From the NCBI GenBank assembly GCA_027488935.1, contig JAIYAP010000044.1:124001-188000 (forward strand): DNA of 64,000 nt, read 5' to 3'. The translations under genes and the position numbers were made by a program. The notes beneath the pieces are model-generated. The model made no database searches and was not told the DNA's origin. It was given only the letters and a program-made list of their open reading frames with translations. Positions 1-64,000 of the stretch are shown here, piece after piece; the stretch's first letter is position 1; every line of letters starts with the position of its first letter. This DNA comes from Saprospiraceae bacterium. Lineage in GTDB: Bacteria > Bacteroidota > Bacteroidia > Chitinophagales > Saprospiraceae.

Positions 1-662
1 TCGCAACTGGATGCTTATCGCCCAAACTCGTTTACCATGAAATAAAACGCTACGAACGCGAACGCACTTCCAACGATAGCACCTATTGGCTGTTTTTTGA
101 ATTGCTATGGCGCGATTATTTCCGCTTGCTCGGCAAAAAATTTGGCAACAAAATCTTCCTAAAATCCGGTCCTCAAAACAAGCCCCAGCGCCACCTGAAA
201 AATAATATGGAGCTGTTTAAATGCTGGGCGGAAGGGAAAACGGGCGTTCCCTTTATTGATGCCAACATGCGCGAACTCAATGCCACGGGCTTTATGAGCA
301 ACCGCGGCCGCCAAAATGTGGCTTCTTTCCTGGTGAAAGACTTGAAAGTGAACTGGCAAATGGGCGCCGAATACTTTGAAAGCCTCCTCATAGACTATGA
401 CCCCTGCTCCAACTGGGGCAACTGGAATTATGTAGCAGGTGTCGGCAGCGATCCACGCGAAGACCGCTATTTCAACATCCTCACCCAAGCCCGCAATTAC
501 GACCCCCGCGGCGCATACGTGCAACTTTGGCTGCCCGAATTCGCCCATGTCCCGATCGAAAAAATTCACCGCCCCGACCTCCTCTGCGCCGCCGATCGCC
601 AGGAATTTAAGCTAAATGGATATCCCAAACCTATGGTGCGGATTGAAAAATGGGTAAGTTAG
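1..662 (+). CDS. Cryptochrome/photolyase, DASH type (C-terminal part, gene cut by window start)
   Basis: The reading frame is open from base 3 and enters from outside the window, so only the last ~219 residues are seen. This is the FAD-binding helical domain of the cryptochrome/photolyase family: HEIKRYERER, the WLFFELLWRDYF stretch, RGRQNVASFL, DYDPCSNWGNWNYVAGVGSDPRE with the tryptophan-rich flavin pocket, and a short tail with LWLPE. The wording of these blocks is that of the CRY-DASH subfamily, which repairs cyclobutane dimers (mainly in single-stranded DNA) or acts in blue-light sensing. Residues of the N-terminal antenna-binding domain are not visible. The TAG stop is itself the first unit of a TTAGTTG repeat array. 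The family call is firm; the cellular role (repair or signalling) cannot be decided here. Confidence 0.93.
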   Translation, partial: ATGCLSPKLVYHEIKRYERERTSNDSTYWLFFELLWRDYFRLLGKKFGNKIFLKSGPQNKPQRHLKNNMELFKCWAEGKTGVPFIDANMRELNATGFMSNRGRQNVASFLVKDLKVNWQMGAEYFESLLIDYDPCSNWGNWNYVAGVGSDPREDRYFNILTQARNYDPRGAYVQLWLPEFAHVPIEKIHRPDLLCAADRQEFKLNGYPKPMVRIEKWVS

Positions 663-885
663 TTGATAGTTGTTAGTTGTTAGTTGTTAGTTGTTAGTTA
701 TTAGTTGTTAGTTATTAGTTGTTAGTTATTAGTTGTTAGTTGTTAGTTTGGACATGCCCAAATATGGTTGATATTCGAGGTGACACCTTCGAGGGTTACC
801 ACCCAAGGTGTCACCTCCGAAGGTTAACGCCCCGAAGCCCATGGCATATCCAAACTCACAACTCACAACTAACAACTAACAACTA
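659..885. repeat. TTAGTTG heptamer array with inverted CAACTAA counterpart
   Basis: About 90 bases (659-748) are tandem TTAGTTG/TTAGTTA heptamers. At 853-885 the complementary CAACTAA units follow. The two arms can pair into one long hairpin whose apical part contains a separate perfect palindrome (778-816). The array starts in the stop codon of the cryptochrome gene and ends in the stop codon of convergent kdsB, so it fills the whole space between two convergent genes. A bidirectional terminator role is inferred. A second, cleaner copy lies at 3887-3973. Confidence 0.85.
778..816. repeat. Perfect 12-bp inverted repeat AGGTGACACCTT/AAGGTGTCACCT
   Basis: AGGTGACACCTT at 778-789 is exactly complementary to AAGGTGTCACCT at 805-816 across a 15-base loop. 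It sits in the centre of the heptamer hairpin between convergent cryptochrome and kdsB genes. No T-run follows, so it is not a classical intrinsic terminator. It may be a nested palindromic repeat unit like those elsewhere in the window. Confidence 0.7.
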
Positions 886-1602
886 AAAAAAAAGGTCTTC
901 CGGCACATCAATTCCGCGTGTTTCCCACTCGGTAAGGCCAACTTTAATTTGAAAGCCATTTTCCAGCCAGCGCAATTGTTCGAGAGATTCGGCAATTTCC
1001 AGGGGGGTGGGGGCGAGTTGGGCGAGTTGAAGCAAGGTCTGGCGTTGAAATCCGTATAAACCGATGTGCTTGTAATAGTTATGTGTACGCAACCACTCAG
1101 CAAGGTCTTTGCCGCGTAAGAAAGGGATAGCGTGTCTACTAAAATATATAGCGTTTCCGGCGGGGCTGAATGCCACTTTTACGATATTGGGATTGCTGAG
1201 CGCTTCCGGGTTTTCAATTTTTTTGGCCAAAGTGGCAATTTGCGTTTCATGGGTTTCCAGCAAGGTGCGGGCAAGTAAATCTATTTGTTCGGGTTGAATA
1301 AACGGTTCATCGCCCTGTATATTCAAACAATGGGTAGCCGCTGGAAAATGTTCGGCTACTTCGGCACAGCGGTCTGTTCCGCTTGGATGTTCCGAACGGG
1401 TCATGCACACGGTTCCACCAAATTCCTGTACGTGGTTAAAAATACGCAGATCGTCGGTGGCAACAACGACCTTGGTCAGCGATTGCGCTTTGGATGCTTG
1501 TTCGTACACGCGTTGAATCATCGATTTCCCTTGAATATCGACCAAGGGTTTGCCGGGAAAACGGGTAGAAGCGTATCGTGCAGGAATAATGCCTAAAATC
1601 AT
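883..1602 (-). CDS. kdsB: 3-deoxy-manno-octulosonate cytidylyltransferase (CMP-Kdo synthetase)
   Basis: Activates Kdo with CTP to CMP-Kdo, the sugar donor for the lipopolysaccharide inner core; cytoplasmic. The 239-residue protein has the family length. The N-terminus IIPARYASTRFPGKPL is the nucleotide-binding signature. It is followed by VVVATDD, SGTDRCAEV and NIQGDEPFI, the metal and sugar pocket blocks, with HIGLYGF and the terminal GIDVPEDL also typical. Start ATG at 1602 directly precedes the signature, so no alternative start is plausible. The gene is convergent with the cryptochrome, and its stop lies in the heptamer repeat. It implies a Kdo-containing LPS, consistent with a Gram-negative Bacteroidota host. 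I see nothing anomalous in the active-site motifs. Confidence 0.97.
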   Translation of the reverse strand: MILGIIPARYASTRFPGKPLVDIQGKSMIQRVYEQASKAQSLTKVVVATDDLRIFNHVQEFGGTVCMTRSEHPSGTDRCAEVAEHFPAATHCLNIQGDEPFIQPEQIDLLARTLLETHETQIATLAKKIENPEALSNPNIVKVAFSPAGNAIYFSRHAIPFLRGKDLAEWLRTHNYYKHIGLYGFQRQTLLQLAQLAPTPLEIAESLEQLRWLENGFQIKVGLTEWETRGIDVPEDLFF

Positions 1603-1679
1603 GATTTAAGTATTGTTAAGACATGCTTTGCTTTGAAGACCGTATTTTTGTGGCGAAGGAAATCAATACAGACCATACT

Positions 1680-2537
1680 ATGCGCAATTTCAAGCCCCTA
1701 ATAATTTATTTTTTGTGTCTGTGTACGGCGGCGGTATTCGGACAAAGCGTTGAGAAGGAGCGCGTTGTACCCGTTTTGACGTTCAAAGATACACTCTTGT
1801 TGGTCGTTGAAGATGGAAAAAAAATCGTGTACCATCCGGTGAAGCCCAAGCAGACGCTTTTTTCAATTTCTAAGTTTTATAGCCTTAGTTTGGAAGATTT
1901 GTACGACCTCAATCAAGGCTTTCGGACAGATCCGACCTTGCGGACTGGCACCCGGATTAAAATACCCATCCCGAATAAGGCCATATTGCGGTATAAAACA
2001 TCCAGTTTTAAAGGTTGGCGGGCAGTACCTATATATTATGTGGTACAGGATGGTGATAACTTGTTTCAGATTTGCAAACGCCATTTTGCGATGCCGGTGG
2101 ATACCATTATGAAACGCAATAAAATGAAATCCCAAAACATCCGTCCGGGGCAATTGATCCTCATGGGCTGGATGAGTACCGACGGGATATTGCCTGAATG
2201 GCGGCCCGCCAAGCCCGCAACAGAATCCAATTCCCTTAAAACGAGGTTTGAATCCGAAAAAAAGAAGCATAAAGAAGTAGAAGCGCAAGGCGTGTGTTTC
2301 TGGCAGCGTGATAGTAAAGAAAAAGGTGATCTTTACGCCCTGCATCGGGACGCCTTAATTGGTTCCATTATTGCGGTGACCAACCCAATATATAGCCGCA
2401 CCATTTATGCAAAAGTAATTGGACGGGTTCCGGATGGGTACGAGCGCAACATTGAATTGATTTTATCGCCGGAAGCTGCCCGCAAGATCGGTGCAAAAGA
2501 TCCGCGCTTTTTTGTGAAACTTAAATATTTGAAATAA
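1680..2537 (+). CDS. Exported LysM protein with RlpA-like double-psi beta-barrel domain
   Basis: Start taken at 1680, where the protein begins with a signal peptide (MRNFKPLIIYFLCLCTAAVF then GQS). An earlier in-frame start at 1623 would bury it. A TAnnTTTG-type -10 (TATTTTTG, 1643-1650) lies between the two starts and supports the later one. Two LysM modules follow (about residues 49-95 with KQTLFSISKFY, and 120-165 with QDGDNLFQICKRH), which bind peptidoglycan glycan strands. A basic linker follows, then a C-terminal domain (about 205-285) with ALIGSIIAVTNP and KVIGRVPD, resembling the DPBB fold of RlpA. The role is probably cell-wall binding in the periplasm. Whether the barrel has lytic transglycosylase activity cannot be read from the sequence. 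Confidence 0.8.
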   Translation: MRNFKPLIIYFLCLCTAAVFGQSVEKERVVPVLTFKDTLLLVVEDGKKIVYHPVKPKQTLFSISKFYSLSLEDLYDLNQGFRTDPTLRTGTRIKIPIPNKAILRYKTSSFKGWRAVPIYYVVQDGDNLFQICKRHFAMPVDTIMKRNKMKSQNIRPGQLILMGWMSTDGILPEWRPAKPATESNSLKTRFESEKKKHKEVEAQGVCFWQRDSKEKGDLYALHRDALIGSIIAVTNPIYSRTIYAKVIGRVPDGYERNIELILSPEAARKIGAKDPRFFVKLKYLK

Positions 2538-2553
2538 CAACGATTTTTTGGAC

Positions 2554-3375
2554 ATGAACAAACTTTTCCTGATTGCTTTGGCGGTGCTTTGTATGTGCGT
2601 TGCCTGCCAACAAGATGCGCAAAAAAATGGCGCAAACGGCTCAAAATTACCGGAAGAAACCATCAATATGTTGGCTGGACACTGGGTGGCGATTGATTTT
2701 TGCGCACGGGCGAATAATTTCGGCGGTGTTTTGGAAGCCATGAATGAAACCCATAAGCCCTATGCGTATGCCTTAACGTTCAATCCGGCATTTGCCGATA
2801 GCGTTGAGTGCTTCAATGGGGTTGAACAGTACAAATTGGCCTTTACCATGCGGGTAGATACCATTGAACTGAAAGGTGCCCGTGCTGAAAATAAGTCGGT
2901 GTTTTTGGTCATTTCAGGCCAGGACAAAGAAAAAGAAATGACCATGTTTGATCCAGCACCCAGCGGCACCCAAATGGATCGTTTTATCAAATCAAAAGCC
3001 GGTGCTGCCAATGGTTATATGGCCTTTGCTACTGCGTTGAATCATAATTTGTTTAGCGGGGCATTTACCCAGCTTGCAAAAGGCGGTGCTAGCAATATTT
3101 TGTTTACACCGGGGGGATTTATTCAAAAATTCAAGGATTATGACCGTTATTCGGTTTGTACCGCCGGTGATTGCTTTGTTGCTGGTCCTTATGTGGATAT
3201 TATTACCTTAAAAAACAGCCAAAAAGAAAACGCCGAGCAGGTTTTTTCGTTTAAGTATAGTGCCAAACGCGATACGCTTACCCTGTACAACTTGGTGGAG
3301 CAAAATCCCGAAGAAAAAGGCACTTTCACCGTCGGTAAACCCGTCTATACCTTCCTTCGTAAATTCGCTGAATAA
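2554..3375 (+). CDS. Putative lipoprotein of unknown function
   Basis: Begins MNKLFLIALAVLCMCVAC, a lipoprotein signal peptide with the lipidated cysteine at the end of that stretch, so it is likely anchored in the inner or outer membrane. An in-frame TTG six bases earlier is less likely than the ATG at 2554. The mature part of about 255 residues has no domain I recognise. It contains internal FTPGGFIQKF and DRYSVCTAGDCF segments and alternates beta-like stretches. It starts 16 bases after the LysM gene, and its TAA stop overlaps the ATG of ribH by one base (TAATG), so the three genes probably form one transcript. Function unassigned. Confidence 0.75.
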   Translation: MNKLFLIALAVLCMCVACQQDAQKNGANGSKLPEETINMLAGHWVAIDFCARANNFGGVLEAMNETHKPYAYALTFNPAFADSVECFNGVEQYKLAFTMRVDTIELKGARAENKSVFLVISGQDKEKEMTMFDPAPSGTQMDRFIKSKAGAANGYMAFATALNHNLFSGAFTQLAKGGASNILFTPGGFIQKFKDYDRYSVCTAGDCFVAGPYVDIITLKNSQKENAEQVFSFKYSAKRDTLTLYNLVEQNPEEKGTFTVGKPVYTFLRKFAE

Positions 3376-3890
3376 TGGCCTCTGCACTCAAAAATTTGTC
3401 TACCTACGATGCCGATCAATTGCCCTCGGCTGCTGAAATGATCTTTGGTATTGTGGTGGCCGACTGGAATGCCCACATCACCCATGCCTTGTATACCGCT
3501 TGTTTTGATACGTTGGTACAACATGGGGCTTTGCCTGAAAATATTTACACCATGCAAGTGCCAGGTTCGTTTGAGTTGCCCGCAGGTGCGCGTATGCTCG
3601 CTGGCCGCCATAACCCGGATGCGGTAATCTGCCTGGGATGTGTGATCAAGGGCGAAACCAACCACAATGAATACATCAACCAGGCTGTCGCAACCGGCCT
3701 GACCAACCTCAGTATTGCCAGTGGCCGTGCCTTCATTTTTGGCGTACTCACCCCCAACGATGAGCAACAAGCCCTCGATCGTGCCGGTGGCCAATACGGC
3801 AACAAAGGCGTCGAAGCAGCAGTGACCGCTATCCGTATGGCTGCGTTAAAACGGGAAGGAAAAGAAGGGAAGAAACCAATCGGATTTTAG
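3375..3890 (+). CDS. ribH: 6,7-dimethyl-8-ribityllumazine synthase
   Basis: Condenses 5-amino-6-ribitylamino-uracil with 3,4-dihydroxy-2-butanone 4-phosphate in the penultimate step of riboflavin synthesis; cytoplasmic multimer. Family blocks: FGIVVADWNAHIT near residue 24, VPGSFELPAGARML near 62, CLGCVIKGETNHNEYI around residues 86-101 with the catalytic histidine in NHNE, and FGVLTPNDEQQALDRAGG near 125. The length of 171 includes a short charged tail (KREGKEGKK). The ATG overlaps the stop of the preceding lipoprotein gene, suggesting translational coupling. The TAG stop is inside the first unit of a TTAGTTG array that separates ribH from a convergent gene. Other riboflavin genes are not in the window. 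Confidence 0.97.
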   Translation: MASALKNLSTYDADQLPSAAEMIFGIVVADWNAHITHALYTACFDTLVQHGALPENIYTMQVPGSFELPAGARMLAGRHNPDAVICLGCVIKGETNHNEYINQAVATGLTNLSIASGRAFIFGVLTPNDEQQALDRAGGQYGNKGVEAAVTAIRMAALKREGKEGKKPIGF

Positions 3891-3973
3891 TTGTTAGTTG
3901 TTAGTTGTTAGTTGTTAGTTGTTAGTTGCGGGATGTCCTAACTAACAACTAACAACTAACAACTAACAACTAC
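3887..3973. repeat. TTAGTTG heptamer hairpin (six perfect units, inverted arm)
   Basis: Bases 3887-3928 are six perfect tandem TTAGTTG units. After a 9-base loop, 3938-3972 are the complementary CAACTAA units, so an uninterrupted stem of roughly 35 base pairs is possible. The first unit contains the ribH stop codon, and the element ends five bases before the stop of the convergent DUF2461 gene. Position between convergent stops suggests a bidirectional terminator; the length and purity suggest a recently expanded or mobile repeat. Confidence 0.88.
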
Positions 3974-3977
3974 CACC

Positions 3978-4637
3978 TCACAATATTGCTTGGCGTAGGA
4001 AATTGACTAAACCTGCGCTTGCTGCACAATAATCGGCAACAAATTCAGGGAAATCGGGGCGGAGTGCGGTTTCGGGGTCCATTTCGGCCATGAAATAGAA
4101 CTGTTTATGGGCGATGAGCGGGTATTTTGCCTTTAGTTCCTTGAATTCAGCGGGCAATACCTTGTTTTGTTCGCCTTTTATTTCGCCAAATTTTTGTACA
4201 AAATCGGGCGCTTGTACCAGTTCCATAAAGGTTTCGGGATCCTGGGCGATGGCAGTACGAATACGTTGTAAGGGTACTTTTTCAAGTTGATAGGCCCCGC
4301 CGCCGATCATCAAATTGCCAAATTCGAGGTGAATGTAATAACCAGGCACATCTACGGCTTTTTTGCCGCCCGGATTGATGATCGCCGCTACGTTGGTTTT
4401 GTACGGACTTTTATTGGTTGAAAAGCGCGTGTCCCGGTAAATGCGCGGAATACTTTCTTTCGCCGTGCTTTGTAAGTCGGGTTCAAAAGCCTTGATGCGC
4501 TCAATAATGGCTGCAACTGTGGCCTCCCAAGGCTTTTTCAAATCGGCTTCATACCGCGCTTTGTTTTTATCAAACCAGTCTTTGTTGTTGTTTTGGCTCA
4601 ATTCGTACAGGAATTGGAGTGATGCGGTGTTGATCAT
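3978..4637 (-). CDS. DUF2461 (TIGR02453) family protein
   Basis: The protein from ATG 4637 (219 residues) matches the DUF2461 family: LYELSQNNNKDWFDKNKARYE at the start (the N-D/NKDWF signature), IPRIYRDTRFSTNKSPYKTN in the middle, and GGGAYQLEKVPLQRIR. The family is widespread, cytoplasmic and has no established biochemical function. A longer in-frame form from 4742 exists but overlaps the upstream gene extensively. The 4637 start overlaps the TGA of that regulator gene in an ATGA junction, so the two are translationally coupled on the minus strand. Family call firm, role unknown. Confidence 0.88.
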   Translation of the reverse strand: MINTASLQFLYELSQNNNKDWFDKNKARYEADLKKPWEATVAAIIERIKAFEPDLQSTAKESIPRIYRDTRFSTNKSPYKTNVAAIINPGGKKAVDVPGYYIHLEFGNLMIGGGAYQLEKVPLQRIRTAIAQDPETFMELVQAPDFVQKFGEIKGEQNKVLPAEFKELKAKYPLIAHKQFYFMAEMDPETALRPDFPEFVADYCAASAGLVNFLRQAIL

Positions 4638-6112
4638 TTTTCGGTGAATTTTTGAATGAGCGCTTGCATGCGTTTGCGGTCTTCCCGTTTTTGAATAACG
4701 GTGGGCGGTGCCGCGCGTTCGGCGCAATGTTGAATAGAACAACGTTCGCAGGTGACATTAATGTCCATGGATTCAATGTTGGGATCATCCCAAAAGGCGA
4801 TGCTGCGTTGGGCTTGTTCATCGAGCAATACACCCAGCATAACTCCTACATTGCGGCCAATGGTGGGGTAGCCCTGCTTTGCAATAGAAATGACCAAATA
4901 TTGTTCGCCAGTGTCGACAAAACGCGCGCGTTGCACCCCGGATACGGCATTGGTTTGTGCTGAATTATGTGCCTGTAATTGACGCAAAAGTTTGACAGAC
5001 AGCCACCTGCGGCAGTAATGTTCATTCAGACCTGTTGCATGCGGCTGGTGTTTGCGGTTGAGGTGCAGTTCTTTGTCGATGTCAAAACCATCGCGTTCGG
5101 TATCATGGATAATGCGCATAAAAAACACCTTATCCAGTTTAAAATATTTGGTCAGCAGGTTGAAGCGCTGGAACAATACTTCCGGACTGGCCTGGTATTT
5201 GGCCATTAGATCGATTAAAAATTGTGCATCCCAGGTTTTTAGGCTAAAAAATGCCTGAATATCGCGTACAAAAGCATTGCGGTTAATTAGGATGGCCACG
5301 GCAAAATAAGCAGCCTGGTAATTGTTCAATACTTCTTCGAAGTTGTTGATGCGCAACATGTTGGAAGCGAGTGGGCGCTCTTTGAGTTGCAGGGCATTGA
5401 ACCCGCATTCTTTAGCCAATTGAAAGGCGCGCTGGCGTTCATTCAAACGGTCGTTGAGCAATAGCCGCTTTTTATGTGGGTTATACACCGCACGCAAACT
5501 TTGCAGTTCGGGGTATTTACCCAAACTTTTGTCGTCAATTTTGTAGCCGTATGTCAACTCCAGGATCGTGGCCAATTGGGCTTCCGGCACCCCGCCGTTT
5601 TCGGGTAATTGATGCAGGCGCACAAATTCATCGGCCGCGTCTTCAATTTCTTCAAAATAATTGACCCGCAATTCCTGATAGGCGCGCAAGGCTGCGAAGA
5701 AAAAGTTTTCATCCCGGAAGGAATAATTGCGCGCGATTTCCAGCAATGCCGAGATAAAGGCGTTTACCCGGTCGGGTGCGCGTGCAATAATCTCGATAAC
5801 CTGTTGAATCTCAATGCCAAACAGGTCGAGCGGGATTTCATTTAAAAAATTGGTTTTTAACAAATCGCCAATAGGGGCAAACTGCTTGGTGAGTTCAGGC
5901 GTTGCTAAAAACTCCGTACTAACGTTCAGTGCGGTAGCCAGGCGCTGCTGGTTTTCCGGTTGCGGGTATTTTTTTCCCTTTTCTATTTCATTAAGGTAGG
6001 AAATAGAAATGCCTGACTGTTTGCTCAGTTCCTCGAAATTCCAGCCTAATTCCTGGCGAAGCTGGCGGATTTTTAATCCAAAAATGATACGTTCCGATTG
6101 GGTTTTGGCCAT
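4634..6112 (-). CDS. XRE-family regulator with IrrE-like domain, ScfR/RamB type
   Basis: Likely a transcription factor of the short-chain-fatty-acyl (ScfR/RamB/PrpC-regulator) family. Residues about 8-62 are a helix-turn-helix (LRQELGWNFEELSKQSGISI, then SYLNEIEKGKKYP). The middle region corresponds to the IrrE/ImmA peptidase-like domain, but the HExxH zinc site is absent; the equivalent helix reads FQLAKECGFNAL. The C-terminal part has the cysteine cluster VTCERCSIQHCAERAAPP usual for DUF2083. The 492-residue length fits the family. A -10-like TATTTTTG on the minus strand lies at 6127-6120, just upstream of the ATG. Regulated targets are not evident in the neighbourhood; the only co-transcribed gene is DUF2461. 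Loss of the metalloprotease motif is normal for this branch and implies a sensory rather than catalytic domain. Confidence 0.85.
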   Translation of the reverse strand: MAKTQSERIIFGLKIRQLRQELGWNFEELSKQSGISISYLNEIEKGKKYPQPENQQRLATALNVSTEFLATPELTKQFAPIGDLLKTNFLNEIPLDLFGIEIQQVIEIIARAPDRVNAFISALLEIARNYSFRDENFFFAALRAYQELRVNYFEEIEDAADEFVRLHQLPENGGVPEAQLATILELTYGYKIDDKSLGKYPELQSLRAVYNPHKKRLLLNDRLNERQRAFQLAKECGFNALQLKERPLASNMLRINNFEEVLNNYQAAYFAVAILINRNAFVRDIQAFFSLKTWDAQFLIDLMAKYQASPEVLFQRFNLLTKYFKLDKVFFMRIIHDTERDGFDIDKELHLNRKHQPHATGLNEHYCRRWLSVKLLRQLQAHNSAQTNAVSGVQRARFVDTGEQYLVISIAKQGYPTIGRNVGVMLGVLLDEQAQRSIAFWDDPNIESMDINVTCERCSIQHCAERAAPPTVIQKREDRKRMQALIQKFTEK

Positions 6113-6168
6113 AATGGGACAAAAATACGGAAGCTAGGGGGAAGATTTTTAGTTTGTTTGTAACTACC

Positions 6169-6942
6169 CTAATCGGCCAGCCCGGAAACCCACAAGGAAA
6201 TGGTTTGTTCCGGATAATTGACTAGAACAGGCAAATCCGGCGGACAAATCAATTGGGTAAATAGATAGTTATTAAAACCTTTAAAAAAGCGTATTTCCAT
6301 GTCCCACAAAGGTGTAGCGTGGTAGGTCATAAGCCGATCGGTGTGTTCCAGCATTTCTTCAAACGAAAACCAGTTATCGGCAGAGAAACGGTAAAACCAG
6401 AGTGCAAAGGCCAAGGCACCTTCCTGGGTACTGTTATGGAATGCGTCAATATATTGGTGCAGGAGGGGCGCGGCAAGTTCAGCGCAGGTTTCGGCAGATT
6501 CGCCTGCGGTTTCTGCTAGGGCGCGCTCTGCCAGGGTACGCACCACGTTGCGGAAAGCGGTTTCGTCTTGTATTAGGGCCAAAAACGCTTCCTGGGTGTC
6601 TACGGCCCAGTCATAATGCAAAAGGGTCCAGTTATCGAGCAAAACCTGGTCTTCAAACAACGATTTTTCAAACGCCTGGGCGGCAGGTACCCCAAAAGTA
6701 TATTCAAGGTCTTTCCATTTATCGGGTCCCAACCCTTTTATATCATCCAATTCTTTGCGATCTGTAAATCGGCCAAACGTGAGGCTGTCGCGGCGTTCTA
6801 TAATGCGCTGTGCAGTGGCCTTGCCGATCCCTTTACCATCGCCATTGCCGGGGTCATCTTCTACGAATCGTACAATTTGGCTGGGTGTCGTGACGTGGTT
6901 GAAAAAATCTAAAATGCGGTTATGGATCCAAGGATTGCTCAT
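6169..6942 (-). CDS. Helix-hairpin-helix protein, function unknown
   Basis: A soluble 257-residue protein with no signal peptide. Residues about 18-85 contain two HhH-type elements: GKGIGKATAQRIIERRDS and DIKGLGPDKWKDLEYTFG. Such motifs usually contact the DNA backbone or serve as interaction modules (ComEA, Holliday-junction and polymerase families). The remaining ~170 residues are acidic and helical and have no motif I recognise. It is divergent from the exported protein at 7045 and stands alone between the regulator at 6112 and that gene. DNA binding is inferred from the HhH only. Confidence 0.65.
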   Translation of the reverse strand: MSNPWIHNRILDFFNHVTTPSQIVRFVEDDPGNGDGKGIGKATAQRIIERRDSLTFGRFTDRKELDDIKGLGPDKWKDLEYTFGVPAAQAFEKSLFEDQVLLDNWTLLHYDWAVDTQEAFLALIQDETAFRNVVRTLAERALAETAGESAETCAELAAPLLHQYIDAFHNSTQEGALAFALWFYRFSADNWFSFEEMLEHTDRLMTYHATPLWDMEIRFFKGFNNYLFTQLICPPDLPVLVNYPEQTISLWVSGLAD

Positions 6943-7044
6943 GTTGCTCGTTTTGGCACAAAATAGGTGCTTTGAAAAGCGCTTTTCGTAATTTTGCTTT
7001 TAATTTTCCATTAAATCTATCCTACTTTTGCTAAAACTTTGAAC

Positions 7045-7962
7045 ATGCGATACCTTGTATTTTTACTTATATCTTGTTTTGTGCGCCTATTACATGCACA
7101 AAATGCGGTAGATCAAGTCATTCCGGGTACAAAAATTAGTATGGTTCCGCCGGATTCGTTTGTACTTGCCCAAAAGTTTAGCGGATTTCAGCACAATGAA
7201 AGTGGTTCATCGATCATGGTTTCCGAATTACCCGCACCTTTTCAAGCGATGACCAATGCATTTACCAAAGAAGCGCTACTAGCGAAAGGCATGGAATTGC
7301 TTGGTAAAGAGCAGATTACCTTGGCTACAACGCCTGCTTTGATCTTTTTTGTTCGGCAAACAGCGAATAATTTGGTGTACCTAAAACAGATCCTGGTCTT
7401 TGGTGATAGTACCCATACGACCATGATTAATGGTATTTATCCTGAAAAATACAAAGAGACCTTAGAGGGAAAAATCAAGGCATCCCTGCGCACCGCCCAT
7501 CCATCGGGTAGTTTTATCAGCCCGGAGCAAGCGGCTCCCTTTGAAATTGATGTAAAAGAAACGCCTTTTTCGTTTGGAAATGGAATTTCGGGCAGTCTTT
7601 ATTATGTTGCGCAAGATGATGTACAAGTAGAAGGCAAAAAATCTACGGTGATTATTGTAGGCAGTGCGATCGGCGAAGTTGCAATTGGCGACAAAAAACA
7701 GTTTGTACTAGACCGCTTGATGAAAATGCCGAATGGTGAAAACTTAAAGCCTGATTCAATCCAGCAGGTGCGCATTGACGGGATGGATGGCTATGAAATT
7801 ACCGCCCACCAAGAGAATAGTCAAAATGAGGCGTTTTATCAACTAATCCTGTTTGATGACGCAGGGTCGTATTATATTTTTGTAGGCATGGCCATGTACA
7901 ATCAGGCGCAATTTTTAGTGCTTTTCAAGAAAATTGCCCGCACATTTCACCTTAAAAAATAA
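7045..7962 (+). CDS. Secreted protein of unknown function
   Basis: From ATG 7045 the protein starts with a signal peptide (MRYLVFLLISCFVRLLHA, cleavage before QNA). An upstream in-frame TTG at 7039 would add only two residues. A -10 element TACTTTTG is at 7023-7030, without a clear -33. The mature 285 residues are composed of two similar-looking halves, each opening with a hydrophobic patch followed by VPPDSF or KETPFSFGNG. This recalls repeated PsbP/Mog1-like folds, but that is only an impression. It ends with alternating beta strands and FKKIARTFHLKK. The convergent gene at 8020-8496 encodes another exported protein with a related layout (PDNF, then a final NSFHAY). Function unknown. Confidence 0.7.
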   Translation: MRYLVFLLISCFVRLLHAQNAVDQVIPGTKISMVPPDSFVLAQKFSGFQHNESGSSIMVSELPAPFQAMTNAFTKEALLAKGMELLGKEQITLATTPALIFFVRQTANNLVYLKQILVFGDSTHTTMINGIYPEKYKETLEGKIKASLRTAHPSGSFISPEQAAPFEIDVKETPFSFGNGISGSLYYVAQDDVQVEGKKSTVIIVGSAIGEVAIGDKKQFVLDRLMKMPNGENLKPDSIQQVRIDGMDGYEITAHQENSQNEAFYQLILFDDAGSYYIFVGMAMYNQAQFLVLFKKIARTFHLKK

Positions 7963-7999
7963 ACTTGCTGCCAGGTATTACCCCAACAGCAAGTTTATT
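7958..7999. terminator. Bidirectional hairpin terminator
   Basis: AATAAACTTGCTG at 7958-7970 is exactly complementary to CAGCAAGTTTATT at 7987-7999, giving a 13-bp stem with a 16-base loop and A/T-rich flanks on both sides. It overlaps the stop of the plus-strand gene at 7962 and lies 20 bases after the stop of the convergent minus-strand gene (8020), so it can terminate both. Confidence 0.8.
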
Positions 8000-8019
8000 A
8001 AAAACAAGTTTGTTCAGAT

Positions 8020-8496
8020 TTATTTCTCGTCGTAAGCGTGGAAACTATTTGCAATGTTTTCCGCAGCCTTTTCAAAGCCGTTGGCAAATACGATAACCAC
8101 CAACAGGTTGGTGCTGCTTTCGGTATCCAAAATAGCCATCACAACTGCGTTAACGCCATCCTTTTTGCCTACCACGTAATAACCTTCAAAATCATCGATG
8201 CTTGCTTCCGCTGCTTTTGAAATTACATCATAGTCCAAGCCTTTGGCCATTTCTGTAACGGCTTCTGCCAAATGGTCTTTGGTAACGTTTTCGTCTTGTA
8301 CCGGAATGATGCTCAACGCAATGTTGTCGTTTTCAGCAGAATACTCTTCGGCGTTGTTGGTGGTAATTTTAAAGTTGTCTGGTACGGTGAATGCTACGCC
8401 GTGGATATCCCAGTGCATGTCTGTTTGTGCAGAAAGGCTCGCAAGGGTGCAAGCGAAAAAGAAAACAGGCAAACATGATTTTAAAAGCATCTTCAT
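8020..8496 (-). CDS. Small secreted protein of unknown function
   Basis: ATG 8496 gives 158 residues starting MKMLLKSCLPVFFFACTLAS then LSAQ, a signal peptide. A longer frame from 8541 would run into the promoter. The mature part opens VAFTVPDNFKITTNNAEEY, followed by DNIALSIIPVQDE and a final EKAAENIANSFHAYDEK, a compact alpha/beta layout resembling the halves of the secreted protein at 7045-7962. The strong consensus promoter at 8525-8554 supports the start and suggests a well expressed monocistronic gene. No enzymatic motif seen. Confidence 0.72.
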   Translation of the reverse strand: MKMLLKSCLPVFFFACTLASLSAQTDMHWDIHGVAFTVPDNFKITTNNAEEYSAENDNIALSIIPVQDENVTKDHLAEAVTEMAKGLDYDVISKAAEASIDDFEGYYVVGKKDGVNAVVMAILDTESSTNLLVVIVFANGFEKAAENIANSFHAYDEK

Positions 8497-8524
8497 TTTT
8501 ATCGATGTTAGGTTAATGATGGGG

Positions 8525-8554
8525 CAAAGGTAATGGCCCATTTGGGTAACGCAA
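8525..8554 (-). promoter_or_regulatory. Bacteroidota-type promoter for the small secreted protein
   Basis: On the minus strand TTG (8554-8552), a 19-base spacer, then TACCTTTG (8532-8525) match the TTG-N19-TAnnTTTG consensus of Bacteroidota primary sigma factor promoters. Predicted start of transcription is about 8518, some 20 bases before the ATG at 8496. Confidence 0.7.
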
Positions 8555-8609
8555 GTACTCCGCTAAGGAAATACAAATCGTTAACTAAAATATACCCCGT
8601 TTGTATTAT

Positions 8610-11600
8610 TTACCTGCCGTTTAATTTTATAAAACGCCGTACGCTCCTGTTTTCGTCACTTTGAAGCAGGATATGGTACAATCCAGGAGACAAATGCTGG
8701 ACCTCCAAATCAAGGTGGTTGAGCCCTGGCAGCGTAGTAATGTTGCGTTGTTGTAGTTTTTTTCCTTGGGCATCCATCAACGAAAGTTGCAGTGGGCGGC
8801 CGTCTTTTTCTTCAATAAGCACTTGTAATAGATCCACGGGTGGGTTGGGGAAAATATACCATGTAAAAGCATCGGCTGCGGGCTTTTCGGTGGTGTTAAT
8901 AATTGGTTTTGGCCGAAATGCTGCCTGGATATACTTTTGTACACCGGTTGAAAGTTGAAAAAAGGGCGTTTGTGCGTTAGGTAATAATCCAGAACCGGGT
9001 ATAAGACTGGTATCGGCATTGCTTAACTGCATAAAATAGGTGTCTGGAATAAGATTTTCAATGAAAAACAGACCTTGCTGACCGCTTAGAAGTGTGCGCA
9101 CAGGAATCGAATCGCTGTTGATCAAACTGATCGGTACACCTTCGAGGCCAGCTTCATTTAAATCCGGAAACCCGTTGTTGTTTTCATCCAACCATATCAA
9201 GCCATCAATTGCAGCCCGTTTTGGTGCAAATCCTGCTTGCAAAGTCAATAATCCGCCCGCTTGCAAGGTACTTGGATCGGAAACGCCACCCGGATTCAAA
9301 CCTGTGGTGTTTTCATAATCAGACAAAGCGGCGGGTAAAATAAAGCGCAAGGAAAACTGTCCGCCCGGTGGTGGAATGGAAAATGCATAGTTTCCTGATG
9401 CATCCGTTTGTTGTGCCGCAACGAGTGTACTTGCCGAATCCAATAATAATACGGTCGCATCGGAAATTGGGTTTTCTCCGGCATCTTGCAAACCATTATA
9501 ATTATCGTCTTCCCAAACTTGTCCACGCGCTTGCGCAGGTTGAAATTCGAGCGGTGGAAATAGTTGTTGTTTCGGAACTACACTCGACGGAATACGCGCA
9601 CTGCTCCAACGCAATTGGGCAACCGCGCCGCCGCCCAATTCATAAAACTCCATCCGTATCCGTGCCTTTTTGCCTGCATCGAGGTCTATTGCGCCTGTCC
9701 ATTCAGTTGGACCCTGTGGTATCCATTTGTCAATCAGCAAATTGTCATTTACCCAAAGGCGCACCCCATCGTCGGTAATGGTGTGAAAGGTGAGTTTTTC
9801 GTTAAAAAGTGGCAATACAAAACCTTCCCACCGCACGGCATAGTTATCAATCGGCAACAATGGATCGGGCCCGCCTGCCCCCCAGTCAAAATCGACCACC
9901 GGATCAATGCGGGTGACACTCGGCATTACCGAAAAATCAAAGTCGTCGTCAATATAGTACCTGCCCAACAAACCTACGCCATCGCCCAAAGGAGAAGCAT
10001 TGTAAATCAAGTGCATCTCTAAATCTACCTCAGGCATGATGAAGGTGCGGGGCAAATCAGTATTGCCGTCCGACCACTGCAAAAAGGTGTACAAGGAGTC
10101 GCCTGAAATGAACGCACGCGGTGCATTGATCACTCGTTGAATGCCTGCTACCGCTGTTAAATCCAGGGGAACTGGTAAAGTACTCCCATCGAGGTTCAAT
10201 TGTAATCCCGGCGGACCCGCTACCCGCAACGCACGAGTAAGGGGATAAATATCTGAAAATACGGTCCGACTCAAGCCGCCACTGTCTACTGCCGTCAAAT
10301 AAATACGAAACCATACATCTGGATCGGTTTCATATACGTTCGGGATAATCCAAAAACCATTGCTGATGTCGCTTTCAGGGCCCAAAACCGGATGGGTATG
10401 AATATCATGGTGAAAATTAACGCGCCAGGTCAGTTGCGCATTCCCAAGTGTTCCTTCTTCAAAATCGGTTGCATACCCTGCAAAATAGATGGTATCACCA
10501 CCATGCCACAGCATATTCGGATCCGGGAAGCTGATAAACGGTGTCGGGCGCTGGTTGCTGGTAACGCTGAGTACCGCTTCGAAACTGGTGTCTATCCCAA
10601 GGGCGTTGGAGGCGATGCAGCGCAACAAGGCTCCGTTTTCGGCCAGGGTTACGGGTGGCAATACCACGGTTGCTGTATCGGCCCCCGGAATATCCACCCC
10701 ATTTATTTGCCAGCGGAAATTCATGGGCGTGTTGCCGTACACGCGCACGGAAAAGGCAGGCGTTTCACCCACCGATGCCAGGGCCGCTTTGGGTTGACGG
10801 GTAATGAATGGCTCTCCATTGCCCACAAAAAATACATGGACCAAGGCGCCATTGCTGGTGGCAGTATTGTCGGCATCTGATCCGCCACCCAAACCCGCCC
10901 GGGCGAGGTAATAAAAATCGCCATTTGGACTAAAAAAGAACTTAATTGGGCGGTTTATGCCGGTAATAAAGGTGCCTGTTACTTGTCCGGTATTCAAATC
11001 AATGGCCTTGATGTACCCATTGCAGTAGTCGGCAAAAAAGAATTTACCGGCAAATTCGGGTGGGTAGTTTGCAAAATTACTGCTGCTAAAAGCGGCCCCA
11101 ATGGCTGCACAACCCAACGAATGTGGGTATGCGTGTTTGGGCTCCTCATAATTATCGGGCGGCGTTTGTCCGGCCAAAGGACCTTCAATAATGGGCCAGC
11201 CATAGTTTTTACCCGCCAGCACCTCGTTGATTTCCTCCCAAGCCGCATTGCCTACTTCACTCAAAAAAATACGTCCAGTCAGGGCATCAATTGCCATCGA
11301 AAACGGATTTCGAAAACCGAGGGCATAAATGGCGCGGTACTGGTCGTTGGTGGCATTGTAAAACGGGTTATCGGTTGGGATCGTGCCATCGTCGTTGAGG
11401 CGCAGCACTTTTCCGGCGGTTGTTTGCAAGTTTTGGGCTCCCGCTGCATTGCCGCCATCGCCCACGGTCACATACAATTTACCATCGGCGCCAAATTCCA
11501 TGGATCCGCCGTTGTGGATGGTGGCATTGAGCGCGTCCAATTCAAAGATGATCTGCTCGGAGCCCGGAACCACATGGTCGTCGTGCGCCATCACGCGTAT

Positions 11601-11948
11601 GACGCGGTTGTGGTTTTCACCCGGCACCGTATAAAATAGGTAAACCCATGGCTGGTTGACAAAATCGGGGTGCAAAGCGATGCCACTCAGGCCGCGTTCG
11701 TTGTAATTGTCGACGGTCAGGGTATAAAAAGGGTCGGGATGTAAGGTTCCGTCGGCATCTACGAGCAGGATGCGGCCGTCTTTTTGGGCGATAAAAATGC
11801 GGCCATCGTCGGCTTGCCGCATGTCGGTGGGATTTAGTTCTTCGGCGATGATGACCTCTGCGAAGCCTGGGGGGACGATGGCTGCGTGGGCGGGAAACGT
11901 GGCGAACGTTAGGAAAAACAAATAAAACAATCGTAGGAATGGGCGCAT
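8610..11948 (-). CDS. Large exported PQQ-dependent sugar-dehydrogenase-like protein with PA14, SdrD-B and T9SS domains
   Basis: A 1112-residue multidomain exported protein. Residues 1-22 are a signal peptide. About 25-350 form a glucose/sorbosone dehydrogenase six-bladed propeller (GRIFIAQKDGRILLVD; GLSGIALHPDF; a catalytic-type histidine in NATIHNGGSMEFGADGKL; YVTVGDGG; GFRNPFSMAIDALTGRIFLSEVG). About 383-465 is Ig-like (NFRWQINGVDIPGAD). About 650-790 is a PA14 domain (GLLGRYYIDDDF, ITDDGVRLWVNDNLLIDKW), probably binding carbohydrate. Two SdrD-type B repeats follow (WEDDNYNGLQDAGEN; WLDENNNGFPDLNEAG). The last ~80 residues are a type IX secretion sorting domain (FPNPPVDLLQV ... GLYHILL). 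It is likely an extracellular or surface-attached aldose oxidoreductase. PQQ dependence and substrate are family inference. Monocistronic as far as can be seen. Confidence 0.88.
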   Translation of the reverse strand: MRPFLRLFYLFFLTFATFPAHAAIVPPGFAEVIIAEELNPTDMRQADDGRIFIAQKDGRILLVDADGTLHPDPFYTLTVDNYNERGLSGIALHPDFVNQPWVYLFYTVPGENHNRVIRVMAHDDHVVPGSEQIIFELDALNATIHNGGSMEFGADGKLYVTVGDGGNAAGAQNLQTTAGKVLRLNDDGTIPTDNPFYNATNDQYRAIYALGFRNPFSMAIDALTGRIFLSEVGNAAWEEINEVLAGKNYGWPIIEGPLAGQTPPDNYEEPKHAYPHSLGCAAIGAAFSSSNFANYPPEFAGKFFFADYCNGYIKAIDLNTGQVTGTFITGINRPIKFFFSPNGDFYYLARAGLGGGSDADNTATSNGALVHVFFVGNGEPFITRQPKAALASVGETPAFSVRVYGNTPMNFRWQINGVDIPGADTATVVLPPVTLAENGALLRCIASNALGIDTSFEAVLSVTSNQRPTPFISFPDPNMLWHGGDTIYFAGYATDFEEGTLGNAQLTWRVNFHHDIHTHPVLGPESDISNGFWIIPNVYETDPDVWFRIYLTAVDSGGLSRTVFSDIYPLTRALRVAGPPGLQLNLDGSTLPVPLDLTAVAGIQRVINAPRAFISGDSLYTFLQWSDGNTDLPRTFIMPEVDLEMHLIYNASPLGDGVGLLGRYYIDDDFDFSVMPSVTRIDPVVDFDWGAGGPDPLLPIDNYAVRWEGFVLPLFNEKLTFHTITDDGVRLWVNDNLLIDKWIPQGPTEWTGAIDLDAGKKARIRMEFYELGGGAVAQLRWSSARIPSSVVPKQQLFPPLEFQPAQARGQVWEDDNYNGLQDAGENPISDATVLLLDSASTLVAAQQTDASGNYAFSIPPPGGQFSLRFILPAALSDYENTTGLNPGGVSDPSTLQAGGLLTLQAGFAPKRAAIDGLIWLDENNNGFPDLNEAGLEGVPISLINSDSIPVRTLLSGQQGLFFIENLIPDTYFMQLSNADTSLIPGSGLLPNAQTPFFQLSTGVQKYIQAAFRPKPIINTTEKPAADAFTWYIFPNPPVDLLQVLIEEKDGRPLQLSLMDAQGKKLQQRNITTLPGLNHLDLEVQHLSPGLYHILLQSDENRSVRRFIKLNGR

Positions 11949-12048
11949 GACAGTGATAAGATTTTATTTGTGTAAATATCTGTTTTTTGTTGGGATATGT
12001 TCATGGAAAAAAGGGGTTTGGTTGGTTTTGGTCATTTTGTTTTCCATG

Positions 12049-12120
12049 GATGGTTCTACACATGGTTCCACACATGGTTCCACACATGGTTCCACACATG
12101 GTTCCACACATGCTTCTACA
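12049..12120. repeat. 12-bp tandem repeat CATGGTTCCACA
   Basis: Four perfect copies of CATGGTTCCACA occupy 12061-12108, flanked by one diverged copy on each side (12049-12060 and 12109-12120). They lie in the 647-base space between the giant exported protein and the SH3-like gene, and lead directly into the hairpin repeat array. All three plus-strand frames stay open over much of it because the unit length is a multiple of three; no coding role is supported. Confidence 0.85.
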
Positions 12121-12310
12121 AATGCATGACTTCTCCGAAGTCAGGATTTGGGTTTTGGTTGGTCGTTATTTTCTACAAATGCATGACTTCTCCGAAGTCG
12201 GGATTTTGGGTTTGGTTTGTTTCTTTCTACAAATGCATGACTTCTCCGAAGTCGGGATTTTGGGTTGGGACGATTGTTTCTTTCTACAAATGTGTGACTT
12301 CTCCGAAGTC
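12116..12310. repeat. 54/57-bp tandem array with GACTTC-TCC-GAAGTC hairpin core
   Basis: Four copies of a core beginning CTACAAATGCATGACTTC and ending GAAGTC start at 12116, 12173, 12227 and 12284, spaced 57, 54 and 57 bases, with G/T-rich spacers (GGGATTTTGGGTTTGG). Each core can fold GACTTC-TCC-GAAGTC. A decayed fifth copy is suggested around 12341. It resembles the other short palindromic families of this window and probably belongs to a dispersed repeat family. Confidence 0.8.
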
Positions 12311-12417
12311 GGGATTTTGGGTTTGGTTTGGTTGTTTTTTCAAAAATGTGCGATTTCGATTACTAAATAAGGCATATCCAAGCCAATAACTATTTCCTAC
12401 TTTTGCTCGGCCCAAAA

Positions 12418-12538
12418 GCTTGTTTACCACGGATTACAAGGTTTACCACAGATTACACAGATTCACACAGATCTTAAAACTTAAAAAAAGCAATCTGTGC
12501 AAATCCGTGTAATCCGTGGTAATCAAGTAGAAACAAGC
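12418..12538. repeat. CACAGATT-family long inverted repeat, copy A
   Basis: An outer perfect 8-bp pair GCTTGTTT (12418-12425) and AAACAAGC (12531-12538) encloses a 28-base arm at 12445-12472 (begins ACCACAGATTACACAG) and its partner at 12493-12520 (ends GTAATCCGTGGT). They match at 24 of 28 positions; the differences are mostly G/A, still pairable as G-U in RNA. The rest of 11949-12595 holds the two tandem arrays, a lone TACTTTTG -10-like site at 12398-12405, and nothing else I can support. Confidence 0.8.
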
Positions 12539-12595
12539 CGCAAAGCAAACCCCCAAATCGTTTAGCTTTTATTTCCCAACTCAACAGCTGCGTTT

Positions 12596-13369
12596 ATGCA
12601 TTTCAAAATAGCCTTTTTATTCCTTTTTTTGACGGTGAGCACCCAAATGCAGGCCATTGGCACCTATCAGCCCGGCGACACCTTATATATATGGTCTTTT
12701 TCGGGGCTATTGTTGCGCAACCGTCCTGCCTTGAATGCAGCGCGTTTAAAAACAATTCCGTACGGCACTGCTGTGGTGGCCCTCAATTATAGTGGCAGTA
12801 AAAACACCGATGTGGATATTATTTCGGCGTTTTCCCAAAACAACAAGCAATTGCCGGCCGTGGTGATTAAGGGCGATTTTGCGCGGGTGGTGTTTGATGG
12901 CGATACAGGTTATGTGTACGACGGATATTTGTCTAAACTACCGGCCTTGCGCCAGGTGAAAACCAACAGCGCCAAACAACCGGTTTTTGAAACATTTGAA
13001 CAGTATGCAGCACGCAATTTTGGGATTTTGCGCCAAATTAAACAAGGCAAACAGGAGAATGGAACGGCTGCTCAGGAAAAAGCCCTGTTTGGCAATGGCA
13101 TTTTGATGGATACCAGACTGGAAAAAGGCGGCGAAACCCGCATTATTCTGCCCGATATATCTTTGGAAGAAACCCTGATGCTGTTCAAATACCTGACGGG
13201 CTGTACCTGGGATGTACCGATAAAGGCTAAAAAAGGGACAGAAATCAATTGGAAAATGTCCAAACTGTCCGATTATGAATGGTTTTTCGGGAATGAAAAC
13301 TGCTCCTATTATGTTCGGTATTACCCGGCTACCACCCTTTCTGTTTTTAGTTGGACCTGTTCGGAATAG
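12596..13369 (+). CDS. Exported SH3-like domain protein, function unknown
   Basis: Begins MHFKIAFLFLFLTVSTQMQA, a signal peptide. Residues about 28-120 look like a bacterial SH3 domain (GDTLYIWSFSGLLLRNRPAL, TIPYGTAVVAL, FARVVFDGDTGYVYDGYLS), with the typical RNRPALNAARLKTIPYG layout of a binding module. The C-terminal ~110 residues are unassigned and contain TRIILPDISLEETLMLFKYL and a cysteine pair region (TGCTWDV, ENCSYY, SWTCSE). Likely periplasmic or outer-membrane-associated. It stands alone between the repeat-rich region and tpiA. Function unknown. Confidence 0.68.
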   Translation: MHFKIAFLFLFLTVSTQMQAIGTYQPGDTLYIWSFSGLLLRNRPALNAARLKTIPYGTAVVALNYSGSKNTDVDIISAFSQNNKQLPAVVIKGDFARVVFDGDTGYVYDGYLSKLPALRQVKTNSAKQPVFETFEQYAARNFGILRQIKQGKQENGTAAQEKALFGNGILMDTRLEKGGETRIILPDISLEETLMLFKYLTGCTWDVPIKAKKGTEINWKMSKLSDYEWFFGNENCSYYVRYYPATTLSVFSWTCSE

Positions 13370-13466
13370 CCTGTTTGCCGCTTTTTTTTATTAGAGCAGG
13401 TAAAAAGTGCATGGGTGGGCTTACCTTCGTCCCATTGATTTGATTCTTTAAAAAGTAAAATTCAAG

Positions 13467-14222
13467 ATGCGCCAACAAATTGTTGCTGGAAACTGGAAAA
13501 TGAACAAAAACTTCGATGAAGGGGTAGAACTCACGCGGGGGATTTTGGAAAAAGTAGAAAAACCACAGGGTTTGGTTATTTTGTGTACCCCTTTTCCGCA
13601 TTTGCGGGATGTGGGTAAAATGATCAAAGTGCGCAAAAACTTTCATTTAGGGGCACAAAACATGCACCACGAAGAAAAAGGCGCATTTACCGGGGAAGTT
13701 TCTGCCGATATGCTTGCGTCGGTTGGGGTGGAATTTGTGATTGTCGGCCATTCCGAACGTCGTTTGTACAATAAAGAAAAAAACCAGTTGTTGGCTCAAA
13801 AGGTCAATGTTACGCTCGCAAAAGGCATGCGCCCGATTTTTTGCTGCGGCGAACCGTTGCATATCCGGGAAGTGGATACCCATGTGGGGTATGTTTCCAA
13901 ACAATTAAAAGCGGGTCTTTTTCATTTGCGGGAGGAGGATTTTCGCAAGGTGGTAATCGCCTATGAACCTATTTGGGCCATCGGAACGGGCCGCACGGCG
14001 AGCAGCGCACAGGCGCAGGAAATGCACGCTGCGATTCGCATCCTGATTTCGCGCAAATATGGCAAATCAGTGGCCGACGAAACAACCATTTTGTACGGCG
14101 GTTCAGTAACGCCTACAACGGCCGAAGAACTATTTAGCCAACCCGATGTGGATGGCGGCTTAGTGGGAGGCGCTTCCCTTAAACCCGATGATTTTGCAGC
14201 GATTGTGGCTGCTATGAAATAA
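13467..14222 (+). CDS. tpiA: Triosephosphate isomerase
   Basis: Interconverts dihydroxyacetone phosphate and glyceraldehyde 3-phosphate in glycolysis and gluconeogenesis. At 251 residues it has family length. Catalytic residues are present: N9 and K11 in GNWKMN, H95 in VGHSERR, E167 in AYEPIWAIGTGRTAS; loop 6 (GTGRTAS) and the phosphate-binding YGGSVTP and GGLVGGASL are intact. A -10-like TACCTTCG lies at 13422-13429, one mismatch from consensus. The DUF3109 gene follows after seven bases, so the two are probably co-transcribed. Nothing unusual seen. Confidence 0.97.
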   Translation: MRQQIVAGNWKMNKNFDEGVELTRGILEKVEKPQGLVILCTPFPHLRDVGKMIKVRKNFHLGAQNMHHEEKGAFTGEVSADMLASVGVEFVIVGHSERRLYNKEKNQLLAQKVNVTLAKGMRPIFCCGEPLHIREVDTHVGYVSKQLKAGLFHLREEDFRKVVIAYEPIWAIGTGRTASSAQAQEMHAAIRILISRKYGKSVADETTILYGGSVTPTTAEELFSQPDVDGGLVGGASLKPDDFAAIVAAMK

Positions 14223-14229
14223 TTGATCT

Positions 14230-14823
14230 ATGCTGTTGGTTCAAGACAAACTGGTGAGTGACGACGTGGTGGAACGTCATTTTATTTGCAACCTCAATGC
14301 ATGCAAAGGCGCCTGTTGCTGGGAAGGCGATTTCGGTGCACCGCTGGAAAAGGAAGAATTGCCCATTCTGGATGAAATGTACGACCGTGTAAAGCCTTTC
14401 CTGAGTCCGGCAGGCATTGCTGCGATTGAAGCGCAAGGCAAATATGCCTGGTTTGAAGAAGGTGATCAATGGGGAACTACCCTGATTGATGGCGGCCCCT
14501 GCGCCTATATGAGTTACGATGCCCTGGGCATTGCCAAATGTGGCATCGAGCAGGCACATAAAGCAGGTGTGGTGGATTTTAAAAAGCCTATTTCCTGCCA
14601 TTTATACCCGATTCGGGTGGAGAAAAACGAAGAAATTGGCTTTGAAGCCTTAAATTACGATGTTTGGGATATTTGTTCGGCCGCTTGTACTTTAGGCGAC
14701 CAGGAGCAAGTACCGGTGTACGAATTTTTGAAAGAACCGATTATCCGCAAATACGGGGAAGCATTTTACGAAGAATTGGATGCCGCCGCACAGTTTATCC
14801 GGGGCGAAATGGAGGAGGATTAG
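14230..14823 (+). CDS. DUF3109 family cysteine-rich protein
   Basis: A 197-residue soluble protein with the conserved cysteine arrangement of DUF3109: FICNLNACKGACCWEGDFGAP near residue 18, GGPCAYM near 92, AKCGIE near 106, ISCHLYPIRV near 123 and DICSAAC near 148. The pattern resembles the YkgJ/Fe-S or zinc-cluster CxxCxxxCC proteins, so metal binding is expected; no reaction is established. It begins 7 bases after tpiA. Its last 29 bases overlap the 3' end of the convergent membrane-protein gene, a tight arrangement seen elsewhere here. Confidence 0.88.
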   Translation: MLLVQDKLVSDDVVERHFICNLNACKGACCWEGDFGAPLEKEELPILDEMYDRVKPFLSPAGIAAIEAQGKYAWFEEGDQWGTTLIDGGPCAYMSYDALGIAKCGIEQAHKAGVVDFKKPISCHLYPIRVEKNEEIGFEALNYDVWDICSAACTLGDQEQVPVYEFLKEPIIRKYGEAFYEELDAAAQFIRGEMEED

Positions 14824-15493
14824 TCGACTTGCGCACGCGCCATACGAGCACCCGCAGGCCCAGCCGATCCCGCACGACCCGACCCGCATACCAGTCGTAA
14901 GGTGCGGTCCCCAGGTCGTGAATGTTGTTCATGCAATAAGAATACACCAATTCGGGCTGTAATTTGAGGTTTCCCACGGAAAACGCCAGCCCCAGGCCAA
15001 TATCCAGGGCCCAACGCGCCCGATAAAGACTGATGCCTTGGGTTTGGAGGTGGTTGATGGTATTTACCCCGACGCGTCCTCCGAATGAAAGCACGCTGCG
15101 CAGGGGGAACTTGCCAATTTGGTTGTAAAAAATAAAATGCAACGGCAGTTCAATATCTGAAAATGTATAGGTTAGACGCTGTTCCCGGTTGTCGCTGCGC
15201 AAAATAGCCGTATTGCGGGTGTGAAAAAAGCCTAGTTCGGCCTGAAAAGCGATTCCTGGCATCATCTTCCTTCGATACCATGCTCCCATGGACAAACCGG
15301 GCGCTCGATGTTCAAATTCGACACTTGCAATACTGCCGGTTGGCTGATTAAGCGGAGAAACAGCAATATTTTGAAATTCCAGGCCCGTGTACCCGCCGAA
15401 TTGAACGCTTTTTTCCAGAGAACCAGCATGCTGACCATTGATACCATGGAAGGCAAGAAAATTACACAGGATTAACAAGTCTAATTTACGCAT
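14795..15493 (-). CDS. Outer-membrane beta-barrel protein (porin-like)
   Basis: A 232-residue exported protein with an N-terminal signal sequence (MRKLDLLILCNFLAFHGING). Alternating amphipathic strands ending in aromatic residues follow (FGGYTGLEFQNI, SMGAWYRRKM, FQAELGFFHTRN, LTYTFSDIELPLHFIFY, VLSFGGRVGVNT, LGLAFSVGNLKLQPELVYS). SDIELPLHFIFY resembles the PorT/outer-membrane-beta-barrel families of Bacteroidota. It probably forms an eight-to-ten-strand barrel. The start lies 19 bases from the start of the divergent LanB-like gene, leaving little room for two promoters. No substrate can be assigned. Confidence 0.75.
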   Translation of the reverse strand: MRKLDLLILCNFLAFHGINGQHAGSLEKSVQFGGYTGLEFQNIAVSPLNQPTGSIASVEFEHRAPGLSMGAWYRRKMMPGIAFQAELGFFHTRNTAILRSDNREQRLTYTFSDIELPLHFIFYNQIGKFPLRSVLSFGGRVGVNTINHLQTQGISLYRARWALDIGLGLAFSVGNLKLQPELVYSYCMNNIHDLGTAPYDWYAGRVVRDRLGLRVLVWRVRKSTNPPPFRPG

Positions 15494-15512
15494 GCTTTCG
15501 TAGGATTTTTAC

Positions 15513-17846
15513 ATGACAGAACCAGTTATATTTCCATTGATGCTAATTCGTACGGCCGGGTTGCCTTTTGCGGCTTTGCAAACGAATTTACCCGATTGGA
15601 ATGGGTTGCAGGAACTTGAAGGCGCCGGACAAGTACAACTCAAAAATGCATTCGAGGAATTGCAAGTATTTGAACAAGTGCGCATTACAGATCCATCCGA
15701 TTCTGTACAAAAAGAAGTGATGAATCTGCGGCGCAAAGTGCTCAAAATGCGTTTGCCGGAAGCCAAGTCTCCCATCCGTTGCTCGCCGCTTTTTCAGGAT
15801 CAACGACCTGATTTATACCAACAAATTTCAGCCTGGAATGTGGCACTGGAAAATCTGGAACAGCTCAAGGTCCAGCAAAATGACCAGTATCAAGTTGCCA
15901 CGCTCCAACAGGCGACATCCCTGCAACAATTTGCCCAAACCGAATGGCTGCAACGCGCTTTACTGTTTTCCAGCCATGCCTTATTGCAGCAATTGCCCGC
16001 ATTTGCCTTGCAAAAACTGGATCATTTAGACAAAAAAGACCGACAAGTACTGTTGTCGATTTGGCAATACCAAAGCAGGGGCGCCGCTAAAACTGCGCCT
16101 TTGAGCCGGTTTACCACCCTGGAATGCCACCGCTGGGAATCGGAGCCAATGCCCGTTTTTTTTACCGAAACCAAGGCTATTGCCACCCCGAATGTTGCTT
16201 TTTTGCCGGTTTTTTATGAAGTTTTATTGCAGTTCCCCGTTTTTTATACGGCGTTAAAGCTGCAGTTGAATCCGAGTCTGCAAAGGCAGGATGGCCAATT
16301 TGGGTTCTTGTATTTTGACGGAGCCCGCGAAAGTTTCCAACAAGTGCCTGAAAATGACGTGTTGAACTGGCTCGTACCACAACTGCAAGCGCATGGCACG
16401 GAAATGCTTTTTCCCATGCTCAAGCAGTTGCTTTTGGGGCAAATCGAGGCAAGTGAACCTGATATTGAAGCCTATATCCTGGAACTTATTGACGTGGGAC
16501 TGCTCGAATGGGAGTTGCCCGAAAAAGGTTTAACCGCCTCCTGGTGCAGCAATTTATACCAGTTTTTGGGCTTTTTACCCACCGAAGCGCCCATCGTAGA
16601 GGCAGCGCATTTGCTTACCTGGATGCGTACTGCTGCGCGCACCCTCGCTTTTTTATCAGTGGAAGAAGCCCGCGCTGCGCAGGAAGCCTGTTTGGATCAA
16701 TTAAGTGCCTATTTTACCCGTTACGGGGTGCCGATGCCGCCCATCCCTGCCGAGCAGGTCTTTTTCGAAGATGTATCATTTTCTGTAGAAAATACGGTGC
16801 CCCCAGCAGCCATTGCAAGCTTGGCCACGGCCGTACACCACCAATGGCAGGCCAGCGCCGAGCACACAGTTACCGGGATGCGCGCACAATTGCAGGTTTT
16901 TGGTAAAAAATGCCTTTCAGCTGGAACACAAATGCCGTTTTTAGATTTTTGTAAGGCCTTTATGCAGGACCCCACGGCCCAAGATGCACCGGAAACACCC
17001 GTACGGATGCCAGCCTATTCGGGTAAAATTGGGATGATGCTCCAACCTTTTTTGGATAATGGACAATGGCGGGCGGTTATAAACGGCTTGTATCCGGGTG
17101 GTGGAAAAATGTACGCACGCTGGTTGCATTTATTTTCCAATAGCCTGCGCGAACAATTGGAGCCCTGGATGGATGCGACCAACGCCTATCCGTTTCCATG
17201 GCACGACTGGAACAATGCCAATTTTCAGCCTCTCACGAGTACCCGCGCCTTGCGTACGCCCGATGCGCGCAGAAACGCAGCCAATGGCTTGATTTTAAAC
17301 GCATTATGGGTGCGTCATGCCGAACATGGGGAAATTGTGTTGTGGGATGCGCAGCAAAACAAAAGGGTGCACCTGATTGATTTAGGCTTGGAAGCACCTT
17401 CGGTAAAACCGCCTGTTTTTCAATTAATGTGGTATTTGGGCACGCCTTATGTGTCGGTGGCGGCCTTGTCGCCCCAAGGAACCGCCTGGGTGCAGGTACA
17501 ACCCGCTTGTTTTTATCGTGCCCGCATCGAAGCAGGGCCCTTGGTGCTTTTTCGGGCAAGTTGGCACCTGGAAGCCGCCTGGTGCGCCCAGTTTTCCGAA
17601 CAAAAAAACGCCGATTTCTTCTTTGCTTTCCGAAAAGCCTGCGCATCATTAGATATTCCTACGCAATTTTTTGCCCACATCAACCAGGAAAAGCCGCAAT
17701 TTTTTGATCAAGACAACCCGTTTTCGATGCTACAACTCGAAAAATGGATGCGACAACACCCGGCTTCCTTGTGGATTACCGAAATGTTGCCGCTTCCTGC
17801 CCAGGCAGGCGATTCTGTTACAGAATTGGTGTTGGAAATTGGGTAA
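15513..17846 (+). CDS. LanB-like protein: lantibiotic-dehydratase glutamylation domain only
   Basis: Resembles the tRNA-dependent glutamylation part of class I lantibiotic dehydratases. Seen: N-terminal PLMLIRTAGLPF; residues ~143-201 WLQRALLFSSHALLQQL, then LDKKDRQVLLSIWQY and RGAAKTAPLSRFTTLE (the LanB R-x3-KT-P-S-FT block). Also a YPGGGKMYARWLHLF block near 515, RTPDARRNAANG, an RARIEAGPLVLFRASWHLE block near 670, and a terminal FDQDNPFSMLQLEKW plus LWITEMLP. The 777-residue length fits the N-terminal domain of split LanBs or the PEARL peptide aminoacyl-tRNA ligases. The C-terminal elimination domain (SpaB_C) is absent, and no LanC is adjacent. It would modify a peptide with an amino acid taken from aminoacyl-tRNA. 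It ends with no gap against the stop of the convergent TolC/HlyD/ABC operon. No precursor peptide was found. Confidence 0.78.
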   Translation: MTEPVIFPLMLIRTAGLPFAALQTNLPDWNGLQELEGAGQVQLKNAFEELQVFEQVRITDPSDSVQKEVMNLRRKVLKMRLPEAKSPIRCSPLFQDQRPDLYQQISAWNVALENLEQLKVQQNDQYQVATLQQATSLQQFAQTEWLQRALLFSSHALLQQLPAFALQKLDHLDKKDRQVLLSIWQYQSRGAAKTAPLSRFTTLECHRWESEPMPVFFTETKAIATPNVAFLPVFYEVLLQFPVFYTALKLQLNPSLQRQDGQFGFLYFDGARESFQQVPENDVLNWLVPQLQAHGTEMLFPMLKQLLLGQIEASEPDIEAYILELIDVGLLEWELPEKGLTASWCSNLYQFLGFLPTEAPIVEAAHLLTWMRTAARTLAFLSVEEARAAQEACLDQLSAYFTRYGVPMPPIPAEQVFFEDVSFSVENTVPPAAIASLATAVHHQWQASAEHTVTGMRAQLQVFGKKCLSAGTQMPFLDFCKAFMQDPTAQDAPETPVRMPAYSGKIGMMLQPFLDNGQWRAVINGLYPGGGKMYARWLHLFSNSLREQLEPWMDATNAYPFPWHDWNNANFQPLTSTRALRTPDARRNAANGLILNALWVRHAEHGEIVLWDAQQNKRVHLIDLGLEAPSVKPPVFQLMWYLGTPYVSVAALSPQGTAWVQVQPACFYRARIEAGPLVLFRASWHLEAAWCAQFSEQKNADFFFAFRKACASLDIPTQFFAHINQEKPQFFDQDNPFSMLQLEKWMRQHPASLWITEMLPLPAQAGDSVTELVLEIG

Positions 17847-19292
17847 TTAAAATGCACCCGTCGACCAAACCAAGCCCGCTTCTGCCTTTTTATATTCACT
17901 CAGCAATTTGAGGTACTTCACCTGGGTGTCCAGCCAGCGTTGTTCGCGGGAATTGATCAGGAAAATCGAACTTTCGCCAAAGCGGAAACGCTCCAGTTCC
18001 CCATCCAACAAGGCGCGGTAGGCACCCACAAAATCGCGGAAAAGAACCACCTGATCTGTCAAGTTGTTGATTTCGTTGGCGTATTGCTTTACCTTATTTT
18101 CAATATTTTGCCGTTTTTGTTGCAAACCCAGCTGCGTTTGGGCAATTTTAATATCTGCCAATTGCAGGTCGCCCCGGGCTTTTCGGTTGAGTAAGGGGTA
18201 ACTGAATTGTACGCCAAATTTGATGTCATTGGCGAGCATACGCGGACCTTCACCAAAGTTGACCTGCGAAAATTGCCAGCCATTGCCCAGGATATTATAA
18301 TTCAAATCGAGCACCGGCTTGCGTTTTTCGTTTTTCCATTGCCTTTCTACGTTTAGGCTTTGCAATTTACTTTCATAATATAGCAAATCGGGGTGCAGGC
18401 GCAGGGCAACTTGTAACAAGCTATCACGGCGTTGCTCCGGGAGTTTGTACGCGTTTTCCGGACTTAAAATTGGCGCTGTACCCAGGGCATTTAGGGCCAT
18501 GGGTTGCTGGTTTTGATCCCAAACATAGTTTTGAAGCGCCAGCGTCGCGTTTTGCAGTTCCAATTGGGCAAAATACACATCCAGTCGGCGGTTTTGGTAT
18601 TGCGCAAAAGTTTCTACGGTGTCGATGGCGGGTTTGTCGCCTTGAATAAAACTCTCGCGAATGCCATCTACCCGGATTTGTGCTTGTGCTAAGGCCGATT
18701 CGTACACGCTTAACTGATTCGCAGCCAATACCCACGACCAATATACCTTGGCGGCATCGAGCAGGAGGGTGTTGAGTTGGGCATTGCGCTCGGCTTCATT
18801 CAGTTGCAGGCCGATGCGGCCAATGCGCAAATTAGCCCGGCGTTCGTCGATCAGCAAGCCCTGTCCAAGCGTCCAGTTCAAGCCAAATGCTGCCTGACCA
18901 TTTTTAGGTAATTTCGACTCCGAGTTGAGGTATTTCCCCCGCGTCGTATTGTAGGCGCCTTTCAATTCGAGGCCAAACCAGGTAGGCAGTTTCAGTTCCG
19001 CCTCATTGTAATCGAAATAGGAATCGCCATTGAAGTTTTTACTGTCGTAATTATACGCCAATTTGGGGTCAAACCCGCCTTTGGCCTTGAGCAGTGCTGC
19101 AGTGGCCTCGTTTCGGTACAGGTCGGCTTGTTGGGCCAACGGATGGTTGCTGAGCACCTGTTGCCGAAATGTATTCCAATCGAGTATTTGATCCTGGGCG
19201 CGGAGTTGTGCGCTGCAATGGAGCAAACCACCAACTACTATACACGAAATGAAACTTTTATATAGGTTAAACAAGCTTATCTTATTTGGCAT
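17847..19292 (-). CDS. TolC-family outer-membrane efflux protein
   Basis: A 481-residue outer-membrane channel subunit of a type I secretion or efflux system. An N-terminal hydrophobic signal segment (about 1-33, ending LRAQD) is followed by long amphipathic helices with the TolC repeat layout: NEATAALLKAKGGFDPKLAY near 43 and QLADIKIAQTQLGLQQKRQN near 370, with interspersed beta stretches (FGLELKGAYNTTRGKYL, FGLNWTLGQGL, IKFGVQFSYPL). It overlaps the upstream HlyD gene by 11 bases, and that gene abuts the ABC gene, so all three form one minus-strand operon (ABC-HlyD-TolC). Its stop codon directly touches the stop of the convergent LanB-like gene. Confidence 0.9.
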   Translation of the reverse strand: MPNKISLFNLYKSFISCIVVGGLLHCSAQLRAQDQILDWNTFRQQVLSNHPLAQQADLYRNEATAALLKAKGGFDPKLAYNYDSKNFNGDSYFDYNEAELKLPTWFGLELKGAYNTTRGKYLNSESKLPKNGQAAFGLNWTLGQGLLIDERRANLRIGRIGLQLNEAERNAQLNTLLLDAAKVYWSWVLAANQLSVYESALAQAQIRVDGIRESFIQGDKPAIDTVETFAQYQNRRLDVYFAQLELQNATLALQNYVWDQNQQPMALNALGTAPILSPENAYKLPEQRRDSLLQVALRLHPDLLYYESKLQSLNVERQWKNEKRKPVLDLNYNILGNGWQFSQVNFGEGPRMLANDIKFGVQFSYPLLNRKARGDLQLADIKIAQTQLGLQQKRQNIENKVKQYANEINNLTDQVVLFRDFVGAYRALLDGELERFRFGESSIFLINSREQRWLDTQVKYLKLLSEYKKAEAGLVWSTGAF

Positions 19293-20697
19293 TCTTGATG
19301 GGTGCTTTCAATTTGAGTTCTTCTTCTTTTTCTTCCGTACCGCCTGATTCTTTTTTGGTTTCGCTGGCTTTTTGCACATCTTTGTACAAGTCGGCCGGGA
19401 AACCATTGAGAATCCGCCAGAGTTCGTACCAAACGGGTACATCATTTAGGAAGGCCACCCCTTTTGCGCCACCGCCCACTTGCAATTGGATTGGCCAGGT
19501 ATGTTCGTTGTCGGCAGGACCCACCAATACCCTGAATTTACCATTTGCACTAATATTCCGATCAATGGCGACCACATTGCCTGCAAAAGTGCCTAAAGAA
19601 ACCCCGGGCCAACCACTGAAGAAAAATGCGGGCCAACCGTCGAACATAAACCGCACCCGGTTCCCAATACTGATCAAAGGCAAATCCAGCGGTTTTACAT
19701 ACATTTCTACGGCCAATTGATAGTCTTTGGGTTGAATACTCACCACAGGATATCCTTCTTTTACAATTTCGCCAATACCAGGGGTGATGGCTTTTACAAT
19801 ATATCCATCCTGCGGCGCTACAATGAAGTAAAAGCCAGCGCGTTGTGCATAGTTTTCGCGTTCAATTTCAAGTTTATTTACAGAGCCCTGGGCGTCATAT
19901 TGATCCGAAAGTGTGCTAAATTTATCGCTTTGTGCCTTTGCGATTTTATTGGCGTACTCATTGGTGGCCAATTGAAGATCACTGCGGTAAATGGCCCAAT
20001 CGTTGCGGCTGCTTTCGTATTGGTTTTTGGCGGCAATGATTTTGGTTTGCATTTCCTGCAATTTCAGGCGTTTTTCCTCAAATTCTGTCAAAGATTTGAG
20101 GCCTTTATCATACAAAGCCTTGGTGCCGTTAAATTGCCGTTGCGCAATTTGCAAGTCGATTTCAGATTGCAGCACTTTAATACTGTCGCTTTGTACTTTT
20201 AGGGTTGCCTGCACAATTTTATTTCGAATTTGGCTGATTTTATTCACCAATTCGCGTTCCATTGCACCAATTTGGGTTTCCAGTGCGCCCACCTTTCCGC
20301 GGTAGGATTCGATGGCATTGCGTTTTGCATCAACCTGATTACCCACCCGTTCTACGAGTTGTGGGTCAAAATAATCCGATTTTACCTCCGATAAATGCAC
20401 AATCGTATCGCCTTTTTTTACAAATTGCCCTTCCGTTACATACCAATGTTCGATTCGGCCAGAAATGGTGGCGTGGATGGTTTGCGGACGTTGTTCGGGG
20501 CGCAGGGTGGTTACTTTTCCATCTGCATGTACGTTTTGGGTCCAGGGTAAAAACAGAAAAACCAGAAAAATGCCCAGTAAAATGAGCAGTAAATTGCGAA
20601 AAGAAAGGTGCCAATGCGACAATTGGGTACGATTGGGTGCAAGCAAGCCCTCCATGTCTGCAGCACATTGCACCTCATTATTAGATAAATTGAGCAT
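19282..20697 (-). CDS. HlyD-family membrane-fusion (periplasmic adaptor) protein
   Basis: Bridges the inner-membrane ABC exporter and the TolC channel. Residues ~33-52 are one transmembrane helix (LLLILLGIFLVFLFLPW). Then comes a biotinyl-lipoyl-like hairpin (ATISGRIEHWYVTEGQFVKK) with GDTIVHLSEVKSDYFDP, and long coiled-coil helices (about 100-280, rich in QAK/LQE heptads). After these is the return lipoyl half (FYFIVAPQDGYIVKAITPG, GEIVKEGYPVVSI). The barrel domain includes VGGGAKGVAFLNDVPVWYELWRILNGFP, and the tail is a lysine/glutamate-rich cytoplasm-like stretch. Start ATG 20697 lies three bases after the ABC stop; the end overlaps TolC by 11 bases. Substrate unknown; the neighbourhood suggests a peptide. 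Confidence 0.92.
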   Translation of the reverse strand: MLNLSNNEVQCAADMEGLLAPNRTQLSHWHLSFRNLLLILLGIFLVFLFLPWTQNVHADGKVTTLRPEQRPQTIHATISGRIEHWYVTEGQFVKKGDTIVHLSEVKSDYFDPQLVERVGNQVDAKRNAIESYRGKVGALETQIGAMERELVNKISQIRNKIVQATLKVQSDSIKVLQSEIDLQIAQRQFNGTKALYDKGLKSLTEFEEKRLKLQEMQTKIIAAKNQYESSRNDWAIYRSDLQLATNEYANKIAKAQSDKFSTLSDQYDAQGSVNKLEIERENYAQRAGFYFIVAPQDGYIVKAITPGIGEIVKEGYPVVSIQPKDYQLAVEMYVKPLDLPLISIGNRVRFMFDGWPAFFFSGWPGVSLGTFAGNVVAIDRNISANGKFRVLVGPADNEHTWPIQLQVGGGAKGVAFLNDVPVWYELWRILNGFPADLYKDVQKASETKKESGGTEEKEEELKLKAPIKNAK

Positions 20698-20700
20698 GAT

Positions 20701-22452
20701 TTAGAAGGAAGTTTCGTTTTGGGTGCGAAATATTTTTTCGTAATGGGATGTTTTTTGCAAATCGTCGAAGGCACCATCAAATACAATTTCACCTTCTTTC
20801 AACACAATGATCCGGTCGCACATGGAGGCCAACAGTGGATCTTCTGTGACGGCTACCAGGGTCCAGGGCTGGGTTTTATCGGTTACCAATTGGGCCATGC
20901 GCAGACGGTCGCGGAAATTCAGGTTTCCCACAATAGATTCCATGACCAATAATTTAGGCTCGGGTAAAATGGATCGCGCAACCAATATTTTGGTAATAAT
21001 ACTGCCTGGAATATTTTTGCCCGCAGGCAATAATTCCGTTTCGATGCCTTCTGGATGCGACCGAATAAATTCATTCAGGCCGACCTGTTCAACGATTTGT
21101 AACACCCGTTGCATAGAGATGCGCTCATTGCCCACCGTGAGGTTTTCGTGGATGGTTCCTTTAAAGAGGTCTTCTTGAGAAGATAAATCACCAATATGAT
21201 CACGCAAGCTACGCAGGTGCAAATTGCCTTTGGGTAGCCCGTTAAAGAGCAAATTGCCCGTAAAATCGCGTTTTATCACCGATAAAATTTGCATCAGGGT
21301 ACTTTTTCCGGATGCATTGTACCCGGCCACGGCCAATCGTTCCTTCGCTTTGATCTTCAAATTGATGTTTTTGAGGATGGGCGGCGTGTCTGCCTCGTAT
21401 TGATACGACAAGTCGCGGAGTTCTACCTCCAATGCGGCCTCGCTGCAATAGTCTTCTACTCGGATGCCATCTTCTCGCTCCAGCGGCAAATCGCCCACTT
21501 GCCCCAGCTTTTCAGCGGCGGTGAGCAAATCATAGCCCGTTTCATGCAATAAAACCAGTTTCTCTACCGAATCTACCACAAAAAGAATCAAAATCTCAGA
21601 GGCTACAAATTGTCCGATGTTTAGTTCGTTGCTCATCACCAGCAAACTACCGAGCACCAAAAAGCCGCTCATTACCAGTACTTTAAACACGATGCCACTG
21701 GCAAATTGAATCAACAAGATGCGCCAGTGTTTAGACCGTGCATCGAGGTACAGCATCGTGAGTTCGTCGGCGCGTTTAAGTGGCAACAAAGATTCGCCCG
21801 CCAATTTAAACGTGGTGGAAACCCGACCCACTTCTTCCAGCCAGTAAGCCAACTTGTACTTGTACTTCGATTCTTTCAAACTCGATTGAATGCCTTTGGG
21901 AACCGTCCAATAAAACAATACGATCAAGGTAAAAATGAGTAAAAGCGAAAACGTAACAAACGTGGAGTGGTAAAAAGATAAGAGCATGAGGCTCAGGATG
22001 ATCTGCAACATCGCGGTGCTGCCATCAATCAACAGTTTGGGTAGCCCTTTCTGAAGGGTCAGGGTGTCAAAAAACCGGTTGACCAACTCCGGCAGGTATT
22101 CGTGCCGCAGCAGTTCGAGGTTCAGCCGCGGTATGCGCGCAGCAAATTCTATCGCAGAATCGGTAAAAATGCGACGCTGCATGTACTCCATCACCGAAAG
22201 TTGCATCAAACGCAACAAGCCGACCATCAAGGCGCCTACAATGATAAAAAGCACCAGAACACCCCAGGAGGCAGAAATACTACCCCCCGCAATGAGTCCA
22301 ATGATTGCCTGCACGCCCAAGGGCAAGGATAAATTGATCAGCCCCGCTACCAAAGCGTACAATAAAATATAACGGATTTCTCTCCGATAACCGCCCAGCA
22401 GCCGCGACAGTCGTTGTATCGGCGTGAGCGTAGATTGCATGATTTCTGCCAT
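20701..22452 (-). CDS. ABC exporter (fused membrane and ATPase domains) with degenerate ATPase motifs
   Basis: A 583-residue half-transporter. Residues ~25-300 form six transmembrane helices (ILLYALVAGLINLSLPLGVQ and AIIGLIAGG at the front), and ~335-583 are the nucleotide-binding domain. Walker A is intact (AVAGYNASGKSTLMQIL). The signature region reads LPAGKNIPGSIITKILVARS instead of LSGGQ. Walker B reads KLLVMESIVGNL, so the DE pair is not canonical. The H-loop reads TLVAVTEDPLLASMCDRI, with no histidine. No C39 peptidase domain is present. The family is a Bacteroidota type I secretion exporter that travels with HlyD and TolC, as here. Hydrolysis may be slow, or may use a different geometry in the dimer. 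Substrate unknown. Confidence 0.85.
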   Translation of the reverse strand: MAEIMQSTLTPIQRLSRLLGGYRREIRYILLYALVAGLINLSLPLGVQAIIGLIAGGSISASWGVLVLFIIVGALMVGLLRLMQLSVMEYMQRRIFTDSAIEFAARIPRLNLELLRHEYLPELVNRFFDTLTLQKGLPKLLIDGSTAMLQIILSLMLLSFYHSTFVTFSLLLIFTLIVLFYWTVPKGIQSSLKESKYKYKLAYWLEEVGRVSTTFKLAGESLLPLKRADELTMLYLDARSKHWRILLIQFASGIVFKVLVMSGFLVLGSLLVMSNELNIGQFVASEILILFVVDSVEKLVLLHETGYDLLTAAEKLGQVGDLPLEREDGIRVEDYCSEAALEVELRDLSYQYEADTPPILKNINLKIKAKERLAVAGYNASGKSTLMQILSVIKRDFTGNLLFNGLPKGNLHLRSLRDHIGDLSSQEDLFKGTIHENLTVGNERISMQRVLQIVEQVGLNEFIRSHPEGIETELLPAGKNIPGSIITKILVARSILPEPKLLVMESIVGNLNFRDRLRMAQLVTDKTQPWTLVAVTEDPLLASMCDRIIVLKEGEIVFDGAFDDLQKTSHYEKIFRTQNETSF

Positions 22453-22643
22453 TCTTTGTTTGTTTAAAATAGAATTCTTGCGGTGGGAAATGGGGTATTT
22501 TTACGTCGTTTCATGTCCCCATCGCAAAAAGTCCAATGTAGAAACAGTGTTGTTTAGACAAGGTTCAAAAGTAATACTATTAAATTTTGAATTTCGCCAT
22601 ACTATTTGTGATCGACTGTATCTTTGCAAAAAAAAGCAAAATT

Positions 22644-23675
22644 TTGAAAATTCAAAAACGTATTGATTTATTGGTCCAGTTAGGACAGTACATACAGGAT
22701 GGCGGTGATGCTGAACTGGACACGGTGATTCGGAAAAGTACGGCCGATAATCCCTGGTTTACGGAAGAAAATGTGCGGTTTGCCTTACAATCCATCAGTT
22801 CCTCGATGTTGCAGGAGTCGGAACTAAACGCCTGGATTGCGCAATATACGCTGCCGGAATCCAATTTTCCGGAAAAAAGTGTTGGGTTGGTCATGGCGGG
22901 CAATTTACCCTTGGTTGGATTTCACGATTGGCTTTGTGTTTTTGTTGCGGGCATGCGCGCACAAGTGAAACTTTCGGAAAAAGATCAGCATTTATTGCCG
23001 TTTTTAGTAAAAAAAATGGCCGAATGGGACTTTGAATCCTGGGCATACACCGAGTTTTTGAAACCGGATGAACGTTTGCATGGCTTTGATGCGGTAATTG
23101 CCACTGGGAGCAACAACACTGCACGGTATTTTGAACAATATTTTGGCAAATACCCACACATTATCCGACACAACCGCAACGGTATTGCCATTCTGAACGG
23201 ACAGGAAACCGCCGACGACTTACATGCCCTGGGTATTGACATTTTTGCCTATTTTGGATTGGGTTGCCGGAATGTCAGCAAATTATATGTTCCGGAAAAT
23301 TATAATTTTGAGCCCTTGCTGGAAGCCTTGCATGCGTACAATGCCCTGGCCCTGCACAACAAGTACATCAATAATTTTGATTACAATTTTACCCTGTACG
23401 TACTCAATAACATGCCCTACATGAACAATGGCTGCTTGCTGTTGCGGGAAGACCCCTCTTTACAGTCGCGCATTGCCTCGGTTCATTATGAATATTATAC
23501 AGATTTAAATTCCTTGAATGCGCATTTAGCATCCCTGAAAGACCAAATTCAATGTATCGTTGGAAAGCTCGTGTTGCCCGATCACGTGGTACTGCCTTTT
23601 GGGAAATCACAAGCGCCTTCGTTAACGGATTATCCGGACGGCGCAGATGTGATGGCCTTTTTGTGTGGACTTTAA
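22644..23675 (+). CDS. Acyl-CoA reductase (LuxC-like family)
   Basis: An aldehyde-dehydrogenase-superfamily protein of the Bacteroidota acyl-CoA/acyl-protein reductase group. Seen: VGLVMAGNLPLVGFHDWL near residue 80 (dinucleotide fold), ATGSNNTARYFEQYFGKYP near 170, RHNRNGIAIL, FAYFGLGCRNVSKLYVPE with the catalytic-type cysteine, and a terminal VVLPFGKSQAPSL. The start is uncertain. An open frame begins at a TTG at 22587, but a -10-like TATCTTTG lies at 22619-22626 inside it, so I place the start at the TTG at 22644 (reads MKIQKRIDLL). Its stop overlaps the stop of the convergent amidase gene. It probably reduces an acyl thioester to an aldehyde; the substrate is unknown. Confidence 0.85.
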   Translation: MKIQKRIDLLVQLGQYIQDGGDAELDTVIRKSTADNPWFTEENVRFALQSISSSMLQESELNAWIAQYTLPESNFPEKSVGLVMAGNLPLVGFHDWLCVFVAGMRAQVKLSEKDQHLLPFLVKKMAEWDFESWAYTEFLKPDERLHGFDAVIATGSNNTARYFEQYFGKYPHIIRHNRNGIAILNGQETADDLHALGIDIFAYFGLGCRNVSKLYVPENYNFEPLLEALHAYNALALHNKYINNFDYNFTLYVLNNMPYMNNGCLLLREDPSLQSRIASVHYEYYTDLNSLNAHLASLKDQIQCIVGKLVLPDHVVLPFGKSQAPSLTDYPDGADVMAFLCGL

Positions 23676-24778
23676 ATGCCTTCAAATGCAACGAAACCAC
23701 TGTACACCCATTCGCTGAAGCCGATGCGCAGCCAATCTTGTTGTTCTTCCAACACCGTAACTTTTTCTGAAACAGGCAGGCGGTACAATATTTTAAAATC
23801 GGTACCGGGGCCCTGGCGTACATTGAGTTCGTTTGAGCCCGTTACCATGCCGGGTCGACTTAAAATGGGTTGCACTAAAGATTGATGAATCCAGCGGTCG
23901 GTTCCTGTTTCGAGCCATACATCATTGCGGCCCAAGATGCGCACCAAGGCACCATTCGGCGAAACATCGACAATAGCGGCCTGGCCGTTTGGGTTTTTCC
24001 GCACATTGGCACCTAAATTAGAATCGATGATGCCAAACGAAGATTGAAATTCGAGGCCAACAAAATTGGCGCTCACCCATTGATTGGGTGCAATTTGCAA
24101 CCAGGTTCCATTGGTGTCGTAATATTCTACCAGGTCGTTTTTAGCCAATTTTCGCAAAATATTAAAGGTCGTGCCGGGGCCTGAACGCACATTGAGGCCA
24201 GCGCTTGAAACCCGTCCGTAGCCTAAACGCGGAACAGGTAACTTACTCATTTTTAGCGATATGAGGTTTTTAAATGCCGACCATTGTATTTCCTCCAGCA
24301 TCATTTTGGGACAGTCTTTGCCCGTAATATCATAATGGCGGTACAAATCATGAATGCTCAGGTTGTATTTGTGGAGCAGGTGTGCCGCCAAATCGGCCGA
24401 ATGCTGGTAGGTGGTGGGCCAATCGCCATCCGAATTGACACACATTTCAAACCCAATCAGGTACGCATTGGGTGTGCCCGAACCTGCACGAATACGCTCA
24501 CCGTCTGATTTGTACTTATTTGCACCCACATGGTAACCCATTTCATTATCAGGGATACACTGATATATACTGCCGTCATCCACAATATAATGTGCAGAGG
24601 CATACCGGTCGGTTGTATTAAAATACCGTGCATTTGCCTTCGCATCGGCACCTTTATCTTTGTTGGCGGTCCAATGGGCTACAATCCCTTTAATTTGTTT
24701 GATGGCATAGGCATTTTTATCGCGCAAAAATGGGCGATTACGCGGATTCGTGAGCAATTCTTTCGTGATCGGTAGCAT
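23672..24778 (-). CDS. N-acetylmuramoyl-L-alanine amidase with three SH3b domains, no signal peptide
   Basis: Cleaves the bond between muramic acid and the stem peptide. Residues about 25-165 are an Amidase_2 domain: IKGIVAHWTANKDKGADA with the first zinc histidine, YIVDDGSIYQCIPDNEMGYH, IGFEMCVNSDGDW, and RHYDITGKDCP with the second histidine and the cysteine ligand. Three SH3b modules follow (about 188-245 AGLNVRSGPGTTFNILR, 250-305 GANVRKNPNGQ, 310-368 NELNVRQGPGTDFKILYR), which bind wall or carbohydrate. The N-terminus (MLPITKELLTNPRNRPFLRD) is not a signal peptide. The layout recalls phage endolysins, or an enzyme exported by another route. It is convergent with the LuxC-like gene. Confidence 0.9.
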   Translation of the reverse strand: MLPITKELLTNPRNRPFLRDKNAYAIKQIKGIVAHWTANKDKGADAKANARYFNTTDRYASAHYIVDDGSIYQCIPDNEMGYHVGANKYKSDGERIRAGSGTPNAYLIGFEMCVNSDGDWPTTYQHSADLAAHLLHKYNLSIHDLYRHYDITGKDCPKMMLEEIQWSAFKNLISLKMSKLPVPRLGYGRVSSAGLNVRSGPGTTFNILRKLAKNDLVEYYDTNGTWLQIAPNQWVSANFVGLEFQSSFGIIDSNLGANVRKNPNGQAAIVDVSPNGALVRILGRNDVWLETGTDRWIHQSLVQPILSRPGMVTGSNELNVRQGPGTDFKILYRLPVSEKVTVLEEQQDWLRIGFSEWVYSGFVAFEGI

Positions 24779-24853
24779 ATCGGTGGGTTGTAAAGGAAAA
24801 ACAATAAGGGCGTGATTATGAAATTCAGGTTAATTTTGCGCCAAATCTATACC

Positions 24854-25579
24854 ATGCGATTTGATATTCTGACTGTTTTACCTGAATTGATTGAAAGTCC
24901 GCTCAATCATTCGATTATGAAGCGCGCCAAAGATAAGGGCTTGCTGGAAGTGTATTTGCACAATTTGCGCGATTTCGCAGTGGGGAAGCATCGGCAAGTG
25001 GACGATTACCAGTTTGGCGGCGGCGCGGGCATGGTGATGAAACCTGAACCAATTGCGTCCTGCATCGAACAATTGCAGCAGGAACGGACTTATGATGCAA
25101 TCATTTATACCTCGCCGGATGGTGTTCGGTTGGATCAGGAACTTTGCAACCGTTTGTCGATGCTGGACAATGTACTGATCCTGTGTGGGCACTACAAAGG
25201 GGTGGATGAGCGTATTCGGGAAACCTATATTACCCTGGAAATCAGCATTGGCGATTATGTTTTGTCGGGCGGCGAACTGGCGGCGGCAATCATTGTCGAT
25301 TCGGTGGGCCGACTTATTCCCGGGGTACTCAACGATGAAACTTCTGCTTTGTTTGATAGTTTTCAGGACGATTTGCTTGCGCCGCCTGTGTACACGCGTC
25401 CGGCCGAATGGGAAGGCAAAAGTGTGCCAGACGTATTGTTATCCGGCCATGAAAAAATGATTGAAGATTGGCGGCATGAGCAAAGTTTGGAGCGCACCCG
25501 TGTTCGTAGGCCCGATTTGTACGAAAAATACGTACATGGCGACCATGATAAAATAAATTCTGTTGAAAACTTGCACTAA
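24854..25579 (+). CDS. trmD: tRNA (guanine-N1-)-methyltransferase
   Basis: Methylates G37 next to the anticodon in several tRNAs, preventing frameshifting; SPOUT-fold knotted dimer. From ATG 24854 ([20 protein letters not shown]) the protein has 241 residues. Seen: [23 protein letters not shown] near 40, [16 protein letters not shown] near 112, [15 protein letters not shown] near 132 (the AdoMet-binding knot), [21 protein letters not shown], and [18 protein letters not shown] longer in-frame start at 24812 adds an unconserved [14 protein letters not shown] -10-like TAATTTTG at 24831-24838 supports the shorter form. No rpsP/rimM/rplS neighbours are present, unlike the usual operon. Confidence 0.96.
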
Positions 25580-25601
25580 AACACAAAATGTTTTACTTTT
25601 G
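25571..25601 (+). promoter_or_regulatory. Bacteroidota-type promoter of the zinc-ribbon gene
   Basis: TTG at 25571-25573, a 20-base spacer and TACTTTTG at 25594-25601 match the TTG-N19/20-TAnnTTTG consensus. The -33 lies in the last codons of trmD. The ATG of the next gene at 25607 is only five bases after the -10, so the transcript would be nearly leaderless. Confidence 0.6.
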
Positions 25602-25606
25602 CAGGT

Positions 25607-26551
25607 ATGAATTTATGTCCAAACTGTGCAGCAGAAGCAATTCCTGGGGCAAAGTTTTGTCATCGATGCGGGGATCCAATTCGGGAAAAAACAAAGCCTT
25701 GTCCGGCCTGTAAAGAGCAGAGTCCGTTGGCCTCTGTTTTTTGCCATCATTGTGGCTTTCATTTTGAGGGCAAGCAAAGTCAGCAACAACTTTATGAGCC
25801 GGTTTATGTATTGGATTTTAATGAATCCGACCTAACAGAACAGGTAAAAGCCTTGTTTTTCCGAAGTTTACGCGCTCGAATAGCGTCGGAGCATGAAATT
25901 AGCAAATACAGTGAATACGTAGAGCGGTTTTATCAATCGCGTTTCCGGGAGATCTATGGGGTGCGTGCTATACAAATTGCCCGCGATGTAAAATTGCAAT
26001 GGGAGCGGTTTGGGGTAGAGGCATTGCGTGATATTGACCATAAAATAGACCAGGATTTTGAGGGATTGCTGGATTTCTTTTGTATTCAGTATTGCCCGGA
26101 TTTGAATGGGGTGATTTTGCCCACGGCCATTTTAAAATACGAGCATGCCACGCCGGATAAAACGGATTTGGGGCAAATGATCTCTGATTTTCTGAATTTT
26201 GAGCATGAGGAAGAGCCTTTTTTCTTCAATTTTATCACCATGCCGGAACAATTATTAGCCAATGCCTGTAAACAGTATTTGTTTGCGGATCGAAAGGAAA
26301 AAGTGTTTTTTATCGGCGATTTATCCCTAAAAGGCAATTGTAAAGAAGGTTTTGCAATGACCGATCGCGCCATTTATTGGCGTGCTCCTTTTGATAAAGC
26401 CCGACGCGTGCCCTATGAAACCCTTAAAACCGTGCGTCGAGAGAAAGACTGGATTACGATCGATGGGCATTTTTTTACCAGCAATCCGGGCATGAACCTT
26501 AAATTATTCAAATTATTGAAGAAATTGCGTTCCTGGCGCACCATTTCCTAA
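25607..26551 (+). CDS. Double zinc-ribbon protein with C-terminal PH-like domain
   Basis: A soluble 314-residue protein. Residues 3-51 hold two zinc ribbons with four CxxC pairs (LCPNCAAEA, FCHRCGDPI, PCPACKEQ, FCHHCGFHF). About 60-200 form a helical middle (KYSEYVERFYQSRFREIYG). About 235-312 form a beta-rich domain (GFAMTDRAIYWRAPFDKARR, VPYETLKTVRR, WITIDGHFFTSNPG) like the YokE/bacterial PH fold, found in envelope or stress scaffold proteins. A consensus promoter immediately precedes the ATG. No enzymatic motif. Likely a regulatory or scaffolding role; its partners cannot be told. Confidence 0.72.
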   Translation: MNLCPNCAAEAIPGAKFCHRCGDPIREKTKPCPACKEQSPLASVFCHHCGFHFEGKQSQQQLYEPVYVLDFNESDLTEQVKALFFRSLRARIASEHEISKYSEYVERFYQSRFREIYGVRAIQIARDVKLQWERFGVEALRDIDHKIDQDFEGLLDFFCIQYCPDLNGVILPTAILKYEHATPDKTDLGQMISDFLNFEHEEEPFFFNFITMPEQLLANACKQYLFADRKEKVFFIGDLSLKGNCKEGFAMTDRAIYWRAPFDKARRVPYETLKTVRREKDWITIDGHFFTSNPGMNLKLFKLLKKLRSWRTIS

Positions 26552-26557
26552 TCCCTC

Positions 26558-27235
26558 TTACATAAATGATTGGAGCATTTCCATCAAAACCCGATTGAGT
26601 GATTCGATTGCAAGAGGCAAATTCCAGGCATCGCGGTTGCGGGGTTCCACCGCATTAGAAATGCTGCGTAATTCCATAAAAGGGGTGCCCGACGATAAAC
26701 AGGCATAAAACACCGCAGCGCCCTCCATGCTTTCTACCTGGGCATCGGGATATTTAATTCGAATTTGGTCGATACTGGCTTGCGCACCATGTACTTTATT
26801 CACTGTAATGCCGTTTTTTACAGGCAGAAAGCTTGTTTTGTCTGCATCGGGATGGATCAACATGCCTTTTTTGCACCATTCGGGTAGATGGCCCATCATA
26901 TCCATTTCATATAAGTCTGTAAACCGGCCATCCGCTTCTTCCACGCCGAGATCGGCAAATCGTTCGGAACCCACAAAAACCACATCGCCTAGCTGCAAGG
27001 AAGGGTCCAAAGCCCCTGCAATGCCCGCATTAATCACCAAATCTGGTCTGTTTCGGTATAAGATGCTGCCCAGGGACCAGGTGGTTGCCACCATGCCCAC
27101 CCCACTGATGAGCGGCAGAATTTCCAGTTTATCTTTGGTAAATACACCTGAATCGTTTTGTTGAAAGCCTTCAAGGAGCCAATTCGTGGTCGGTGCAATT
27201 TCAAAAGGCGTTGCTGCCAATAGTAAAATCCGCAT
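26558..27235 (-). CDS. mqnB: Futalosine hydrolase
   Basis: Hydrolyses futalosine to dehypoxanthinyl futalosine and hypoxanthine in the alternative menaquinone pathway. A nucleosidase of the MTAN/PNP fold with 225 residues. Seen: LISGVGMVATTWSLG near 43, INAGIAGALDPSLQLGDVVFV near 69, SERFADLGVEEADG, and VESMEGAAVFYACLSSGTPF near 166, including the ribose-binding ME and the GTPF stretch. A -10-like site with one mismatch lies at 27262-27255 on the minus strand. It converges with the zinc-ribbon gene six bases away. It implies menaquinone synthesis by the futalosine route, common in Bacteroidota; the other mqn genes are outside the window. Confidence 0.9.
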   Translation of the reverse strand: MRILLLAATPFEIAPTTNWLLEGFQQNDSGVFTKDKLEILPLISGVGMVATTWSLGSILYRNRPDLVINAGIAGALDPSLQLGDVVFVGSERFADLGVEEADGRFTDLYEMDMMGHLPEWCKKGMLIHPDADKTSFLPVKNGITVNKVHGAQASIDQIRIKYPDAQVESMEGAAVFYACLSSGTPFMELRSISNAVEPRNRDAWNLPLAIESLNRVLMEMLQSFM

Positions 27236-27328
27236 AAGAGAAAGAAATTTAGCGCGAAGGTACGGCCCTTCTTTTAGGGATGCGAAAAATCATTGCTACC
27301 TTGGCGGCCGTTTAAGAAAGCGTACATT

Positions 27329-28066
27329 ATGAAAAAAGAATGGTTTGCCTCTTGGTTTGATTCACCGTATTATTATATTTTGTATAAAAACCACGATGAA
27401 AACGAGGCTAAAAACACCCTAGATAGAATCTTGCGGGCGATGGAATTAAAGCCGGGCGCGCGGGTGCTCGATCTCGCATGCGGCAAAGGCAGGCATTCAA
27501 AATATTTGGCAGAGCAAGGATATGATGTTACAGGCATTGATATTTCACATTCCAGTATTGAATATGCCCGGCAGTTTGAGCATGACAATCTGAATTTTTA
27601 CCAACACGACATGCGTTTGCCTTTTCGGACCAACTATTACGATGCGGTTTTGAATATGTTTACCAGTTTTGGTTATTTTCATTCAGACAATGATCATTTG
27701 CGCACCCTGGTACATGTTGCCAAGGAATTGAACCGTGATGGACTGTTTTTACTCGATTTTTTCAATACCGAATGGGTGCGTCAGCATTTAGTTCCAACAG
27801 ATACCAAGACCGTGGATGGCATTGAATTTCATTTAAAGAAGTCGATCGAAGGCGGTTATGTGTATAAAAGTGTGGCTTTTCATGCAGAGGGTAAGGATTT
27901 TCATTTTCGGGAAAAAGTGCGTTTGTTCGAATATGCTGATTTCGAGCGCCTTTTTGCGCAGGCAGGTTTACAAATTGTACAGACATTTGGTAGCTATCAG
28001 TTGGAGCCCTTCGATGTGGCCACCTCACCCCGTTTGATCCTAATTGCGCGGAAAAAGCCTGTATGA
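27329..28066 (+). CDS. Class I SAM-dependent methyltransferase
   Basis: A 245-residue Rossmann methyltransferase from ATG 27329 (MKKEWFASWFDSPYYYILYK); upstream in-frame starts add an unconserved segment. AdoMet motif I is GARVLDLACGKGRHSKYLAE near 38, motif II is YDVTGIDIS, and post-I stretches are NFYQHDMRLPF and YFHSDNDHLRTL. KEWFASWFDSPYYY at the front is typical of a family common in Bacteroidota and often annotated only as methyltransferase; the substrate is unknown. The TGA stop overlaps the ATG of the PAP2 gene (ATGA), so translation of the two is coupled. Confidence 0.88.
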   Translation: MKKEWFASWFDSPYYYILYKNHDENEAKNTLDRILRAMELKPGARVLDLACGKGRHSKYLAEQGYDVTGIDISHSSIEYARQFEHDNLNFYQHDMRLPFRTNYYDAVLNMFTSFGYFHSDNDHLRTLVHVAKELNRDGLFLLDFFNTEWVRQHLVPTDTKTVDGIEFHLKKSIEGGYVYKSVAFHAEGKDFHFREKVRLFEYADFERLFAQAGLQIVQTFGSYQLEPFDVATSPRLILIARKKPV

Positions 28067-28653
28067 ACGCCTTTTTAGAAATCTTGCAACGCTGGGATGC
28101 CAGTTTGTTTTTCTGGATCAACCAAGGCTGGAGCAGTGGTTTTTTAGACGCGCTCTTACCCATTTTACGGGAACGTTTGGTTTGGGCACCGTTTTATATC
28201 TTTATACTGGTGTTTTCTCTTTTAAATTATGATAAAAAAGGCTGGTTATACATCGGTATGTTGTTGTTGTGTTTTGCGGCAGCGGATTTTTCCAGCAGCC
28301 AAATTTTAAAAAAACAGGTACAACGCTTGCGTCCTTGCAATGATCCGGCCCTTTCAGCACAAGTCCAGTTACGGGCGCCTTGTGGGAGCGGCTACAGTTT
28401 TACTTCTTCGCATGCAGCCAATCATTTTGCGGTGGCCTTGTTTCTGATTGGGGTATTTGGGCACCTAAATCGTTGGATACGGCCCAGTTTGTTGCTTTGG
28501 GCTGGTTCTATTGCACTTTCGCAGGTATATGTAGGCGTGCATTATCCGGGGGACGTATTGTGTGGAGGTTTGTTAGGGAGCCTGATCGGGTGGGGTGGGG
28601 GGCTCCTTTCGCACCGTATGGATGGGCATCCCGAATGGAAGAAGGCAGGGTAA
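28063..28653 (+). CDS. PAP2 superfamily phosphatase (membrane)
   Basis: A 196-residue integral membrane phosphatase, probably acting on a lipid phosphate such as undecaprenyl pyrophosphate or phosphatidic acid. About five hydrophobic helices are visible. The three catalytic motifs are KKQVQRLRPC (C1, ~79), SFTSSHAANHFAVALF (C2 histidine, ~112) and SQVYVGVHYPGDVLCG (C3, ~155). It begins with an ATGA overlap to the methyltransferase gene. The active site would face the periplasm. A lipid-carrier recycling role is inferred, not shown; no partner gene in the neighbourhood settles the substrate. Confidence 0.88.
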   Translation: MNAFLEILQRWDASLFFWINQGWSSGFLDALLPILRERLVWAPFYIFILVFSLLNYDKKGWLYIGMLLLCFAAADFSSSQILKKQVQRLRPCNDPALSAQVQLRAPCGSGYSFTSSHAANHFAVALFLIGVFGHLNRWIRPSLLLWAGSIALSQVYVGVHYPGDVLCGGLLGSLIGWGGGLLSHRMDGHPEWKKAG

Positions 28654-28670
28654 ATTATAATGCTCAACCC

Positions 28671-29378
28671 TTAATCACTAGATCCAAATCCCCGTAATTT
28701 GCCCATATGTTCAGGAATGTATTCATCGGTATGCCACAATGCATAATCGCGCAAGCAAAAGGTGTGGTTGCCTTCTTCCTGGATTTCCAACATGTATAAA
28801 GGAACCTCCATGGTATGCCCGTCAAATTCCACTTCGACAAAAATGCCCCAGGTATGGTCAAAACCTAAAATTTCGGTGATGGTAACCTGTGCGCCAAAAT
28901 AAATATGGTCAAAAGGACTTCCAATGTACATTGCACGCACAGGATGCTGAAATACTGCTTCCAAATGCATCAACCAGCCGTCCAGGTAATCACTTTCGGA
29001 TCCAATCTCCAATAATAAGTCATCGATACGTTTCCAGGATGCGACAGCTTGGACCCAGGTTTCACTTGCCAGGAGTAATTTTTTTACTTTTTTCCAATCA
29101 TTGGGTTTATCCCGTGCTTCGGTTTTTTCTAATGCAGTGGCCCGAAAAGCATATTCCCAAAAAACTTCTTCTATTCGGGCACTATATACCAAAAACGCCT
29201 TAGGAATTGCACGCAAGGTGATGCTATCAAAACGAACAACAACGTATGTAACATCTTCTGAAGCATGGTGCACTTCTGTTACAACGCCTTGCCAATTCCG
29301 CATATCGGTTTTATGGTCTTCGGCCAATACAGGCAGAGGCATATTTTTAACCTTTACAATATCGTTGACTTTGAACAT
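28671..29378 (-). CDS. Protein of unknown function
   Basis: A soluble 235-residue protein with no signal peptide or transmembrane segment. It starts FKVNDIVKVKNMPLPV, which looks like an SH3/KOW-like beta start, and a second similar passage occurs near 168 (FGAQVTITEILGFDHTWG, FVEVEFDGHTMEVPLYML). Between them lies a helical stretch (WKKVKKLLLASETW, WVQAVASWKRIDDLLLEIG). The two beta regions may be duplicated small barrels. No family recognised. Convergent with PAP2 at 28653 and 58 bases downstream of the barrel-protein gene, whose stop it faces in tandem on the same strand. Confidence 0.6.
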   Translation of the reverse strand: MFKVNDIVKVKNMPLPVLAEDHKTDMRNWQGVVTEVHHASEDVTYVVVRFDSITLRAIPKAFLVYSARIEEVFWEYAFRATALEKTEARDKPNDWKKVKKLLLASETWVQAVASWKRIDDLLLEIGSESDYLDGWLMHLEAVFQHPVRAMYIGSPFDHIYFGAQVTITEILGFDHTWGIFVEVEFDGHTMEVPLYMLEIQEEGNHTFCLRDYALWHTDEYIPEHMGKLRGFGSSD

Positions 29379-29436
29379 GGCTACTTATTTTTGGAATTTA
29401 TGTGCATGGGGCTTTATAAAACTCCGCCCAGGCACT

Positions 29437-30168
29437 CTAAAAAAAGTAAAACGCCGCACCTAAGGAAATATAAGCAAAACGGTCATTGCCCTGGGTACCT
29501 GTGAATGAATCCATTTTATCCGAATTTACAAAGTGGACCATGAAGTCGAGCATGATTTCTATACGCTCGCTGGCCATAAACGTCTCGTAATCCTTGACGA
29601 AACGATCCAACCGTGTACGCAGGCTGATGCCGACTGGAATGGATAATTCCTTGGTGGGTGAACCGGATTTTTTCCCTGACGCATTGTAGCCAAATGATTC
29701 AACCACGGTGCCCCCCGGGCTTCTGCGTCGTATCGACCTGAAACTATTAAGTCCATATCCTACAATACCATAGGCGGTGATCCAGGCCTCTTCCGGCCTT
29801 TTAAACAAAACGGCGTTCACATTCAATAACAATTGCAAACTGTGGTCGTTGAAAACAGCCGAAAACTCATTGTTGTTTTTTACGCTTACCCCGCGCAGGC
29901 GACCATGAAACCAGTTGTATCGAAGCGACAAATAAGGGTTGAGCACCCCGGTTAAATGGATACCTCCACCCAAACGGATTTCATTCGGGGTGTGAATAGA
30001 AGGGATAAACTCTCTATAGGTGACGTCCCCATTAAAGCCGGTTAAACCGCCATTGGCACCCAAGGCCAAGCGCCCGTTCATCGTTTGAGCGGAAGTTAGG
30101 GTTAAATTCGTAAAAAAAACGAGGCTAAAACACACCAAAAAGTGGGAAAAGCGACGGGTTACGTGCAT
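29437..30168 (-). CDS. Putative outer-membrane beta-barrel protein
   Basis: Taken from ATG 30168 (243 residues) with signal peptide MHVTRRFSHFLVCFSLVFFT, cleavage around TSAQ. An in-frame ATG seven codons earlier is possible. The mature part shows alternating strands (LGANGGLTGFNGDVTY, IRLGGGIHLTGVLNPYLSLRYNW, LQLLLNVNAVLF, SIPVGISLRTRLD) and ends with an aromatic residue (GAAFYFF), the usual mark for outer-membrane barrel assembly. It resembles the PorT/outer-membrane-beta-barrel proteins of Bacteroidota, with no functional assignment. A -10-like TATATTTG on the minus strand at 30258-30251 could drive it. Confidence 0.7.
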   Translation of the reverse strand: MHVTRRFSHFLVCFSLVFFTNLTLTSAQTMNGRLALGANGGLTGFNGDVTYREFIPSIHTPNEIRLGGGIHLTGVLNPYLSLRYNWFHGRLRGVSVKNNNEFSAVFNDHSLQLLLNVNAVLFKRPEEAWITAYGIVGYGLNSFRSIRRRSPGGTVVESFGYNASGKKSGSPTKELSIPVGISLRTRLDRFVKDYETFMASERIEIMLDFMVHFVNSDKMDSFTGTQGNDRFAYISLGAAFYFF

Positions 30169-30444
30169 ACAGAATGGCATTACCAGCATTGCGCAGAAAT
30201 GAGTCGTGTAAAATAATGGATGAGTGGGTTGTGGGTATTGGTTTTCGCCGCAAATATAATATTGTTCCTTCGTATTGCGCCTTATTCTTTCTGGCAGACT
30301 TTTTAAACCCAGATTTAAATGGATTTGAAGGATGGATGGATAAAAAAATGATTTTCAATGGATTAGAAGCCAACTCTTTTCATAACCACTTTGCACTGGC
30401 CAAATTTTTTAACGCTCTGCAATCTATGTTGCATTTTAGGTGTG

Positions 30445-30555
30445 TCCCTGACTGAGGTTTAGGGAGCAAGATGTTGGCTTTGGTTCGTTGCTACTCCCCT
30501 GACTAAAGTCAAGGGGTTTCAAGATGATAGATGTCCCCTGACTGAAGTTCAGGGG
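30445..30555. repeat. Tandem palindromes of the CCCCTGACT-GGGG family
   Basis: Three hairpin cores at 30445-30465, 30496-30516 and 30535-30555 share the form (C)CCCTGACT-n-AGT-CAGGG(G). The second and third are 39 bases apart and each is followed by AAGATGATAGATG. The 500-base space 30190-30703 holds these, a CACAGATT inverted repeat at its end, and no convincing gene. A 93-residue open frame at 30174-30455 has no start context or similarity I recognise and is not called. Confidence 0.75.
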
Positions 30556-30611
30556 TTAAAAGATGATAGATGTGATTCGTATCTGAATCAAAACTCCACG
30601 TCTATTCATTT

Positions 30612-30694
30612 CACCACAGATTGCCCCAGATTTTCACAGATTATTGATTTATAGTAACTTAATAATCTGTGAAAATCTGGGATAATCCGTGGTG
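30612..30694. repeat. CACAGATT-family long inverted repeat, copy B
   Basis: The left arm 30612-30643 (begins CACCACAGATTGCCCC) pairs with 30663-30694 (ends GGATAATCCGTGGTG) at 29 of 32 positions, with an A/T-rich loop. It begins 10 bases after the stop of the first tandem propeller gene. The same left arm is found almost base for base downstream of the fourth paralogue (copy D). Position suggests a terminator-like hairpin travelling with the gene. Confidence 0.82.
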
Positions 30695-30703
30695 CTTAAA
30701 CGC

Positions 30704-32059
30704 TTATCGGCTCACCACCACTTTCCGCACCGCTTTACCTTCTTTACTCGCCAACGTAACAGTGTACATGCCGTTCGAGCAGGCACCCAAGTCCAGATCC
30801 AACATACCCACACCGTCCCAATCTTTGCGGAGGATCAATTTTCCTTGTAAGTCATTGATCAACAATAAGTAAGACGCGGGTTTATCCTCCTGTACGCGCA
30901 CTTGCACACGATCTGCCGTAGGATTAGGGAAAACATCCCAATCGACCTGCAACGCCTTGTCAGAAAACAGGCCAACGAGTGGCGACCCAGTGTATTGAAA
31001 CATGCGGGTAGGGTGGGCGAATTGTTGCCCTTCGCCGCCCCAGCCGGTTTCGGCATCCAGGAAATTGATTGTGTAAATGTTTTCTCCACTGCTGATTTGC
31101 TGCCAGGTTTCCCCGCGGTCCGGACTGATCCAAGTTTCGAAATCACCCGTTAGAAGGCTTCCGGTGCATGTTGTTAGCATGATGTAGGAACTGTTGGGAA
31201 TGTATTCGTAGCCAAAAACTGCAAATTTTTCTCCAAGTGGTGATAAATCCAATTGAGTCCAATTAACTCCGCCATCAGTTGTTGAGAATATGGGAGTAGG
31301 TAGTAATTCTTGGGAGGTATAACCTGGTGAAAGGATACCATGTTGCGCATCTGAAAATCTAAGCCCTTCTGTGTATCCGATAGGAGATGTAAAAACAGCC
31401 CAAGATTTTCCGTAATTTGAACTGTAGAAAATTCTGCCATAACTTGTTGTAAACCACAAATTTTGGTTATAACTCGTCCCAGAAATTGTAAATTCAAATG
31501 GAATTGCATCAGGTATGCTATCAGTATTTAATAGACTCCATGAGGCACCACCATTAATTGTATGATAAATCTGAAATTCATTAACTACTGGATCGGAAAT
31601 TATGATACCAGTTTGTTGCGTTTTAAAATTTAAATATGCAACATAACTAAAATATGGATCAAAACTTGGTGAAATGTCGATCCAATTGGACCCGCCGTCT
31701 GAAGTTTTCAAAATCTTAGCATGCTTGTATTCATACATTCCAGACAAATAGGCTGTAGATTTATCAACCGCACTCAAAGAAGTTACAAAAACATCTTGAC
31801 CAAGTGGTAAGGCATGCGTTTCCCAGTTTTGGCCAAAATCATCAGAATGTGAAACCCACGCCTTATCAGAATTTGAAAAAACATAGGAGTCATTTTTTAA
31901 ATCATATCGGACGCCTGAAGCCCAAATTGATTGATTCGGGGTAATGTCAATACAACTCACAGTTATTGTATCTGATGAAAATACTTCGAAGTTGGTCCAT
32001 TGACTAAAAACAGTAGTCCCGAGTGAGCAAATGATCAGTGAAGAGAAAATTGTTCTCAT
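30704..32059 (-). CDS. Exported Asp-box/YCF48-like propeller protein with T9SS sorting domain (paralogue 1)
   Basis: From ATG 32059 the protein has 451 residues and begins MRTIFSSLIICSLGTTVFSQ, a signal peptide. About residues 30-340 form repeated Asp-box/photosynthesis-system-II-stability-like blades: SDDFGQNW, SDGGSNWIDISP, INGGASW, SSNYGKSW, TDGGVNWTQLD, SPDRGETWQQ. The last ~80 residues are a type IX secretion A-type sorting domain (VFPNPTADRVQV ... GMYTVTLASKEGKAVRKV), so it is probably surface-bound or secreted. It is the last of four tandem paralogues on the minus strand; the C-terminal ~165 residues are nearly identical in all four while the N-terminal halves differ. Function unknown; propellers of this kind often bind glycans or proteins. 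Confidence 0.82.
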   Translation of the reverse strand: MRTIFSSLIICSLGTTVFSQWTNFEVFSSDTITVSCIDITPNQSIWASGVRYDLKNDSYVFSNSDKAWVSHSDDFGQNWETHALPLGQDVFVTSLSAVDKSTAYLSGMYEYKHAKILKTSDGGSNWIDISPSFDPYFSYVAYLNFKTQQTGIIISDPVVNEFQIYHTINGGASWSLLNTDSIPDAIPFEFTISGTSYNQNLWFTTSYGRIFYSSNYGKSWAVFTSPIGYTEGLRFSDAQHGILSPGYTSQELLPTPIFSTTDGGVNWTQLDLSPLGEKFAVFGYEYIPNSSYIMLTTCTGSLLTGDFETWISPDRGETWQQISSGENIYTINFLDAETGWGGEGQQFAHPTRMFQYTGSPLVGLFSDKALQVDWDVFPNPTADRVQVRVQEDKPASYLLLINDLQGKLILRKDWDGVGMLDLDLGACSNGMYTVTLASKEGKAVRKVVVSR

Positions 32060-32211
32060 AAATTGATTTATATCTTGCAAATTTAATGGTATTTGAACGT
32101 TCTTATTTTAAAATGATACCGTGTTTCATGGTTTGAAATGTTGTTCTGCTCTAAATTGAAATTGGGGAAAGCTCTCAAAAAGAGTAAGTCATAGTCCCCG
32201 TATGAATTTTA

Positions 32212-32301
32212 TCCATTACAGATTGGCTAATATTCTCACAAATTTATGAATGGAAATAAATTAAAAATCTGTGAAAATATTATTCAATCCGTGGGGATTA
32301 A
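32212..32301. repeat. CACAGATT-family inverted repeat, decayed copy C
   Basis: The arms are 32214-32246 (ATTACAGATTGGCTAATATT and on) and the partner ending AATCCGTGGGG at 32297, clearly related to copies B and D but with more mismatches. It lies five bases after the stop of paralogue 2. The rest of 32060-32305 holds only short A/T-rich sequence and a minus-strand TAAATTTG -10-like site at 32085-32078 for paralogue 1. Confidence 0.65.
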
Positions 32302-32305
32302 AAAC

Positions 32306-33664
32306 CTACCGGCTCACCACCACTTTCCGCACCGCCTTACCTTCTTTACTCGCCAGCGTTACAGTGTACATGCCGCTCGAGCAGGCACCCAAGTCCAGAT
32401 CCAACATACCAACACCATCCCAATCCTTCCGTAGGATCAATTTTCCTTGTAAGTCATTGACCAACAATAAGTAAGTAGCGGGTTTTTCTTCCTGTACAAG
32501 CACTTGCACACGATCTGCCGTAGGATTGGGGAAAACATCCCAATTGATCTGAAACGCCTTGTCAGAAAACAGACCCACCAGCGGCGATCCAGTGTATTGA
32601 AACATGCGGGTAGGGTGGGCGAGTTGTTGTCCCTCGCCGCCCCAGCCGGTTTCGGCATCTAAAAAATTCAGGGTGTATATAAATTCCCCGTTGCTGATTT
32701 GCTGCCAGGTTTCACCGCGATCGGGACTGATCCAGGTGGCGAAATCACCCGTTAGGAGGCTGTTTTTAGCCGTAGTCAGCATTATGTAAGAGCTGTTGGG
32801 AATGTAACAGGCACCGAAAACGCCGGTTTTGGGTCCGAGTGGGGTGATGTCGAGTTTTTTCCAGGTTTTGCCGCCGTCGGCAGTGATGATGATGGGGGAA
32901 GTGTTAAAATCTAGGTTAATAAAGCCATAAAGGGCGATACCATTCAAGGTGTCCGAAAAACTGACGCCTTCCAAGTTGTTGAGAATGGATTGATAAACCT
33001 CCCAGTGATACCCACGATCAGCGCTTTTGTAAAGACGACCGTAGTTTGTAGTAAACCACATATAGTCTCCCATCGTTTGTCCAGCGGTGGAAAATTCGCT
33101 GGAAATTGCATCTGGAATCTGGTTGCCGGGCAGATCCGTCCATGAATTGCCACCATCTTGCGTATGGTAAATTTTAAACTCGTCAGCATCTGCATCACCT
33201 GTTACAACTCCATTATTGGAATCATAAAAATGGAGGATATGTATAAAACTAGAAATGGGTGTAAAAGGTGGTGTAATATCCTCCCAGGTTTCACCTTTAT
33301 TTGTCGTCCTAATCAATTTTGCAAGATTAAAATTAACCAATCCTCCAACAAACCAAGTGTCTGAAGTGGGCGCAGAAAAACCAGTCACATAGGCTTTTTT
33401 ACTAAAATAAATTCTCTTTGCTGTCCAGTTTGAACCATTATCAATGGATTCAAATATATAGATACTGTCAGACTTAGGAAAACCCAATCGTTCATCAAAA
33501 ATAAATGTTTTATGTCCAACTCCAATTATAGAGTTTAGGCCATTTTTTTCTATCCTAACCATTCCAATTGTATCCATTTCATTTGGAACATGTTGGATCC
33601 ACTGCCCAAAACAGGTAATTGTTAAAGTTGTCAAAAAAGTGAGTGTAAAAATCAAGGATTTCAT
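32306..33664 (-). CDS. Exported Asp-box propeller protein with T9SS sorting domain (paralogue 2)
   Basis: 452 residues starting with signal peptide MKSLIFTLTFLTTLTITCFG. Blades carry FESIDNGSNWTAKRI, TTNKGETWEDITP, TQDGGNSWTDLPG, SADRGYHWEVYQ, TADGGKTWKKLD and SPDRGETWQQ. The C-terminal sorting domain VFPNPTADRVQVLV ... GMYTVTLASKEGKAVRKV is almost the same as in paralogue 1, and the middle part (YKSADRG to PIIITADGGKTWKKLDI) is closest to paralogue 3, so the gene is a mosaic. The 3' end is followed by a decayed hairpin element. Spacing to paralogue 3 is 45 bases. No catalytic motif; a surface or secreted binding protein is inferred. Confidence 0.82.
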   Translation of the reverse strand: MKSLIFTLTFLTTLTITCFGQWIQHVPNEMDTIGMVRIEKNGLNSIIGVGHKTFIFDERLGFPKSDSIYIFESIDNGSNWTAKRIYFSKKAYVTGFSAPTSDTWFVGGLVNFNLAKLIRTTNKGETWEDITPPFTPISSFIHILHFYDSNNGVVTGDADADEFKIYHTQDGGNSWTDLPGNQIPDAISSEFSTAGQTMGDYMWFTTNYGRLYKSADRGYHWEVYQSILNNLEGVSFSDTLNGIALYGFINLDFNTSPIIITADGGKTWKKLDITPLGPKTGVFGACYIPNSSYIMLTTAKNSLLTGDFATWISPDRGETWQQISNGEFIYTLNFLDAETGWGGEGQQLAHPTRMFQYTGSPLVGLFSDKAFQINWDVFPNPTADRVQVLVQEEKPATYLLLVNDLQGKLILRKDWDGVGMLDLDLGACSSGMYTVTLASKEGKAVRKVVVSR

Positions 33665-33709
33665 GTTTGTTGTTTTTTAACCGTTTGACAACTGTGGTTA
33701 ATTTAAACC

Positions 33710-35077
33710 CTACCGCGCCACCACCAATTTCCGCACCGCCTTTCCTTCCGCACTTGCGAGCGTTACAGTGTACATGCCGCTCGCGCATGCACCCAAGTCC
33801 AGATCCAACAAGCCCACACCGTCCCAATCTTTTCGAAGGATCAGTTTTCCTTGTAAGTCGTTGACCAACAATAAGTAAGACGCGGGTTTGTCCTCCTTTA
33901 CGCGCACCTGCACACGATCCGTTGCGGGGTTGGGGAAAACCTCCCAATCAGCCTGCAAAACTTTATCAGAAAACAAGCCCACCAGCGGCGAGCCAGTATA
34001 TTGAAACATGCGGGTAGGGTGGGCGAATTGTTGCCCTTCGCCGCCCCAGCCGGTTTCGGCATCCAGGAAATTGATTGTGTAAATATTTTCCCCGCTGCTT
34101 ATTTGTTGCGAGGTTTCCCCCCTGTCCGGACTGATCCAAGTTTCAAAAACGCCCGTTAAGAGACTGTTTTTAGCTGTGGTCAGCATGATATAGGAACTGT
34201 TGGGAATGTAACAGGCACCGAAAATACCGGTTTTGGGTCCGAGTGGGGAGATGTCGAGTTTTTTCCATGTTTTGCCGCCATCGGCGGTGATGATAATGGG
34301 GGAGGTGTTGAAATCTAGGGTGACGAAACCGAAGAGGGCGATTCCATTTAAGGTATCGGAAAAACTAACGCCTTCCAGATTCCCTAAAATGGATTGATAT
34401 ACTTCCCAATTGTGGCCACGGTCGGCGCTTTTGTAGATGCGACCATTGCTTGTGGTGAACCAAACGTAATCACCTAGAGTTTGGCCAGAAGTTGAAAATT
34501 CGCCAGAAATTGCATTTGGAATTTGGTTGTTAGGAAGAACAGTCCATGAATTTCCACCATCCTCGGTATGATAAATCTTGAACTCATCATCCTCAGGATC
34601 ACCAGTAACAACTCCATTATTCTCATCATAAAAATGCACTTCGTTAATATAACTTGAAATTGGGCTAACAGGAGGCGTTATCTCTGTCCATGTTAACCCA
34701 TGGTCCATTGTTTTTATTAACTTTCCATTAGTGTAGTTTTTAATAACTCCTCCAATATACCAAATATCCTTTGATGGCCTTGACATAGTGGTTACATATG
34801 CTTTTTTTCCAAAGTAAATGGTATTCGAGTTCCAAGTAACTCCCGAATCAGGCGTTTCAATAATAAAAATACTGTCTGATTTTGGGTATCCAAATTGAAT
34901 ATCATTAACATAGGTTTTGTGACCTACTGCTATTATCGAATTATTAATTTCTGAATTAATAATTTCAATGCTTAAAGTATCATTTATATTTGGAGTGTAG
35001 CCAAGCCATTGACCTTTTAAGTTGGTTAAAGCAACTAAAAGAGACACAAAAATCAATATGGGTATTTTTATACTCAC
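33710..35077 (-). CDS. Exported Asp-box propeller protein with T9SS sorting domain (paralogue 3)
   Basis: 455 residues with signal peptide MSIKIPILIFVSLLVALTNL and blades IETPDSGVTWNSN, TMDHGLTWTEITP, TEDGGNSWTVLPN, SADRGHNWEVYQ and TADGGKTWKKLD. One Asp box has lost its tryptophan: DRGETSQQI here against DRGETWQQI in the other three, a recent substitution in an otherwise conserved block. The T9SS domain is VFPNPATDRVQVRVKEDKPA ... VTLASAEGKAVRK. Unlike the other three paralogues it lacks the CACAGATT hairpin after its stop; only a 45-base gap to paralogue 2 with a short TTAACC/GGTTAA inverted repeat remains. Confidence 0.82.
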   Translation of the reverse strand: MSIKIPILIFVSLLVALTNLKGQWLGYTPNINDTLSIEIINSEINNSIIAVGHKTYVNDIQFGYPKSDSIFIIETPDSGVTWNSNTIYFGKKAYVTTMSRPSKDIWYIGGVIKNYTNGKLIKTMDHGLTWTEITPPVSPISSYINEVHFYDENNGVVTGDPEDDEFKIYHTEDGGNSWTVLPNNQIPNAISGEFSTSGQTLGDYVWFTTSNGRIYKSADRGHNWEVYQSILGNLEGVSFSDTLNGIALFGFVTLDFNTSPIIITADGGKTWKKLDISPLGPKTGIFGACYIPNSSYIMLTTAKNSLLTGVFETWISPDRGETSQQISSGENIYTINFLDAETGWGGEGQQFAHPTRMFQYTGSPLVGLFSDKVLQADWEVFPNPATDRVQVRVKEDKPASYLLLVNDLQGKLILRKDWDGVGLLDLDLGACASGMYTVTLASAEGKAVRKLVVAR

Positions 35078-35119
35078 TTTATTTAAATTTTGTTTATTTT
35101 TATTAAATTCATTCTATCT

Positions 35120-35198
35120 ACCACAGATTGCCCCAGATTTTCACAGATTATTGATTTGCAGTAACTTAATCATCTGTTAAAATCTGAGCCAATCTGTA
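35120..35198. repeat. CACAGATT-family long inverted repeat, copy D
   Basis: The left arm 35120-35150 is identical in its first 31 bases to that of copy B (accacagattgccccagat onward), and the loop is also nearly the same (TTGATTTGCAGTAACTTAAT against TTGATTTATAGTAACTTAAT). The right arm (35171-35198) has decayed. It lies 13 bases after the stop of paralogue 4, so gene and element were probably copied together. Confidence 0.8.
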
Positions 35199-35210
35199 AT
35201 ATTTAAACGC

Positions 35211-36563
35211 TTACCGAGCCGCCACCAACTTCCGCACCGCTTTTCCTTCTTTACTCGCCAGCGTAACGGTGTACATGCCGCTCGCGCAGGCGCCTAAGTC
35301 CAGATCCAACATATCCACACCGTCCCAATCTTTACGAAGGATCAGTTTCCCTTGTAAGTCGTTGACCAACAATAAGTAAGCAGCTGGTTTATCCTCCTTT
35401 ATGCGCACCTGTACACGATCCGTTGCGGGGTTGGGGAAAACCTCCCAATCAGCCTGCAAAACTTTATCCGAAAACAGGCCCACCAGCGGTGAGCCGGTGT
35501 ATTGAAACATGCGGGTAGGGTGGGCGAATTGTTGTCCCTCGCCGCCCCAGCCGGTTTCAGCATCCAAGAAATTGATTGTGTAAATGTTTTCTCCACTGCT
35601 GATTTGCTGCCAGGTTTCTCCTCGGTCCGGACTGATCCAGGTGGCGAAATCACCCGTAAGTAGGCTGTTTTTGGCCGTAGTCAGCATGATGTAGGAACTG
35701 TTGGGAATGTAACTGGCCCCGAAAATACCGGTCTTGGGTCCAAGTGGAGTGATGTTTAGTGTTTTCCAGGTTTTGCCGCCATCGGCGGTAATGATGATGG
35801 GGGAGGTGTTGAAATCTAGGGTGACGAAACCGTAGAGGGCGATTCCATTTAGGGTGTCGGAAAAACTGACTTTTTCTAAATTTGGGAGAATTGTTTGAAA
35901 TGCTTCCCAATGAAATCCCTTATCGGAACTTTTAAATATACGACCATTATTAGTTGTAAACCAAATATGGTCACCAAGTGCTTGCCCACGAATTGTATAT
36001 TCCCCTATATTCGCATCTGGAATTGTGCCTTCTGGTATTTCAGACCATGTATTCCCTCCATTTTCTGTATGAAATATTGTAAATTTATTAGCTTCTGGAT
36101 CACAAATAATTATACCACTTTCAGAATTATAAAAATTTATCAAACTAATCCAGCTACCGGTTGAGGAAAGTGGCGGCGTTATGTCTTTCCAATTCAAACC
36201 GTGGTCAATTGTCCTTATCAGTTTGACATTTGCTAGATTAATAAGTCCACCAATATACCAAACATCAGGAGAAGGGGTGGAAAGTGAAGTTAAAAATGCA
36301 TTATTACCAAATGGAACTTTTAAAGACTCCCAATCATTTCCAGAATTATTTGTGTGAAATAAGTAAACACTATCTTTTATTGGTATACCTAATGTGTTTT
36401 CTTGTACAAGAATACTGTGCCCACCTGCAACCAATGTATTCTGATTTACAAAACCTATTGAAAATACTTCAATGGGATCAAATAGTCCAGGAGATTTTAT
36501 AGCCCATTGGCTAAATCCAATATTGCAATTCAAAATTGCCACTAATATTACAAAAGGTCTCAT
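35211..36563 (-). CDS. Exported Asp-box propeller protein with T9SS sorting domain (paralogue 4)
   Basis: 450 residues starting MRPFVILVAILNCNIGFSQ, a signal peptide. Blades: HTNNSGNDWESLKV, TIDHGLNWKDITP, TENGGNTWSEIPE, SSDKGFHWEAFQ, TADGGKTWKTLN, SPDRGETWQQI. The N-terminal half is the most diverged of the four, while from about residue 245 to the end it is nearly identical to paralogues 2 and 3. T9SS domain VFPNPATDRVQVRIKEDKPA ... LVAAR. Its ATG overlaps the stop of the fibronectin/T9SS gene (ATGA), so that upstream gene and the paralogues are likely one operon. Confidence 0.82.
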   Translation of the reverse strand: MRPFVILVAILNCNIGFSQWAIKSPGLFDPIEVFSIGFVNQNTLVAGGHSILVQENTLGIPIKDSVYLFHTNNSGNDWESLKVPFGNNAFLTSLSTPSPDVWYIGGLINLANVKLIRTIDHGLNWKDITPPLSSTGSWISLINFYNSESGIIICDPEANKFTIFHTENGGNTWSEIPEGTIPDANIGEYTIRGQALGDHIWFTTNNGRIFKSSDKGFHWEAFQTILPNLEKVSFSDTLNGIALYGFVTLDFNTSPIIITADGGKTWKTLNITPLGPKTGIFGASYIPNSSYIMLTTAKNSLLTGDFATWISPDRGETWQQISSGENIYTINFLDAETGWGGEGQQFAHPTRMFQYTGSPLVGLFSDKVLQADWEVFPNPATDRVQVRIKEDKPAAYLLLVNDLQGKLILRKDWDGVDMLDLDLGACASGMYTVTLASKEGKAVRKLVAAR

Positions 36564-37624
36564 TTTGTGTCGATTATTATTTTTTTTGAAGAAATGGTGT
36601 TTGAAGTGTACTGGGAAATAATGTACACGCCGCTGGGTAGATTTTTCATGAAGAATTGGAGGTTTTCTAGCCCACTTTCTATGGTTCCCACTCTTACCAA
36701 TTCTCCTAAAGAATTAAAAACTTTTATATGAATAGGCGTTAAATATTGATCCTCTATTTCTTCTGATTTTGAATTAAATACACTTTTGTTTTGGTTTTCA
36801 TTGTTGATTAATGATGGTATTGTTGTATTAAACAATGAAAAATCCAAAGAATAATTCTGCTTGTTTGTATTAGATATTTTTATTTTATATAATTTATTTG
36901 AATTTTTAGTGATTCGTACTTCAAAAAGCGAAATATAAAAATTTGTGTTTGCAATCCCGTGGTCATAAATTTGACCTGAGTTTGCTCCATATTCTGTAAA
37001 TAAGGCTGGTTTATTAACTGGTAATTCTGGATAAAATTCTGGTTTTACAAGGTCTAATAACACTTTGGGATTCTCTCCTTCGCCAAAATTACTAAAGTAC
37101 CTTAGTCTGAAGTAATATACTCTATTTAATTCGATTACCTTTATTTTCCCGATATAAGTTGAAGCAACATTGAAGTCTACCGTGCATTCTGCCACCGGTT
37201 TAACCAATTGACTACAAGTTTGAACCAAATTCCCCAAAGGATTATCAGTACTAATCAATAGTTCCACAATGATCGGAACAACGATGAACGAAGAGTAAAT
37301 CAATCCAGTCCCTCCTGAACTACACACTGGCGCAACCCGAAAATTATACGTTTCCCCAGGCTCCAATCCTTCTACTTCAAACTCGGTGTCGAGGGTGGTA
37401 TCCGCATTGATTTGGGCGCCCGATGCATTAAACCAACTGACCAGGTAACCCGCTGCCCCAGGCACGGCATCCCACGACATGATGGCATAAGTCGGACCGG
37501 TCTCTACTGCCTGCAAGTTGGTCGGGGCCGGTAAATTGCAGTCCGATATTACATTATTTGGTAATGAATGGGCAAATAAAGGTGAAAAATGGGCAAAAAT
37601 GATGAAAAGAAAAATGTTTCGCAT
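36560..37624 (-). CDS. Exported fibronectin type III protein with T9SS sorting domain
   Basis: 354 residues with signal peptide MRNIFLFIIFAHFSPLFAHS. About 32-115 is one fibronectin type III domain (CNLPAPTNLQAVETGPTYAI, SWDAVPGAAGYLVSWF, LEPGETYNFRVAPVCSS). The middle part is unassigned, rich in beta and polar residues. The tail (IHIKVFNSLGELVRVGTIES ... LPSGVYIISQYTSNTISSKKIIID) is a T9SS type A sorting domain. Likely a surface or secreted binding protein. It is the first gene of the T9SS cluster on the minus strand, overlapping paralogue 4 by ATGA. Confidence 0.83.
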   Translation of the reverse strand: MRNIFLFIIFAHFSPLFAHSLPNNVISDCNLPAPTNLQAVETGPTYAIMSWDAVPGAAGYLVSWFNASGAQINADTTLDTEFEVEGLEPGETYNFRVAPVCSSGGTGLIYSSFIVVPIIVELLISTDNPLGNLVQTCSQLVKPVAECTVDFNVASTYIGKIKVIELNRVYYFRLRYFSNFGEGENPKVLLDLVKPEFYPELPVNKPALFTEYGANSGQIYDHGIANTNFYISLFEVRITKNSNKLYKIKISNTNKQNYSLDFSLFNTTIPSLINNENQNKSVFNSKSEEIEDQYLTPIHIKVFNSLGELVRVGTIESGLENLQFFMKNLPSGVYIISQYTSNTISSKKIIIDTK

Positions 37625-37738
37625 GGCATTCCTTTTTTTGTTGTGTTGTTGTTTGTTTTATTGCGCTGCAATATTATTGCACCAGCGAAACAAAAAAAAT
37701 TACAAATTTCAGAAAGTTTTCCAAGCGGGTACATAAAC

Positions 37739-39259
37739 ATGTTGAAATCTAACTTTGTGGTAATCCTTCGTACGCTAACGCGTGAAGAGTTTAACTCATT
37801 TGTCGAATTCGTTCCGTGGGCGCTCCACCAAGAGCCCTCTAAGCGTGAAGAAGCCGTTAAATTATTGGATATCTTGATCGGATACTTTCCAGAATTTAAT
37901 CATCCGTCGCTGACCTCGAAGAAGATTTTTAAAAAAATGTTCCCCGACAAAGACTATGTCGATCTCAAAATCGATAAAATCATGGGGAGCCTAACAAAAT
38001 GCTTGCGGATGCATTTTTTAACACTTCGATACCTCGAACCTAAAAATGAATTCGACCACCTGCTCGAAATCTGCCAGTTCCATAAAGAAAAAGGACTGTC
38101 GGCGCGATACCAACAGTCCTTCAGGCAACTCGAAAATCACTTTAGTCAAAACCACCCGCACTCTTTAGATCAAACTTACAAAAATTATCAGATCGAATAT
38201 GAAAGGCTAGATTGGCAAAGTATGGCCAATGATCATAAGACGGACATTAACCTTGCAAATACCGTGCTTGCACTTCAGCGATTTGCAGATGTAAATATGT
38301 TTGATCTCTTGATTCGATATGCATTGCAATTAAAGTTTGTAAAACTCGAAATCCCTGCGCAGGTACATAGCAAAATCCAAACGCTATTTAACCAATCAGA
38401 AGTCTTTCCTGATCCACTTTATCAAACCTACCACGCTATTTTTAAAATTTTCTATGCACCCAAAGTAACCCACCGGGATTTCGGAACTTGCTTAACCCTT
38501 ATTCGAGCCAATGAAAAGGTGTTTGATTATGACACGCTTTATACGTTGCATGTAACCCTGCGTAACCTCTGTATCATATTGATTAATCAGGGTGATCGTG
38601 ACCTAAAATACACCCTGTTCGAACTCCAAAAACAGAGTATTGAATCCGGTTTTCAATTTTATAAAGGGAAAATTTCAACCAGTTCGTTCATTAGTGTAGT
38701 GATCAATGCCTTAGAAGTGAAGGAGATAGAATGGACGCACGATTTTATTGAAGCCCACAAAGACCTGATCATCGGAGAAACCACCGATAAGATCTACTTC
38801 CGATTTTGTTGGGCGCAATATCTTTACCATCATGGCCAATATGAACAAGCGCTGGATTTTATACCGCAAAACCTTAAGGAAATTACTTATATTTTAGCTG
38901 CAAGACGCCTGGAAATCAAGGCTTTTTATGAATACGACTTTGAAGTTTCGGTTTTTAAAGCGGAAGCATTTCGCACGTATGTCTCCCGCTTGCCCAATTA
39001 TAATTTCCCCAAAGAAACCATGAACTATAATATGAATTTCGCCCGGTTCATCATACAGATTCAACAAATGCCCGTGGGTGTAAAAGAACGCGCTTACCGG
39101 GTGATTGAACGGATCGCTGAACGCCAATATGTATCCGACCGGGAATGGCTGTACGAAAAAGCCCGACTAAGGGGTAACCTGGAACCCGAAGAAGTGGAAA
39201 CGATTGTTCAGCAAACACCGGTTTTGGAGGAGCAGTTTGAAGAGAAGGAGGGGAAATAA
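37739..39259 (+). CDS. Large soluble protein of unknown function
   Basis: From ATG 37739 (MLKSNFVVILRTLTREEFNS) 506 residues. A longer open frame from 37589 would overlap the divergent T9SS gene start and adds an unconvincing hydrophobic stretch. The protein is mostly helical with many aromatic and charged residues, and its layout recalls helical-repeat (TPR-like) proteins: segments such as YQQSFRQLENHFSQNHPHSL, YEQALDFIPQNL and NFARFIIQIQQM could be repeat helices. Entirely unrecognised otherwise. It is terminated by a strong hairpin at 39259-39297. Divergent from the T9SS cluster. Confidence 0.62.
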   Translation: MLKSNFVVILRTLTREEFNSFVEFVPWALHQEPSKREEAVKLLDILIGYFPEFNHPSLTSKKIFKKMFPDKDYVDLKIDKIMGSLTKCLRMHFLTLRYLEPKNEFDHLLEICQFHKEKGLSARYQQSFRQLENHFSQNHPHSLDQTYKNYQIEYERLDWQSMANDHKTDINLANTVLALQRFADVNMFDLLIRYALQLKFVKLEIPAQVHSKIQTLFNQSEVFPDPLYQTYHAIFKIFYAPKVTHRDFGTCLTLIRANEKVFDYDTLYTLHVTLRNLCIILINQGDRDLKYTLFELQKQSIESGFQFYKGKISTSSFISVVINALEVKEIEWTHDFIEAHKDLIIGETTDKIYFRFCWAQYLYHHGQYEQALDFIPQNLKEITYILAARRLEIKAFYEYDFEVSVFKAEAFRTYVSRLPNYNFPKETMNYNMNFARFIIQIQQMPVGVKERAYRVIERIAERQYVSDREWLYEKARLRGNLEPEEVETIVQQTPVLEEQFEEKEGK

Positions 39260-39297
39260 AAAAAGCACCCGAACCTGTTGGGGTTGGGTGCTTTTTT
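39259..39297 (+). terminator. Intrinsic terminator
   Basis: AAAAAAGCACCC at 39259-39270 pairs with GGGTGCTTTTTT at 39286-39297, a 12-bp stem with a 15-base loop ending in a T-run, immediately after the stop of the plus-strand gene. The mirror A-run would also allow termination of transcripts coming from gmd on the other strand. Confidence 0.85.
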
Positions 39298-39309
39298 GGT
39301 GAACCACGC

Positions 39310-39474
39310 GGGGGCTTTTCTCCGAAAATCTGTTTAAAGAAGGTGAACCGCGAGGGTTCAGGCTATTTGGACGTGTTGGGGGCTTTTCTCCGAAAATCGG
39401 TTTAAAGAAGGTGAACCGCGAGGGTTCAGGCTACGGGCATCCGTTTAAAGAAGGTGAACCGCGAGGGTTCACCC
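39310..39474. repeat. 68-bp direct repeats with GGTGAACC-GGTTCACC hairpin
   Basis: Two full units (39310-39365, 39378-39433) containing GGCTTTTCTCCGAAAATC, TTTAAAGAAGGTGAACC and GCGAGGGTTCA, and a third partial unit at 39442-39474. The core GGTGAACC-GCGAG-GGTTCACC forms a hairpin, fully paired (8 bp) in the last unit. The array ends at the gmd stop codon. Function unknown; it is one of several palindromic families in this window. Confidence 0.78.
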
Positions 39475-40586
39475 TACTCGTACTGCGCCTTCACTTCAAA
39501 CCCACCTTCTTTCAAAAAACGCTCGCGGTGGAACACTTTTAAATCGCTGCGCACCATTTCTGATACCAATTCCTGCAAACTATGGGTGGGTTCCCAGCCT
39601 AAAATCGCTTTTGCTTTACTTGCATCACCGATCAACAGGTCGACTTCTGCCGGACGGAAATACCGCGGGTCAATCGCAATGACTTCATGGCCGACGGCAA
39701 ACTGGTACTCCGGCTCATTAACCTGGGCTACCACACCGATTTCCTGAACACCAGTGCCCCTGAATTCCAATTCCACACCCAATTCGCGGAATGCCATGCG
39801 GCAAAATTCGCGGACGGTGGTGGTTATGCCGGTGGCCAATACGTAATCGTCGGGTTTGGGTTGTTGCAGCATCAAATACATGCCCTCCACGTAATCTTTG
39901 GCATGGCCCCAGTCGCGCTCCGCGTCCAGGTTGCCGAGGTAGAGTTTGTCTTGCAATCCCAACGCGATCTTCGTGACAGCCCGGGTAATCTTGCGGGTCA
40001 CAAACGTTTCCCCCCGGATCGGCGATTCATGGTTGAACAAGATGCCGTTGCAAGCATACATGTCGTATGATTCGCGGTAATTCACCGTGATCCAATACCC
40101 ATACAATTTGGCGACCCCATATGGCGAGCGCGGATAAAAAGGTGTTTTTTCCGATTGCGGCACTTCCTGCACCAAACCGTACATTTCGGAGGTGGATGCC
40201 TGGTAAAAACGGGTTTTATCGGTGCGTCCCAACAAACGAATGGCTTCCAGCAAACGCAAGGTACCGATCGCGTCGGCATTGGCGGTGTATTCCGGGGTTT
40301 CGAAACTTACCTGTACGTGGCTCTGGGCACCAAGGTTGTAAATTTCATCGGGCTGTACCTGCTGCACAATACGGATCAGGTTGGTGCTGTCGGTCAAATC
40401 GCCATAATGCAACACAAAACGCTGCTGATCCACATGCGGATCCTGGTAGATATGGTCGATGCGGTCGGTGTTGAACAAGGATGACCGGCGCTTGATCCCG
40501 TGGACTTCATAGCCTTTTTGTAACAAGGATTCGGCTAAGTATGCGCCGTCTTGGCCGGTAACGCCGGTGATTAGTGCTTTTTTCAT
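39474..40586 (-). CDS. gmd: GDP-mannose 4,6-dehydratase
   Basis: Converts GDP-D-mannose to GDP-4-dehydro-6-deoxy-D-mannose, the entry to GDP-fucose, rhamnose or perosamine for surface glycans. At 370 residues it has family length. Seen: [20 protein letters not shown] (NADP fold), [18 protein letters not shown], the STSEMYG catalytic Ser/Thr block, [19 protein letters not shown] with the YxxxK pair, [38 protein letters not shown] and RYFRPAEVD. It is the most distal gene of the minus-strand polysaccharide block, but a toxin-antitoxin pair and repeats separate it from the rest, so it may be transcribed alone. Confidence 0.97.
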
Positions 40587-40606
40587 GAAAGGAGTGTTTA
40601 GTATGG

Positions 40607-40686
40607 TTTAACACAAAGGCACAAAGCGCCTATAGGGGATTTAACAGGGAGGCACGGAGGCGTATTGGGGTTAACACAAAGTAAGG
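40607..40686. repeat. TTAACACAAAGGCAC direct repeats
   Basis: Units start at 40607, 40640 and 40670 (33- and 30-base steps): TTTAACACAAAGGCACAAAG, then TTTAACAGGGAGGCACGGAG, then TTAACACAAAG. They lie upstream of gmd and after the DUF3368 gene. They resemble the CACAGAGG-type intergenic repeats that I recall from many environmental genomes; that comparison is from memory. Confidence 0.6.
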
Positions 40687-40709
40687 AATCCTTTTTTGTA
40701 AATTTTTTA

Positions 40710-41204
40710 CTAAGAAGGGCTTTCATCCAATGAAATTAAAAACGTACGATAAAGATCTGCACTAACCCTAAAGCCTGCGTTCGTAATTAATTGATCAATA
40801 ATGGGTTTAACATTGGTGACAATTCCTTTGCTTTTTGCTAAGTTAAAAATGCCTAAAAGCCCAATTATAGGTATTTCTAAGTTTTTTGCCACATTTCGAC
40901 CCAATCGTTCGTCTATTAACAGCAAATCAGCTTCTAGTTCCTGAGCAATTGTAATTGCTTGCGCTTCTCCTATATCCAATTGGGTTTCTAACACTTTTAA
41001 TAAATTCATATCTGTGCAGGAACGGACTTCTATCAAATCAGAATCTAAAACTTCCTGACTTCCAGGCTGGCCTTTACCGTGTACCGTTAATTCATTAAAA
41101 ACACTTTCAGGAATTATTATCCTTTGAAACAAAATCTTTAAAATATCAAGTCTTCCTACTATCGATAGGTAAATAATTGGCGAAGTGTCACTTATGACAA
41201 TCAT
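40710..41204 (-). CDS. DUF3368 PIN-like toxin
   Basis: 164 residues in the PIN-like DUF3368 family. The first acidic residue lies in the VISDTSPIIYLSIVGRLDIL start, then IIIPESVFNELTVHGKGQPGS, LDIGEAQAITIAQELEADLLLIDERLGRN (second and third acidic clusters) and IPIIGLLGIFNLAKSKGIV. Such proteins act as RNases in toxin-antitoxin modules. It overlaps the UPF0175 gene by four bases (ATGA), the usual order antitoxin-toxin. It sits inside the polysaccharide region and is not expected to take part in it. Toxicity is inferred from family and arrangement. Confidence 0.88.
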   Translation of the reverse strand: MIVISDTSPIIYLSIVGRLDILKILFQRIIIPESVFNELTVHGKGQPGSQEVLDSDLIEVRSCTDMNLLKVLETQLDIGEAQAITIAQELEADLLLIDERLGRNVAKNLEIPIIGLLGIFNLAKSKGIVTNVKPIIDQLITNAGFRVSADLYRTFLISLDESPS

Positions 41205-41437
41205 AATCCCAATCGTTGAATCGTTTGAAGATCCTCTATGTAATCTTGGACATCATAATGAATCGCGATGCCACGACTACCCAGCAATTGCTGAAATTGA
41301 AATTGCGAGATTCCTGCCAAAGTTGCAGCCTGACCCAAGGTCAATTTTTCTTTATGGAAAAGTACAACTGCCAATTCCAGTAGAATTTCTACTTCTGTCA
41401 TTCTTGCAGCACGTACTAATTCATTGGGTATGGTCAT
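41201..41437 (-). CDS. UPF0175 family antitoxin
   Basis: 78 residues: IPNELVRAARMTEVEILLELA, then VLFHKEKLTLGQAATLAGISQ (a helix-turn-helix), FQFQQLLGSRGIAIHYDVQDYIEDL. This is the small DNA-binding partner that regularly precedes DUF3368 toxins; it is expected to neutralise the toxin and autoregulate the operon. It overlaps the toxin gene by ATGA. The presumed promoter is in 41438-41568, which holds A/T-rich sequence without a clear consensus. Confidence 0.88.
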   Translation of the reverse strand: MTIPNELVRAARMTEVEILLELAVVLFHKEKLTLGQAATLAGISQFQFQQLLGSRGIAIHYDVQDYIEDLQTIQRLGL

Positions 41438-41568
41438 AGAATAAAGATTTTATTGCAAAAATAGGTAGATTTTTATAATTTTCAATAGGCTTTTGCAGGC
41501 AAGGCAGTTCCATGGAAGGGTTTGGGGATTGTAAAACATGTAAATAATTGGGGAAGTGCCCTCCAATC

Positions 41569-41802
41569 CTAAACATTTTTAGCAGCAGATCGGAAATGCC
41601 CTTTTCTTAAGTTTGCAGTATCATTGGCTTTCCATCCATTTTTATCCCAAACCATAGCGGCTTCTTGGGATAATTTGGCAGCAAAATGTTTAACAATCAT
41701 GCGCTTCAATTCTAAAATCTCGTCCTCGGACATCGGACGTGCCAGCACTTTTAAGATTTCAAGTTGCGCCGGTGTTAATGGATAATCCAGGTTAGCAGCC
41801 AT
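41569..41802 (-). CDS. Small antitoxin-like protein without adjacent toxin
   Basis: From ATG 41802, 77 residues: LDYPLTPAQLEILKVLARPM, then MSEDEILELKRMIVKHFAAK and AAMVWDKNGWKANDTANLRK. The LELKRxIxxxxAxK and VWDKxGW pattern resembles short helical proteins that I recall as antitoxin partners of PIN or other toxins; I am not certain of the family. A longer in-frame start at 41874 adds 24 residues. The nearest toxin gene is the DUF3368 gene, which already has its own antitoxin 130 bases away. It may be a solitary remnant or a partner in trans. Confidence 0.5.
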   Translation of the reverse strand: MAANLDYPLTPAQLEILKVLARPMSEDEILELKRMIVKHFAAKLSQEAAMVWDKNGWKANDTANLRKGHFRSAAKNV

Positions 41803-41954
41803 CCTGATTTTAGTTAAATATTGAAAAAGATGCTCAAAGATACCATTTCTGCCCGACTTTTCCAAAACGGCCATCCGGATAAAAGGATGCTGGTCGTTAA
41901 AATATGTCTTTATATATTATGCAAATGCTTGTATTTCAACAATCTAAATTTTTA

Positions 41955-41996
41955 CTCCACGTAACTCCGTACCTCCGAGCTCCTCCGTGGAACCCC
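41955..41996. repeat. Imperfect inverted repeat related to the gmd-upstream direct repeat
   Basis: CTCCACGTAACTCCGTACCTC followed by CGAGCTCCTCCGTGGAACCCC shows CCACG/CGTGG ends and, on the opposite strand, GGAGG/CGGAG blocks like those at 40607-40686. Weak, noted as a possible member of that repeat family. Confidence 0.35.
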
Positions 41997-42024
41997 TTTC
42001 CCCCTCTTCTTTCCTCTTTTTTTC

Positions 42025-43212
42025 TCACGCGCTCAATATTGTATCCGCCACCGCCAAGCAAGCCGTAGCAGCCGGTGAAGGTGCATTCAGCACATGTACA
42101 CAACGGCCATTGCGTTCAATCACAAAATCATCCACCAAAGCACCGGAGCGGTCCAGGGCTTGCGCGCGTACCCCCGAGCGAGCAGGCGCGATGTCCTCCA
42201 TTTCCAAAGAAGGAATCAAATGCCGCAGCGCCGCCAGGAAATGCCGTTTCGAAAATGCCCGTTGGTATTCCCCAAGGCCATGTCGCCAATGCCGGGCAAA
42301 CAAACGCCAGGTGCCCGGAAATGACAAGGCATCGCTGGCATCCGACCACTTAAAAGCGGTTTTGGAATAACCCTCGCGCTCAAACGAAAATACCGCGTTC
42401 GGACCACATTCCACGCCCCCATGGACCATGCGTGTAAAATGCACCCCTAGAAAAGGAAAGGCCGGATTGGGAACCGGATACACCAAATTGCGCACTTTTG
42501 AAGCGGCAGAAGGCATTAAATCATAATAATCGCCTCGAAAAGGAACAATTCTAATAGCAGGATTTAGTCCATCCAAGCGCGCCAAACGATCCGCTTGCAA
42601 GCCCCCGCAACAGATCACTTGTTGGGCTTCGAAGCGCTGCTGCTTGGTTTGCACCACCACAGAACTTGCATTTTGCGTGATCCCAACCACCGTTTCTCCG
42701 GAAAGCACCTTGCTCTTGGGTTGTATTTGTTGGATCAGCGTGGCCATCTTATGCACCATGGCCGGGTAATCGACAATACCGGTTTGTGGCACCCAAATGC
42801 CCTGTACGCCTTTAACCGCCGGTTCAATCCGTTGAATTTCAGCCGCATCAATCAATTCAATCCCTTGCAACCCGTTGGCCAAGCCGCGTTCCAGGATACC
42901 GGGCAAGCGTTGTGCCTCCGCTTCCGTTGTAGCCACAATGATTTTACCACAGATATCGTGCGAAATTGCGTGGGTTTGTACAAAATCCAGCAGTTGCGCA
43001 TAACCGGCCACACAATTCAACGCCTTCAAAGACCCCGGCTTGTAGTATATCCCGCTGTGGATCACCCCGGAATTGCGCCCGGTCTGGTGCAGACTGAGGG
43101 CGGGCTCTTTTTCCAGCACCACCACCGTTGACTCGGGGTTTTGCTTTTGGAATTTGTAGGCGGTGGATAGGCCTATGATGCCGCCGCCTATGATGATTAG
43201 GTCTGATTGCAT
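42025..43212 (-). CDS. lhgO: L-2-hydroxyglutarate oxidase
   Basis: Membrane-associated FAD enzyme of the DAO family that oxidises L-2-hydroxyglutarate to 2-oxoglutarate, feeding electrons to the quinone pool. 395 residues. Seen: DLIIIGGGIIGLSTAYKFQK (FAD-binding GxGxxG), LHQTGRNSGVIHSGIYYKPGS (the L2HGDH-typical block), CCGGLQADRLA, FRGDYYDLMPSAASKVRNLVYPVPNPAFPFLGVHFTRM with the substrate region, and a terminal NAPSPAATACLAVADTIL. A housekeeping or scavenging gene within the polysaccharide block. It follows the 405-residue dehydratase gene after 18 bases on the same strand, so may be co-transcribed. lhgO or ygaF are both used for this gene. Confidence 0.93.
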   Translation of the reverse strand: MQSDLIIIGGGIIGLSTAYKFQKQNPESTVVVLEKEPALSLHQTGRNSGVIHSGIYYKPGSLKALNCVAGYAQLLDFVQTHAISHDICGKIIVATTEAEAQRLPGILERGLANGLQGIELIDAAEIQRIEPAVKGVQGIWVPQTGIVDYPAMVHKMATLIQQIQPKSKVLSGETVVGITQNASSVVVQTKQQRFEAQQVICCGGLQADRLARLDGLNPAIRIVPFRGDYYDLMPSAASKVRNLVYPVPNPAFPFLGVHFTRMVHGGVECGPNAVFSFEREGYSKTAFKWSDASDALSFPGTWRLFARHWRHGLGEYQRAFSKRHFLAALRHLIPSLEMEDIAPARSGVRAQALDRSGALVDDFVIERNGRCVHVLNAPSPAATACLAVADTILSA

Positions 43213-43230
43213 GAATTGTCGAGTCTGAAA

Positions 43231-44448
43231 CTACATCTTCTGATCTAAATTCTTCCCACGCTCAATATGCTCAAAATCAGTAACATATTGCGCAATACGT
43301 TCGACCAGTGCTTGTTTGTCCATGCTGTTTTCAGCAAAGAAGGTGCGCATTGATTGCACCATTGCCTCAATTTCAGATAAAGACTTCTTTGGCAAATCTC
43401 GAATGACGCCCAAGGACTCAAAACGATCTAAATCCAAGGTTTCCTGATCGGTAAAAAACTCCTCGTACTCTTTTTCACCACTGGTGTCCGAGGTGAAAAA
43501 GTAAACAGGGTAGGCTTTCGAATCAGGATGTAGAGCCAACGATTTTTGGCGGGCATCTTCCTCTGAGGTACATATATCGGCTTCGTAACCCAAGGTTGTC
43601 AAAAACTGCAACGTAATATCCTTAAAAGAAACCAGGTCTTTTTCCGGGTCTAATTTCGGAAAAAACACCTCGCCCGATTGACCTAACACACACGCAAGCA
43701 AACACAACTGCCCGGATTCTTCAGGGGAAACAAAAAAACGACGAATATCAGACGGCACAGAAAGCGGCTGACGTTTCATCAAGCGTTCCAAAAAACCAAA
43801 TAACAAACTGCCATTGGAAAAAGCAACATTGGCAAAACGAGCCGTGGTTGCCGGGAAATAAGCAGCGTAAGCCAAAATCACATCTTCCATCATCTTTTTA
43901 CTAGCGCCCATCACGTTTACCGGATTGGCAGCCTTATCCGTAGACACTGCAAAAAAATGTTCGGGTTTGTATTCCAATAACAAATCCAGTAAGGATTTGG
44001 CGCTCAACACATTGTTTTCCAACATGGCCTCAATGGAAATGAGATCTTTTTCACTGCGGACATGCTTATGCGCCGCAAAATTGGCAACAATATGAAAAGG
44101 AGCCTGTAACCGGAAAAACTTCTCAAATACGGGCTGACTAAAACTCAAAGGATAAGTAACCAGTACGGGTGGGACATACAACCCAGGTGTACTGCGTACA
44201 TCACGCACCAACTCCGTTAACCCGTTTTCATTGGTATCTACTACATATAATTCTGCAGGGCGGTAGGGTAGTAGGGCCTTGATAAAAGAACTTCCAATGG
44301 TACCCGCACCGCCGATTACCAATATTTTCTTGTCCCGAATTGCAGCATCAAGCGCCTGTTGGTGCAACTGAAGATCGGGAAGGAGTAAACTTTCCGGGCG
44401 GTTGGTAATGCTGGAAATGAAGGCGGGGATATAGAAAGGAGAAGTCAA
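43231..44448 (-). CDS. Nucleotide-sugar 4,6-dehydratase-like protein (short CapD/FlaA1 type)
   Basis: 405 residues. An N-terminal ~30 residues are unassigned; the Rossmann start KKILVIGGAGTIGSSFIKALL lies near 40. Other blocks are VVDTNENGLTELVRDVRS, VANFAAHKHVRSEKDL near 130, STDKAANPVNVMGASKKMMED near 180 (the Met-containing catalytic block of the PglF/FlaA1/CapD branch), and ARFANVAFSNGSLL. The later part (VFFPKLDPEKDL, DTSGEKEYEEFF) diverges from UDP-GlcNAc 4,6-dehydratases, so the nucleotide sugar substrate cannot be stated. It lacks the N-terminal membrane part found in the larger homologue at 46673. Five bases after the sugar-transferase gene; part of the minus-strand glycan operon. 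Confidence 0.78.
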   Translation of the reverse strand: MTSPFYIPAFISSITNRPESLLLPDLQLHQQALDAAIRDKKILVIGGAGTIGSSFIKALLPYRPAELYVVDTNENGLTELVRDVRSTPGLYVPPVLVTYPLSFSQPVFEKFFRLQAPFHIVANFAAHKHVRSEKDLISIEAMLENNVLSAKSLLDLLLEYKPEHFFAVSTDKAANPVNVMGASKKMMEDVILAYAAYFPATTARFANVAFSNGSLLFGFLERLMKRQPLSVPSDIRRFFVSPEESGQLCLLACVLGQSGEVFFPKLDPEKDLVSFKDITLQFLTTLGYEADICTSEEDARQKSLALHPDSKAYPVYFFTSDTSGEKEYEEFFTDQETLDLDRFESLGVIRDLPKKSLSEIEAMVQSMRTFFAENSMDKQALVERIAQYVTDFEHIERGKNLDQKM

Positions 44449-44453
44449 GATAA

Positions 44454-45134
44454 TTACAAAAAGCTGGGACGCTCTGGAAGGGTGGGAAAGACTTTGAAAA
44501 CAAGATTACTATTTGGAACAAGAATCACCCAAATTGTAAGCCATAATAGGGTGAAATCTGTTATAAAGGACTGATTCTGTTGATACCATATTTCTAAAGC
44601 GCCTTTGTAGGGGGCAATATGAAGATCATAAAAAGTGCGCGGGGGTAAATGCGTTTTTGCAAACAAGGCCTCCTCGTTACGAAAAACCACAGATCCAATG
44701 CCTGTAATACCTGGTTGGATAAGAAATATTTGATCTCGAATTGCTTCCGGGTACGAAAAATACCCTTTGTCATCCAACGGTCGGGGCCCTATAAAACTCA
44801 TATCCCCTTGCAATATATTGATCAATTGAGGGATTTCATTCAGTTTGCTCCGTCTTAAAAAGCGGCCTATTTTAGTGACCCTCGGATCATTTTGTACGGT
44901 TAGGGTGCCCGCTCCCATATTTGGACTGTTTTTTAACATGGTTGCAAATTTCCACATATAAAATGCCTCGCTGTTTCTACCAATTCTTTTCTGCCGGTAA
45001 AAAATTTCCCCTTCTGCAGTGCATTTTAAGATGATCAAAATTGCAACAAGCAAAGGGAATAGCAATAAAATCAATACCAATATGATCAATATTGCAAATA
45101 GTAGATCAAAAAAGCGTTTTATGTATGGATACAT
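44454..45134 (-). CDS. Initiating sugar-phosphate transferase (polyprenyl-phosphate type), copy 1
   Basis: Transfers a sugar-1-phosphate to undecaprenyl phosphate, starting a glycan repeat unit. 226 residues. Residues ~8-33 form a membrane helix (FFDLLFAILIILVLILLLFP, LLVAI). Then RQKRIGRNSEAFYMWKFATM, LRRSKLNEIPQLINILQGDM, SFIGPRPLDDKGYF and QPGITGIGSVVFR form the conserved catalytic domain of bacterial sugar transferases, including the acidic and arginine-containing blocks. A second C-terminal hydrophobic helix (LLWLTIWVILVPNSNLV) is unusual for this family. A second enzyme of the same family is at 61177-61782. Acceptor sugar unknown. Confidence 0.85.
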   Translation of the reverse strand: MYPYIKRFFDLLFAILIILVLILLLFPLLVAILIILKCTAEGEIFYRQKRIGRNSEAFYMWKFATMLKNSPNMGAGTLTVQNDPRVTKIGRFLRRSKLNEIPQLINILQGDMSFIGPRPLDDKGYFSYPEAIRDQIFLIQPGITGIGSVVFRNEEALFAKTHLPPRTFYDLHIAPYKGALEIWYQQNQSFITDFTLLWLTIWVILVPNSNLVFKVFPTLPERPSFL

Positions 45135-45157
45135 GTAGAAACTGTCAATTGCCGGAT

Positions 45158-46069
45158 TTATGTCCAGGTTTGCATAGATGCCAAGACAGGCAAAGCCGGC
45201 TCAGGCTGCCAAGACAACATTTTTCGAGCCTTGTGATCATCAAAAGTTAAAGACTTTGTGATGTTATGAAGCCTTTGTGTGTTCAAAGGAAAGCCGTGCC
45301 ATAAATCACCTATTCGTGCCAGGACTGTAAAAAAAGATATAGGTAAGGTGAACCTGATTTGTTGCTTCAGTCCTTTTGCGATTGCATCCTCTATCTGATC
45401 AAATGTGGGGTGAATTCCATCCGTTAAATTATAAATACCTGATTTGCCCTCAAGTGTAGAAATCAGCGCTGCTATATCTGTGCCTAATACCATGCTTTTT
45501 TGTGCATGATTGTTGCGAATACGTATATAAATACCTTTTTTAATGGCATTTGCGATACTTTGAAGATTTCCGGGAGGATGTGTTCCAACCACCAATGGCA
45601 GTCTTAGAATGATAACGTTAACATCATTTTGCTTTCCCCAGGTTGTTATAATATTTTCTGCTTCAATTTTACTTTTAGCATAAGGGCTGGTGCCAAGCAG
45701 TGGCAGTGTTTCGGCAATCCCTAAGCCCGTTTCCAAACCATATACGGATACAGAACTGATAAATATAAAGGTTTTCGGCAAAAGTGGCGCTGAGGATAAT
45801 CCCTTTAATAAATGAATTGTCCCAAGAACATTTACCTCATAAAAGGACGCAGCCTCTGCACTTGTTTTGGGCACCACATGTGCCTTTCCTGCATTATGTA
45901 CAACCCAATCAAATGGGGTTGGAAAAACAGGGATGGTTTGGGATAAATCAACCCTGAAATCATTTTTGGCTTTAAGTCCTAAAGTACTTAGTTGAAAGCG
46001 TTGTTTTAGCCCTTGGTACAATTGGACTCCTAAAAAGCCTTGACTACCGGTTAATAAACAGCTTTCCAC
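45158..46069 (-). CDS. NAD-dependent epimerase/dehydratase of the glycan locus
   Basis: 303 residues of the extended SDR type. CLLTGSQGFLGVQLYQGL is the NAD-binding start. VVHNAGKAHVV near 62, FIFISSVSVYGLETG near 108, LLGTSPYAKSKIEAENII near 125 with the catalytic YxxxK, and VIILRLPLVVGTHPPGN follow. It probably alters a nucleotide sugar or reduces a 4-keto sugar (WbpV/QnlB-like epimerase/reductase). The exact reaction is not readable. Directly after it on the operon is the sugar transferase; directly before it is the NUDIX gene, five bases away. Confidence 0.82.
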   Translation of the reverse strand: MESCLLTGSQGFLGVQLYQGLKQRFQLSTLGLKAKNDFRVDLSQTIPVFPTPFDWVVHNAGKAHVVPKTSAEAASFYEVNVLGTIHLLKGLSSAPLLPKTFIFISSVSVYGLETGLGIAETLPLLGTSPYAKSKIEAENIITTWGKQNDVNVIILRLPLVVGTHPPGNLQSIANAIKKGIYIRIRNNHAQKSMVLGTDIAALISTLEGKSGIYNLTDGIHPTFDQIEDAIAKGLKQQIRFTLPISFFTVLARIGDLWHGFPLNTQRLHNITKSLTFDDHKARKMLSWQPEPALPVLASMQTWT

Positions 46070-46073
46070 TTAT

Positions 46074-46556
46074 TTACAAACTTTCACTACGTTCCAGCAT
46101 CTCCAGAAAAGTCCGATGAATCATCTGCTTATATACAGGCTCCATTTTTAACTCCTTCACCAAGGTGGGATCAAAACAATCTACCCCAAAGTTTTCGGCG
46201 CTGATTTTAAGTTGTTGGATGCTGCAATCCGTAGAACACAAAAAAACCATCACCAACACATCAATGGTGTTCATAATGGTCAATTTAGTTACATCCAATA
46301 ATTTATCTACCTGTACCACGATATTCAACTCCTCCTCCATTTCTCTTTGCAGGCATTCCTGAATATTTTCATTCCTTTTTAACTTTCCACCCGGCAAATC
46401 CCATTCATCGCGTTCATTTTTGAGTAAAATGACCTTGTTGTCGATAAAACAAATGCCTTTGACGGATACAACATGGCGGGCCGAAAAAACATCGCTAGGT
46501 ATCACTTTACCGATTGTTTCAAGATAAAATCGTTTTAAAGAAAAACCTGACGACAT
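46074..46556 (-). CDS. NUDIX hydrolase
   Basis: From ATG 46556 (160 residues; a longer in-frame start at 46598 adds 14 residues). The Nudix box is GGKLKRNENIQECLQREMEE followed by ELNI, where the usual glycine of REUxEExGU is replaced by asparagine. Around it are FIDNKVILLKNERDEWDLPG and VLVMVFLCSTD. It hydrolyses nucleoside diphosphates linked to another group; within a sugar operon the target is possibly a nucleotide sugar, but the family is too broad to say. Activity with the G-to-N change is likely but unproven. Confidence 0.82.
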   Translation of the reverse strand: MSSGFSLKRFYLETIGKVIPSDVFSARHVVSVKGICFIDNKVILLKNERDEWDLPGGKLKRNENIQECLQREMEEELNIVVQVDKLLDVTKLTIMNTIDVLVMVFLCSTDCSIQQLKISAENFGVDCFDPTLVKELKMEPVYKQMIHRTFLEMLERSESL

Positions 46557-46672
46557 GTACAGAATATGTATTTTTACAACCAATGGTGACCTGACCAAGT
46601 CATATCAACCAATGGATTAGATGAAAAAAGTATGCGTGTAGGGAAGATAAAGGATTAAATAAATCCAGCTAC

Positions 46673-48592
46673 TTATGCCGGATCATTGGCGGGCATTCCC
46701 TTGTCTAAGGCGGAATACACGGAATTTTGACTGGCAAATTCTGGTACCAGGGTTTTCATTTGCTGCACAATTTCTGCACCCTGGCTGCCCGCATTGGCAC
46801 TATGAACCAACAGGTCTATATCCGGTTTTACCTGCAAATAACTATACACCCGCACCATCGCCTTTTTAATTTTAGGATGGTGGGTAGGTATGGTGTTTTC
46901 ATTATCGTCCAGCAGTTCTTCGGTCAGTTTTTCACCCGGACGTAAGCCGGTAATTCTGATTTCTATGTCTTTTTCAGGCACCAAACCGGCCATTTGTATC
47001 ATTTTACGGGCTAAATCCAGGATGCGAACCGGTTCCCCCATGTCAAAAACAAAGATTTCACCGCCCTTTCCCATCGCGCCGGCCTCTAACACCAATTGGC
47101 AGGCCTCGGGGATGGTCATAAAGTACCGGCTCACATCTGGATGGGTAAGTGTAATAGGTTCCCGGTTCTCTATTTGTGCGCGGAAAATTGGAATGACGGA
47201 TCCATTGGACCCCAACACATTGCCAAAGCGGGTGGTGATAAACTGGGTATAATTATTGGCGTGAAAGTTGAGCGATTGCGCATATATTTCCGCAATACGC
47301 TTCGATGCACCCATCACATTGCTTGGATTCACTACTTTATCGGTAGAGATCATCACAAACTTCTCTACATTGTACTGCACCGCCAAATCGGCCATATTTT
47401 GGGTTCCTTCCACATTTACCTTGATGGCCTCCTCCGGAAAGATTTCCATGATGGGCACATGTTTGTAAGCAGCGGCATGAAACACATAGACGGGCCGGTA
47501 TTCCTTAAAAATACGCTGGATTTTGTCCCGATCGCGCACATCGCCGATGATTGGAAGAAACAGCCCTTGCTCCACCTGCTCCTTCAAATGCAAGGTGATT
47601 TCGGCCAAGGGCGTTTCGGCCTGATCGAGTCCGATCACTTTACTGGGTTGATAACGAAGCAATTGCCGAACAATTTCGCTTCCGATTGAACCCGCACAGC
47701 CGGTCACCAGCACCACCCGACCTTTGATCGAATTTTTTACACTTTCCTGGTCTAATTGGATCGGCGGGCGGTTCAATAAGTCTTCAAAATTGATGTTTTT
47801 CAACTGCCCCACATTCAGGGTTCCGTTCAGCCACAATTCGGTCGGTGGAATTTTCAACACCTTAATATTATGTGCCAAGCAGGTATTGATGAATGCGATT
47901 TTGCGTTCGGGCGCCAAATCCCCGATGCCAATAATCACATTTTGAATGTTTTGTTTGCGCACCACCTCATCAAACGACCTTTCCGGATTGAACACCCGAA
48001 TGCCATTGAGCAATTTGCGGTGTACCCGTGGGTTGTCATCAAAAAAAGCCATGATCCGGTAAGGATGCGAACTGTTGTGGCGCAGCACCCGTTGGATCAT
48101 AGCGCCCAGTTCACCTGCACCAAAAATAGCCGTAGGAATGCCGTCGTTGTTCCTTTTGAAATGGTCGTAAGCCAACCGCAACAAAATGCGCAGACCGCCC
48201 ACGGCGCAAAGACACAGGATATAGTCGATCAGAATGACCGGCAGCAGCTTGGCCGGAATAATCCCGGAGGGCAAAAAGCCATGGATCAGGTAAAAGATCA
48301 CAGAGGCACTGGTTACTGCCAAAAAGACCGTTTTATAGTCTTTTTCACCAATATACCGGATGATGATGGAGTAGGTTCCAAACCCGATAAAGGACAAAAT
48401 GCGCAAACCGAGCAAGGCTGCGATGGTCCAGGAATAGAACAGGTGCGCACTGGTGATGTGCAGCTCATAACTGAGCAGGATGGCAGCAAAGATGGAAAAA
48501 ACACTGGCCAAAACGTCCAATCCAAAGATCAGAAGTTTGGTTGCATAGCCTGCCCACTGCATGCTTTTCATTGAATCGTACACGGAAGCCAT
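46673..48592 (-). CDS. Membrane nucleotide-sugar 4,6-dehydratase (PglF/WbpM/CapD type)
   Basis: 639 residues. Residues ~15-120 include four transmembrane helices (LLIFGLDVLASVFSIFAAIL; TVFLAVTSASVIFYLIHGFL). Then an N-terminal Rossmann domain (TAIFGAGELGAMIQRVLRHN near 150) and, from ~290, the dehydratase domain with GRVVLVTGCAGSIGSEIVRQ, FHAAAYKHVPIME, STDKVVNPSNVMGASKRIAE, TRFGNVLGSNGSVIP and PDVSRYFMTIPEACQLV, and a final TGLRPGEKL. Closest function in the family: removing water from UDP-GlcNAc to give the 4-keto-6-deoxy sugar used for bacillosamine or QuiNAc. Next to a DegT aminotransferase on the same strand, which fits the PglF-PglE pair. It precedes a 117-base gap to the NUDIX gene. 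Confidence 0.92.
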   Translation of the reverse strand: MASVYDSMKSMQWAGYATKLLIFGLDVLASVFSIFAAILLSYELHITSAHLFYSWTIAALLGLRILSFIGFGTYSIIIRYIGEKDYKTVFLAVTSASVIFYLIHGFLPSGIIPAKLLPVILIDYILCLCAVGGLRILLRLAYDHFKRNNDGIPTAIFGAGELGAMIQRVLRHNSSHPYRIMAFFDDNPRVHRKLLNGIRVFNPERSFDEVVRKQNIQNVIIGIGDLAPERKIAFINTCLAHNIKVLKIPPTELWLNGTLNVGQLKNINFEDLLNRPPIQLDQESVKNSIKGRVVLVTGCAGSIGSEIVRQLLRYQPSKVIGLDQAETPLAEITLHLKEQVEQGLFLPIIGDVRDRDKIQRIFKEYRPVYVFHAAAYKHVPIMEIFPEEAIKVNVEGTQNMADLAVQYNVEKFVMISTDKVVNPSNVMGASKRIAEIYAQSLNFHANNYTQFITTRFGNVLGSNGSVIPIFRAQIENREPITLTHPDVSRYFMTIPEACQLVLEAGAMGKGGEIFVFDMGEPVRILDLARKMIQMAGLVPEKDIEIRITGLRPGEKLTEELLDDNENTIPTHHPKIKKAMVRVYSYLQVKPDIDLLVHSANAGSQGAEIVQQMKTLVPEFASQNSVYSALDKGMPANDPA

Positions 48593-48672
48593 ATTGATTA
48601 GGTTTTCTTGGGCGGTGTTGGATTAGAAGATTAGAAAAGATAAAAGTAAAAAGACTTCGTGGGTTTTTTGTT

Positions 48673-49809
48673 TTAGGTTGGTAAAATTTGCGTTAATACT
48701 TCAAAGATGCGGGAAAAGTCGGCGTCCACGAGGTTGGAGCCGCTGGGCAGACAAAGCCCTTGATCAAAGAGGCGGGATGATGTGCCATCGCCGTAAAACG
48801 GGCAATCGGCAAAAACAGGCTGCAAATGCATCGGTTTCCACAAAGGCCGACTTTCAATATTGTGTTCTTCCAATTTCAGGCGGATTGTTTCCCGGGTTAA
48901 GCCGCCCGTTAAGGCTGAATCCACCAAAATGGTCGTAAGCCAGCGGTTGCTGAAAAATCCGTTCGGTTCCGGGACAAATTGAATGCCGGGATTATTGCCT
49001 AACACACTTAGATAGCGTTCATAATTGCTGCGCCGTTGAGCAACGCGTTCGGGCAGTACCACCATTTGACCCCGACCAATGCCAGCCAGCACATTGCTCA
49101 TGCGGTAGTTGTAGCCAATATGGGAATGTTGATAATGGGGTGCCTGGTCCCTTGCCTGCGTAGAAAGAAAACGCGCTTGTTGAATTGTTGTCGCGTCCTT
49201 GCCAATCAAGGCTCCACCGCTGCTGGTGGTAATGATTTTATTGCCATTAAAACTCAAAACGCCCAAATCGCCCAGTGTACCACAAGGAATGCCGTGGTAG
49301 GTAGATCCAAGTGCTTCTGCTGCATCCTCCAAGACTGGAATTTCGTACTTGCGTGCAAGGTGCAGGATCTCGTTCATTTTGGCAGGCATCCCGTATAAAT
49401 GGACCGGGATAATCGCCTTGGGCTTTTTCCCTTTTGCAATACTATCTTTAATGGCCGCTTCCAGTGCAATCGGGTCCATGTTCCAGGTATCCGGCTCGGA
49501 GTCAATAAACACTGGCGTAGCGCCCTGGTACACTATTGGATTGGCAGAGGCCGAAAAGGTCATACTTTGGCACAAAACCAGGTCGCCTGCTTTCACATCC
49601 AGCAAAATTAACCCGAGGTGTAATGCTGCTGTGCCCGAACTCAAAGCCGCAGCGTGTTTGGCTCCTGTGAATGCGCATAAATCGGCTTCAAAACCATCCA
49701 CATGCGGACCTAAAGGGGCAATCCAGTTGGTGTCGAAAGCAGATTGTACGAATACTTGCTCCTGGGTACCCATATGGGGGGAGGAAAGCCAAATTTTAGG
49801 TAGAGACAT
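48673..49809 (-). CDS. DegT/DnrJ/EryC1/StrS aminotransferase (PglE-like)
   Basis: PLP-dependent sugar aminotransferase, 378 residues. Seen: KHAALSSGTAALHLGLILL, VLCQSMTFSASANPIVYQGA, FIDSEPDTWNMDP, IPVLEDAAEALGSTYHGIPC with the PLP-aspartate region, and the LSFNGNKIITTSSGGALIG block with the PLP-lysine. Then SHIGYNYRMSNVLAGIGRGQ, and FADCPFYGDGTSSRLFDQGL near the end. It would aminate the 4-keto sugar made by the neighbouring dehydratase. It starts 20 bases after the stop of the inserted ATPase gene. A truncated, diverged copy of its own 5' end occurs 1.3 kb upstream (51110-51176), on the far side of the ATPase gene. Confidence 0.92.
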   Translation of the reverse strand: MSLPKIWLSSPHMGTQEQVFVQSAFDTNWIAPLGPHVDGFEADLCAFTGAKHAAALSSGTAALHLGLILLDVKAGDLVLCQSMTFSASANPIVYQGATPVFIDSEPDTWNMDPIALEAAIKDSIAKGKKPKAIIPVHLYGMPAKMNEILHLARKYEIPVLEDAAEALGSTYHGIPCGTLGDLGVLSFNGNKIITTSSGGALIGKDATTIQQARFLSTQARDQAPHYQHSHIGYNYRMSNVLAGIGRGQMVVLPERVAQRRSNYERYLSVLGNNPGIQFVPEPNGFFSNRWLTTILVDSALTGGLTRETIRLKLEEHNIESRPLWKPMHLQPVFADCPFYGDGTSSRLFDQGLCLPSGSNLVDADFSRIFEVLTQILPT

Positions 49810-49829
49810 GGTTTTGATAGAAATGTTTA

Positions 49830-50999
49830 TTAAAGATATACTCCAGCTGTACGCAATACATCCGGCAAATCGTGTAGACTAATTATCTCGATACCGGGGC
49901 GAATAGCAGCCCGTGCAGCAGTGGGCGTCACCACAAAGGAAGGCGGATTTCCCAGGTCTTTTAATGCCTCCGTATTGCCTTTGTTGATCTGCGGACTGTT
50001 GCTGTATTTAAACTCAAAGGCAAGAACCGGTTTGTTGCCTTTGAGAAGCAACAGATCAATTTCGGCACCCGCCGAGGTGCGGTAGAAATAAGGCAAAACT
50101 GACGGCTTAATCATACTTAGCACCTGCTGTATGCAAAATCCTTCCCAGGAAGGGCCTTTTAAAATATCCCCTTCCAATTCCATCGACGAGGAAATACCCC
50201 GCAGATAGTGCAAAATGCCGGTATCGCGGATGTATAATTTAGGCGACTTCACCAATCGTTTTTGCACATTGGGAAAATACGGTTGCAAGGTGCGGAGCAG
50301 AAAAGTATGCTCAAAAAATTGCAAATAGTTTTTAACGGTGGGTAGGGACAATTGCATTACCTGCGATAACTGCGCGTAATTGACCAATTGACCATGGACG
50401 GAAGACAAAACGCGCAGAAAGAGCGCCAGTTCCATGGGCGATGTGCGCAGCTTGGTAACGCCCAGTTCGCGCTCGATGTAAGTACGCACAAAATTATCGA
50501 GCCAGTCAAAAGCGTTGTCGTTATCCGTGGCCAGAAACGCAGACGGAAAACCACCACGCACCCACAATTTGTTCATCTCTTCGGGCGCGATTTCCGCCGT
50601 GCTAAAAGGATGCAATTCCTTATAACTGATCCGGCCAGCCAGCGATTCCGACGATTGGCTGATCAGCAAGTCGGAGGCCGAACCCAGCAGTAGAAAACGT
50701 CCGGGAGTGCGTTGTTCGTCGATCAATGCCCGAAGGATCGGAAACAAGGTCATCATACGTTGTACCTCGTCGATAATGACCAATTGATCTTTATAATTGG
50801 ATAGGAAATACTCCGGATCGGAAAGCCGCGTCCAGTCAGACGGTCGCTCCAGATCCAGATACAACGGTTCCGGCTTTTCGTTCTGGAGCTGGTGCAGGGC
50901 AAGGGTGGTTTTACCTACCTGCCGCGGTCCCAAAATCGCTACGGCTGGATATTGTTCCAATGCAGCTCGAATATGGGGTGCCAAAAGTCGTTGGATCAT
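49830..50999 (-). CDS. AAA ATPase with DUF4143 domain
   Basis: 389 residues. Walker A is AILGPRQVGKTTLALHQL near 22; Walker B is DQLVIIDEVQRMMTLFPILR near 70; the sensor-like stretch is GRFLLLGSASDLLISQSSES; DUF4143 occupies about 160-375 with LYIRDTGILHYLRGISS and FYRTSAGAEIDLLLLKG (nuclease-like E-x-D-x-x-L). These proteins are scattered across bacteria and archaea, often solitary, with uncertain roles. It has nothing to do with glycan synthesis by content, and it sits between an intact and a broken aminotransferase 5' end, so it was probably inserted into the locus. The region 51000-51229 upstream holds that fragment and otherwise nothing I can identify. Confidence 0.9.
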   Translation of the reverse strand: MIQRLLAPHIRAALEQYPAVAILGPRQVGKTTLALHQLQNEKPEPLYLDLERPSDWTRLSDPEYFLSNYKDQLVIIDEVQRMMTLFPILRALIDEQRTPGRFLLLGSASDLLISQSSESLAGRISYKELHPFSTAEIAPEEMNKLWVRGGFPSAFLATDNDNAFDWLDNFVRTYIERELGVTKLRTSPMELALFLRVLSSVHGQLVNYAQLSQVMQLSLPTVKNYLQFFEHTFLLRTLQPYFPNVQKRLVKSPKLYIRDTGILHYLRGISSSMELEGDILKGPSWEGFCIQQVLSMIKPSVLPYFYRTSAGAEIDLLLLKGNKPVLAFEFKYSNSPQINKGNTEALKDLGNPPSFVVTPTAARAAIRPGIEIISLHDLPDVLRTAGVYL

Positions 51000-51109
51000 T
51001 TTTTTTTATTGCAAATCTATAAGTATAGTTTATGATTTGCAAGGAAAATGGAGGTTGTTTTGTTTTGCTGGGTAATTAAGGGAAGGATAATGGTTGTATG
51101 CTTCCGGAG

Positions 51110-51176
51110 CGAATACTTGCTCCGGGGTGTCTATGAGAGGGGAGGAGGGCCAGATTTTGAGTATTTTAGTAGGCAC
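51110..51176 (-). pseudogene. Truncated 5' fragment of a DegT-type aminotransferase gene
   Basis: On the minus strand, the frame from GTG 51176 reads KILKIWPSSPLIDTPEQVFA, then runs into unrelated sequence. The intact aminotransferase begins SLPKIWLSSPHMGTQEQVFV. Eleven of 16 residues from KIW to QVF match, and the fourteen bases CGAATACTTGCTCC are identical at 51110-51123 and 49749-49762. No further similarity after QVF. Interpreted as the displaced original 5' end of the aminotransferase gene or a partial duplication, with the ATPase gene between. Confidence 0.55.
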
Positions 51177-51229
51177 ACTGGGAAGATTGCATCTAATTTT
51201 TATCTTAGAGTGCCAAAATAAATATTCGA

Positions 51230-52105
51230 TTATTTGGTAGAAAATTTGTTTAAGTCATTTGCTAACATTGTACTAAAAACATCTGCTCCTTTTGCATTTA
51301 AATGGACTTTGTCAGCAAAATATTCAATTTGGCCCTTAAACCTATTTCCATAATCTAATATTACAAAGTCCTTATCCTTAAGCTTGGGCTGGGTAACATT
51401 GGTGCCGTAAAACAACGGTGTATTTAACAAAAATAACTTTATCTTTTGACTTTTACATAAGTCAACAATTTTCTCAAGATAAAAAACTTGGATATCAGAA
51501 ATATTGCTTGCAGCAATGGGTCCGTTATTTGTTGTGTCAGACGCAATTATACTTAATTGATTAAGGTTTGGTTCAAACCCTCCTAAGTAAGGTAGTTTTT
51601 TAATTAATAATTGCCTCTCTAATGAATAAATAGATTGGTAAAATACCTCCGGGATTAATTTTATTGCTATGAATTTAGAAAACTTCGCTTTTGTTATAAA
51701 TTCTGAAACATCATTAAATCTCATAAACGGGTAGTAACCTCTGGACTTGGATAAAAAGTTTTCATTGTCTAATACCCAAATTGTATCAATGGTGGTCGTC
51801 AAATTATGCGGACCGTAAGAAAGAATTACATTTTCAATCTTAATTTCTTTATCTATTAGCGCTTTTAGCTTACAATAGCAATAAAAATAGGCTTCAGCAG
51901 AATTTGATAAATTTATTGAATTGGGAAGGTGTTTTTCGGCGTCAAATCCATTTTGGACATGTGAATCACCCAAAATCAGGTAATCTATTTTTTGATGGAT
52001 GGTAAATTTATGTTCCGTTTGGTAGTAATAAAAATACGAAAACATCACAAAGATAACACCTGTGAGTGATAGGAAATAAGATAGCCTGCGAATAAAGTAT
52101 TTCAT
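51230..52105 (-). CDS. Membrane-anchored SGNH/GDSL-like protein, partner of MBOAT
   Basis: From ATG 52105 (291 residues), overlapping the MBOAT stop by one base (TGATG). An in-frame start 27 codons earlier would overlap MBOAT too far. Residues ~5-28 form a membrane anchor (FIRRLSYFLSLTGVIFVMFS). Then IDYLILGDSHVQNGFDAEKH with the block I serine in GDSH, NVILSYGPHNLTTT, and a C-terminal YFADKVHLNAKGADVF with the D-x-x-H pair typical of SGNH enzymes. Such proteins act with MBOAT O-acyltransferases (compare DltB/DltD and AlgI/AlgJ/AlgX) in moving an acyl group onto an extracellular glycan. The exact acyl group is unknown. Confidence 0.8.
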   Translation of the reverse strand: MKYFIRRLSYFLSLTGVIFVMFSYFYYYQTEHKFTIHQKIDYLILGDSHVQNGFDAEKHLPNSINLSNSAEAYFYCYCKLKALIDKEIKIENVILSYGPHNLTTTIDTIWVLDNENFLSKSRGYYPFMRFNDVSEFITKAKFSKFIAIKLIPEVFYQSIYSLERQLLIKKLPYLGGFEPNLNQLSIIASDTTNNGPIAASNISDIQVFYLEKIVDLCKSQKIKLFLLNTPLFYGTNVTQPKLKDKDFVILDYGNRFKGQIEYFADKVHLNAKGADVFSTMLANDLNKFSTK

Positions 52106-53565
52106 CAAAACGCAAAATATATGAACTCCACTGGAGCCCCTTTGAAATATACAATCATAATAGTAAGCGATATATAAATGGCCCACCTAATTGTAGACGA
52201 AGTGATTTTATCTAGAAATTGAGTACTTATATCAGAAGTTCTTGAGTGCCATTCTGCAATAAAAAGAAATAAACCAGCCAATATTAGATGTAAAAGTTTA
52301 AGTTTGTCTTGATTTGGGGTGTTGATATTAGGAAAAGCAAAGAAATCAAAACTAAAGATCTTACCTAACATATTAAAAGATATGTCAAGACTCGGTGCTC
52401 TAAAAAATATCCAACATAATTGAACAAACAGGAATGTTGTTATCATTCCACGGAGTTCTCTTATACTAGGGAAAATTGAGTTTTCGGAAATTGCGTTTTT
52501 TGTATTTATTTTATTTTTAGATAACAGGAAGAGGGGCATGAAGCCAAGTGCATGTGCCGTACCCCATGCAATAAAATTCCAACTTGCACCATGCCAAAAT
52601 CCGCTAACCAGGAAAATAATAAAGGTGTTTCTAACAGTGATCAATTTCCCTTGCTTTGAGCCGCCCAAAGGAATGTACAAGTAATCCCTAAACCATGAAG
52701 ATAATGAAATATGCCACCGTTTCCAAAATTCTGCGATATCTCTTGAGAAGTATGGGAACTTGAAGTTTTTTAACAAATCGAATCCAAAAAGATTTGCTGA
52801 CCCTATTGCAATATCAGAATACCCTGAAAAATCACAATAAATTTGAATTGCAAAAAAGAAGGATCCTAAGAAAACCGCACTTCCGTTATAATTCGTATAA
52901 TTGTTAAAAATTTCATTTGCAAAATATGCGCTGTTGTCAGCAACTACGACCTTTTTAAATATGCCCCATAATATTAATCTTAAACCAATAGATGCCCTTG
53001 CTAAATCAAATTGCCTGATTTTTTGTATCTGAGGCAATAAATGATTGGCGCGTTCAATTGGGCCAGCAACTAAAAGTGGAAAGAAGCAAACAAAAACAGC
53101 ATAGTCGATGAAATTTTTTACTGGCTGCTGAACTCCCCTATAAATATCGAATACATAAGATAGACCATGAAAAGTGTAAAAAGAAATCCCAACAGGCAGT
53201 GCAATGTTTAGCAGAAAGGGGTCAATATGGACACCTAAAAAGCTAAATGCTGTTTGGAATTGGGCAATAAAAAAATTATAATACTTGAATATGGCTAAGA
53301 TTCCTAGATTATTGATTATACTTAACCACAGAAATTGTTTGGAACGTTTTCTATTTTTAGATGCTACCCCAAAACCATAAGCGAAATCCAGTATTGTGCT
53401 TAAAAGCAGTAGGCATAGAAATTTCCAACTCCACCACCCGTAAAAAAAATAACTGGCAACCAGCAACATCAGGTTTTGATATCGAAGGTTTTTCTCGAAT
53501 ATTGTCCAGTACAAAATAAATACAACTGGCAAGAAAAATAAATATTCAAGGGAGTTGAAAAGCAT
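52105..53565 (-). CDS. MBOAT-family O-acyltransferase
   Basis: 486 residues, about ten or more membrane helices, starting LFNSLEYLFFLPVVFILYW. Typical blocks: NLMLLVASYFFYGWWSWKFL, ALPVGISFYTFHGLSYVFD, IYRGVQ, FPLLVAGPIERANHLLPQI, QIYCDFSGYSDIAIGSANLF, FWKRWHISLSSWFRDYLYIP and the catalytic histidine in VSGFWHGASWNFIAWGTAHA. Belongs to the DltB/AlgI branch, which transfers acyl groups across the inner membrane to surface glycans or peptidoglycan. Its gene is directly coupled to the SGNH-like gene. Together with the acyl-assembly module upstream it may add an unusual acyl chain, but acetate from acetyl-CoA is equally possible. Confidence 0.92.
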   Translation of the reverse strand: MLFNSLEYLFFLPVVFILYWTIFEKNLRYQNLMLLVASYFFYGWWSWKFLCLLLLSTILDFAYGFGVASKNRKRSKQFLWLSIINNLGILAIFKYYNFFIAQFQTAFSFLGVHIDPFLLNIALPVGISFYTFHGLSYVFDIYRGVQQPVKNFIDYAVFVCFFPLLVAGPIERANHLLPQIQKIRQFDLARASIGLRLILWGIFKKVVVADNSAYFANEIFNNYTNYNGSAVFLGSFFFAIQIYCDFSGYSDIAIGSANLFGFDLLKNFKFPYFSRDIAEFWKRWHISLSSWFRDYLYIPLGGSKQGKLITVRNTFIIFLVSGFWHGASWNFIAWGTAHALGFMPLFLLSKNKINTKNAISENSIFPSIRELRGMITTFLFVQLCWIFFRAPSLDISFNMLGKIFSFDFFAFPNINTPNQDKLKLLHLILAGLFLFIAEWHSRTSDISTQFLDKITSSTIRWAIYISLTIMIVYFKGAPVEFIYFAF

Positions 53566-53619
53566 TATGAAGTTGTAATTTTGTTTTTTTTATAGAGGGC
53601 GGCAACTGCTTCGAAGCCC

Positions 53620-54357
53620 TTACTGTGTGTTCTCGTATAAACCAATAAGTTGCTTTCCCAGAACTTCCTTGCCCCATATTTGCCATAAGTCCAGATTTTT
53701 CAAACTCGGCAACAAACTTCGCCATTGAAATGCTATCGATTTCGGGGCTAAATAATCTGTAGGGGCGGCAATGATCTGTTTTACGCCATTCGCTTCAAAC
53801 CAGGCAACAGCTCTGGGCATGTGAATCGCGGAGGTACAAACAATCAGCGGGGTATCTGTACCAAAAGCCGATACATAAGCCGCTGCTTCCGTTTGGGTAT
53901 TGGTTACAGCCTCTTGAACGAAAATGCGTTCTTGCCCAATCCCTAAACCTATGGCCGTTTCTTTCATCAAGTGGGCTTGGGATTTATCACCTTTGCCTTT
54001 AGGGCCCGAAGTAATTAGCTGGGCTTTTGGCAGCTTTAAACAAATACTGACTCCTTCAATTAGCCGCACCAAAGCCACGGGGGCTAAACGCTGCGCACCA
54101 AGTAGTCGTGTATCGTCGTTTTTACCTGCGCCTAATACCAGGATATGCACAGGTTTGCCCGCAGCGTGTAAAGCCGCAAGCGCAATGTTGGGCGCATATT
54201 TGCTTTCCAATTGTCTTATCAAAAACCTGATGGGCTGTGAAATACTCAAAATGTAGGCTAATATAACCCCAATGACCCATTGTGTACGGGTCCCTTTTGA
54301 AAACAAATAAATAGCAGCGGCTAAAAAATATAAGAGTGGATGTAATAATATAAGCAT
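53620..54357 (-). CDS. YdcF/DUF218 family membrane protein
   Basis: 245 residues. One or two N-terminal membrane helices (LLHPLLYFLAAAIYLF; WVIGVILAYILSISQPIRFL) and then the DUF218 domain: VHILVLGAGKNDDTRLLGAQ, LAPVALVRLIEGVSICLKLP, LITSGPKGKGDKSQAHLMKE, AIGLGIGQERIFVQEAVTNTQTEA, and TPLIVCTSAIHMPRAVAWFEA. The family includes ElyC/SanA and is linked to envelope and lipid-carrier metabolism, but the reaction is not settled. It lies between the acyl module (32 bases from the MBL gene) and the MBOAT gene (54 bases), on the same strand and probably one transcript. Confidence 0.88.
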   Translation of the reverse strand: MLILLHPLLYFLAAAIYLFSKGTRTQWVIGVILAYILSISQPIRFLIRQLESKYAPNIALAALHAAGKPVHILVLGAGKNDDTRLLGAQRLAPVALVRLIEGVSICLKLPKAQLITSGPKGKGDKSQAHLMKETAIGLGIGQERIFVQEAVTNTQTEAAAYVSAFGTDTPLIVCTSAIHMPRAVAWFEANGVKQIIAAPTDYLAPKSIAFQWRSLLPSLKNLDLWQIWGKEVLGKQLIGLYENTQ

Positions 54358-54389
54358 AGTAAAGCCCCGTTTTAGAGCTTATTTTTTAA

Positions 54390-55022
54390 TTAAGCCTCTA
54401 AAGACTGTTTAAGCGCGTCAATTTCTCTCATGGTTAATTGCACGATTTCACCATGCCCTGGACAAATAATGGTTTCTTTATCAATTTCTTGAAAAAGGAT
54501 CGCAAGACTTGCAATATTTTCGGCTTTATTCCCACCCTTAAGCTTTGTTACTACTGGAATTCCTGGAATAAATGAGTCGCCCGTAAAAAGAAAATTGCCT
54601 AATTTGAAACTCAAACATCCAGGATTATGCCCTGGAGTCGCAATCACTTTTACTTTTAGACTACCATTTAGGGGCACCAATTCATGATCCTTAAGTATTA
54701 TTACATTCTCTCCCGCGTAGACAACAGGTTGTTCGTGGTAAAACGAAAGATTCAGTTTATCTGAATACAAAGCATCGCGGGTATGTTCAGCGCAATAAAA
54801 CATGCAATTGGGAAATGATTCCGCAAGTACATTAATGCCCTGAATGTGATCATAATGAGCATGTGTTAAAAACACGCCTTTGATTAATTGATCTTTTTGA
54901 AGATATCGTAATGCCGGACCAGCATTTCCAATATCCACCAACCATACGTCATTGCTACCTGAGCATGAGATACCATACATGTTGGAGGTATATATCTCCG
55001 TTGGAATTTGTTCAACGATCAC
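54390..55022 (-). CDS. MBL-fold metallo-hydrolase of the acyl module
   Basis: 210 residues with the beta-lactamase-fold metal site: FLTHAHYDHIQGINVL (HxHxDH), TPGHNPGCLSFKLGNFLFTG (H and the GD region DSFIPGIPVV), and a final ICPGHGEIV. An enzyme of the glyoxalase II/thioesterase-like group. Its ATG overlaps the stop of a free acyl carrier protein gene (ATGA), which strongly suggests that it acts on an acyl-ACP, for instance by thioester hydrolysis or editing. Typical glyoxalase substrates are not excluded. Part of the acyl-assembly module. Confidence 0.88.
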   Translation of the reverse strand: MIVEQIPTEIYTSNMYGISCSGSNDVWLVDIGNAGPALRYLQKDQLIKGVFLTHAHYDHIQGINVLAESFPNCMFYCAEHTRDALYSDKLNLSFYHEQPVVYAGENVIILKDHELVPLNGSLKVKVIATPGHNPGCLSFKLGNFLFTGDSFIPGIPVVTKLKGGNKAENIASLAILFQEIDKETIICPGHGEIVQLTMREIDALKQSLEA

Positions 55023-55237
55023 CCCAAAAAGGCCAAAATATCTCCAATGGTGCTAAATGCCCGGATTTGCTCGCCTGTGAGCTTTTTGCCAAATTCTTCA
55101 TCCGAAAGGACAATCAGGGATAGTTTACCCATTGAATCATACTCTGGAACATCATCAAGCGCCGTTTCAGGTGTTAGCGTACCTTCTTCAATTTCCAGCG
55201 TATCTTCGATCCGTTTAATTTTTTCTTCGTTTGTCAT
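55019..55237 (-). CDS. Free-standing acyl carrier protein, copy 1
   Basis: 72 residues, acidic, helical. The phosphopantetheine serine is S35 in the block EYDSMGKLSLIVLSDEEFGK (DSM at the start of helix II, in place of the more common DSL). The rest looks like a small ACP (EDTLEIEEGTLTPETALDDV). It would carry an acyl chain on a pantetheine arm. Coupled with the MBL hydrolase (ATGA overlap), and it follows an SDR gene by 24 bases. Distinct in sequence from the second ACP at 56771. Confidence 0.85.
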   Translation of the reverse strand: MTNEEKIKRIEDTLEIEEGTLTPETALDDVPEYDSMGKLSLIVLSDEEFGKKLTGEQIRAFSTIGDILAFLG

Positions 55238-55261
55238 GGTATTTTGATTTGTTGATTATGC

Positions 55262-56008
55262 CTATGTTGTCAAATAGCCCCCGTCGGCCGGGATGGCACT
55301 TCCTGTGATAAATGCTGATTTTTCACTGAGTAAAAATAGTATGATGTCAGTAACTTGGGATGGTTTGCCGAGGCCAAGATATTGCCTTTCCAAGACTTTA
55401 TCTGTTTGATCGTCTTTACTTTCCATCAATGTCTGATATGCTTCGGTTTCAATCTGTCCACAAACCACGGTGTTCACCCTGATTTCTTTTTTATAAAGTT
55501 CTTTGGCCAAACATCTTGTTGCAGCCTCCATTGCCGCTTTTGAAGCGGCGTAGGCAGTAATACCAGATCCGCCAGCATGTGCTGAAATAGAAGATATGCC
55601 CACAATACTCAATCCTGGATTGTATGTATTTTTTCGCGTAACAAGCCGAATCATTTCAACATAGGATGCAAAGTTCGCTGTCATTACTTGCATTACATCA
55701 TGGGTTTTAAGCATGTTTATTGGCCTTCTCGACCGGATTCCCACACAATGCACATATCCATCAATTTTCAAAGACCCTGATATCTGCTTTTTCCAAAGAT
55801 CTTCCAAATTTTCAGGAGATGAAAAATCGGCTTGAAAAAAGGTATGTTGCCCCAAACTGAATCGCGACTGTATCCTGGCCATGCTATCCGTTGAGTTTGT
55901 ATGCAAAATAAGTGAAGCTCCTAACTCATGCAAGGCTTCAGCCAGATGAAAACCGATTCCTTTTCCCGCACCAGTAATCAGAAAGGTTTTGTTTGTTAAA
56001 ATATCCAC
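55262..56008 (-). CDS. Short-chain dehydrogenase/reductase, copy 1 of the acyl module
   Basis: 248 residues of the classical SDR family. Seen: KTFLITGAGKGIGFHLAEAL (NAD(P)-binding TGxxxGxG), VHCVGIRSRRPINM, SIVGISSISAHAGGSGIT, and AYAASKAAMEAATRCLAKEL with the catalytic YxxxK, then RVNTVVCGQIETEAY and ITGSAIPADGGY. It resembles FabG-type 3-oxoacyl-ACP reductases. It lies between the two ACP genes on the same strand, which fits reduction of a beta-keto-acyl-ACP. Substrate inferred from context. Confidence 0.9.
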   Translation of the reverse strand: MDILTNKTFLITGAGKGIGFHLAEALHELGASLILHTNSTDSMARIQSRFSLGQHTFFQADFSSPENLEDLWKKQISGSLKIDGYVHCVGIRSRRPINMLKTHDVMQVMTANFASYVEMIRLVTRKNTYNPGLSIVGISSISAHAGGSGITAYAASKAAMEAATRCLAKELYKKEIRVNTVVCGQIETEAYQTLMESKDDQTDKVLERQYLGLGKPSQVTDIILFLLSEKSAFITGSAIPADGGYLTT

Positions 56009-56022
56009 GGTATTATTAAAGG

Positions 56023-56757
56023 TTAAAGCGTATAGCCGCCATCCAACACAAGATTGGTGCCAGTTATAGACCGAGATTCTGGGCTCAACAAGTAAACCAC
56101 CATATGGGCCAACTCTTCAGATTCAATTACGCCTAAGGGCTGCTTAGCCAAATCATCTGCCTCGCTTAAAGCCATATTGTCTTGAATAAAACTGTGCTTC
56201 ATATCGGCCCGTACCCACCCCTTTTGAATGGAGTTTACTCTGATTTTCCGATCCGCCAACTCTGCTGCCAAGCCCCTAATTGAAGCATCCAGGGCTGCCT
56301 TTGAAGCCGAATAGGCAATTTTTGACTTGAGGCCCTTTGTGCTGCTTACGGAGGAAAGAGCTACTACGCTTCCGCCATCCTTAAACCGTTTCTTTTTACA
56401 TATACAACGAGCAAACTCTACAAATGCGTAAAGATTTGCATTCATCATTTGATGTAGAAAAACAGTATTGGTTAAACTTAAAGGGCGAACACCTCCGATC
56501 CCGGCTGCATAAACCAAGCCAGAAACAGGAAAGATTTCTGGTGGAAGTTTTTTTATTTCCGGTTCGATAAGTTCGGTATTATAAAAATCAAAAATAAAGA
56601 ATTCAACCGTCCCAATTCCATTAAAAGCAACATCTGATTTAGGTAGTTGTCTTTCAATTAAAACCACATGATAATTCTGGTTAATCAACTGATTAACAAT
56701 AGAAAATCCAGTGTCGTTGCCATCGTTTATTACTATAACACATTCCCTGTCTTGCAT
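56023..56757 (-). CDS. Short-chain dehydrogenase/reductase, copy 2 of the acyl module, degenerate cofactor motif
   Basis: 244 residues. The catalytic part is intact: VVALSSVSSTKGLKSKIAYS with SASKAALDASIRGLAAELAD (YxxxK), RVNSIQKGWVRADM and ITGTNLVLDGGYTL. The start, however, reads CVIVINDGNDTGFSIVNQLI, where the usual TGxxxGxG turn has become NDGNDTGF, so the NAD(P) fit may differ. Like its neighbour it looks FabG-related. It follows the second ACP gene by 13 bases. Possible roles: second ketone reduction at another position of the chain, or a regulatory or inactive pseudo-reductase. Confidence 0.85.
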   Translation of the reverse strand: MQDRECVIVINDGNDTGFSIVNQLINQNYHVVLIERQLPKSDVAFNGIGTVEFFIFDFYNTELIEPEIKKLPPEIFPVSGLVYAAGIGGVRPLSLTNTVFLHQMMNANLYAFVEFARCICKKKRFKDGGSVVALSSVSSTKGLKSKIAYSASKAALDASIRGLAAELADRKIRVNSIQKGWVRADMKHSFIQDNMALSEADDLAKQPLGVIESEELAHMVVYLLSPESRSITGTNLVLDGGYTL

Positions 56758-56770
56758 AATTAGTAGATTG

Positions 56771-57001
56771 TCAACTGCTTTGCAATCGTTTTATTAATTC
56801 AACTAATGCGGCAGCTGAGTTGAAGTTCTCTGGTTTCAGTTCCGTAACCCGAATAGCAATGTTGAATTCATCGTTCAGTTCGGAAATGAGACTTACAAGG
56901 TCAAAAGAATCCAACAAACCTTCATCCATTAGTTTATGTTCCTGCATAAAATCAATATCAGGTCTGATTCCCGACATGATTTCTATAACTTTGTCATACA
57001 T
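56771..57001 (-). CDS. Free-standing acyl carrier protein, copy 2
   Basis: 76 residues with the phosphopantetheine serine S32 in LMDEGLLDSFDLVSLISELN (DSFD), the usual LDSxD layout of peptidyl or acyl carriers such as D-alanine carrier proteins. The remainder is typical (IMSGIRPDIDFMQEHK; AIRVTELKPENFNSAAALVE). It overlaps the formyltransferase-fold gene by 8 bases, and the adenylating-ligase gene overlaps that in turn, so ligase, formyltransferase and ACP are a tightly coupled unit. Likely receives the activated acid from the ligase. Confidence 0.9.
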   Translation of the reverse strand: MYDKVIEIMSGIRPDIDFMQEHKLMDEGLLDSFDLVSLISELNDEFNIAIRVTELKPENFNSAAALVELIKRLQSS

Positions 57002-57857
57002 GCTTTAATTGTTGTAGTTTTAAAAGTTTAATCAGCAAATTATTGCGTTTTATCCATATCTCTGCCTGATCTTCCTTATGTATAAAGAAATCTTCATTTG
57101 ATACGGTGCTTTCGATTTGGTATTTATTAATTTCAAACTCTTGGCCTTTATAATAGATTTTTGGAATTCCTAAAGTTTGTAAAGGCCCATAATCCATCGC
57201 CCTAAGAAATGCACTTATCTTTTTGCCCGTCCAGTTAATATCCAACTGCCCGCCATTAGGTATTAGTTTAGCAAATCTGAAGGTATAGCCGGTGGTAAGT
57301 TCTTGCGGATGAAATACAGCATCTCCGCATAATAAGAAATCAGATACCTGAACAAATGTCTGATAAGCCTCTGTCATATATGTTCTTAATAACGAAAATG
57401 AAGTAGTTATAGGCGTAATTGGTACTTTTTTTTGAATCAGGATGTCACCTTTATCAACCTTTGCAACCACTTTATGCCAAGTCACTCCTCCATAATCTGA
57501 TTCTTCAAATATAGCCCAACATTCAGTATTGCGGCCTGGATATTCCGGAAGATATGAAGCATGAAAATTAACAATCAGCAATTCTGGATTGGAAATGATA
57601 TTTTCAGGGAAAATATATCTATTAGAAGCGCTTAATACCAATGTGGGTTTGGTTACGCTTTTTAAAAAAAAAGTCAAATCCTCTTTATCAAACGTTTCAT
57701 AATGAATCGAATTGGCTTCGCAATAGGATGCTGAAGATATGGCGGCAGTTGATTTATATTCGATAAACGTTAGGTTCAGTGCCTTGGTTTTTAGGAACTT
57801 CGCTAATGTATTTGCTATAGTACCACCACCAATTATATATACATCTTTAAAATGCAT
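56994..57857 (-). CDS. Formyltransferase-fold protein of the acyl module
   Basis: 287 residues related to methionyl-tRNA and sugar formyltransferases. The catalytic N-x-H is in LLIVNFHASYLPEYPGRNTE near residue 97, and the conserved aspartate in GGVTWHKVVAKVDKGDILIQ near 130. The N-terminus (DVYIIGGGTIANTLAKFLKT) is Rossmann-like. A C-terminal OB-like part (INWTGKKISAFLRAMDYGPL) is present but atypical. Usual role: transfer of a formyl group from N10-formyl-tetrahydrofolate to an amine. Between ligase and ACP, it could formylate an aminoacyl-ACP as in formylation domains of peptide synthetases, or an amino sugar as in WbkC/QdtF-type enzymes; both remain open. Overlaps both neighbours (11 and 8 bases). 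Confidence 0.82.
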   Translation of the reverse strand: MHFKDVYIIGGGTIANTLAKFLKTKALNLTFIEYKSTAAISSASYCEANSIHYETFDKEDLTFFLKSVTKPTLVLSASNRYIFPENIISNPELLIVNFHASYLPEYPGRNTECWAIFEESDYGGVTWHKVVAKVDKGDILIQKKVPITPITTSFSLLRTYMTEAYQTFVQVSDFLLCGDAVFHPQELTTGYTFRFAKLIPNGGQLDINWTGKKISAFLRAMDYGPLQTLGIPKIYYKGQEFEINKYQIESTVSNEDFFIHKEDQAEIWIKRNNLLIKLLKLQQLKHV

Positions 57858-59379
57858 ATTCCTTGTTTTCGTATTGCTTTTTAAGAAGAGGTCTGTCTAC
57901 TTTACCATTCAGGTTATACGGCATAACTTCTAATTGAATCATAATATTAGGATACATAAATTTGGAAACTCTGTCCTTTAACTCTTTAAGAATGTATTTA
58001 TTATCCGCATCTTTCCCCTGGTATACTAAAACGATTTTCTGCTTGTCATGGTCATAAAAGCAAATGGAGGTCTCAATTTTATCCATGGAATTCACCAGAA
58101 TTTCAATTTCTCCCAATTCCACCCGCTGACCCATGTGTTTTACTTGATTGTCCTTGCGGGACAAAAACATGATTTGCCCAAATTCATTATATTTTGCCAG
58201 GTCTCCTGTCCGATATAGCGTATCTGGAAAGTGGGAATGCGTTGGGTTTTGGCAAAAAGCCTCTCCTGTTTTTTCTGAATTGTTGTAGTATCCCAAGGCA
58301 AGGCAACAGCCCCGCACACATAATTCCCCAGTTTCTTCTCCTTTTACAACTTCATTGTTTTCAGTAAGTAAAAGGATTTCCGTGTTCTTGAATGGAATTC
58401 CAATTGGAAGCACCTCCTCATCGGAAAATGCTTTTTCAATTATGTAATAGGTGCAAACCGAGGTAATTTCTGTTGGACCGTACAAGTTTACAAATCGAGT
58501 ATTGGGTAGAGTGCGCCTCCAGTAATTCAATACTTTGTTATGCATCACTTCACCAGAAAACATTACTTGTTTTAGGGTGTCAGGCTTTTTATCTGCAAAA
58601 GCATCAGCATTTGCCAATAATGCTATGGCAGATGCTGACCACATGATTGTATCAATGCTTTTATCAAGTATAAATTCCACCAATTGGCCCATCATCATAA
58701 AATAGCTTTTGGGGATTACATACATCGTGGCACCACAACTCAAAGAACTGTAGATATCCTTAATGGATGCATCAAAGTAAAAAGGATTTTGGTTCCCCAA
58801 AACATTATTTTCTTCGAATCCAAATGTGTTAACCAGGTTATCGGTCATATCAATGACCGACTGGTGGCAAGTTATTACGCCTTTAGGAATGCCTGTAGAA
58901 CCAGATGTAAAAGTTGCGTAAAGAGGGTCACGGTCAATAATGCTCCTTCGGATCTTAAGCAACTCCAATTCTTCATACCCATACTGAATAACCTCTTCAT
59001 AGACCAAAGTCAACAGACCAGGTGCTACGGATTCCGCAAATGCTTTGTCTTGCCGTAAAACGAGCGTTGCCAACGGATCAAGTGTCTGAAGGATCAGTTC
59101 GATACGCAACTTGGGCATCTGAATATCAATCGGGACATAAAAGTTGCCACTGTATGCTACCCCCAAAAAGCAGACCAAGCTCTCGATATTGCGATCGACA
59201 AATACAACGATGGGTTTGCGTCGAGCGCCATCGGTTTGTTTGAATAGCGCGTATCCAATATTTTTTGCAAGATCTGACAGATCCTGATAGGAAATATGCC
59301 TTTTATCGTCTGCAAATGCAACTTTGTTCGGTACACGTGAGACCGAATTTTCCAGGTATTCTAAAACATTGTACTGCAT
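57847..59379 (-). CDS. AMP-forming acyl/amino-acid adenylating ligase
   Basis: 510 residues of the ANL superfamily. Core blocks: YATFTSGSTGIPKGVITCHQ (P-loop A3), NLYGPTEITSVCTYYI (A5), YRTGDLAKYNEFGQIMFLSR and KDNQVKHMGQRVELGEIEIL (A7-A8), and NLNGKVDRPLLKKQY with the A10 lysine. The set of motifs, and NGKVDRPLL at the end, resemble amino-acid adenylation domains and DltA (D-alanine-carrier ligase). It activates an acid as acyl-AMP and loads it on a carrier, here most likely the ACP two genes downstream. The substrate pocket residues were not decoded. It overlaps the formyltransferase-fold gene by 11 bases. Confidence 0.9.
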   Translation of the reverse strand: MQYNVLEYLENSVSRVPNKVAFADDKRHISYQDLSDLAKNIGYALFKQTDGARRKPIVVFVDRNIESLVCFLGVAYSGNFYVPIDIQMPKLRIELILQTLDPLATLVLRQDKAFAESVAPGLLTLVYEEVIQYGYEELELLKIRRSIIDRDPLYATFTSGSTGIPKGVITCHQSVIDMTDNLVNTFGFEENNVLGNQNPFYFDASIKDIYSSLSCGATMYVIPKSYFMMMGQLVEFILDKSIDTIMWSASAIALLANADAFADKKPDTLKQVMFSGEVMHNKVLNYWRRTLPNTRFVNLYGPTEITSVCTYYIIEKAFSDEEVLPIGIPFKNTEILLLTENNEVVKGEETGELCVRGCCLALGYYNNSEKTGEAFCQNPTHSHFPDTLYRTGDLAKYNEFGQIMFLSRKDNQVKHMGQRVELGEIEILVNSMDKIETSICFYDHDKQKIVLVYQGKDADNKYILKELKDRVSKFMYPNIMIQLEVMPYNLNGKVDRPLLKKQYENKEYAF

Positions 59380-59384
59380 TGATA

Positions 59385-60479
59385 TTATAATTCGCTTGCT
59401 GAACGGATAATCCCTTCTTCAAAAATGCTGTCGTCTTCGATTATGGGAAGGATATCTTTCGTGTTTATTTTTACCGAAAATACCCCCCAAGATAGTCCAA
59501 CCCCAAACCCATTAAACATCACATTGATGTCCTCTACTGGAGCATTCCCGTACCGGTCACATAATGTAAGTGCTGAAGATGCCCCGGAGGTATTTCCAAA
59601 CTTACTCAGCGTAAGTGGCATTTTCTCAACCGGGATTTTTAATTTTTTTGCTATTTGTTGCAAAATCAGCCCATTGGCCTGGTGAAAAGCAAAACAATCG
59701 TAATCATCCACACTTGTTTGTGTCAATGTCCAGTAGTCTTTGATTAACTTCGGAACATCCGTTATTGTGAAGGTAAATACAGAGGTGCCCTGCATGACAG
59801 AATGATGTAGGGTGCGCTCTATTCCATCATGGTAAATTTCAGGCTCATGGCTTGCATTCAAATTTCGATAACCACCCGCAGGGACCATCAAATAGCGATA
59901 CCCGTTTCCATCTGAGCGGAGCAGGCCTGTAACAGGTTCGATTTCTTCAGTTTTTTCCAACAAAATTGCCACACTTGTCTCGCCAACCAGCATGATTGAG
60001 GCCTTATCCTTTGGGTAAGTAGTTTTTCCGGCAGTATCTCCTACAATCAGAATGGCCTTTTTAATATCGGAATTTTGCATCATGGATGCAGCAACTTGAA
60101 AGCCGTAAACAAGGGATGAGCAACCTAAGTTGATGTCAAAAACAGCACAATCAACGGGAAGATCTAATCTTTTGTGTACGATAAAAGAAGAACCTGGTCT
60201 TCTATAATCTCCGCTGGTAGTGCCAAATATCAATAGTCCGATATCGTTTTTATCGATACCTTTTTCCGACAGTAGTCTTTGAGCGGCAGTATACCCCATA
60301 TCAGAGGCCGTCTGAAATTCGGTTGTCCTTCGGGTCTCCGAAATTCCGGTCATCTGCATAAACTTATCGACATCCTCGGACCCAAATAGTCCCTTATAGG
60401 ATTCGGTTTTAATAACTTGCTTAGGAATCACACTTGATATCCCCGCTATTCGAATGTTGCTGAATCTAAATACTGGCAT
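59385..60479 (-). CDS. 3-oxoacyl-ACP synthase III-like condensing enzyme
   Basis: 364 residues of the KAS III (FabH) type. Catalytic triad: C120 in VFDINLGCSSLVYGFQVAAS, H266 in DDYDCFAFHQANGLILQQIA, N296 in LSKFGNTSGASSALTLCDRY. N-terminal IAGISSVIPKQVIKTESY and the SEDVDKFMQMTGISETRRTT block are as in FabH. It condenses an acyl-CoA or acyl-ACP primer with malonyl-ACP. As it lies five bases from the adenylating ligase in a glycan locus away from other fatty-acid genes, it probably builds a specialised short acyl chain. A second possibility, a non-extending FabH-like acyltransferase, cannot be excluded. Confidence 0.9.
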   Translation of the reverse strand: MPVFRFSNIRIAGISSVIPKQVIKTESYKGLFGSEDVDKFMQMTGISETRRTTEFQTASDMGYTAAQRLLSEKGIDKNDIGLLIFGTTSGDYRRPGSSFIVHKRLDLPVDCAVFDINLGCSSLVYGFQVAASMMQNSDIKKAILIVGDTAGKTTYPKDKASIMLVGETSVAILLEKTEEIEPVTGLLRSDGNGYRYLMVPAGGYRNLNASHEPEIYHDGIERTLHHSVMQGTSVFTFTITDVPKLIKDYWTLTQTSVDDYDCFAFHQANGLILQQIAKKLKIPVEKMPLTLSKFGNTSGASSALTLCDRYGNAPVEDINVMFNGFGVGLSWGVFSVKINTKDILPIIEDDSIFEEGIIRSASEL

Positions 60480-60489
60480 GGCGTTATTT

Positions 60490-61134
60490 TTAGATGTCTA
60501 TTTTTCGTGCCGGATTACCAAAGTACAGGTAGCCGTCCTTCGTATTACGTACAATGTAACTTCCGGCTCCAATTCGAGTATTATTGCCAATTTTTACATA
60601 TTGTAATACCACTGAACCAACTCCGAAAAGGTTAAGGTTTCCAATTTGAACACCACCAGAAATTCGGCTTAAGGGCATGAATATATTAAATGAATCTACC
60701 TGGACATCATGCGCTAATGCTGAGATGCTATTAAACTGGTTAAAATCTCCGATTTCCACATCGCAAGAAAATGAACAGGCTCGAACAATTACATTACCCT
60801 TTCCTATCTTAAAGGAAGGTGGATCCGCAAAGAAGACATCCGGATGTATTAAGTTTGGATATTGGATCAAAGGGTTTTGAATTTTGTCGACTATCAGTTT
60901 AGTGGTTTTGGGTTGGCCGATTGCAAAAACGATAGCAATAGGCACGTTCCAAGCATTTAGGTCGTTAATATTGCCAAGTACCTTTCCAAAATGAGAAATG
61001 GAAGTCCCTTGATCGATACCATCATCAAAAAAACCTAATAATTCCCAGATAGGTTTTTTTTCATTGATTTTATTAATGATACAGGCAACTTCTTTGCCAA
61101 AACCGCCCGCTCCATAGATGGCAATAGGTGTCAT
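60490..61134 (-). CDS. Sugar N-acetyltransferase, PglD/NeuD type
   Basis: 214 residues. The N-terminal Rossmann-like half (PIAIYGAGGFGKEVACIINK, WELLGFFDDGI) is followed by a left-handed beta-helix of hexapeptide repeats (IGKGNVIVRACSFSCDVEIG, QIGNLNLFGVGSVVLQYVKI, GNNTRIGAGSYIVRN). This is the NeuD/PglD layout, which acetylates a 4-amino sugar nucleotide. Together with PglF-like and PglE-like genes further along, it fits UDP-N,N'-diacetylbacillosamine or a related diamino sugar. The usual active histidine of PglD is not obvious: the position after the first repeats reads NSISALAHDVQVD, which contains a histidine that may serve. Acyl donor could be acetyl-CoA or another acyl. Confidence 0.88.
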   Translation of the reverse strand: MTPIAIYGAGGFGKEVACIINKINEKKPIWELLGFFDDGIDQGTSISHFGKVLGNINDLNAWNVPIAIVFAIGQPKTTKLIVDKIQNPLIQYPNLIHPDVFFADPPSFKIGKGNVIVRACSFSCDVEIGDFNQFNSISALAHDVQVDSFNIFMPLSRISGGVQIGNLNLFGVGSVVLQYVKIGNNTRIGAGSYIVRNTKDGYLYFGNPARKIDI

Positions 61135-61176
61135 GTCTAATTTATTTACTACTTTTGAGTTAAAAAAGACGCAAGG

Positions 61177-61782
61177 CTAGTTTTCCCCCCTAAAGGGCTC
61201 AAAATTCGGAGCGCTAATATTTTTCCGGAGAAAAACCTTCAAAGTAGTTAGCCAAAGAATTTTAAGATCTAGCCCAAATGAAAGATTATCGACATACCAA
61301 ACATCTAATTCAAATTTTTCCCTCCATGATATGGCATTTCTACCATTGACTTGTGCCCAGCCAGTAATTCCTGGCTTTACTTCATGACGCCGAAACTGTT
61401 CTTTTGAATACAACGGAATGTATTTTTCCAATAATGGCCTAGGGCCAATTAGGGACATGTCCCCTTTAATTACATTGATGAGTTGAGGTATTTCATCAAG
61501 TGAAGTCAAGCGCACGAACTGTCCTACCGCTGTAATTCGCTTTTCATCAGGAAGTAATTTTCCATTTTCATCGCGTTCATCGGACATGGTTTTGAACTTT
61601 AAAATGGTAAAAATTTTGGCCTCCACACCAGTCCTTTTTTGAAGAAAAAATATACTCGCTCCTTTGTTGGCAATTCTTATTGCTGCCATAAGTAGCAAAA
61701 AAATAGGGAAAAGTATGATTAAACCAATCAAAGACAATGTAATATCAAGCATTCGTTTTCCTATATATCTGTAAAGTTTCAT
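61177..61782 (-). CDS. Initiating sugar-phosphate transferase (PglC-like), copy 2
   Basis: 201 residues, the short monotopic PglC type. RMLDITLSLIGLIILFPIFL with the re-entrant membrane helix, FFLQKRTGVEAKIFTILKFK, TSLDEIPQLINVIKGDMSLI, GPRPLLEKYIPLYSKEQFRR and KPGITGWAQVNGRNAISWRE are all family blocks, including the DE catalytic pair. It transfers a sugar-1-phosphate (for PglC, diNAcBac-1-P) to undecaprenyl phosphate on the cytoplasmic face. Followed in the operon by the PglD-like gene and preceded by the GT4 gene with a shared base. A second, longer enzyme of this type lies at 44454. Confidence 0.92.
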   Translation of the reverse strand: MKLYRYIGKRMLDITLSLIGLIILFPIFLLLMAAIRIANKGASIFFLQKRTGVEAKIFTILKFKTMSDERDENGKLLPDEKRITAVGQFVRLTSLDEIPQLINVIKGDMSLIGPRPLLEKYIPLYSKEQFRRHEVKPGITGWAQVNGRNAISWREKFELDVWYVDNLSFGLDLKILWLTTLKVFLRKNISAPNFEPFRGEN

Positions 61783-62912
61783 TATAGGTATTGAAATGCG
61801 TTTTCTTTGACGAAATTAACAGATGCCGCAAGTGCATTTGAAGAGTATTCCTGTCTTTTATCTGGATTTTGTTTCAAATCAAGGATAAAATCTTTCATAC
61901 CGGTTATATCTTCTTTAGAAAAACTTTTGCCACAGTCATAAATCTGCGCAAGTTTTGCAATTTCAGAATTATCAGGGGCAATGCACAACATAGGGCTGCC
62001 GGTGGCCAATATGTTATAGGTTTTGGAAGGAACGCTTAACAGAGAACTGGAGATATCTATGGTAACTACCGCAACATCCGCAGTAGCTAAGGAATAAGGT
62101 AATATTTCAGAAGGCTGCCATGGAAAGAATAATACGTTGGAAAGGTCATGTTTCTTTACTAACGATTTCAGTAAATCCTTTTTTTGTCCCTCACCTATCA
62201 ACACAAAACTAATATCTTTTTCTTGGCGCATTTCGATTGCCAAATCAATAATAGACTCTACATTATGGGTATAACCCATATTTCCAGAGTACATGACGAC
62301 AAATTTCTCTGAAAGATTATGCTCTAATGCAAAGATATTCGTAGACCGAGGAACCTGTTTGAATTGGCCAGATCCTGGCCAATTTGGAATCACCTGGATT
62401 TTGGATGCCTCTACATACAGACCAAGTTGTTCAGCCATGCCTTCGCTAAGGGTTATTACCTTTTTTACCTTTGCAAATATTTTTTTATTCGCTGATGCCC
62501 AAAGTTTATAAAAAAGGTTGTTTTCTTTAATTCCTACTGTTTTTAGCGCGTCCGGGTAGGTATCATACACAACAACCGAAAATCGATTCGGCAAAAACAA
62601 GGATGAAAGATATGCCATGGGCGGGTTGGTAAAATAAACCACTTCAAAATCCCGGTACTTAAAAAGTAAAGCAAAAAAAACCTGAGTAGATCCCCAAAAC
62701 CATGTCCATAAACGTTTTACCGTGCTCTCACGGTTGTAACGAACCATTCTTTGAATGCTTATTGCTGGAAGTAAATCTCTTTCCATCTTGCGAACAAATC
62801 CAGTCATTAAAACAACCTTCTCGTAACGCGTTGTAAATGCGTTCGCAATATCGATTGTGAGATAGCCTGTGTTTTGATTAATTAAAATAATTTTTTTCTC
62901 TGTTTTACCCAT
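61782..62912 (-). CDS. Glycosyltransferase family 4
   Basis: 376 residues of the GT-B fold. Seen: EVVYFTNPPMAYLSSLFLPN in the N-terminal domain, KVKKVITLSEGMAEQLGLYV near 150 (the GT4 hinge), VIPNWPGSGQFKQVPR, EKFVVMYSGNMGYTHNVESI near 205, FVLIGEGQKKDLLKSLVKKH, VLFFPWQPSEILPYSLATAD and YNILATGSPMLCIAPDNSEI near 300 with the donor-binding glutamate region. It probably adds a sugar to the lipid-linked intermediate made by the neighbouring initiating transferase. It resembles WbuB/FucNAc-transferase-like enzymes, but the donor is not known. It ends one base into the sugar-transferase gene. Confidence 0.9.
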   Translation of the reverse strand: MGKTEKKIILINQNTGYLTIDIANAFTTRYEKVVLMTGFVRKMERDLLPAISIQRMVRYNRESTVKRLWTWFWGSTQVFFALLFKYRDFEVVYFTNPPMAYLSSLFLPNRFSVVVYDTYPDALKTVGIKENNLFYKLWASANKKIFAKVKKVITLSEGMAEQLGLYVEASKIQVIPNWPGSGQFKQVPRSTNIFALEHNLSEKFVVMYSGNMGYTHNVESIIDLAIEMRQEKDISFVLIGEGQKKDLLKSLVKKHDLSNVLFFPWQPSEILPYSLATADVAVVTIDISSSLLSVPSKTYNILATGSPMLCIAPDNSEIAKLAQIYDCGKSFSKEDITGMKDFILDLKQNPDKRQEYSSNALAASVNFVKENAFQYL

Positions 62913-62924
62913 TACAACTATATT

Positions 62925-64000
62925 CTATAATGTATTTGTCAGTAAAGAAGACCTCTCTGATTCAATAAGTTGGCCCAACTCATTTGTGCTTAAAAATTCT
63001 ACATCTGGCCAAAGATTTTGTATACTTTTAATTAATAAACGGAGGGATTTTATCCCTTTGTCCCGATTGGCAGGGTCAATAAAGCCAACATAGTTTACCC
63101 GGTGTGTTGAAATTAATGCAGGTTTTTTCCACCTGAAGGCTATCTCAATCTCCTTTAGACAATTACCTATCCAATCTTTTACATAGGAGTGCTCGCCCCA
63201 GGCCACGGGTTCAAAAAAGCAATTGCGCACAATGCATATTTGACCTAATGAATTTTGCTTACCAAGCCAGTTAAGTTCTCTTTTAAATGATCCGTCGCCC
63301 AATGGGTAAAGTCTATTTTTAGAGCGGGTAAGGTACTTGACCCCAATATCGTTCAAAGTTGCTTCTAATTCTTTTGGTTCTTCGGCATTTGGTGCTATAA
63401 AGGCTAAAGGCTTATACCCGCAATATTTTTCAAACAAGGTTCCCGCCTCTTTTAAATACAAATGAAGTTGCTTGACCTCGTCTTTGCTTTCTGGGAATAA
63501 GGCGCCCAAATAATTAGGATAGGACTTGCCTTTAAAGGAGGACGCACCCACTGATTTATGGCTGAATGCTGTGCGCATGCCTTCGTCGCCGGTTTGAAGG
63601 ATTCTAAGGTAACGAACCACATTGATGTGCTCCCTTCCATGCAAGGCAGGCGAAAATAACTTTTCTTCAATTCCCTTTTTCCACATATCCAGGACTTTAT
63701 CATGCTTAGGGTATTCATTCAAAGTTTCTTCAAGCGGCTGAAAATAGTATTCTTCAAAGTTAGATGCAGCAATTTTATCAAAGTCAGGATTGCCCATAAT
63801 ACACATAGGGGTAAATACAGGGTGGTTGCCGGACTTATCTTTAATGTCACTTAGAATACTGAAAAGATCTTGAAGATCCTCGTTTGATTCTAAGGCATCT
63901 ACCGTGTCATAGTGTGTCTTAGAAACATCAAGTCCTACCGCTTGCATCCCTAAAAAAGCCTCGCGGTTATGCACTCTCACACTGCCCCAATCATCTGATT
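62925..64000 (-). CDS. Polysaccharide-deacetylase-like protein (5' part cut by window end)
   Basis: The frame is open to the window end and continues upstream. The visible N-terminal residues read SDDWGSVRVHNREAF, so the GTG at 63980 is internal, not a start. SDDWGS is the DD motif of the NodB-like metal site. Other features are ALHGREHINVVRYL near 115, PNAEEPKELEATLNDIGVKY, and ISTHRVNYVGFIDPANRD near 300, where a catalytic histidine would sit. About 358 residues are seen. Likely a glycan N-deacetylase or a related hydrolase acting on surface polysaccharide. It lies 12 bases upstream of the GT4 gene and may be the start of the operon, which extends past the window. Confidence 0.75.
   Translation of the reverse strand, partial: SDDWGSVRVHNREAFLGMQAVGLDVSKTHYDTVDALESNEDLQDLFSILSDIKDKSGNHPVFTPMCIMGNPDFDKIAASNFEEYYFQPLEETLNEYPKHDKVLDMWKKGIEEKLFSPALHGREHINVVRYLRILQTGDEGMRTAFSHKSVGASSFKGKSYPNYLGALFPESKDEVKQLHLYLKEAGTLFEKYCGYKPLAFIAPNAEEPKELEATLNDIGVKYLTRSKNRLYPLGDGSFKRELNWLGKQNSLGQICIVRNCFFEPVAWGEHSYVKDWIGNCLKEIEIAFRWKKPALISTHRVNYVGFIDPANRDKGIKSLRLLIKSIQNLWPDVEFLSTNELGQLIESERSSLLTNTL

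Follow-up and report, generated by a model that had tools for sequence, protein, structure and literature searches.

Glycan chemistry has turned up many unusual N-acyl groups on amino sugars (PMC3210612). The O-antigen R1 module of Flavobacterium psychrophilum, wfpC-G, serves a 3,5-dihydroxyhexanoyl group on Qui2NAc4N with two KASs, a single ACP, a single reductase and a homologue of PglD, and the main text of that report uses neither the word 'formyl' nor 'AMP' (PMC6519341). The viosamine island of Pseudomonas syringae carries vioS (KAS III), vioR (reductase), acp and vioB, and deletion of the reductase gene led to loss of the modified sugar (PMC3927599). Titles and abstract openings in the open-licence literature yielded no description of an adenylation/formyltransferase/ACP set in glycan loci and no system for statine-like N-acyl groups on glycans, and no genes for amino-acid-derived N-acyl groups on sugars turned up in our search of that literature.

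The window analyzed here, a stretch of 64,000 nucleotides from a Saprospiraceae bacterium, carries a KAS III, an adenylation protein (A), a formyltransferase (FT), ACP1, SDR1, SDR2, ACP2 and an MBL-fold hydrolase in this order on the minus strand at 54390-60479 (Table 1). The first-pass annotation had described these eight genes as following one another with overlaps or short gaps, and the ORF coordinates confirm it: neighboring genes lie at most 24 b apart, with gaps of 5 b (KAS-A), 13 b (ACP1-SDR1), 14 b (SDR1-SDR2) and 24 b (SDR2-ACP2), and overlaps of 11 b (A-FT), 8 b (FT-ACP1) and 4 b (ACP2-MBL). The module sits directly downstream of a PglD-like gene, 10 b before KAS, and this gene belongs to the cassette too at all 14 loci found, so that the cassette is larger than eight genes.

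Table 1. Cassette genes and neighboring features, with positions in the window and the model matches or residues recorded for each.
Feature	Position	Strand	Matches and residues
PglC-like initiating sugar-phosphate transferase	61177..61782	-	Bac_transf 213 bits
PglD/NeuD-family transferase	60490..61134	-	TIGR03570 153.6 bits, cut-off 160.8
KAS III	59385..60479	-	ACP_syn_III/ACP_syn_III_C; Cys, His, Asn catalytic residues
A, predicted free-standing amino-acid adenylation protein, NRPS/DltA type	57847..59379	-	AMP-binding; TIGR01733 309.9 bits
Formyltransferase FT, variable slot X	56994..57857	-	Formyl_trans_N 59.2 bits
ACP1, DltC-like carrier	56771..57001	-	PP-binding 28.1 bits; NF003464 (DltC model) 44.8 bits, cut-off 68
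SDR1, duplicate of SDR2	56023..56757	-	adh_short_C2; Ser-Tyr-Lys kept
SDR2, 3-ketoacyl-ACP reductase-like	55262..56008	-	adh_short_C2 164 bits
ACP2	55019..55237	-	DSM/DSL serine; weak NCBIfam ACP matches
MBL-fold hydrolase	54390..55022	-	Lactamase_B 66.4 bits
DUF218 protein	53620..54357	-	DUF218 68.8 bits
DltB-like MBOAT	52105-53565		143.6 bits to DltB, cut-off 375
DegT-family (PglE/LegC-type) aminotransferase	48673..49809	-	DegT_DnrJ_EryC1 311.5 bits; TIGR04181 (LegC family) 385.5 bits, cut-off 420
PglF-like nucleotide-sugar 4,6-dehydratase	46673..48592	-	Polysacc_synt_2 386.8 bits; PseB 191.3 bits as best NCBIfam match, far under cut-off 407.75

A search for the same gene set in other genomes, which the first-pass annotation had proposed, located it at 13 more loci in Bacteroidota. 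One came from whole genomes, and the other 12 were found in a single pattern-based scan of genome_contigs (not a census). The order from PglD to MBL is constant as far as the contigs extend. It is complete, from PglD or a PglD fragment through MBL, in nine of the 13; the contig of L009 ends after ACP2, and those of L005, L010 and L013 end within or just after the A gene. This shared order indicates that the gene set is not a product of chance. With the A protein as query at E<=1e-100, matches were found in 1/396 genomes of the order and 2/395 genomes of the phylum, both counts including the genome of the window itself; the cassette is therefore rare as well as conserved. The gene set, whose combination with a formyltransferase had looked new, is not unique to this genome; our search of the open-licence literature found no description of this way of decorating sugars.

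The surroundings of the cassette support the earlier reading that these genes assemble an acyl group within a polysaccharide locus, the most likely outcome being an unusual N-acylation of an amino sugar. PglD stands directly before KAS, with its LAHD motif, in 14/14 loci, and a PglC- or PglE-like gene lies in the sequence around 13 of the 14, the exception being L013 (3.1 kb). These neighbors make it most unlikely that the module serves the synthesis of a small molecule independent of the glycan, even though A, FT, KAS and carrier proteins also occur in peptide and polyketide pathways and the phylum has an NRPS-like protein with an N-terminal FT (L089/L096); no further NRPS or PKS enzyme was recognized in the window's cassette.

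Sequence comparison shows the content and order of the genes, their conservation and catalytic residues, an exchange of FT for GNAT, a duplication of the SDRs and a substitution in KAS. From these we propose that the cassette may make a carrier-bound, N-capped, amino-acid-derived acyl group that is placed on a surface-glycan sugar, a reading to which we give about even weight for and against. A would adenylate one amino acid and load it on ACP1, and FT would formylate the amino group of the bound amino acid, a step at which the GNAT of sister cassettes probably acetylates. KAS III would then take the capped aminoacyl starter and add one malonyl unit from ACP2, the presumed carrier of malonyl and extended acyl groups. 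The SDR2/SDR1 pair would reduce the single 3-ketone to give N-formyl gamma-amino-beta-hydroxyacyl-ACP2, while MBL would remove dead-end thioesters. In the last step, PglD would attach the acyl group to a UDP-QuiNAc4N-type sugar at its 4-amine; the PglF- and PglE-like enzymes would provide this sugar, and PglC would use it to begin the repeat unit. Amino-acid loading on ACP1 and N-capping are the likely part of this scheme, held with good confidence; the pathway as a whole, every chemical step of which we infer, is evenly poised.

The first-pass annotation had called A an adenylating ligase. Adenylation stands, and the acid activated is probably an amino acid, as argued by the match of A to TIGR01733, just below the cut-off of 317.4, and by an aspartate, D203, in 14/14 loci, which we take to be the equivalent of the alpha-amine-binding Asp235 of GrsA. 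DltA models score 276-285 bits, under their cut-offs (TIGR01734, 276.2 against 559.85). A fatty-acid ligase was ruled out, the highest scores coming from amino-acid adenylation models. LgrA chains top the list of PDB entries, but only through the summing of two A domains (151 and 166 bits); domain by domain, tyrocidine synthase 1 (207 bits) and GrsA (200) score higher. Decoding of the specificity residues, also proposed earlier, gave DAKMMSLSVK, near-identical across 14/14 loci, which shares four of ten positions with each of the codes for Glu, Ser and Cys. The Lys at position 239 in A, together with the Arg at position 87 in KAS, hints at an acidic or polar side chain. The carrier serine of ACP1 (DSFD) is present in 11/11.

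The resemblance of A to DltA and of ACP1 to DltC, and the co-occurrence of A, ACP1 and an MBOAT in 16/16 Bacillota loci, raise the question of whether A and ACP1 instead supply the MBOAT downstream of the cassette, another possible user of aminoacyl-ACP1, which would esterify polysaccharide outside the cytoplasm. This is very unlikely, as it leaves KAS, the SDRs and ACP2 unexplained, and no MBOAT occurs in the sequence around the other 13 cassettes, six of which (L006, L007, L008, L012, L024 and L033) extend at least 4 kb beyond MBL. The MBOAT was accordingly rejected as a module member.

The slot between A and ACP1 is occupied by FT in three and by a GNAT acetyltransferase in nine of the 12 typed loci. 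Three FT/GNAT changes are needed on the A and KAS trees, and the starred branches also force three. L004 (FT) and L005 (GNAT) are nonetheless 92.9% identical in A-gene DNA over 1513 b and 89.7% identical in PglD-KAS DNA over 1741 b. Three Bacillota loci (L023, L025 and L027) in which no KAS, SDR or PglD was found have homologous GNATs in the corresponding slot between A and ACP1, indicating that GNAT travels with the A-ACP1 pair; in such Dlt-like loci the loaded amino acid is probably N-acetylated. The formyltransferase, whose presence had been noted earlier, most likely caps the amino group of the amino acid, since GNAT takes its place in sister cassettes, and N-capping of the ACP1-bound amino acid by formyl or acetyl is well supported by these sequence comparisons. 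The catalytic set of FT (Asn97, His99 and Asp135) is invariant in 3/3 cassette FTs, which group, weakly (81/77), with an NRPS-fused FT. The structure model of FT (pLDDT 56.7) is of too low quality for use. A GNAT model (L012 protein, pLDDT 91.1) has tandem GNATs, among them MshD, among its best PDB fold matches.

It is conceivable that FT acts on an amino sugar rather than on a carrier-bound amino acid. The PDB sequence that it matches best is that of a GDP-4-amino-4,6-dideoxymannose formyltransferase (5vyt, 63.6 bits), with LgrA also among the matches, and six of the eight next-nearest FTs in the phylum adjoin genes read by eye as PseI/NeuB-like. However, GNAT occupies the same A-X-ACP1 slot, the GNAT family also accompanies A, ACP1 and MBOAT at loci of Bacillota in which our queries found no PglD-, PglE- or PglC-like gene, and PglD is already there for the sugar amine, leaving a sugar-acting FT quite improbable. 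GNAT folds can also use other acyl donors, and a 3-hydroxybutanoyl group from KAS, SDR2 and ACP2 could in principle be amide-linked to the amino acid on ACP1. Such an N-(3-hydroxyacyl)-aminoacyl product is improbable, as the amino group would already be blocked wherever the slot holds a formyltransferase; it is possible only for the GNAT versions, yet the remaining genes are common to both, and no condensation-domain protein was found among the window's cassette proteins. Glycans with a group of this type are known, namely Qui4N bearing N-[(R)-3-hydroxybutyryl]-L-alanyl (PMC3210612).

Comparison with plain ACP-KAS modules bears on the proposed extension. An ACP best matched by the ACP2 profile is present in 20/20 plain regions, and A, FT, GNAT, ACP1 and SDR1 are absent from all 20 (0/20). 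A DUF218 gene, present next to MBL in the window, accompanies some other modules too (L033 and the plain regions L066, L070, L074 and L075). The KAS catalytic Cys, His and Asn are kept in 14/14 cassettes, and the position of Phe87 in E. coli FabH is Arg in 14/14 cassette KASs and hydrophobic in 28/28 plain KASs compared. Thirteen positions are fixed in cassette KASs and absent from the plain KASs compared. Only one of these falls among the 13 positions that we take to form the pocket, so that cassette-specific positions show no enrichment across the pocket and position 87 stands alone. Extension of an aminoacyl starter by KAS III is thus suggested by the gene neighborhood and this one substitution.

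The amino acid need not be extended at all: PglD or another enzyme could transfer the N-formyl-aminoacyl group directly, with KAS, SDR and ACP2 separately making a 3-hydroxybutanoyl-type group for another position. Plain KAS modules do occur without amino-acid genes, N-acetylalanyl on Qui3N and Qui4N as well as 3-hydroxybutyryl are known in bacterial glycans (PMC3210612), and Vibrio anguillarum O2 carries N-formyl-L-alanyl (PMC10059132). We consider direct transfer unlikely, though with an appreciable chance of being correct. The cassette KASs and SDRs form separate lineages of their own and KAS position 87 is changed, which is unexpected with an unchanged KAS starter. Moreover, one PglD precedes KAS in every cassette, and beyond MBL only L006, L007 and L024 showed a further PglD-like gene, apart from an 18-bit match in L033, several loci having little sequence downstream of MBL.

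Under the proposed extension a single reduction would suffice. The first-pass annotation had the module reduce ketones and likened its possible product to a 3,5-dihydroxyhexanoyl group. However, SDR1 and SDR2 are sister clades (support 100/98), an in-cassette duplicate pair, and the NAD(P)-binding glycine motif GxxxGxG is found in 0/11 SDR1 and 11/11 SDR2 sequences, whereas Ser-Tyr-Lys is retained in 11/11 SDR1 sequences. Duplication and motif loss argue for one reduction and weaken the two-ketone reading; SDR1 is probably a partner subunit. A 3,5-dihydroxyhexanoyl-type product is unlikely also because R1, as described in the main text of PMC6519341, pairs two KASs with one reductase. For ACP2, Pfam gave no match at E<=0.001 and the NCBIfam matches are all under cut-off; the DSM/DSL serine is present in 11/11. 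The MBL protein, with HxHxDH in 10/10, is probably an editing thioesterase.

As for the acceptor, dehydratase, 4-aminotransferase, NeuD-type transferase and initiating transferase families are all present in the locus, with proteins below NCBIfam cut-offs. From these families our guess is a QuiNAc4N-type 4-amino sugar. PglC lies within 50 b of PglD in eight of the 12 cassette loci with at least 800 b before PglD and 1.6-3.6 kb upstream in three (L008, L011 and L024); in L004 there is none in the 810 b before PglD. Aminotransferase homologues 64-74% identical to that of the window lie downstream of the cassette in L004, L006, L007, L008, L024 and L033.

If the proposal is correct, the cassette is a genetic signature for amino-acid-derived N-acyl groups on sugars, and carrier-bound amino acids enter a fatty-acid-like extension within glycan synthesis. 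The FT/GNAT exchange would be a natural formyl/acetyl swap, testable with purified proteins, and exchange of the capping enzyme would alter the coat by a single small group with the rest of the pathway fixed. We tentatively, and with slightly less than even confidence, regard the cassette as a set of free-standing proteins that joins peptide-synthetase logic to fatty-acid logic and supplies surface sugars with statine-like acyl groups (N-capped, gamma-amino-beta-hydroxy), capped by an exchangeable formyltransferase or acetyltransferase.

With its KAS III, ACP, ketoreductase and PglD/VioB-type transferase in a glycan locus, the cassette has the parts of an ACP-based R-group module. It shares KAS, ACP, ketoreductase and a PglD homologue with F. 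psychrophilum R1, whose acceptor is UDP-Qui2NAc4N and whose repeat contains L-FucNAc (compare the FnlA- and WecB-like genes in L034), but it has one KAS plus A, FT and ACP1, whereas R1 as described has two KASs and one reductase, with no adenylation protein, FT/GNAT or second ACP named (PMC6519341). The P. syringae island likewise combines KAS III, reductase, ACP and a transferase, VioB, to decorate a 4-amino sugar with N-(3-hydroxy-1-oxobutyl), but A, FT/GNAT, ACP1 and SDR1 are absent among its seven tabulated genes (PMC3927599). An Aeromonas glycosylation island brings together ACP, reductase and an AMP-dependent synthetase; the main text of that paper does not use 'formyl', and the description of the island names no KAS III or formyltransferase and does not state whether orf3 acts on an amino acid (PMC7874193).

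A and ACP1 resemble DltA and DltC, and their Bacillota relatives adjoin an MBOAT, but both fall under the equivalog cut-offs and no conserved MBOAT was seen with the cassette. A possible parallel is the flagellin locus of a Campylobacter, in which KAS III and ACPs occur together with an enzyme that activates an amino acid. As in the F-A-T initiation module of linear gramicidin LgrA, which formylates a carrier-bound amino acid, the formyltransferase, amino-acid adenylation protein and carrier appear to be one functional set, and the FT/GNAT swap suggests that formyl is likewise placed on a carrier-bound amino acid. The alpha-amine-binding Asp (14/14) and the Asn-His-Asp set (3/3) are shared with F-A-T modules. 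Unlike LgrA, in which these domains are fused before a condensation domain, the cassette encodes them as separate ORFs, followed by KAS and SDRs in place of condensation domains.

Domain scans bore out the compact acyl-assembly module reported by the first-pass annotation at 54390-60479 on the minus strand: all eight genes stood in the order proposed, tightly packed (gaps of at most 24 b, three overlaps), and the family calls agreed, with KAS III (KAS), an AMP-binding adenylation protein (A), a formyltransferase (FT), a first carrier protein (ACP1), two SDRs (SDR1 and SDR2), a second carrier protein (ACP2) and an MBL-fold hydrolase (MBL). ACP1 was DltC-like, and ACP2 was a second ACP with weak NCBIfam matches and no others. 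The features around these genes, and those of related loci, are listed in the table. Among NCBIfam models, the aminotransferase came closest to the LegC family (385.5 bits against a cut-off of 420) and the dehydratase to PseB (191.3 bits against 407.75), so that neither assignment is cut-off-confirmed. FnlA-, WbcJ-reductase- and WecB-type proteins form the customary L-FucNAc gene set. The 318-aa protein had no Pfam match at E≤1 and no NCBIfam match at 1e-10. An ATPase gene separates the aminotransferase from the acyl genes, and the G+C content of the cassette region, about 37–41%, is below that of much of the window.

Features of the window, of further stretches of its contig (L034, L035) and of related loci
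Feature	Location	Basis or remark
PglD/NeuD-family transferase and PglC-type initiating transferase	directly before KAS	domain scans
DegT aminotransferase and PglF-type dehydratase	window 46673-49809	domain scans
AAA/DUF4143 ATPase	window 49830-50999	
DltB-like MBOAT and unclassified 318-aa protein	window 51230-53565	same strand as cassette, after it
Unclassified family, three copies in the glycan locus (coordinates as given)	window 62925-63998; L034:926-2089, 9451-10566, 10750-11895	
FnlA-like protein	L034, upstream on contig	545.8 bits, cut-off 730
WbcJ-reductase-like protein	L034, upstream on contig	238.8 bits, cut-off 500
WecB protein	L034, upstream on contig	241 bits, cut-off 210.15
Weakly WzxE-like protein	L035	78.6 bits, cut-off 325
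Second PglD-like gene	L006:7525-8139; L007:15514-16128; L024:15410-16006	3' of MBL
Consecutive A, GNAT and ACP1 genes	L023:9995-14015; L025:1421-5583; L027:9995-14043	Bacillota
FT starting an NRPS-like ORF	L096:5238-11846	2202 aa
ACP, adenylation protein and luciferase-like monooxygenase beside divergent formyltransferase	L100:4039-8235	

Scanning genome contigs for the A protein, a short-pattern search rather than a census, returned 29 loci, comprising 12 from Bacteroidota, 16 from Bacillota and a distant Roseomonas match. PglD, KAS and A occurred in order in all 12 Bacteroidota loci, and whole genomes added one further cassette (G681), for a total of 14 loci including the window. The gene set, which the first-pass annotation had proposed to seek in other genomes, therefore recurs in 13 further Bacteroidota loci as far as their contigs reach, with identical order through MBL in 10 of the 14, the window among them; the contig ends after ACP2 in L009, and within or just after A in L005, L010 and L013. 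Of the 12 loci with at least 800 b of sequence in front of PglD, eight had PglC no more than 50 b away and three had it 1.6–3.6 kb upstream; in L004 it was not seen in the 810 b before PglD. At E≤1e-100, a single genome out of 396 in the order and two out of 395 in the phylum contained the A protein (overlapping samples, both counting the window's own genome), as did one of 80 in the G681 family, which was G681 itself. Hosts of the cassette, besides some without a classification, include Chitinophagaceae, Cyclobacteriaceae, Paludibacteraceae and Prolixibacteraceae, a patchy spread that fits lateral transfer. The second PglD-like gene of three cassettes may perhaps serve another acyl transfer, and no MBOAT was seen in the DNA examined at the 13 other cassette loci.

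KAS was detected at E≤1e-45 in 31 of the 395 phylum genomes. One region was taken from each of 20 of the 29 KAS genomes other than G681 and G000, a genome set apart with it, and the genes of these simpler ACP-KAS glycan modules (plain regions) were labelled by best-scoring cassette profile (E≤1e-6, or 1e-3 for ACPs). An ACP2-type ACP was present in all 20, an SDR in 18, PglD in 16, two KASs in 10 and MBL in one, and at these thresholds A, FT, GNAT, ACP1 and SDR1 were found in none of the 20. This content indicates that KAS, SDR2 and ACP2 are ordinary hydroxyacyl machinery, to which A, the FT or GNAT that follows it, ACP1 and SDR1 are an addition. An unclassified family with three copies in the window's glycan locus also occurred in 5 plain regions and in 8 of the 13 other cassette loci; the two L034 copies scanned had no Pfam match above cut-off. 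All 14 cassette KASs kept the catalytic Cys, His and Asn. Where E. coli FabH has Phe87, a residue that we take to line the starter pocket, they carried Arg (14/14), versus a hydrophobic residue in all 28 plain KASs compared (of 30 in the plain regions, two of L079 being left out), and position 157 was Phe in 27 of these 28 versus none of the 14. Since the 13 fixed differences include just one of 13 presumed pocket positions, they amount to one suggestive change and make no statistical case. SDR1 and SDR2 formed a pair of sister clades (100/98) to which none of the 18 plain SDRs belonged; Ser-Tyr-Lys was present in 11/11 SDR1 sequences, and GxxxGxG in 0/11 of SDR1 and 11/11 of SDR2. A catalytic SDR2 with a degenerate SDR1 partner would be likelier than two successive reductions.

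Judged by its sequence, the ligase of the first-pass annotation is predicted to activate an amino acid. It scored highest with the model for amino-acid adenylation domains, TIGR01733, where its 309.9 bits narrowly missed the cut-off of 317.4, and DltA models scored 276–285 bits, under their cut-offs. LgrA chains headed its PDB matches because two A domains, of 151 and 166 bits, add up; higher scores than either were reached by individual A domains, those of tyrocidine synthase 1 (207 bits), GrsA (200) and a DltA (183). Decoding of the specificity residues, also proposed earlier, yielded a ten-position code and no amino acid assigned from it: under a position mapping that is assumed rather than computed from structure, the code was DAKMMSLSVK in the window, L003, L004, L005 and L012. 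The fourth position was Leu in the other nine A proteins; in L013, whose sequence ends before the tenth, the ninth was Ile.

The slot between A and ACP1 was occupied by FT at three loci (the window, L004 and L007) and by GNAT at nine: L003, L005 (typed on 73 N-terminal residues, after which the contig stops), L006, L008, L009, L011, L012, L024 and L033; L010 and L013 were outside the typed set. Pfam typed all three FTs and 5 of the 9 GNATs, the other four being typed by alignment or profile match. Three changes of state were needed on both the A and KAS trees, where starred branches alone force three, versus an average of 2.8 for shuffled labels, indicating that the slot state is not clustered, as expected under free exchange. 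L004 carries FT and L005 GNAT, although the two loci are 92.9% identical in DNA across 1513 b of the A gene and 89.7% identical across a 1741-b PglD-KAS stretch. Both families move a small acyl group onto an amine and, because A and its code remain constant across the two states, the simplest common substrate would be the amino group of an ACP1-bound amino acid. The predicted GNAT structure (pLDDT 91.1) matched the fold of tandem GNATs at 10–16% identity, including mycothiol synthase MshD. The three cassette FTs, all with the Asn-His-Asp set, formed one clade (100/100), and their nearest tree neighbour was, weakly (81/77), the FT of an NRPS-like ORF. Counter to the substrate suggested by the exchange with GNAT, FT might act on a sugar: its best PDB match was a sugar formyltransferase (63.6 bits), and six of eight other near FTs in the 395 phylum genomes adjoin PseI/NeuB-like genes, as read by eye. 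L100, with genes assigned from ORF starts and a family search for the FT alone, is perhaps another free-standing A/ACP/FT set.

In the Bacillota, A, ACP1 and MBOAT occurred together in 16/16 loci, and KAS, SDR and PglD had no match in these 16. In three of them A, GNAT and ACP1 are consecutive, followed by MBOAT in L023 and L027 and preceded by it in L025, and the GNATs of these loci are homologous to those of the cassette. The three are Dlt-like systems, and N-acetylation of their loaded amino acid probably precedes its transfer.

Returning to the ACP1-bound amino acid as substrate, we propose that A would load it onto ACP1 and that FT (or GNAT) would cap it, two steps that we jointly consider probable. 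KAS would extend the capped group by a single malonyl unit on ACP2, the ketone would be reduced by SDR2 together with SDR1, and PglD would transfer the resulting N-formyl gamma-amino-beta-hydroxyacyl product onto a QuiNAc4N-type UDP-sugar at its 4-amine; PglC would begin the repeat unit, and MBL would edit. The whole pathway, from loading through transfer to the sugar, we hold to be evenly balanced between right and wrong.

A literature search by title or abstract opening found no description of such a cassette. In the portions of the published accounts considered here, the 3,5-dihydroxyhexanoyl group of F. psychrophilum is proposed to arise from two KASs, an ACP, a reductase and a PglD homologue (PMC6519341), and N-(3-hydroxy-1-oxobutyl)viosamine of P. 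syringae from vioS, vioR, acp and vioB, a vioR mutant being without the modified sugar (PMC3927599). Aeromonas group II flagella glycosylation islands, with an ACP, a 3-oxoacyl-ACP reductase and an AMP-dependent synthetase, give the closest published hint that an activating enzyme can accompany genes of this kind (PMC7874193). As described in those portions, all three sets are without the amino-acid-plus-capping part of the cassette. Chemically known substituents of Qui3N or Qui4N include N-acetylalanyl and N-(3-hydroxybutyryl)alanyl groups (PMC3210612), and V. anguillarum O2 carries N-formyl-L-alanyl (PMC10059132). The cassette belongs to the R-group modules, of which the amino-acid-plus-capping version is new, and it resembles the formylating start module of an NRPS coupled to fatty-acid extension of type II.
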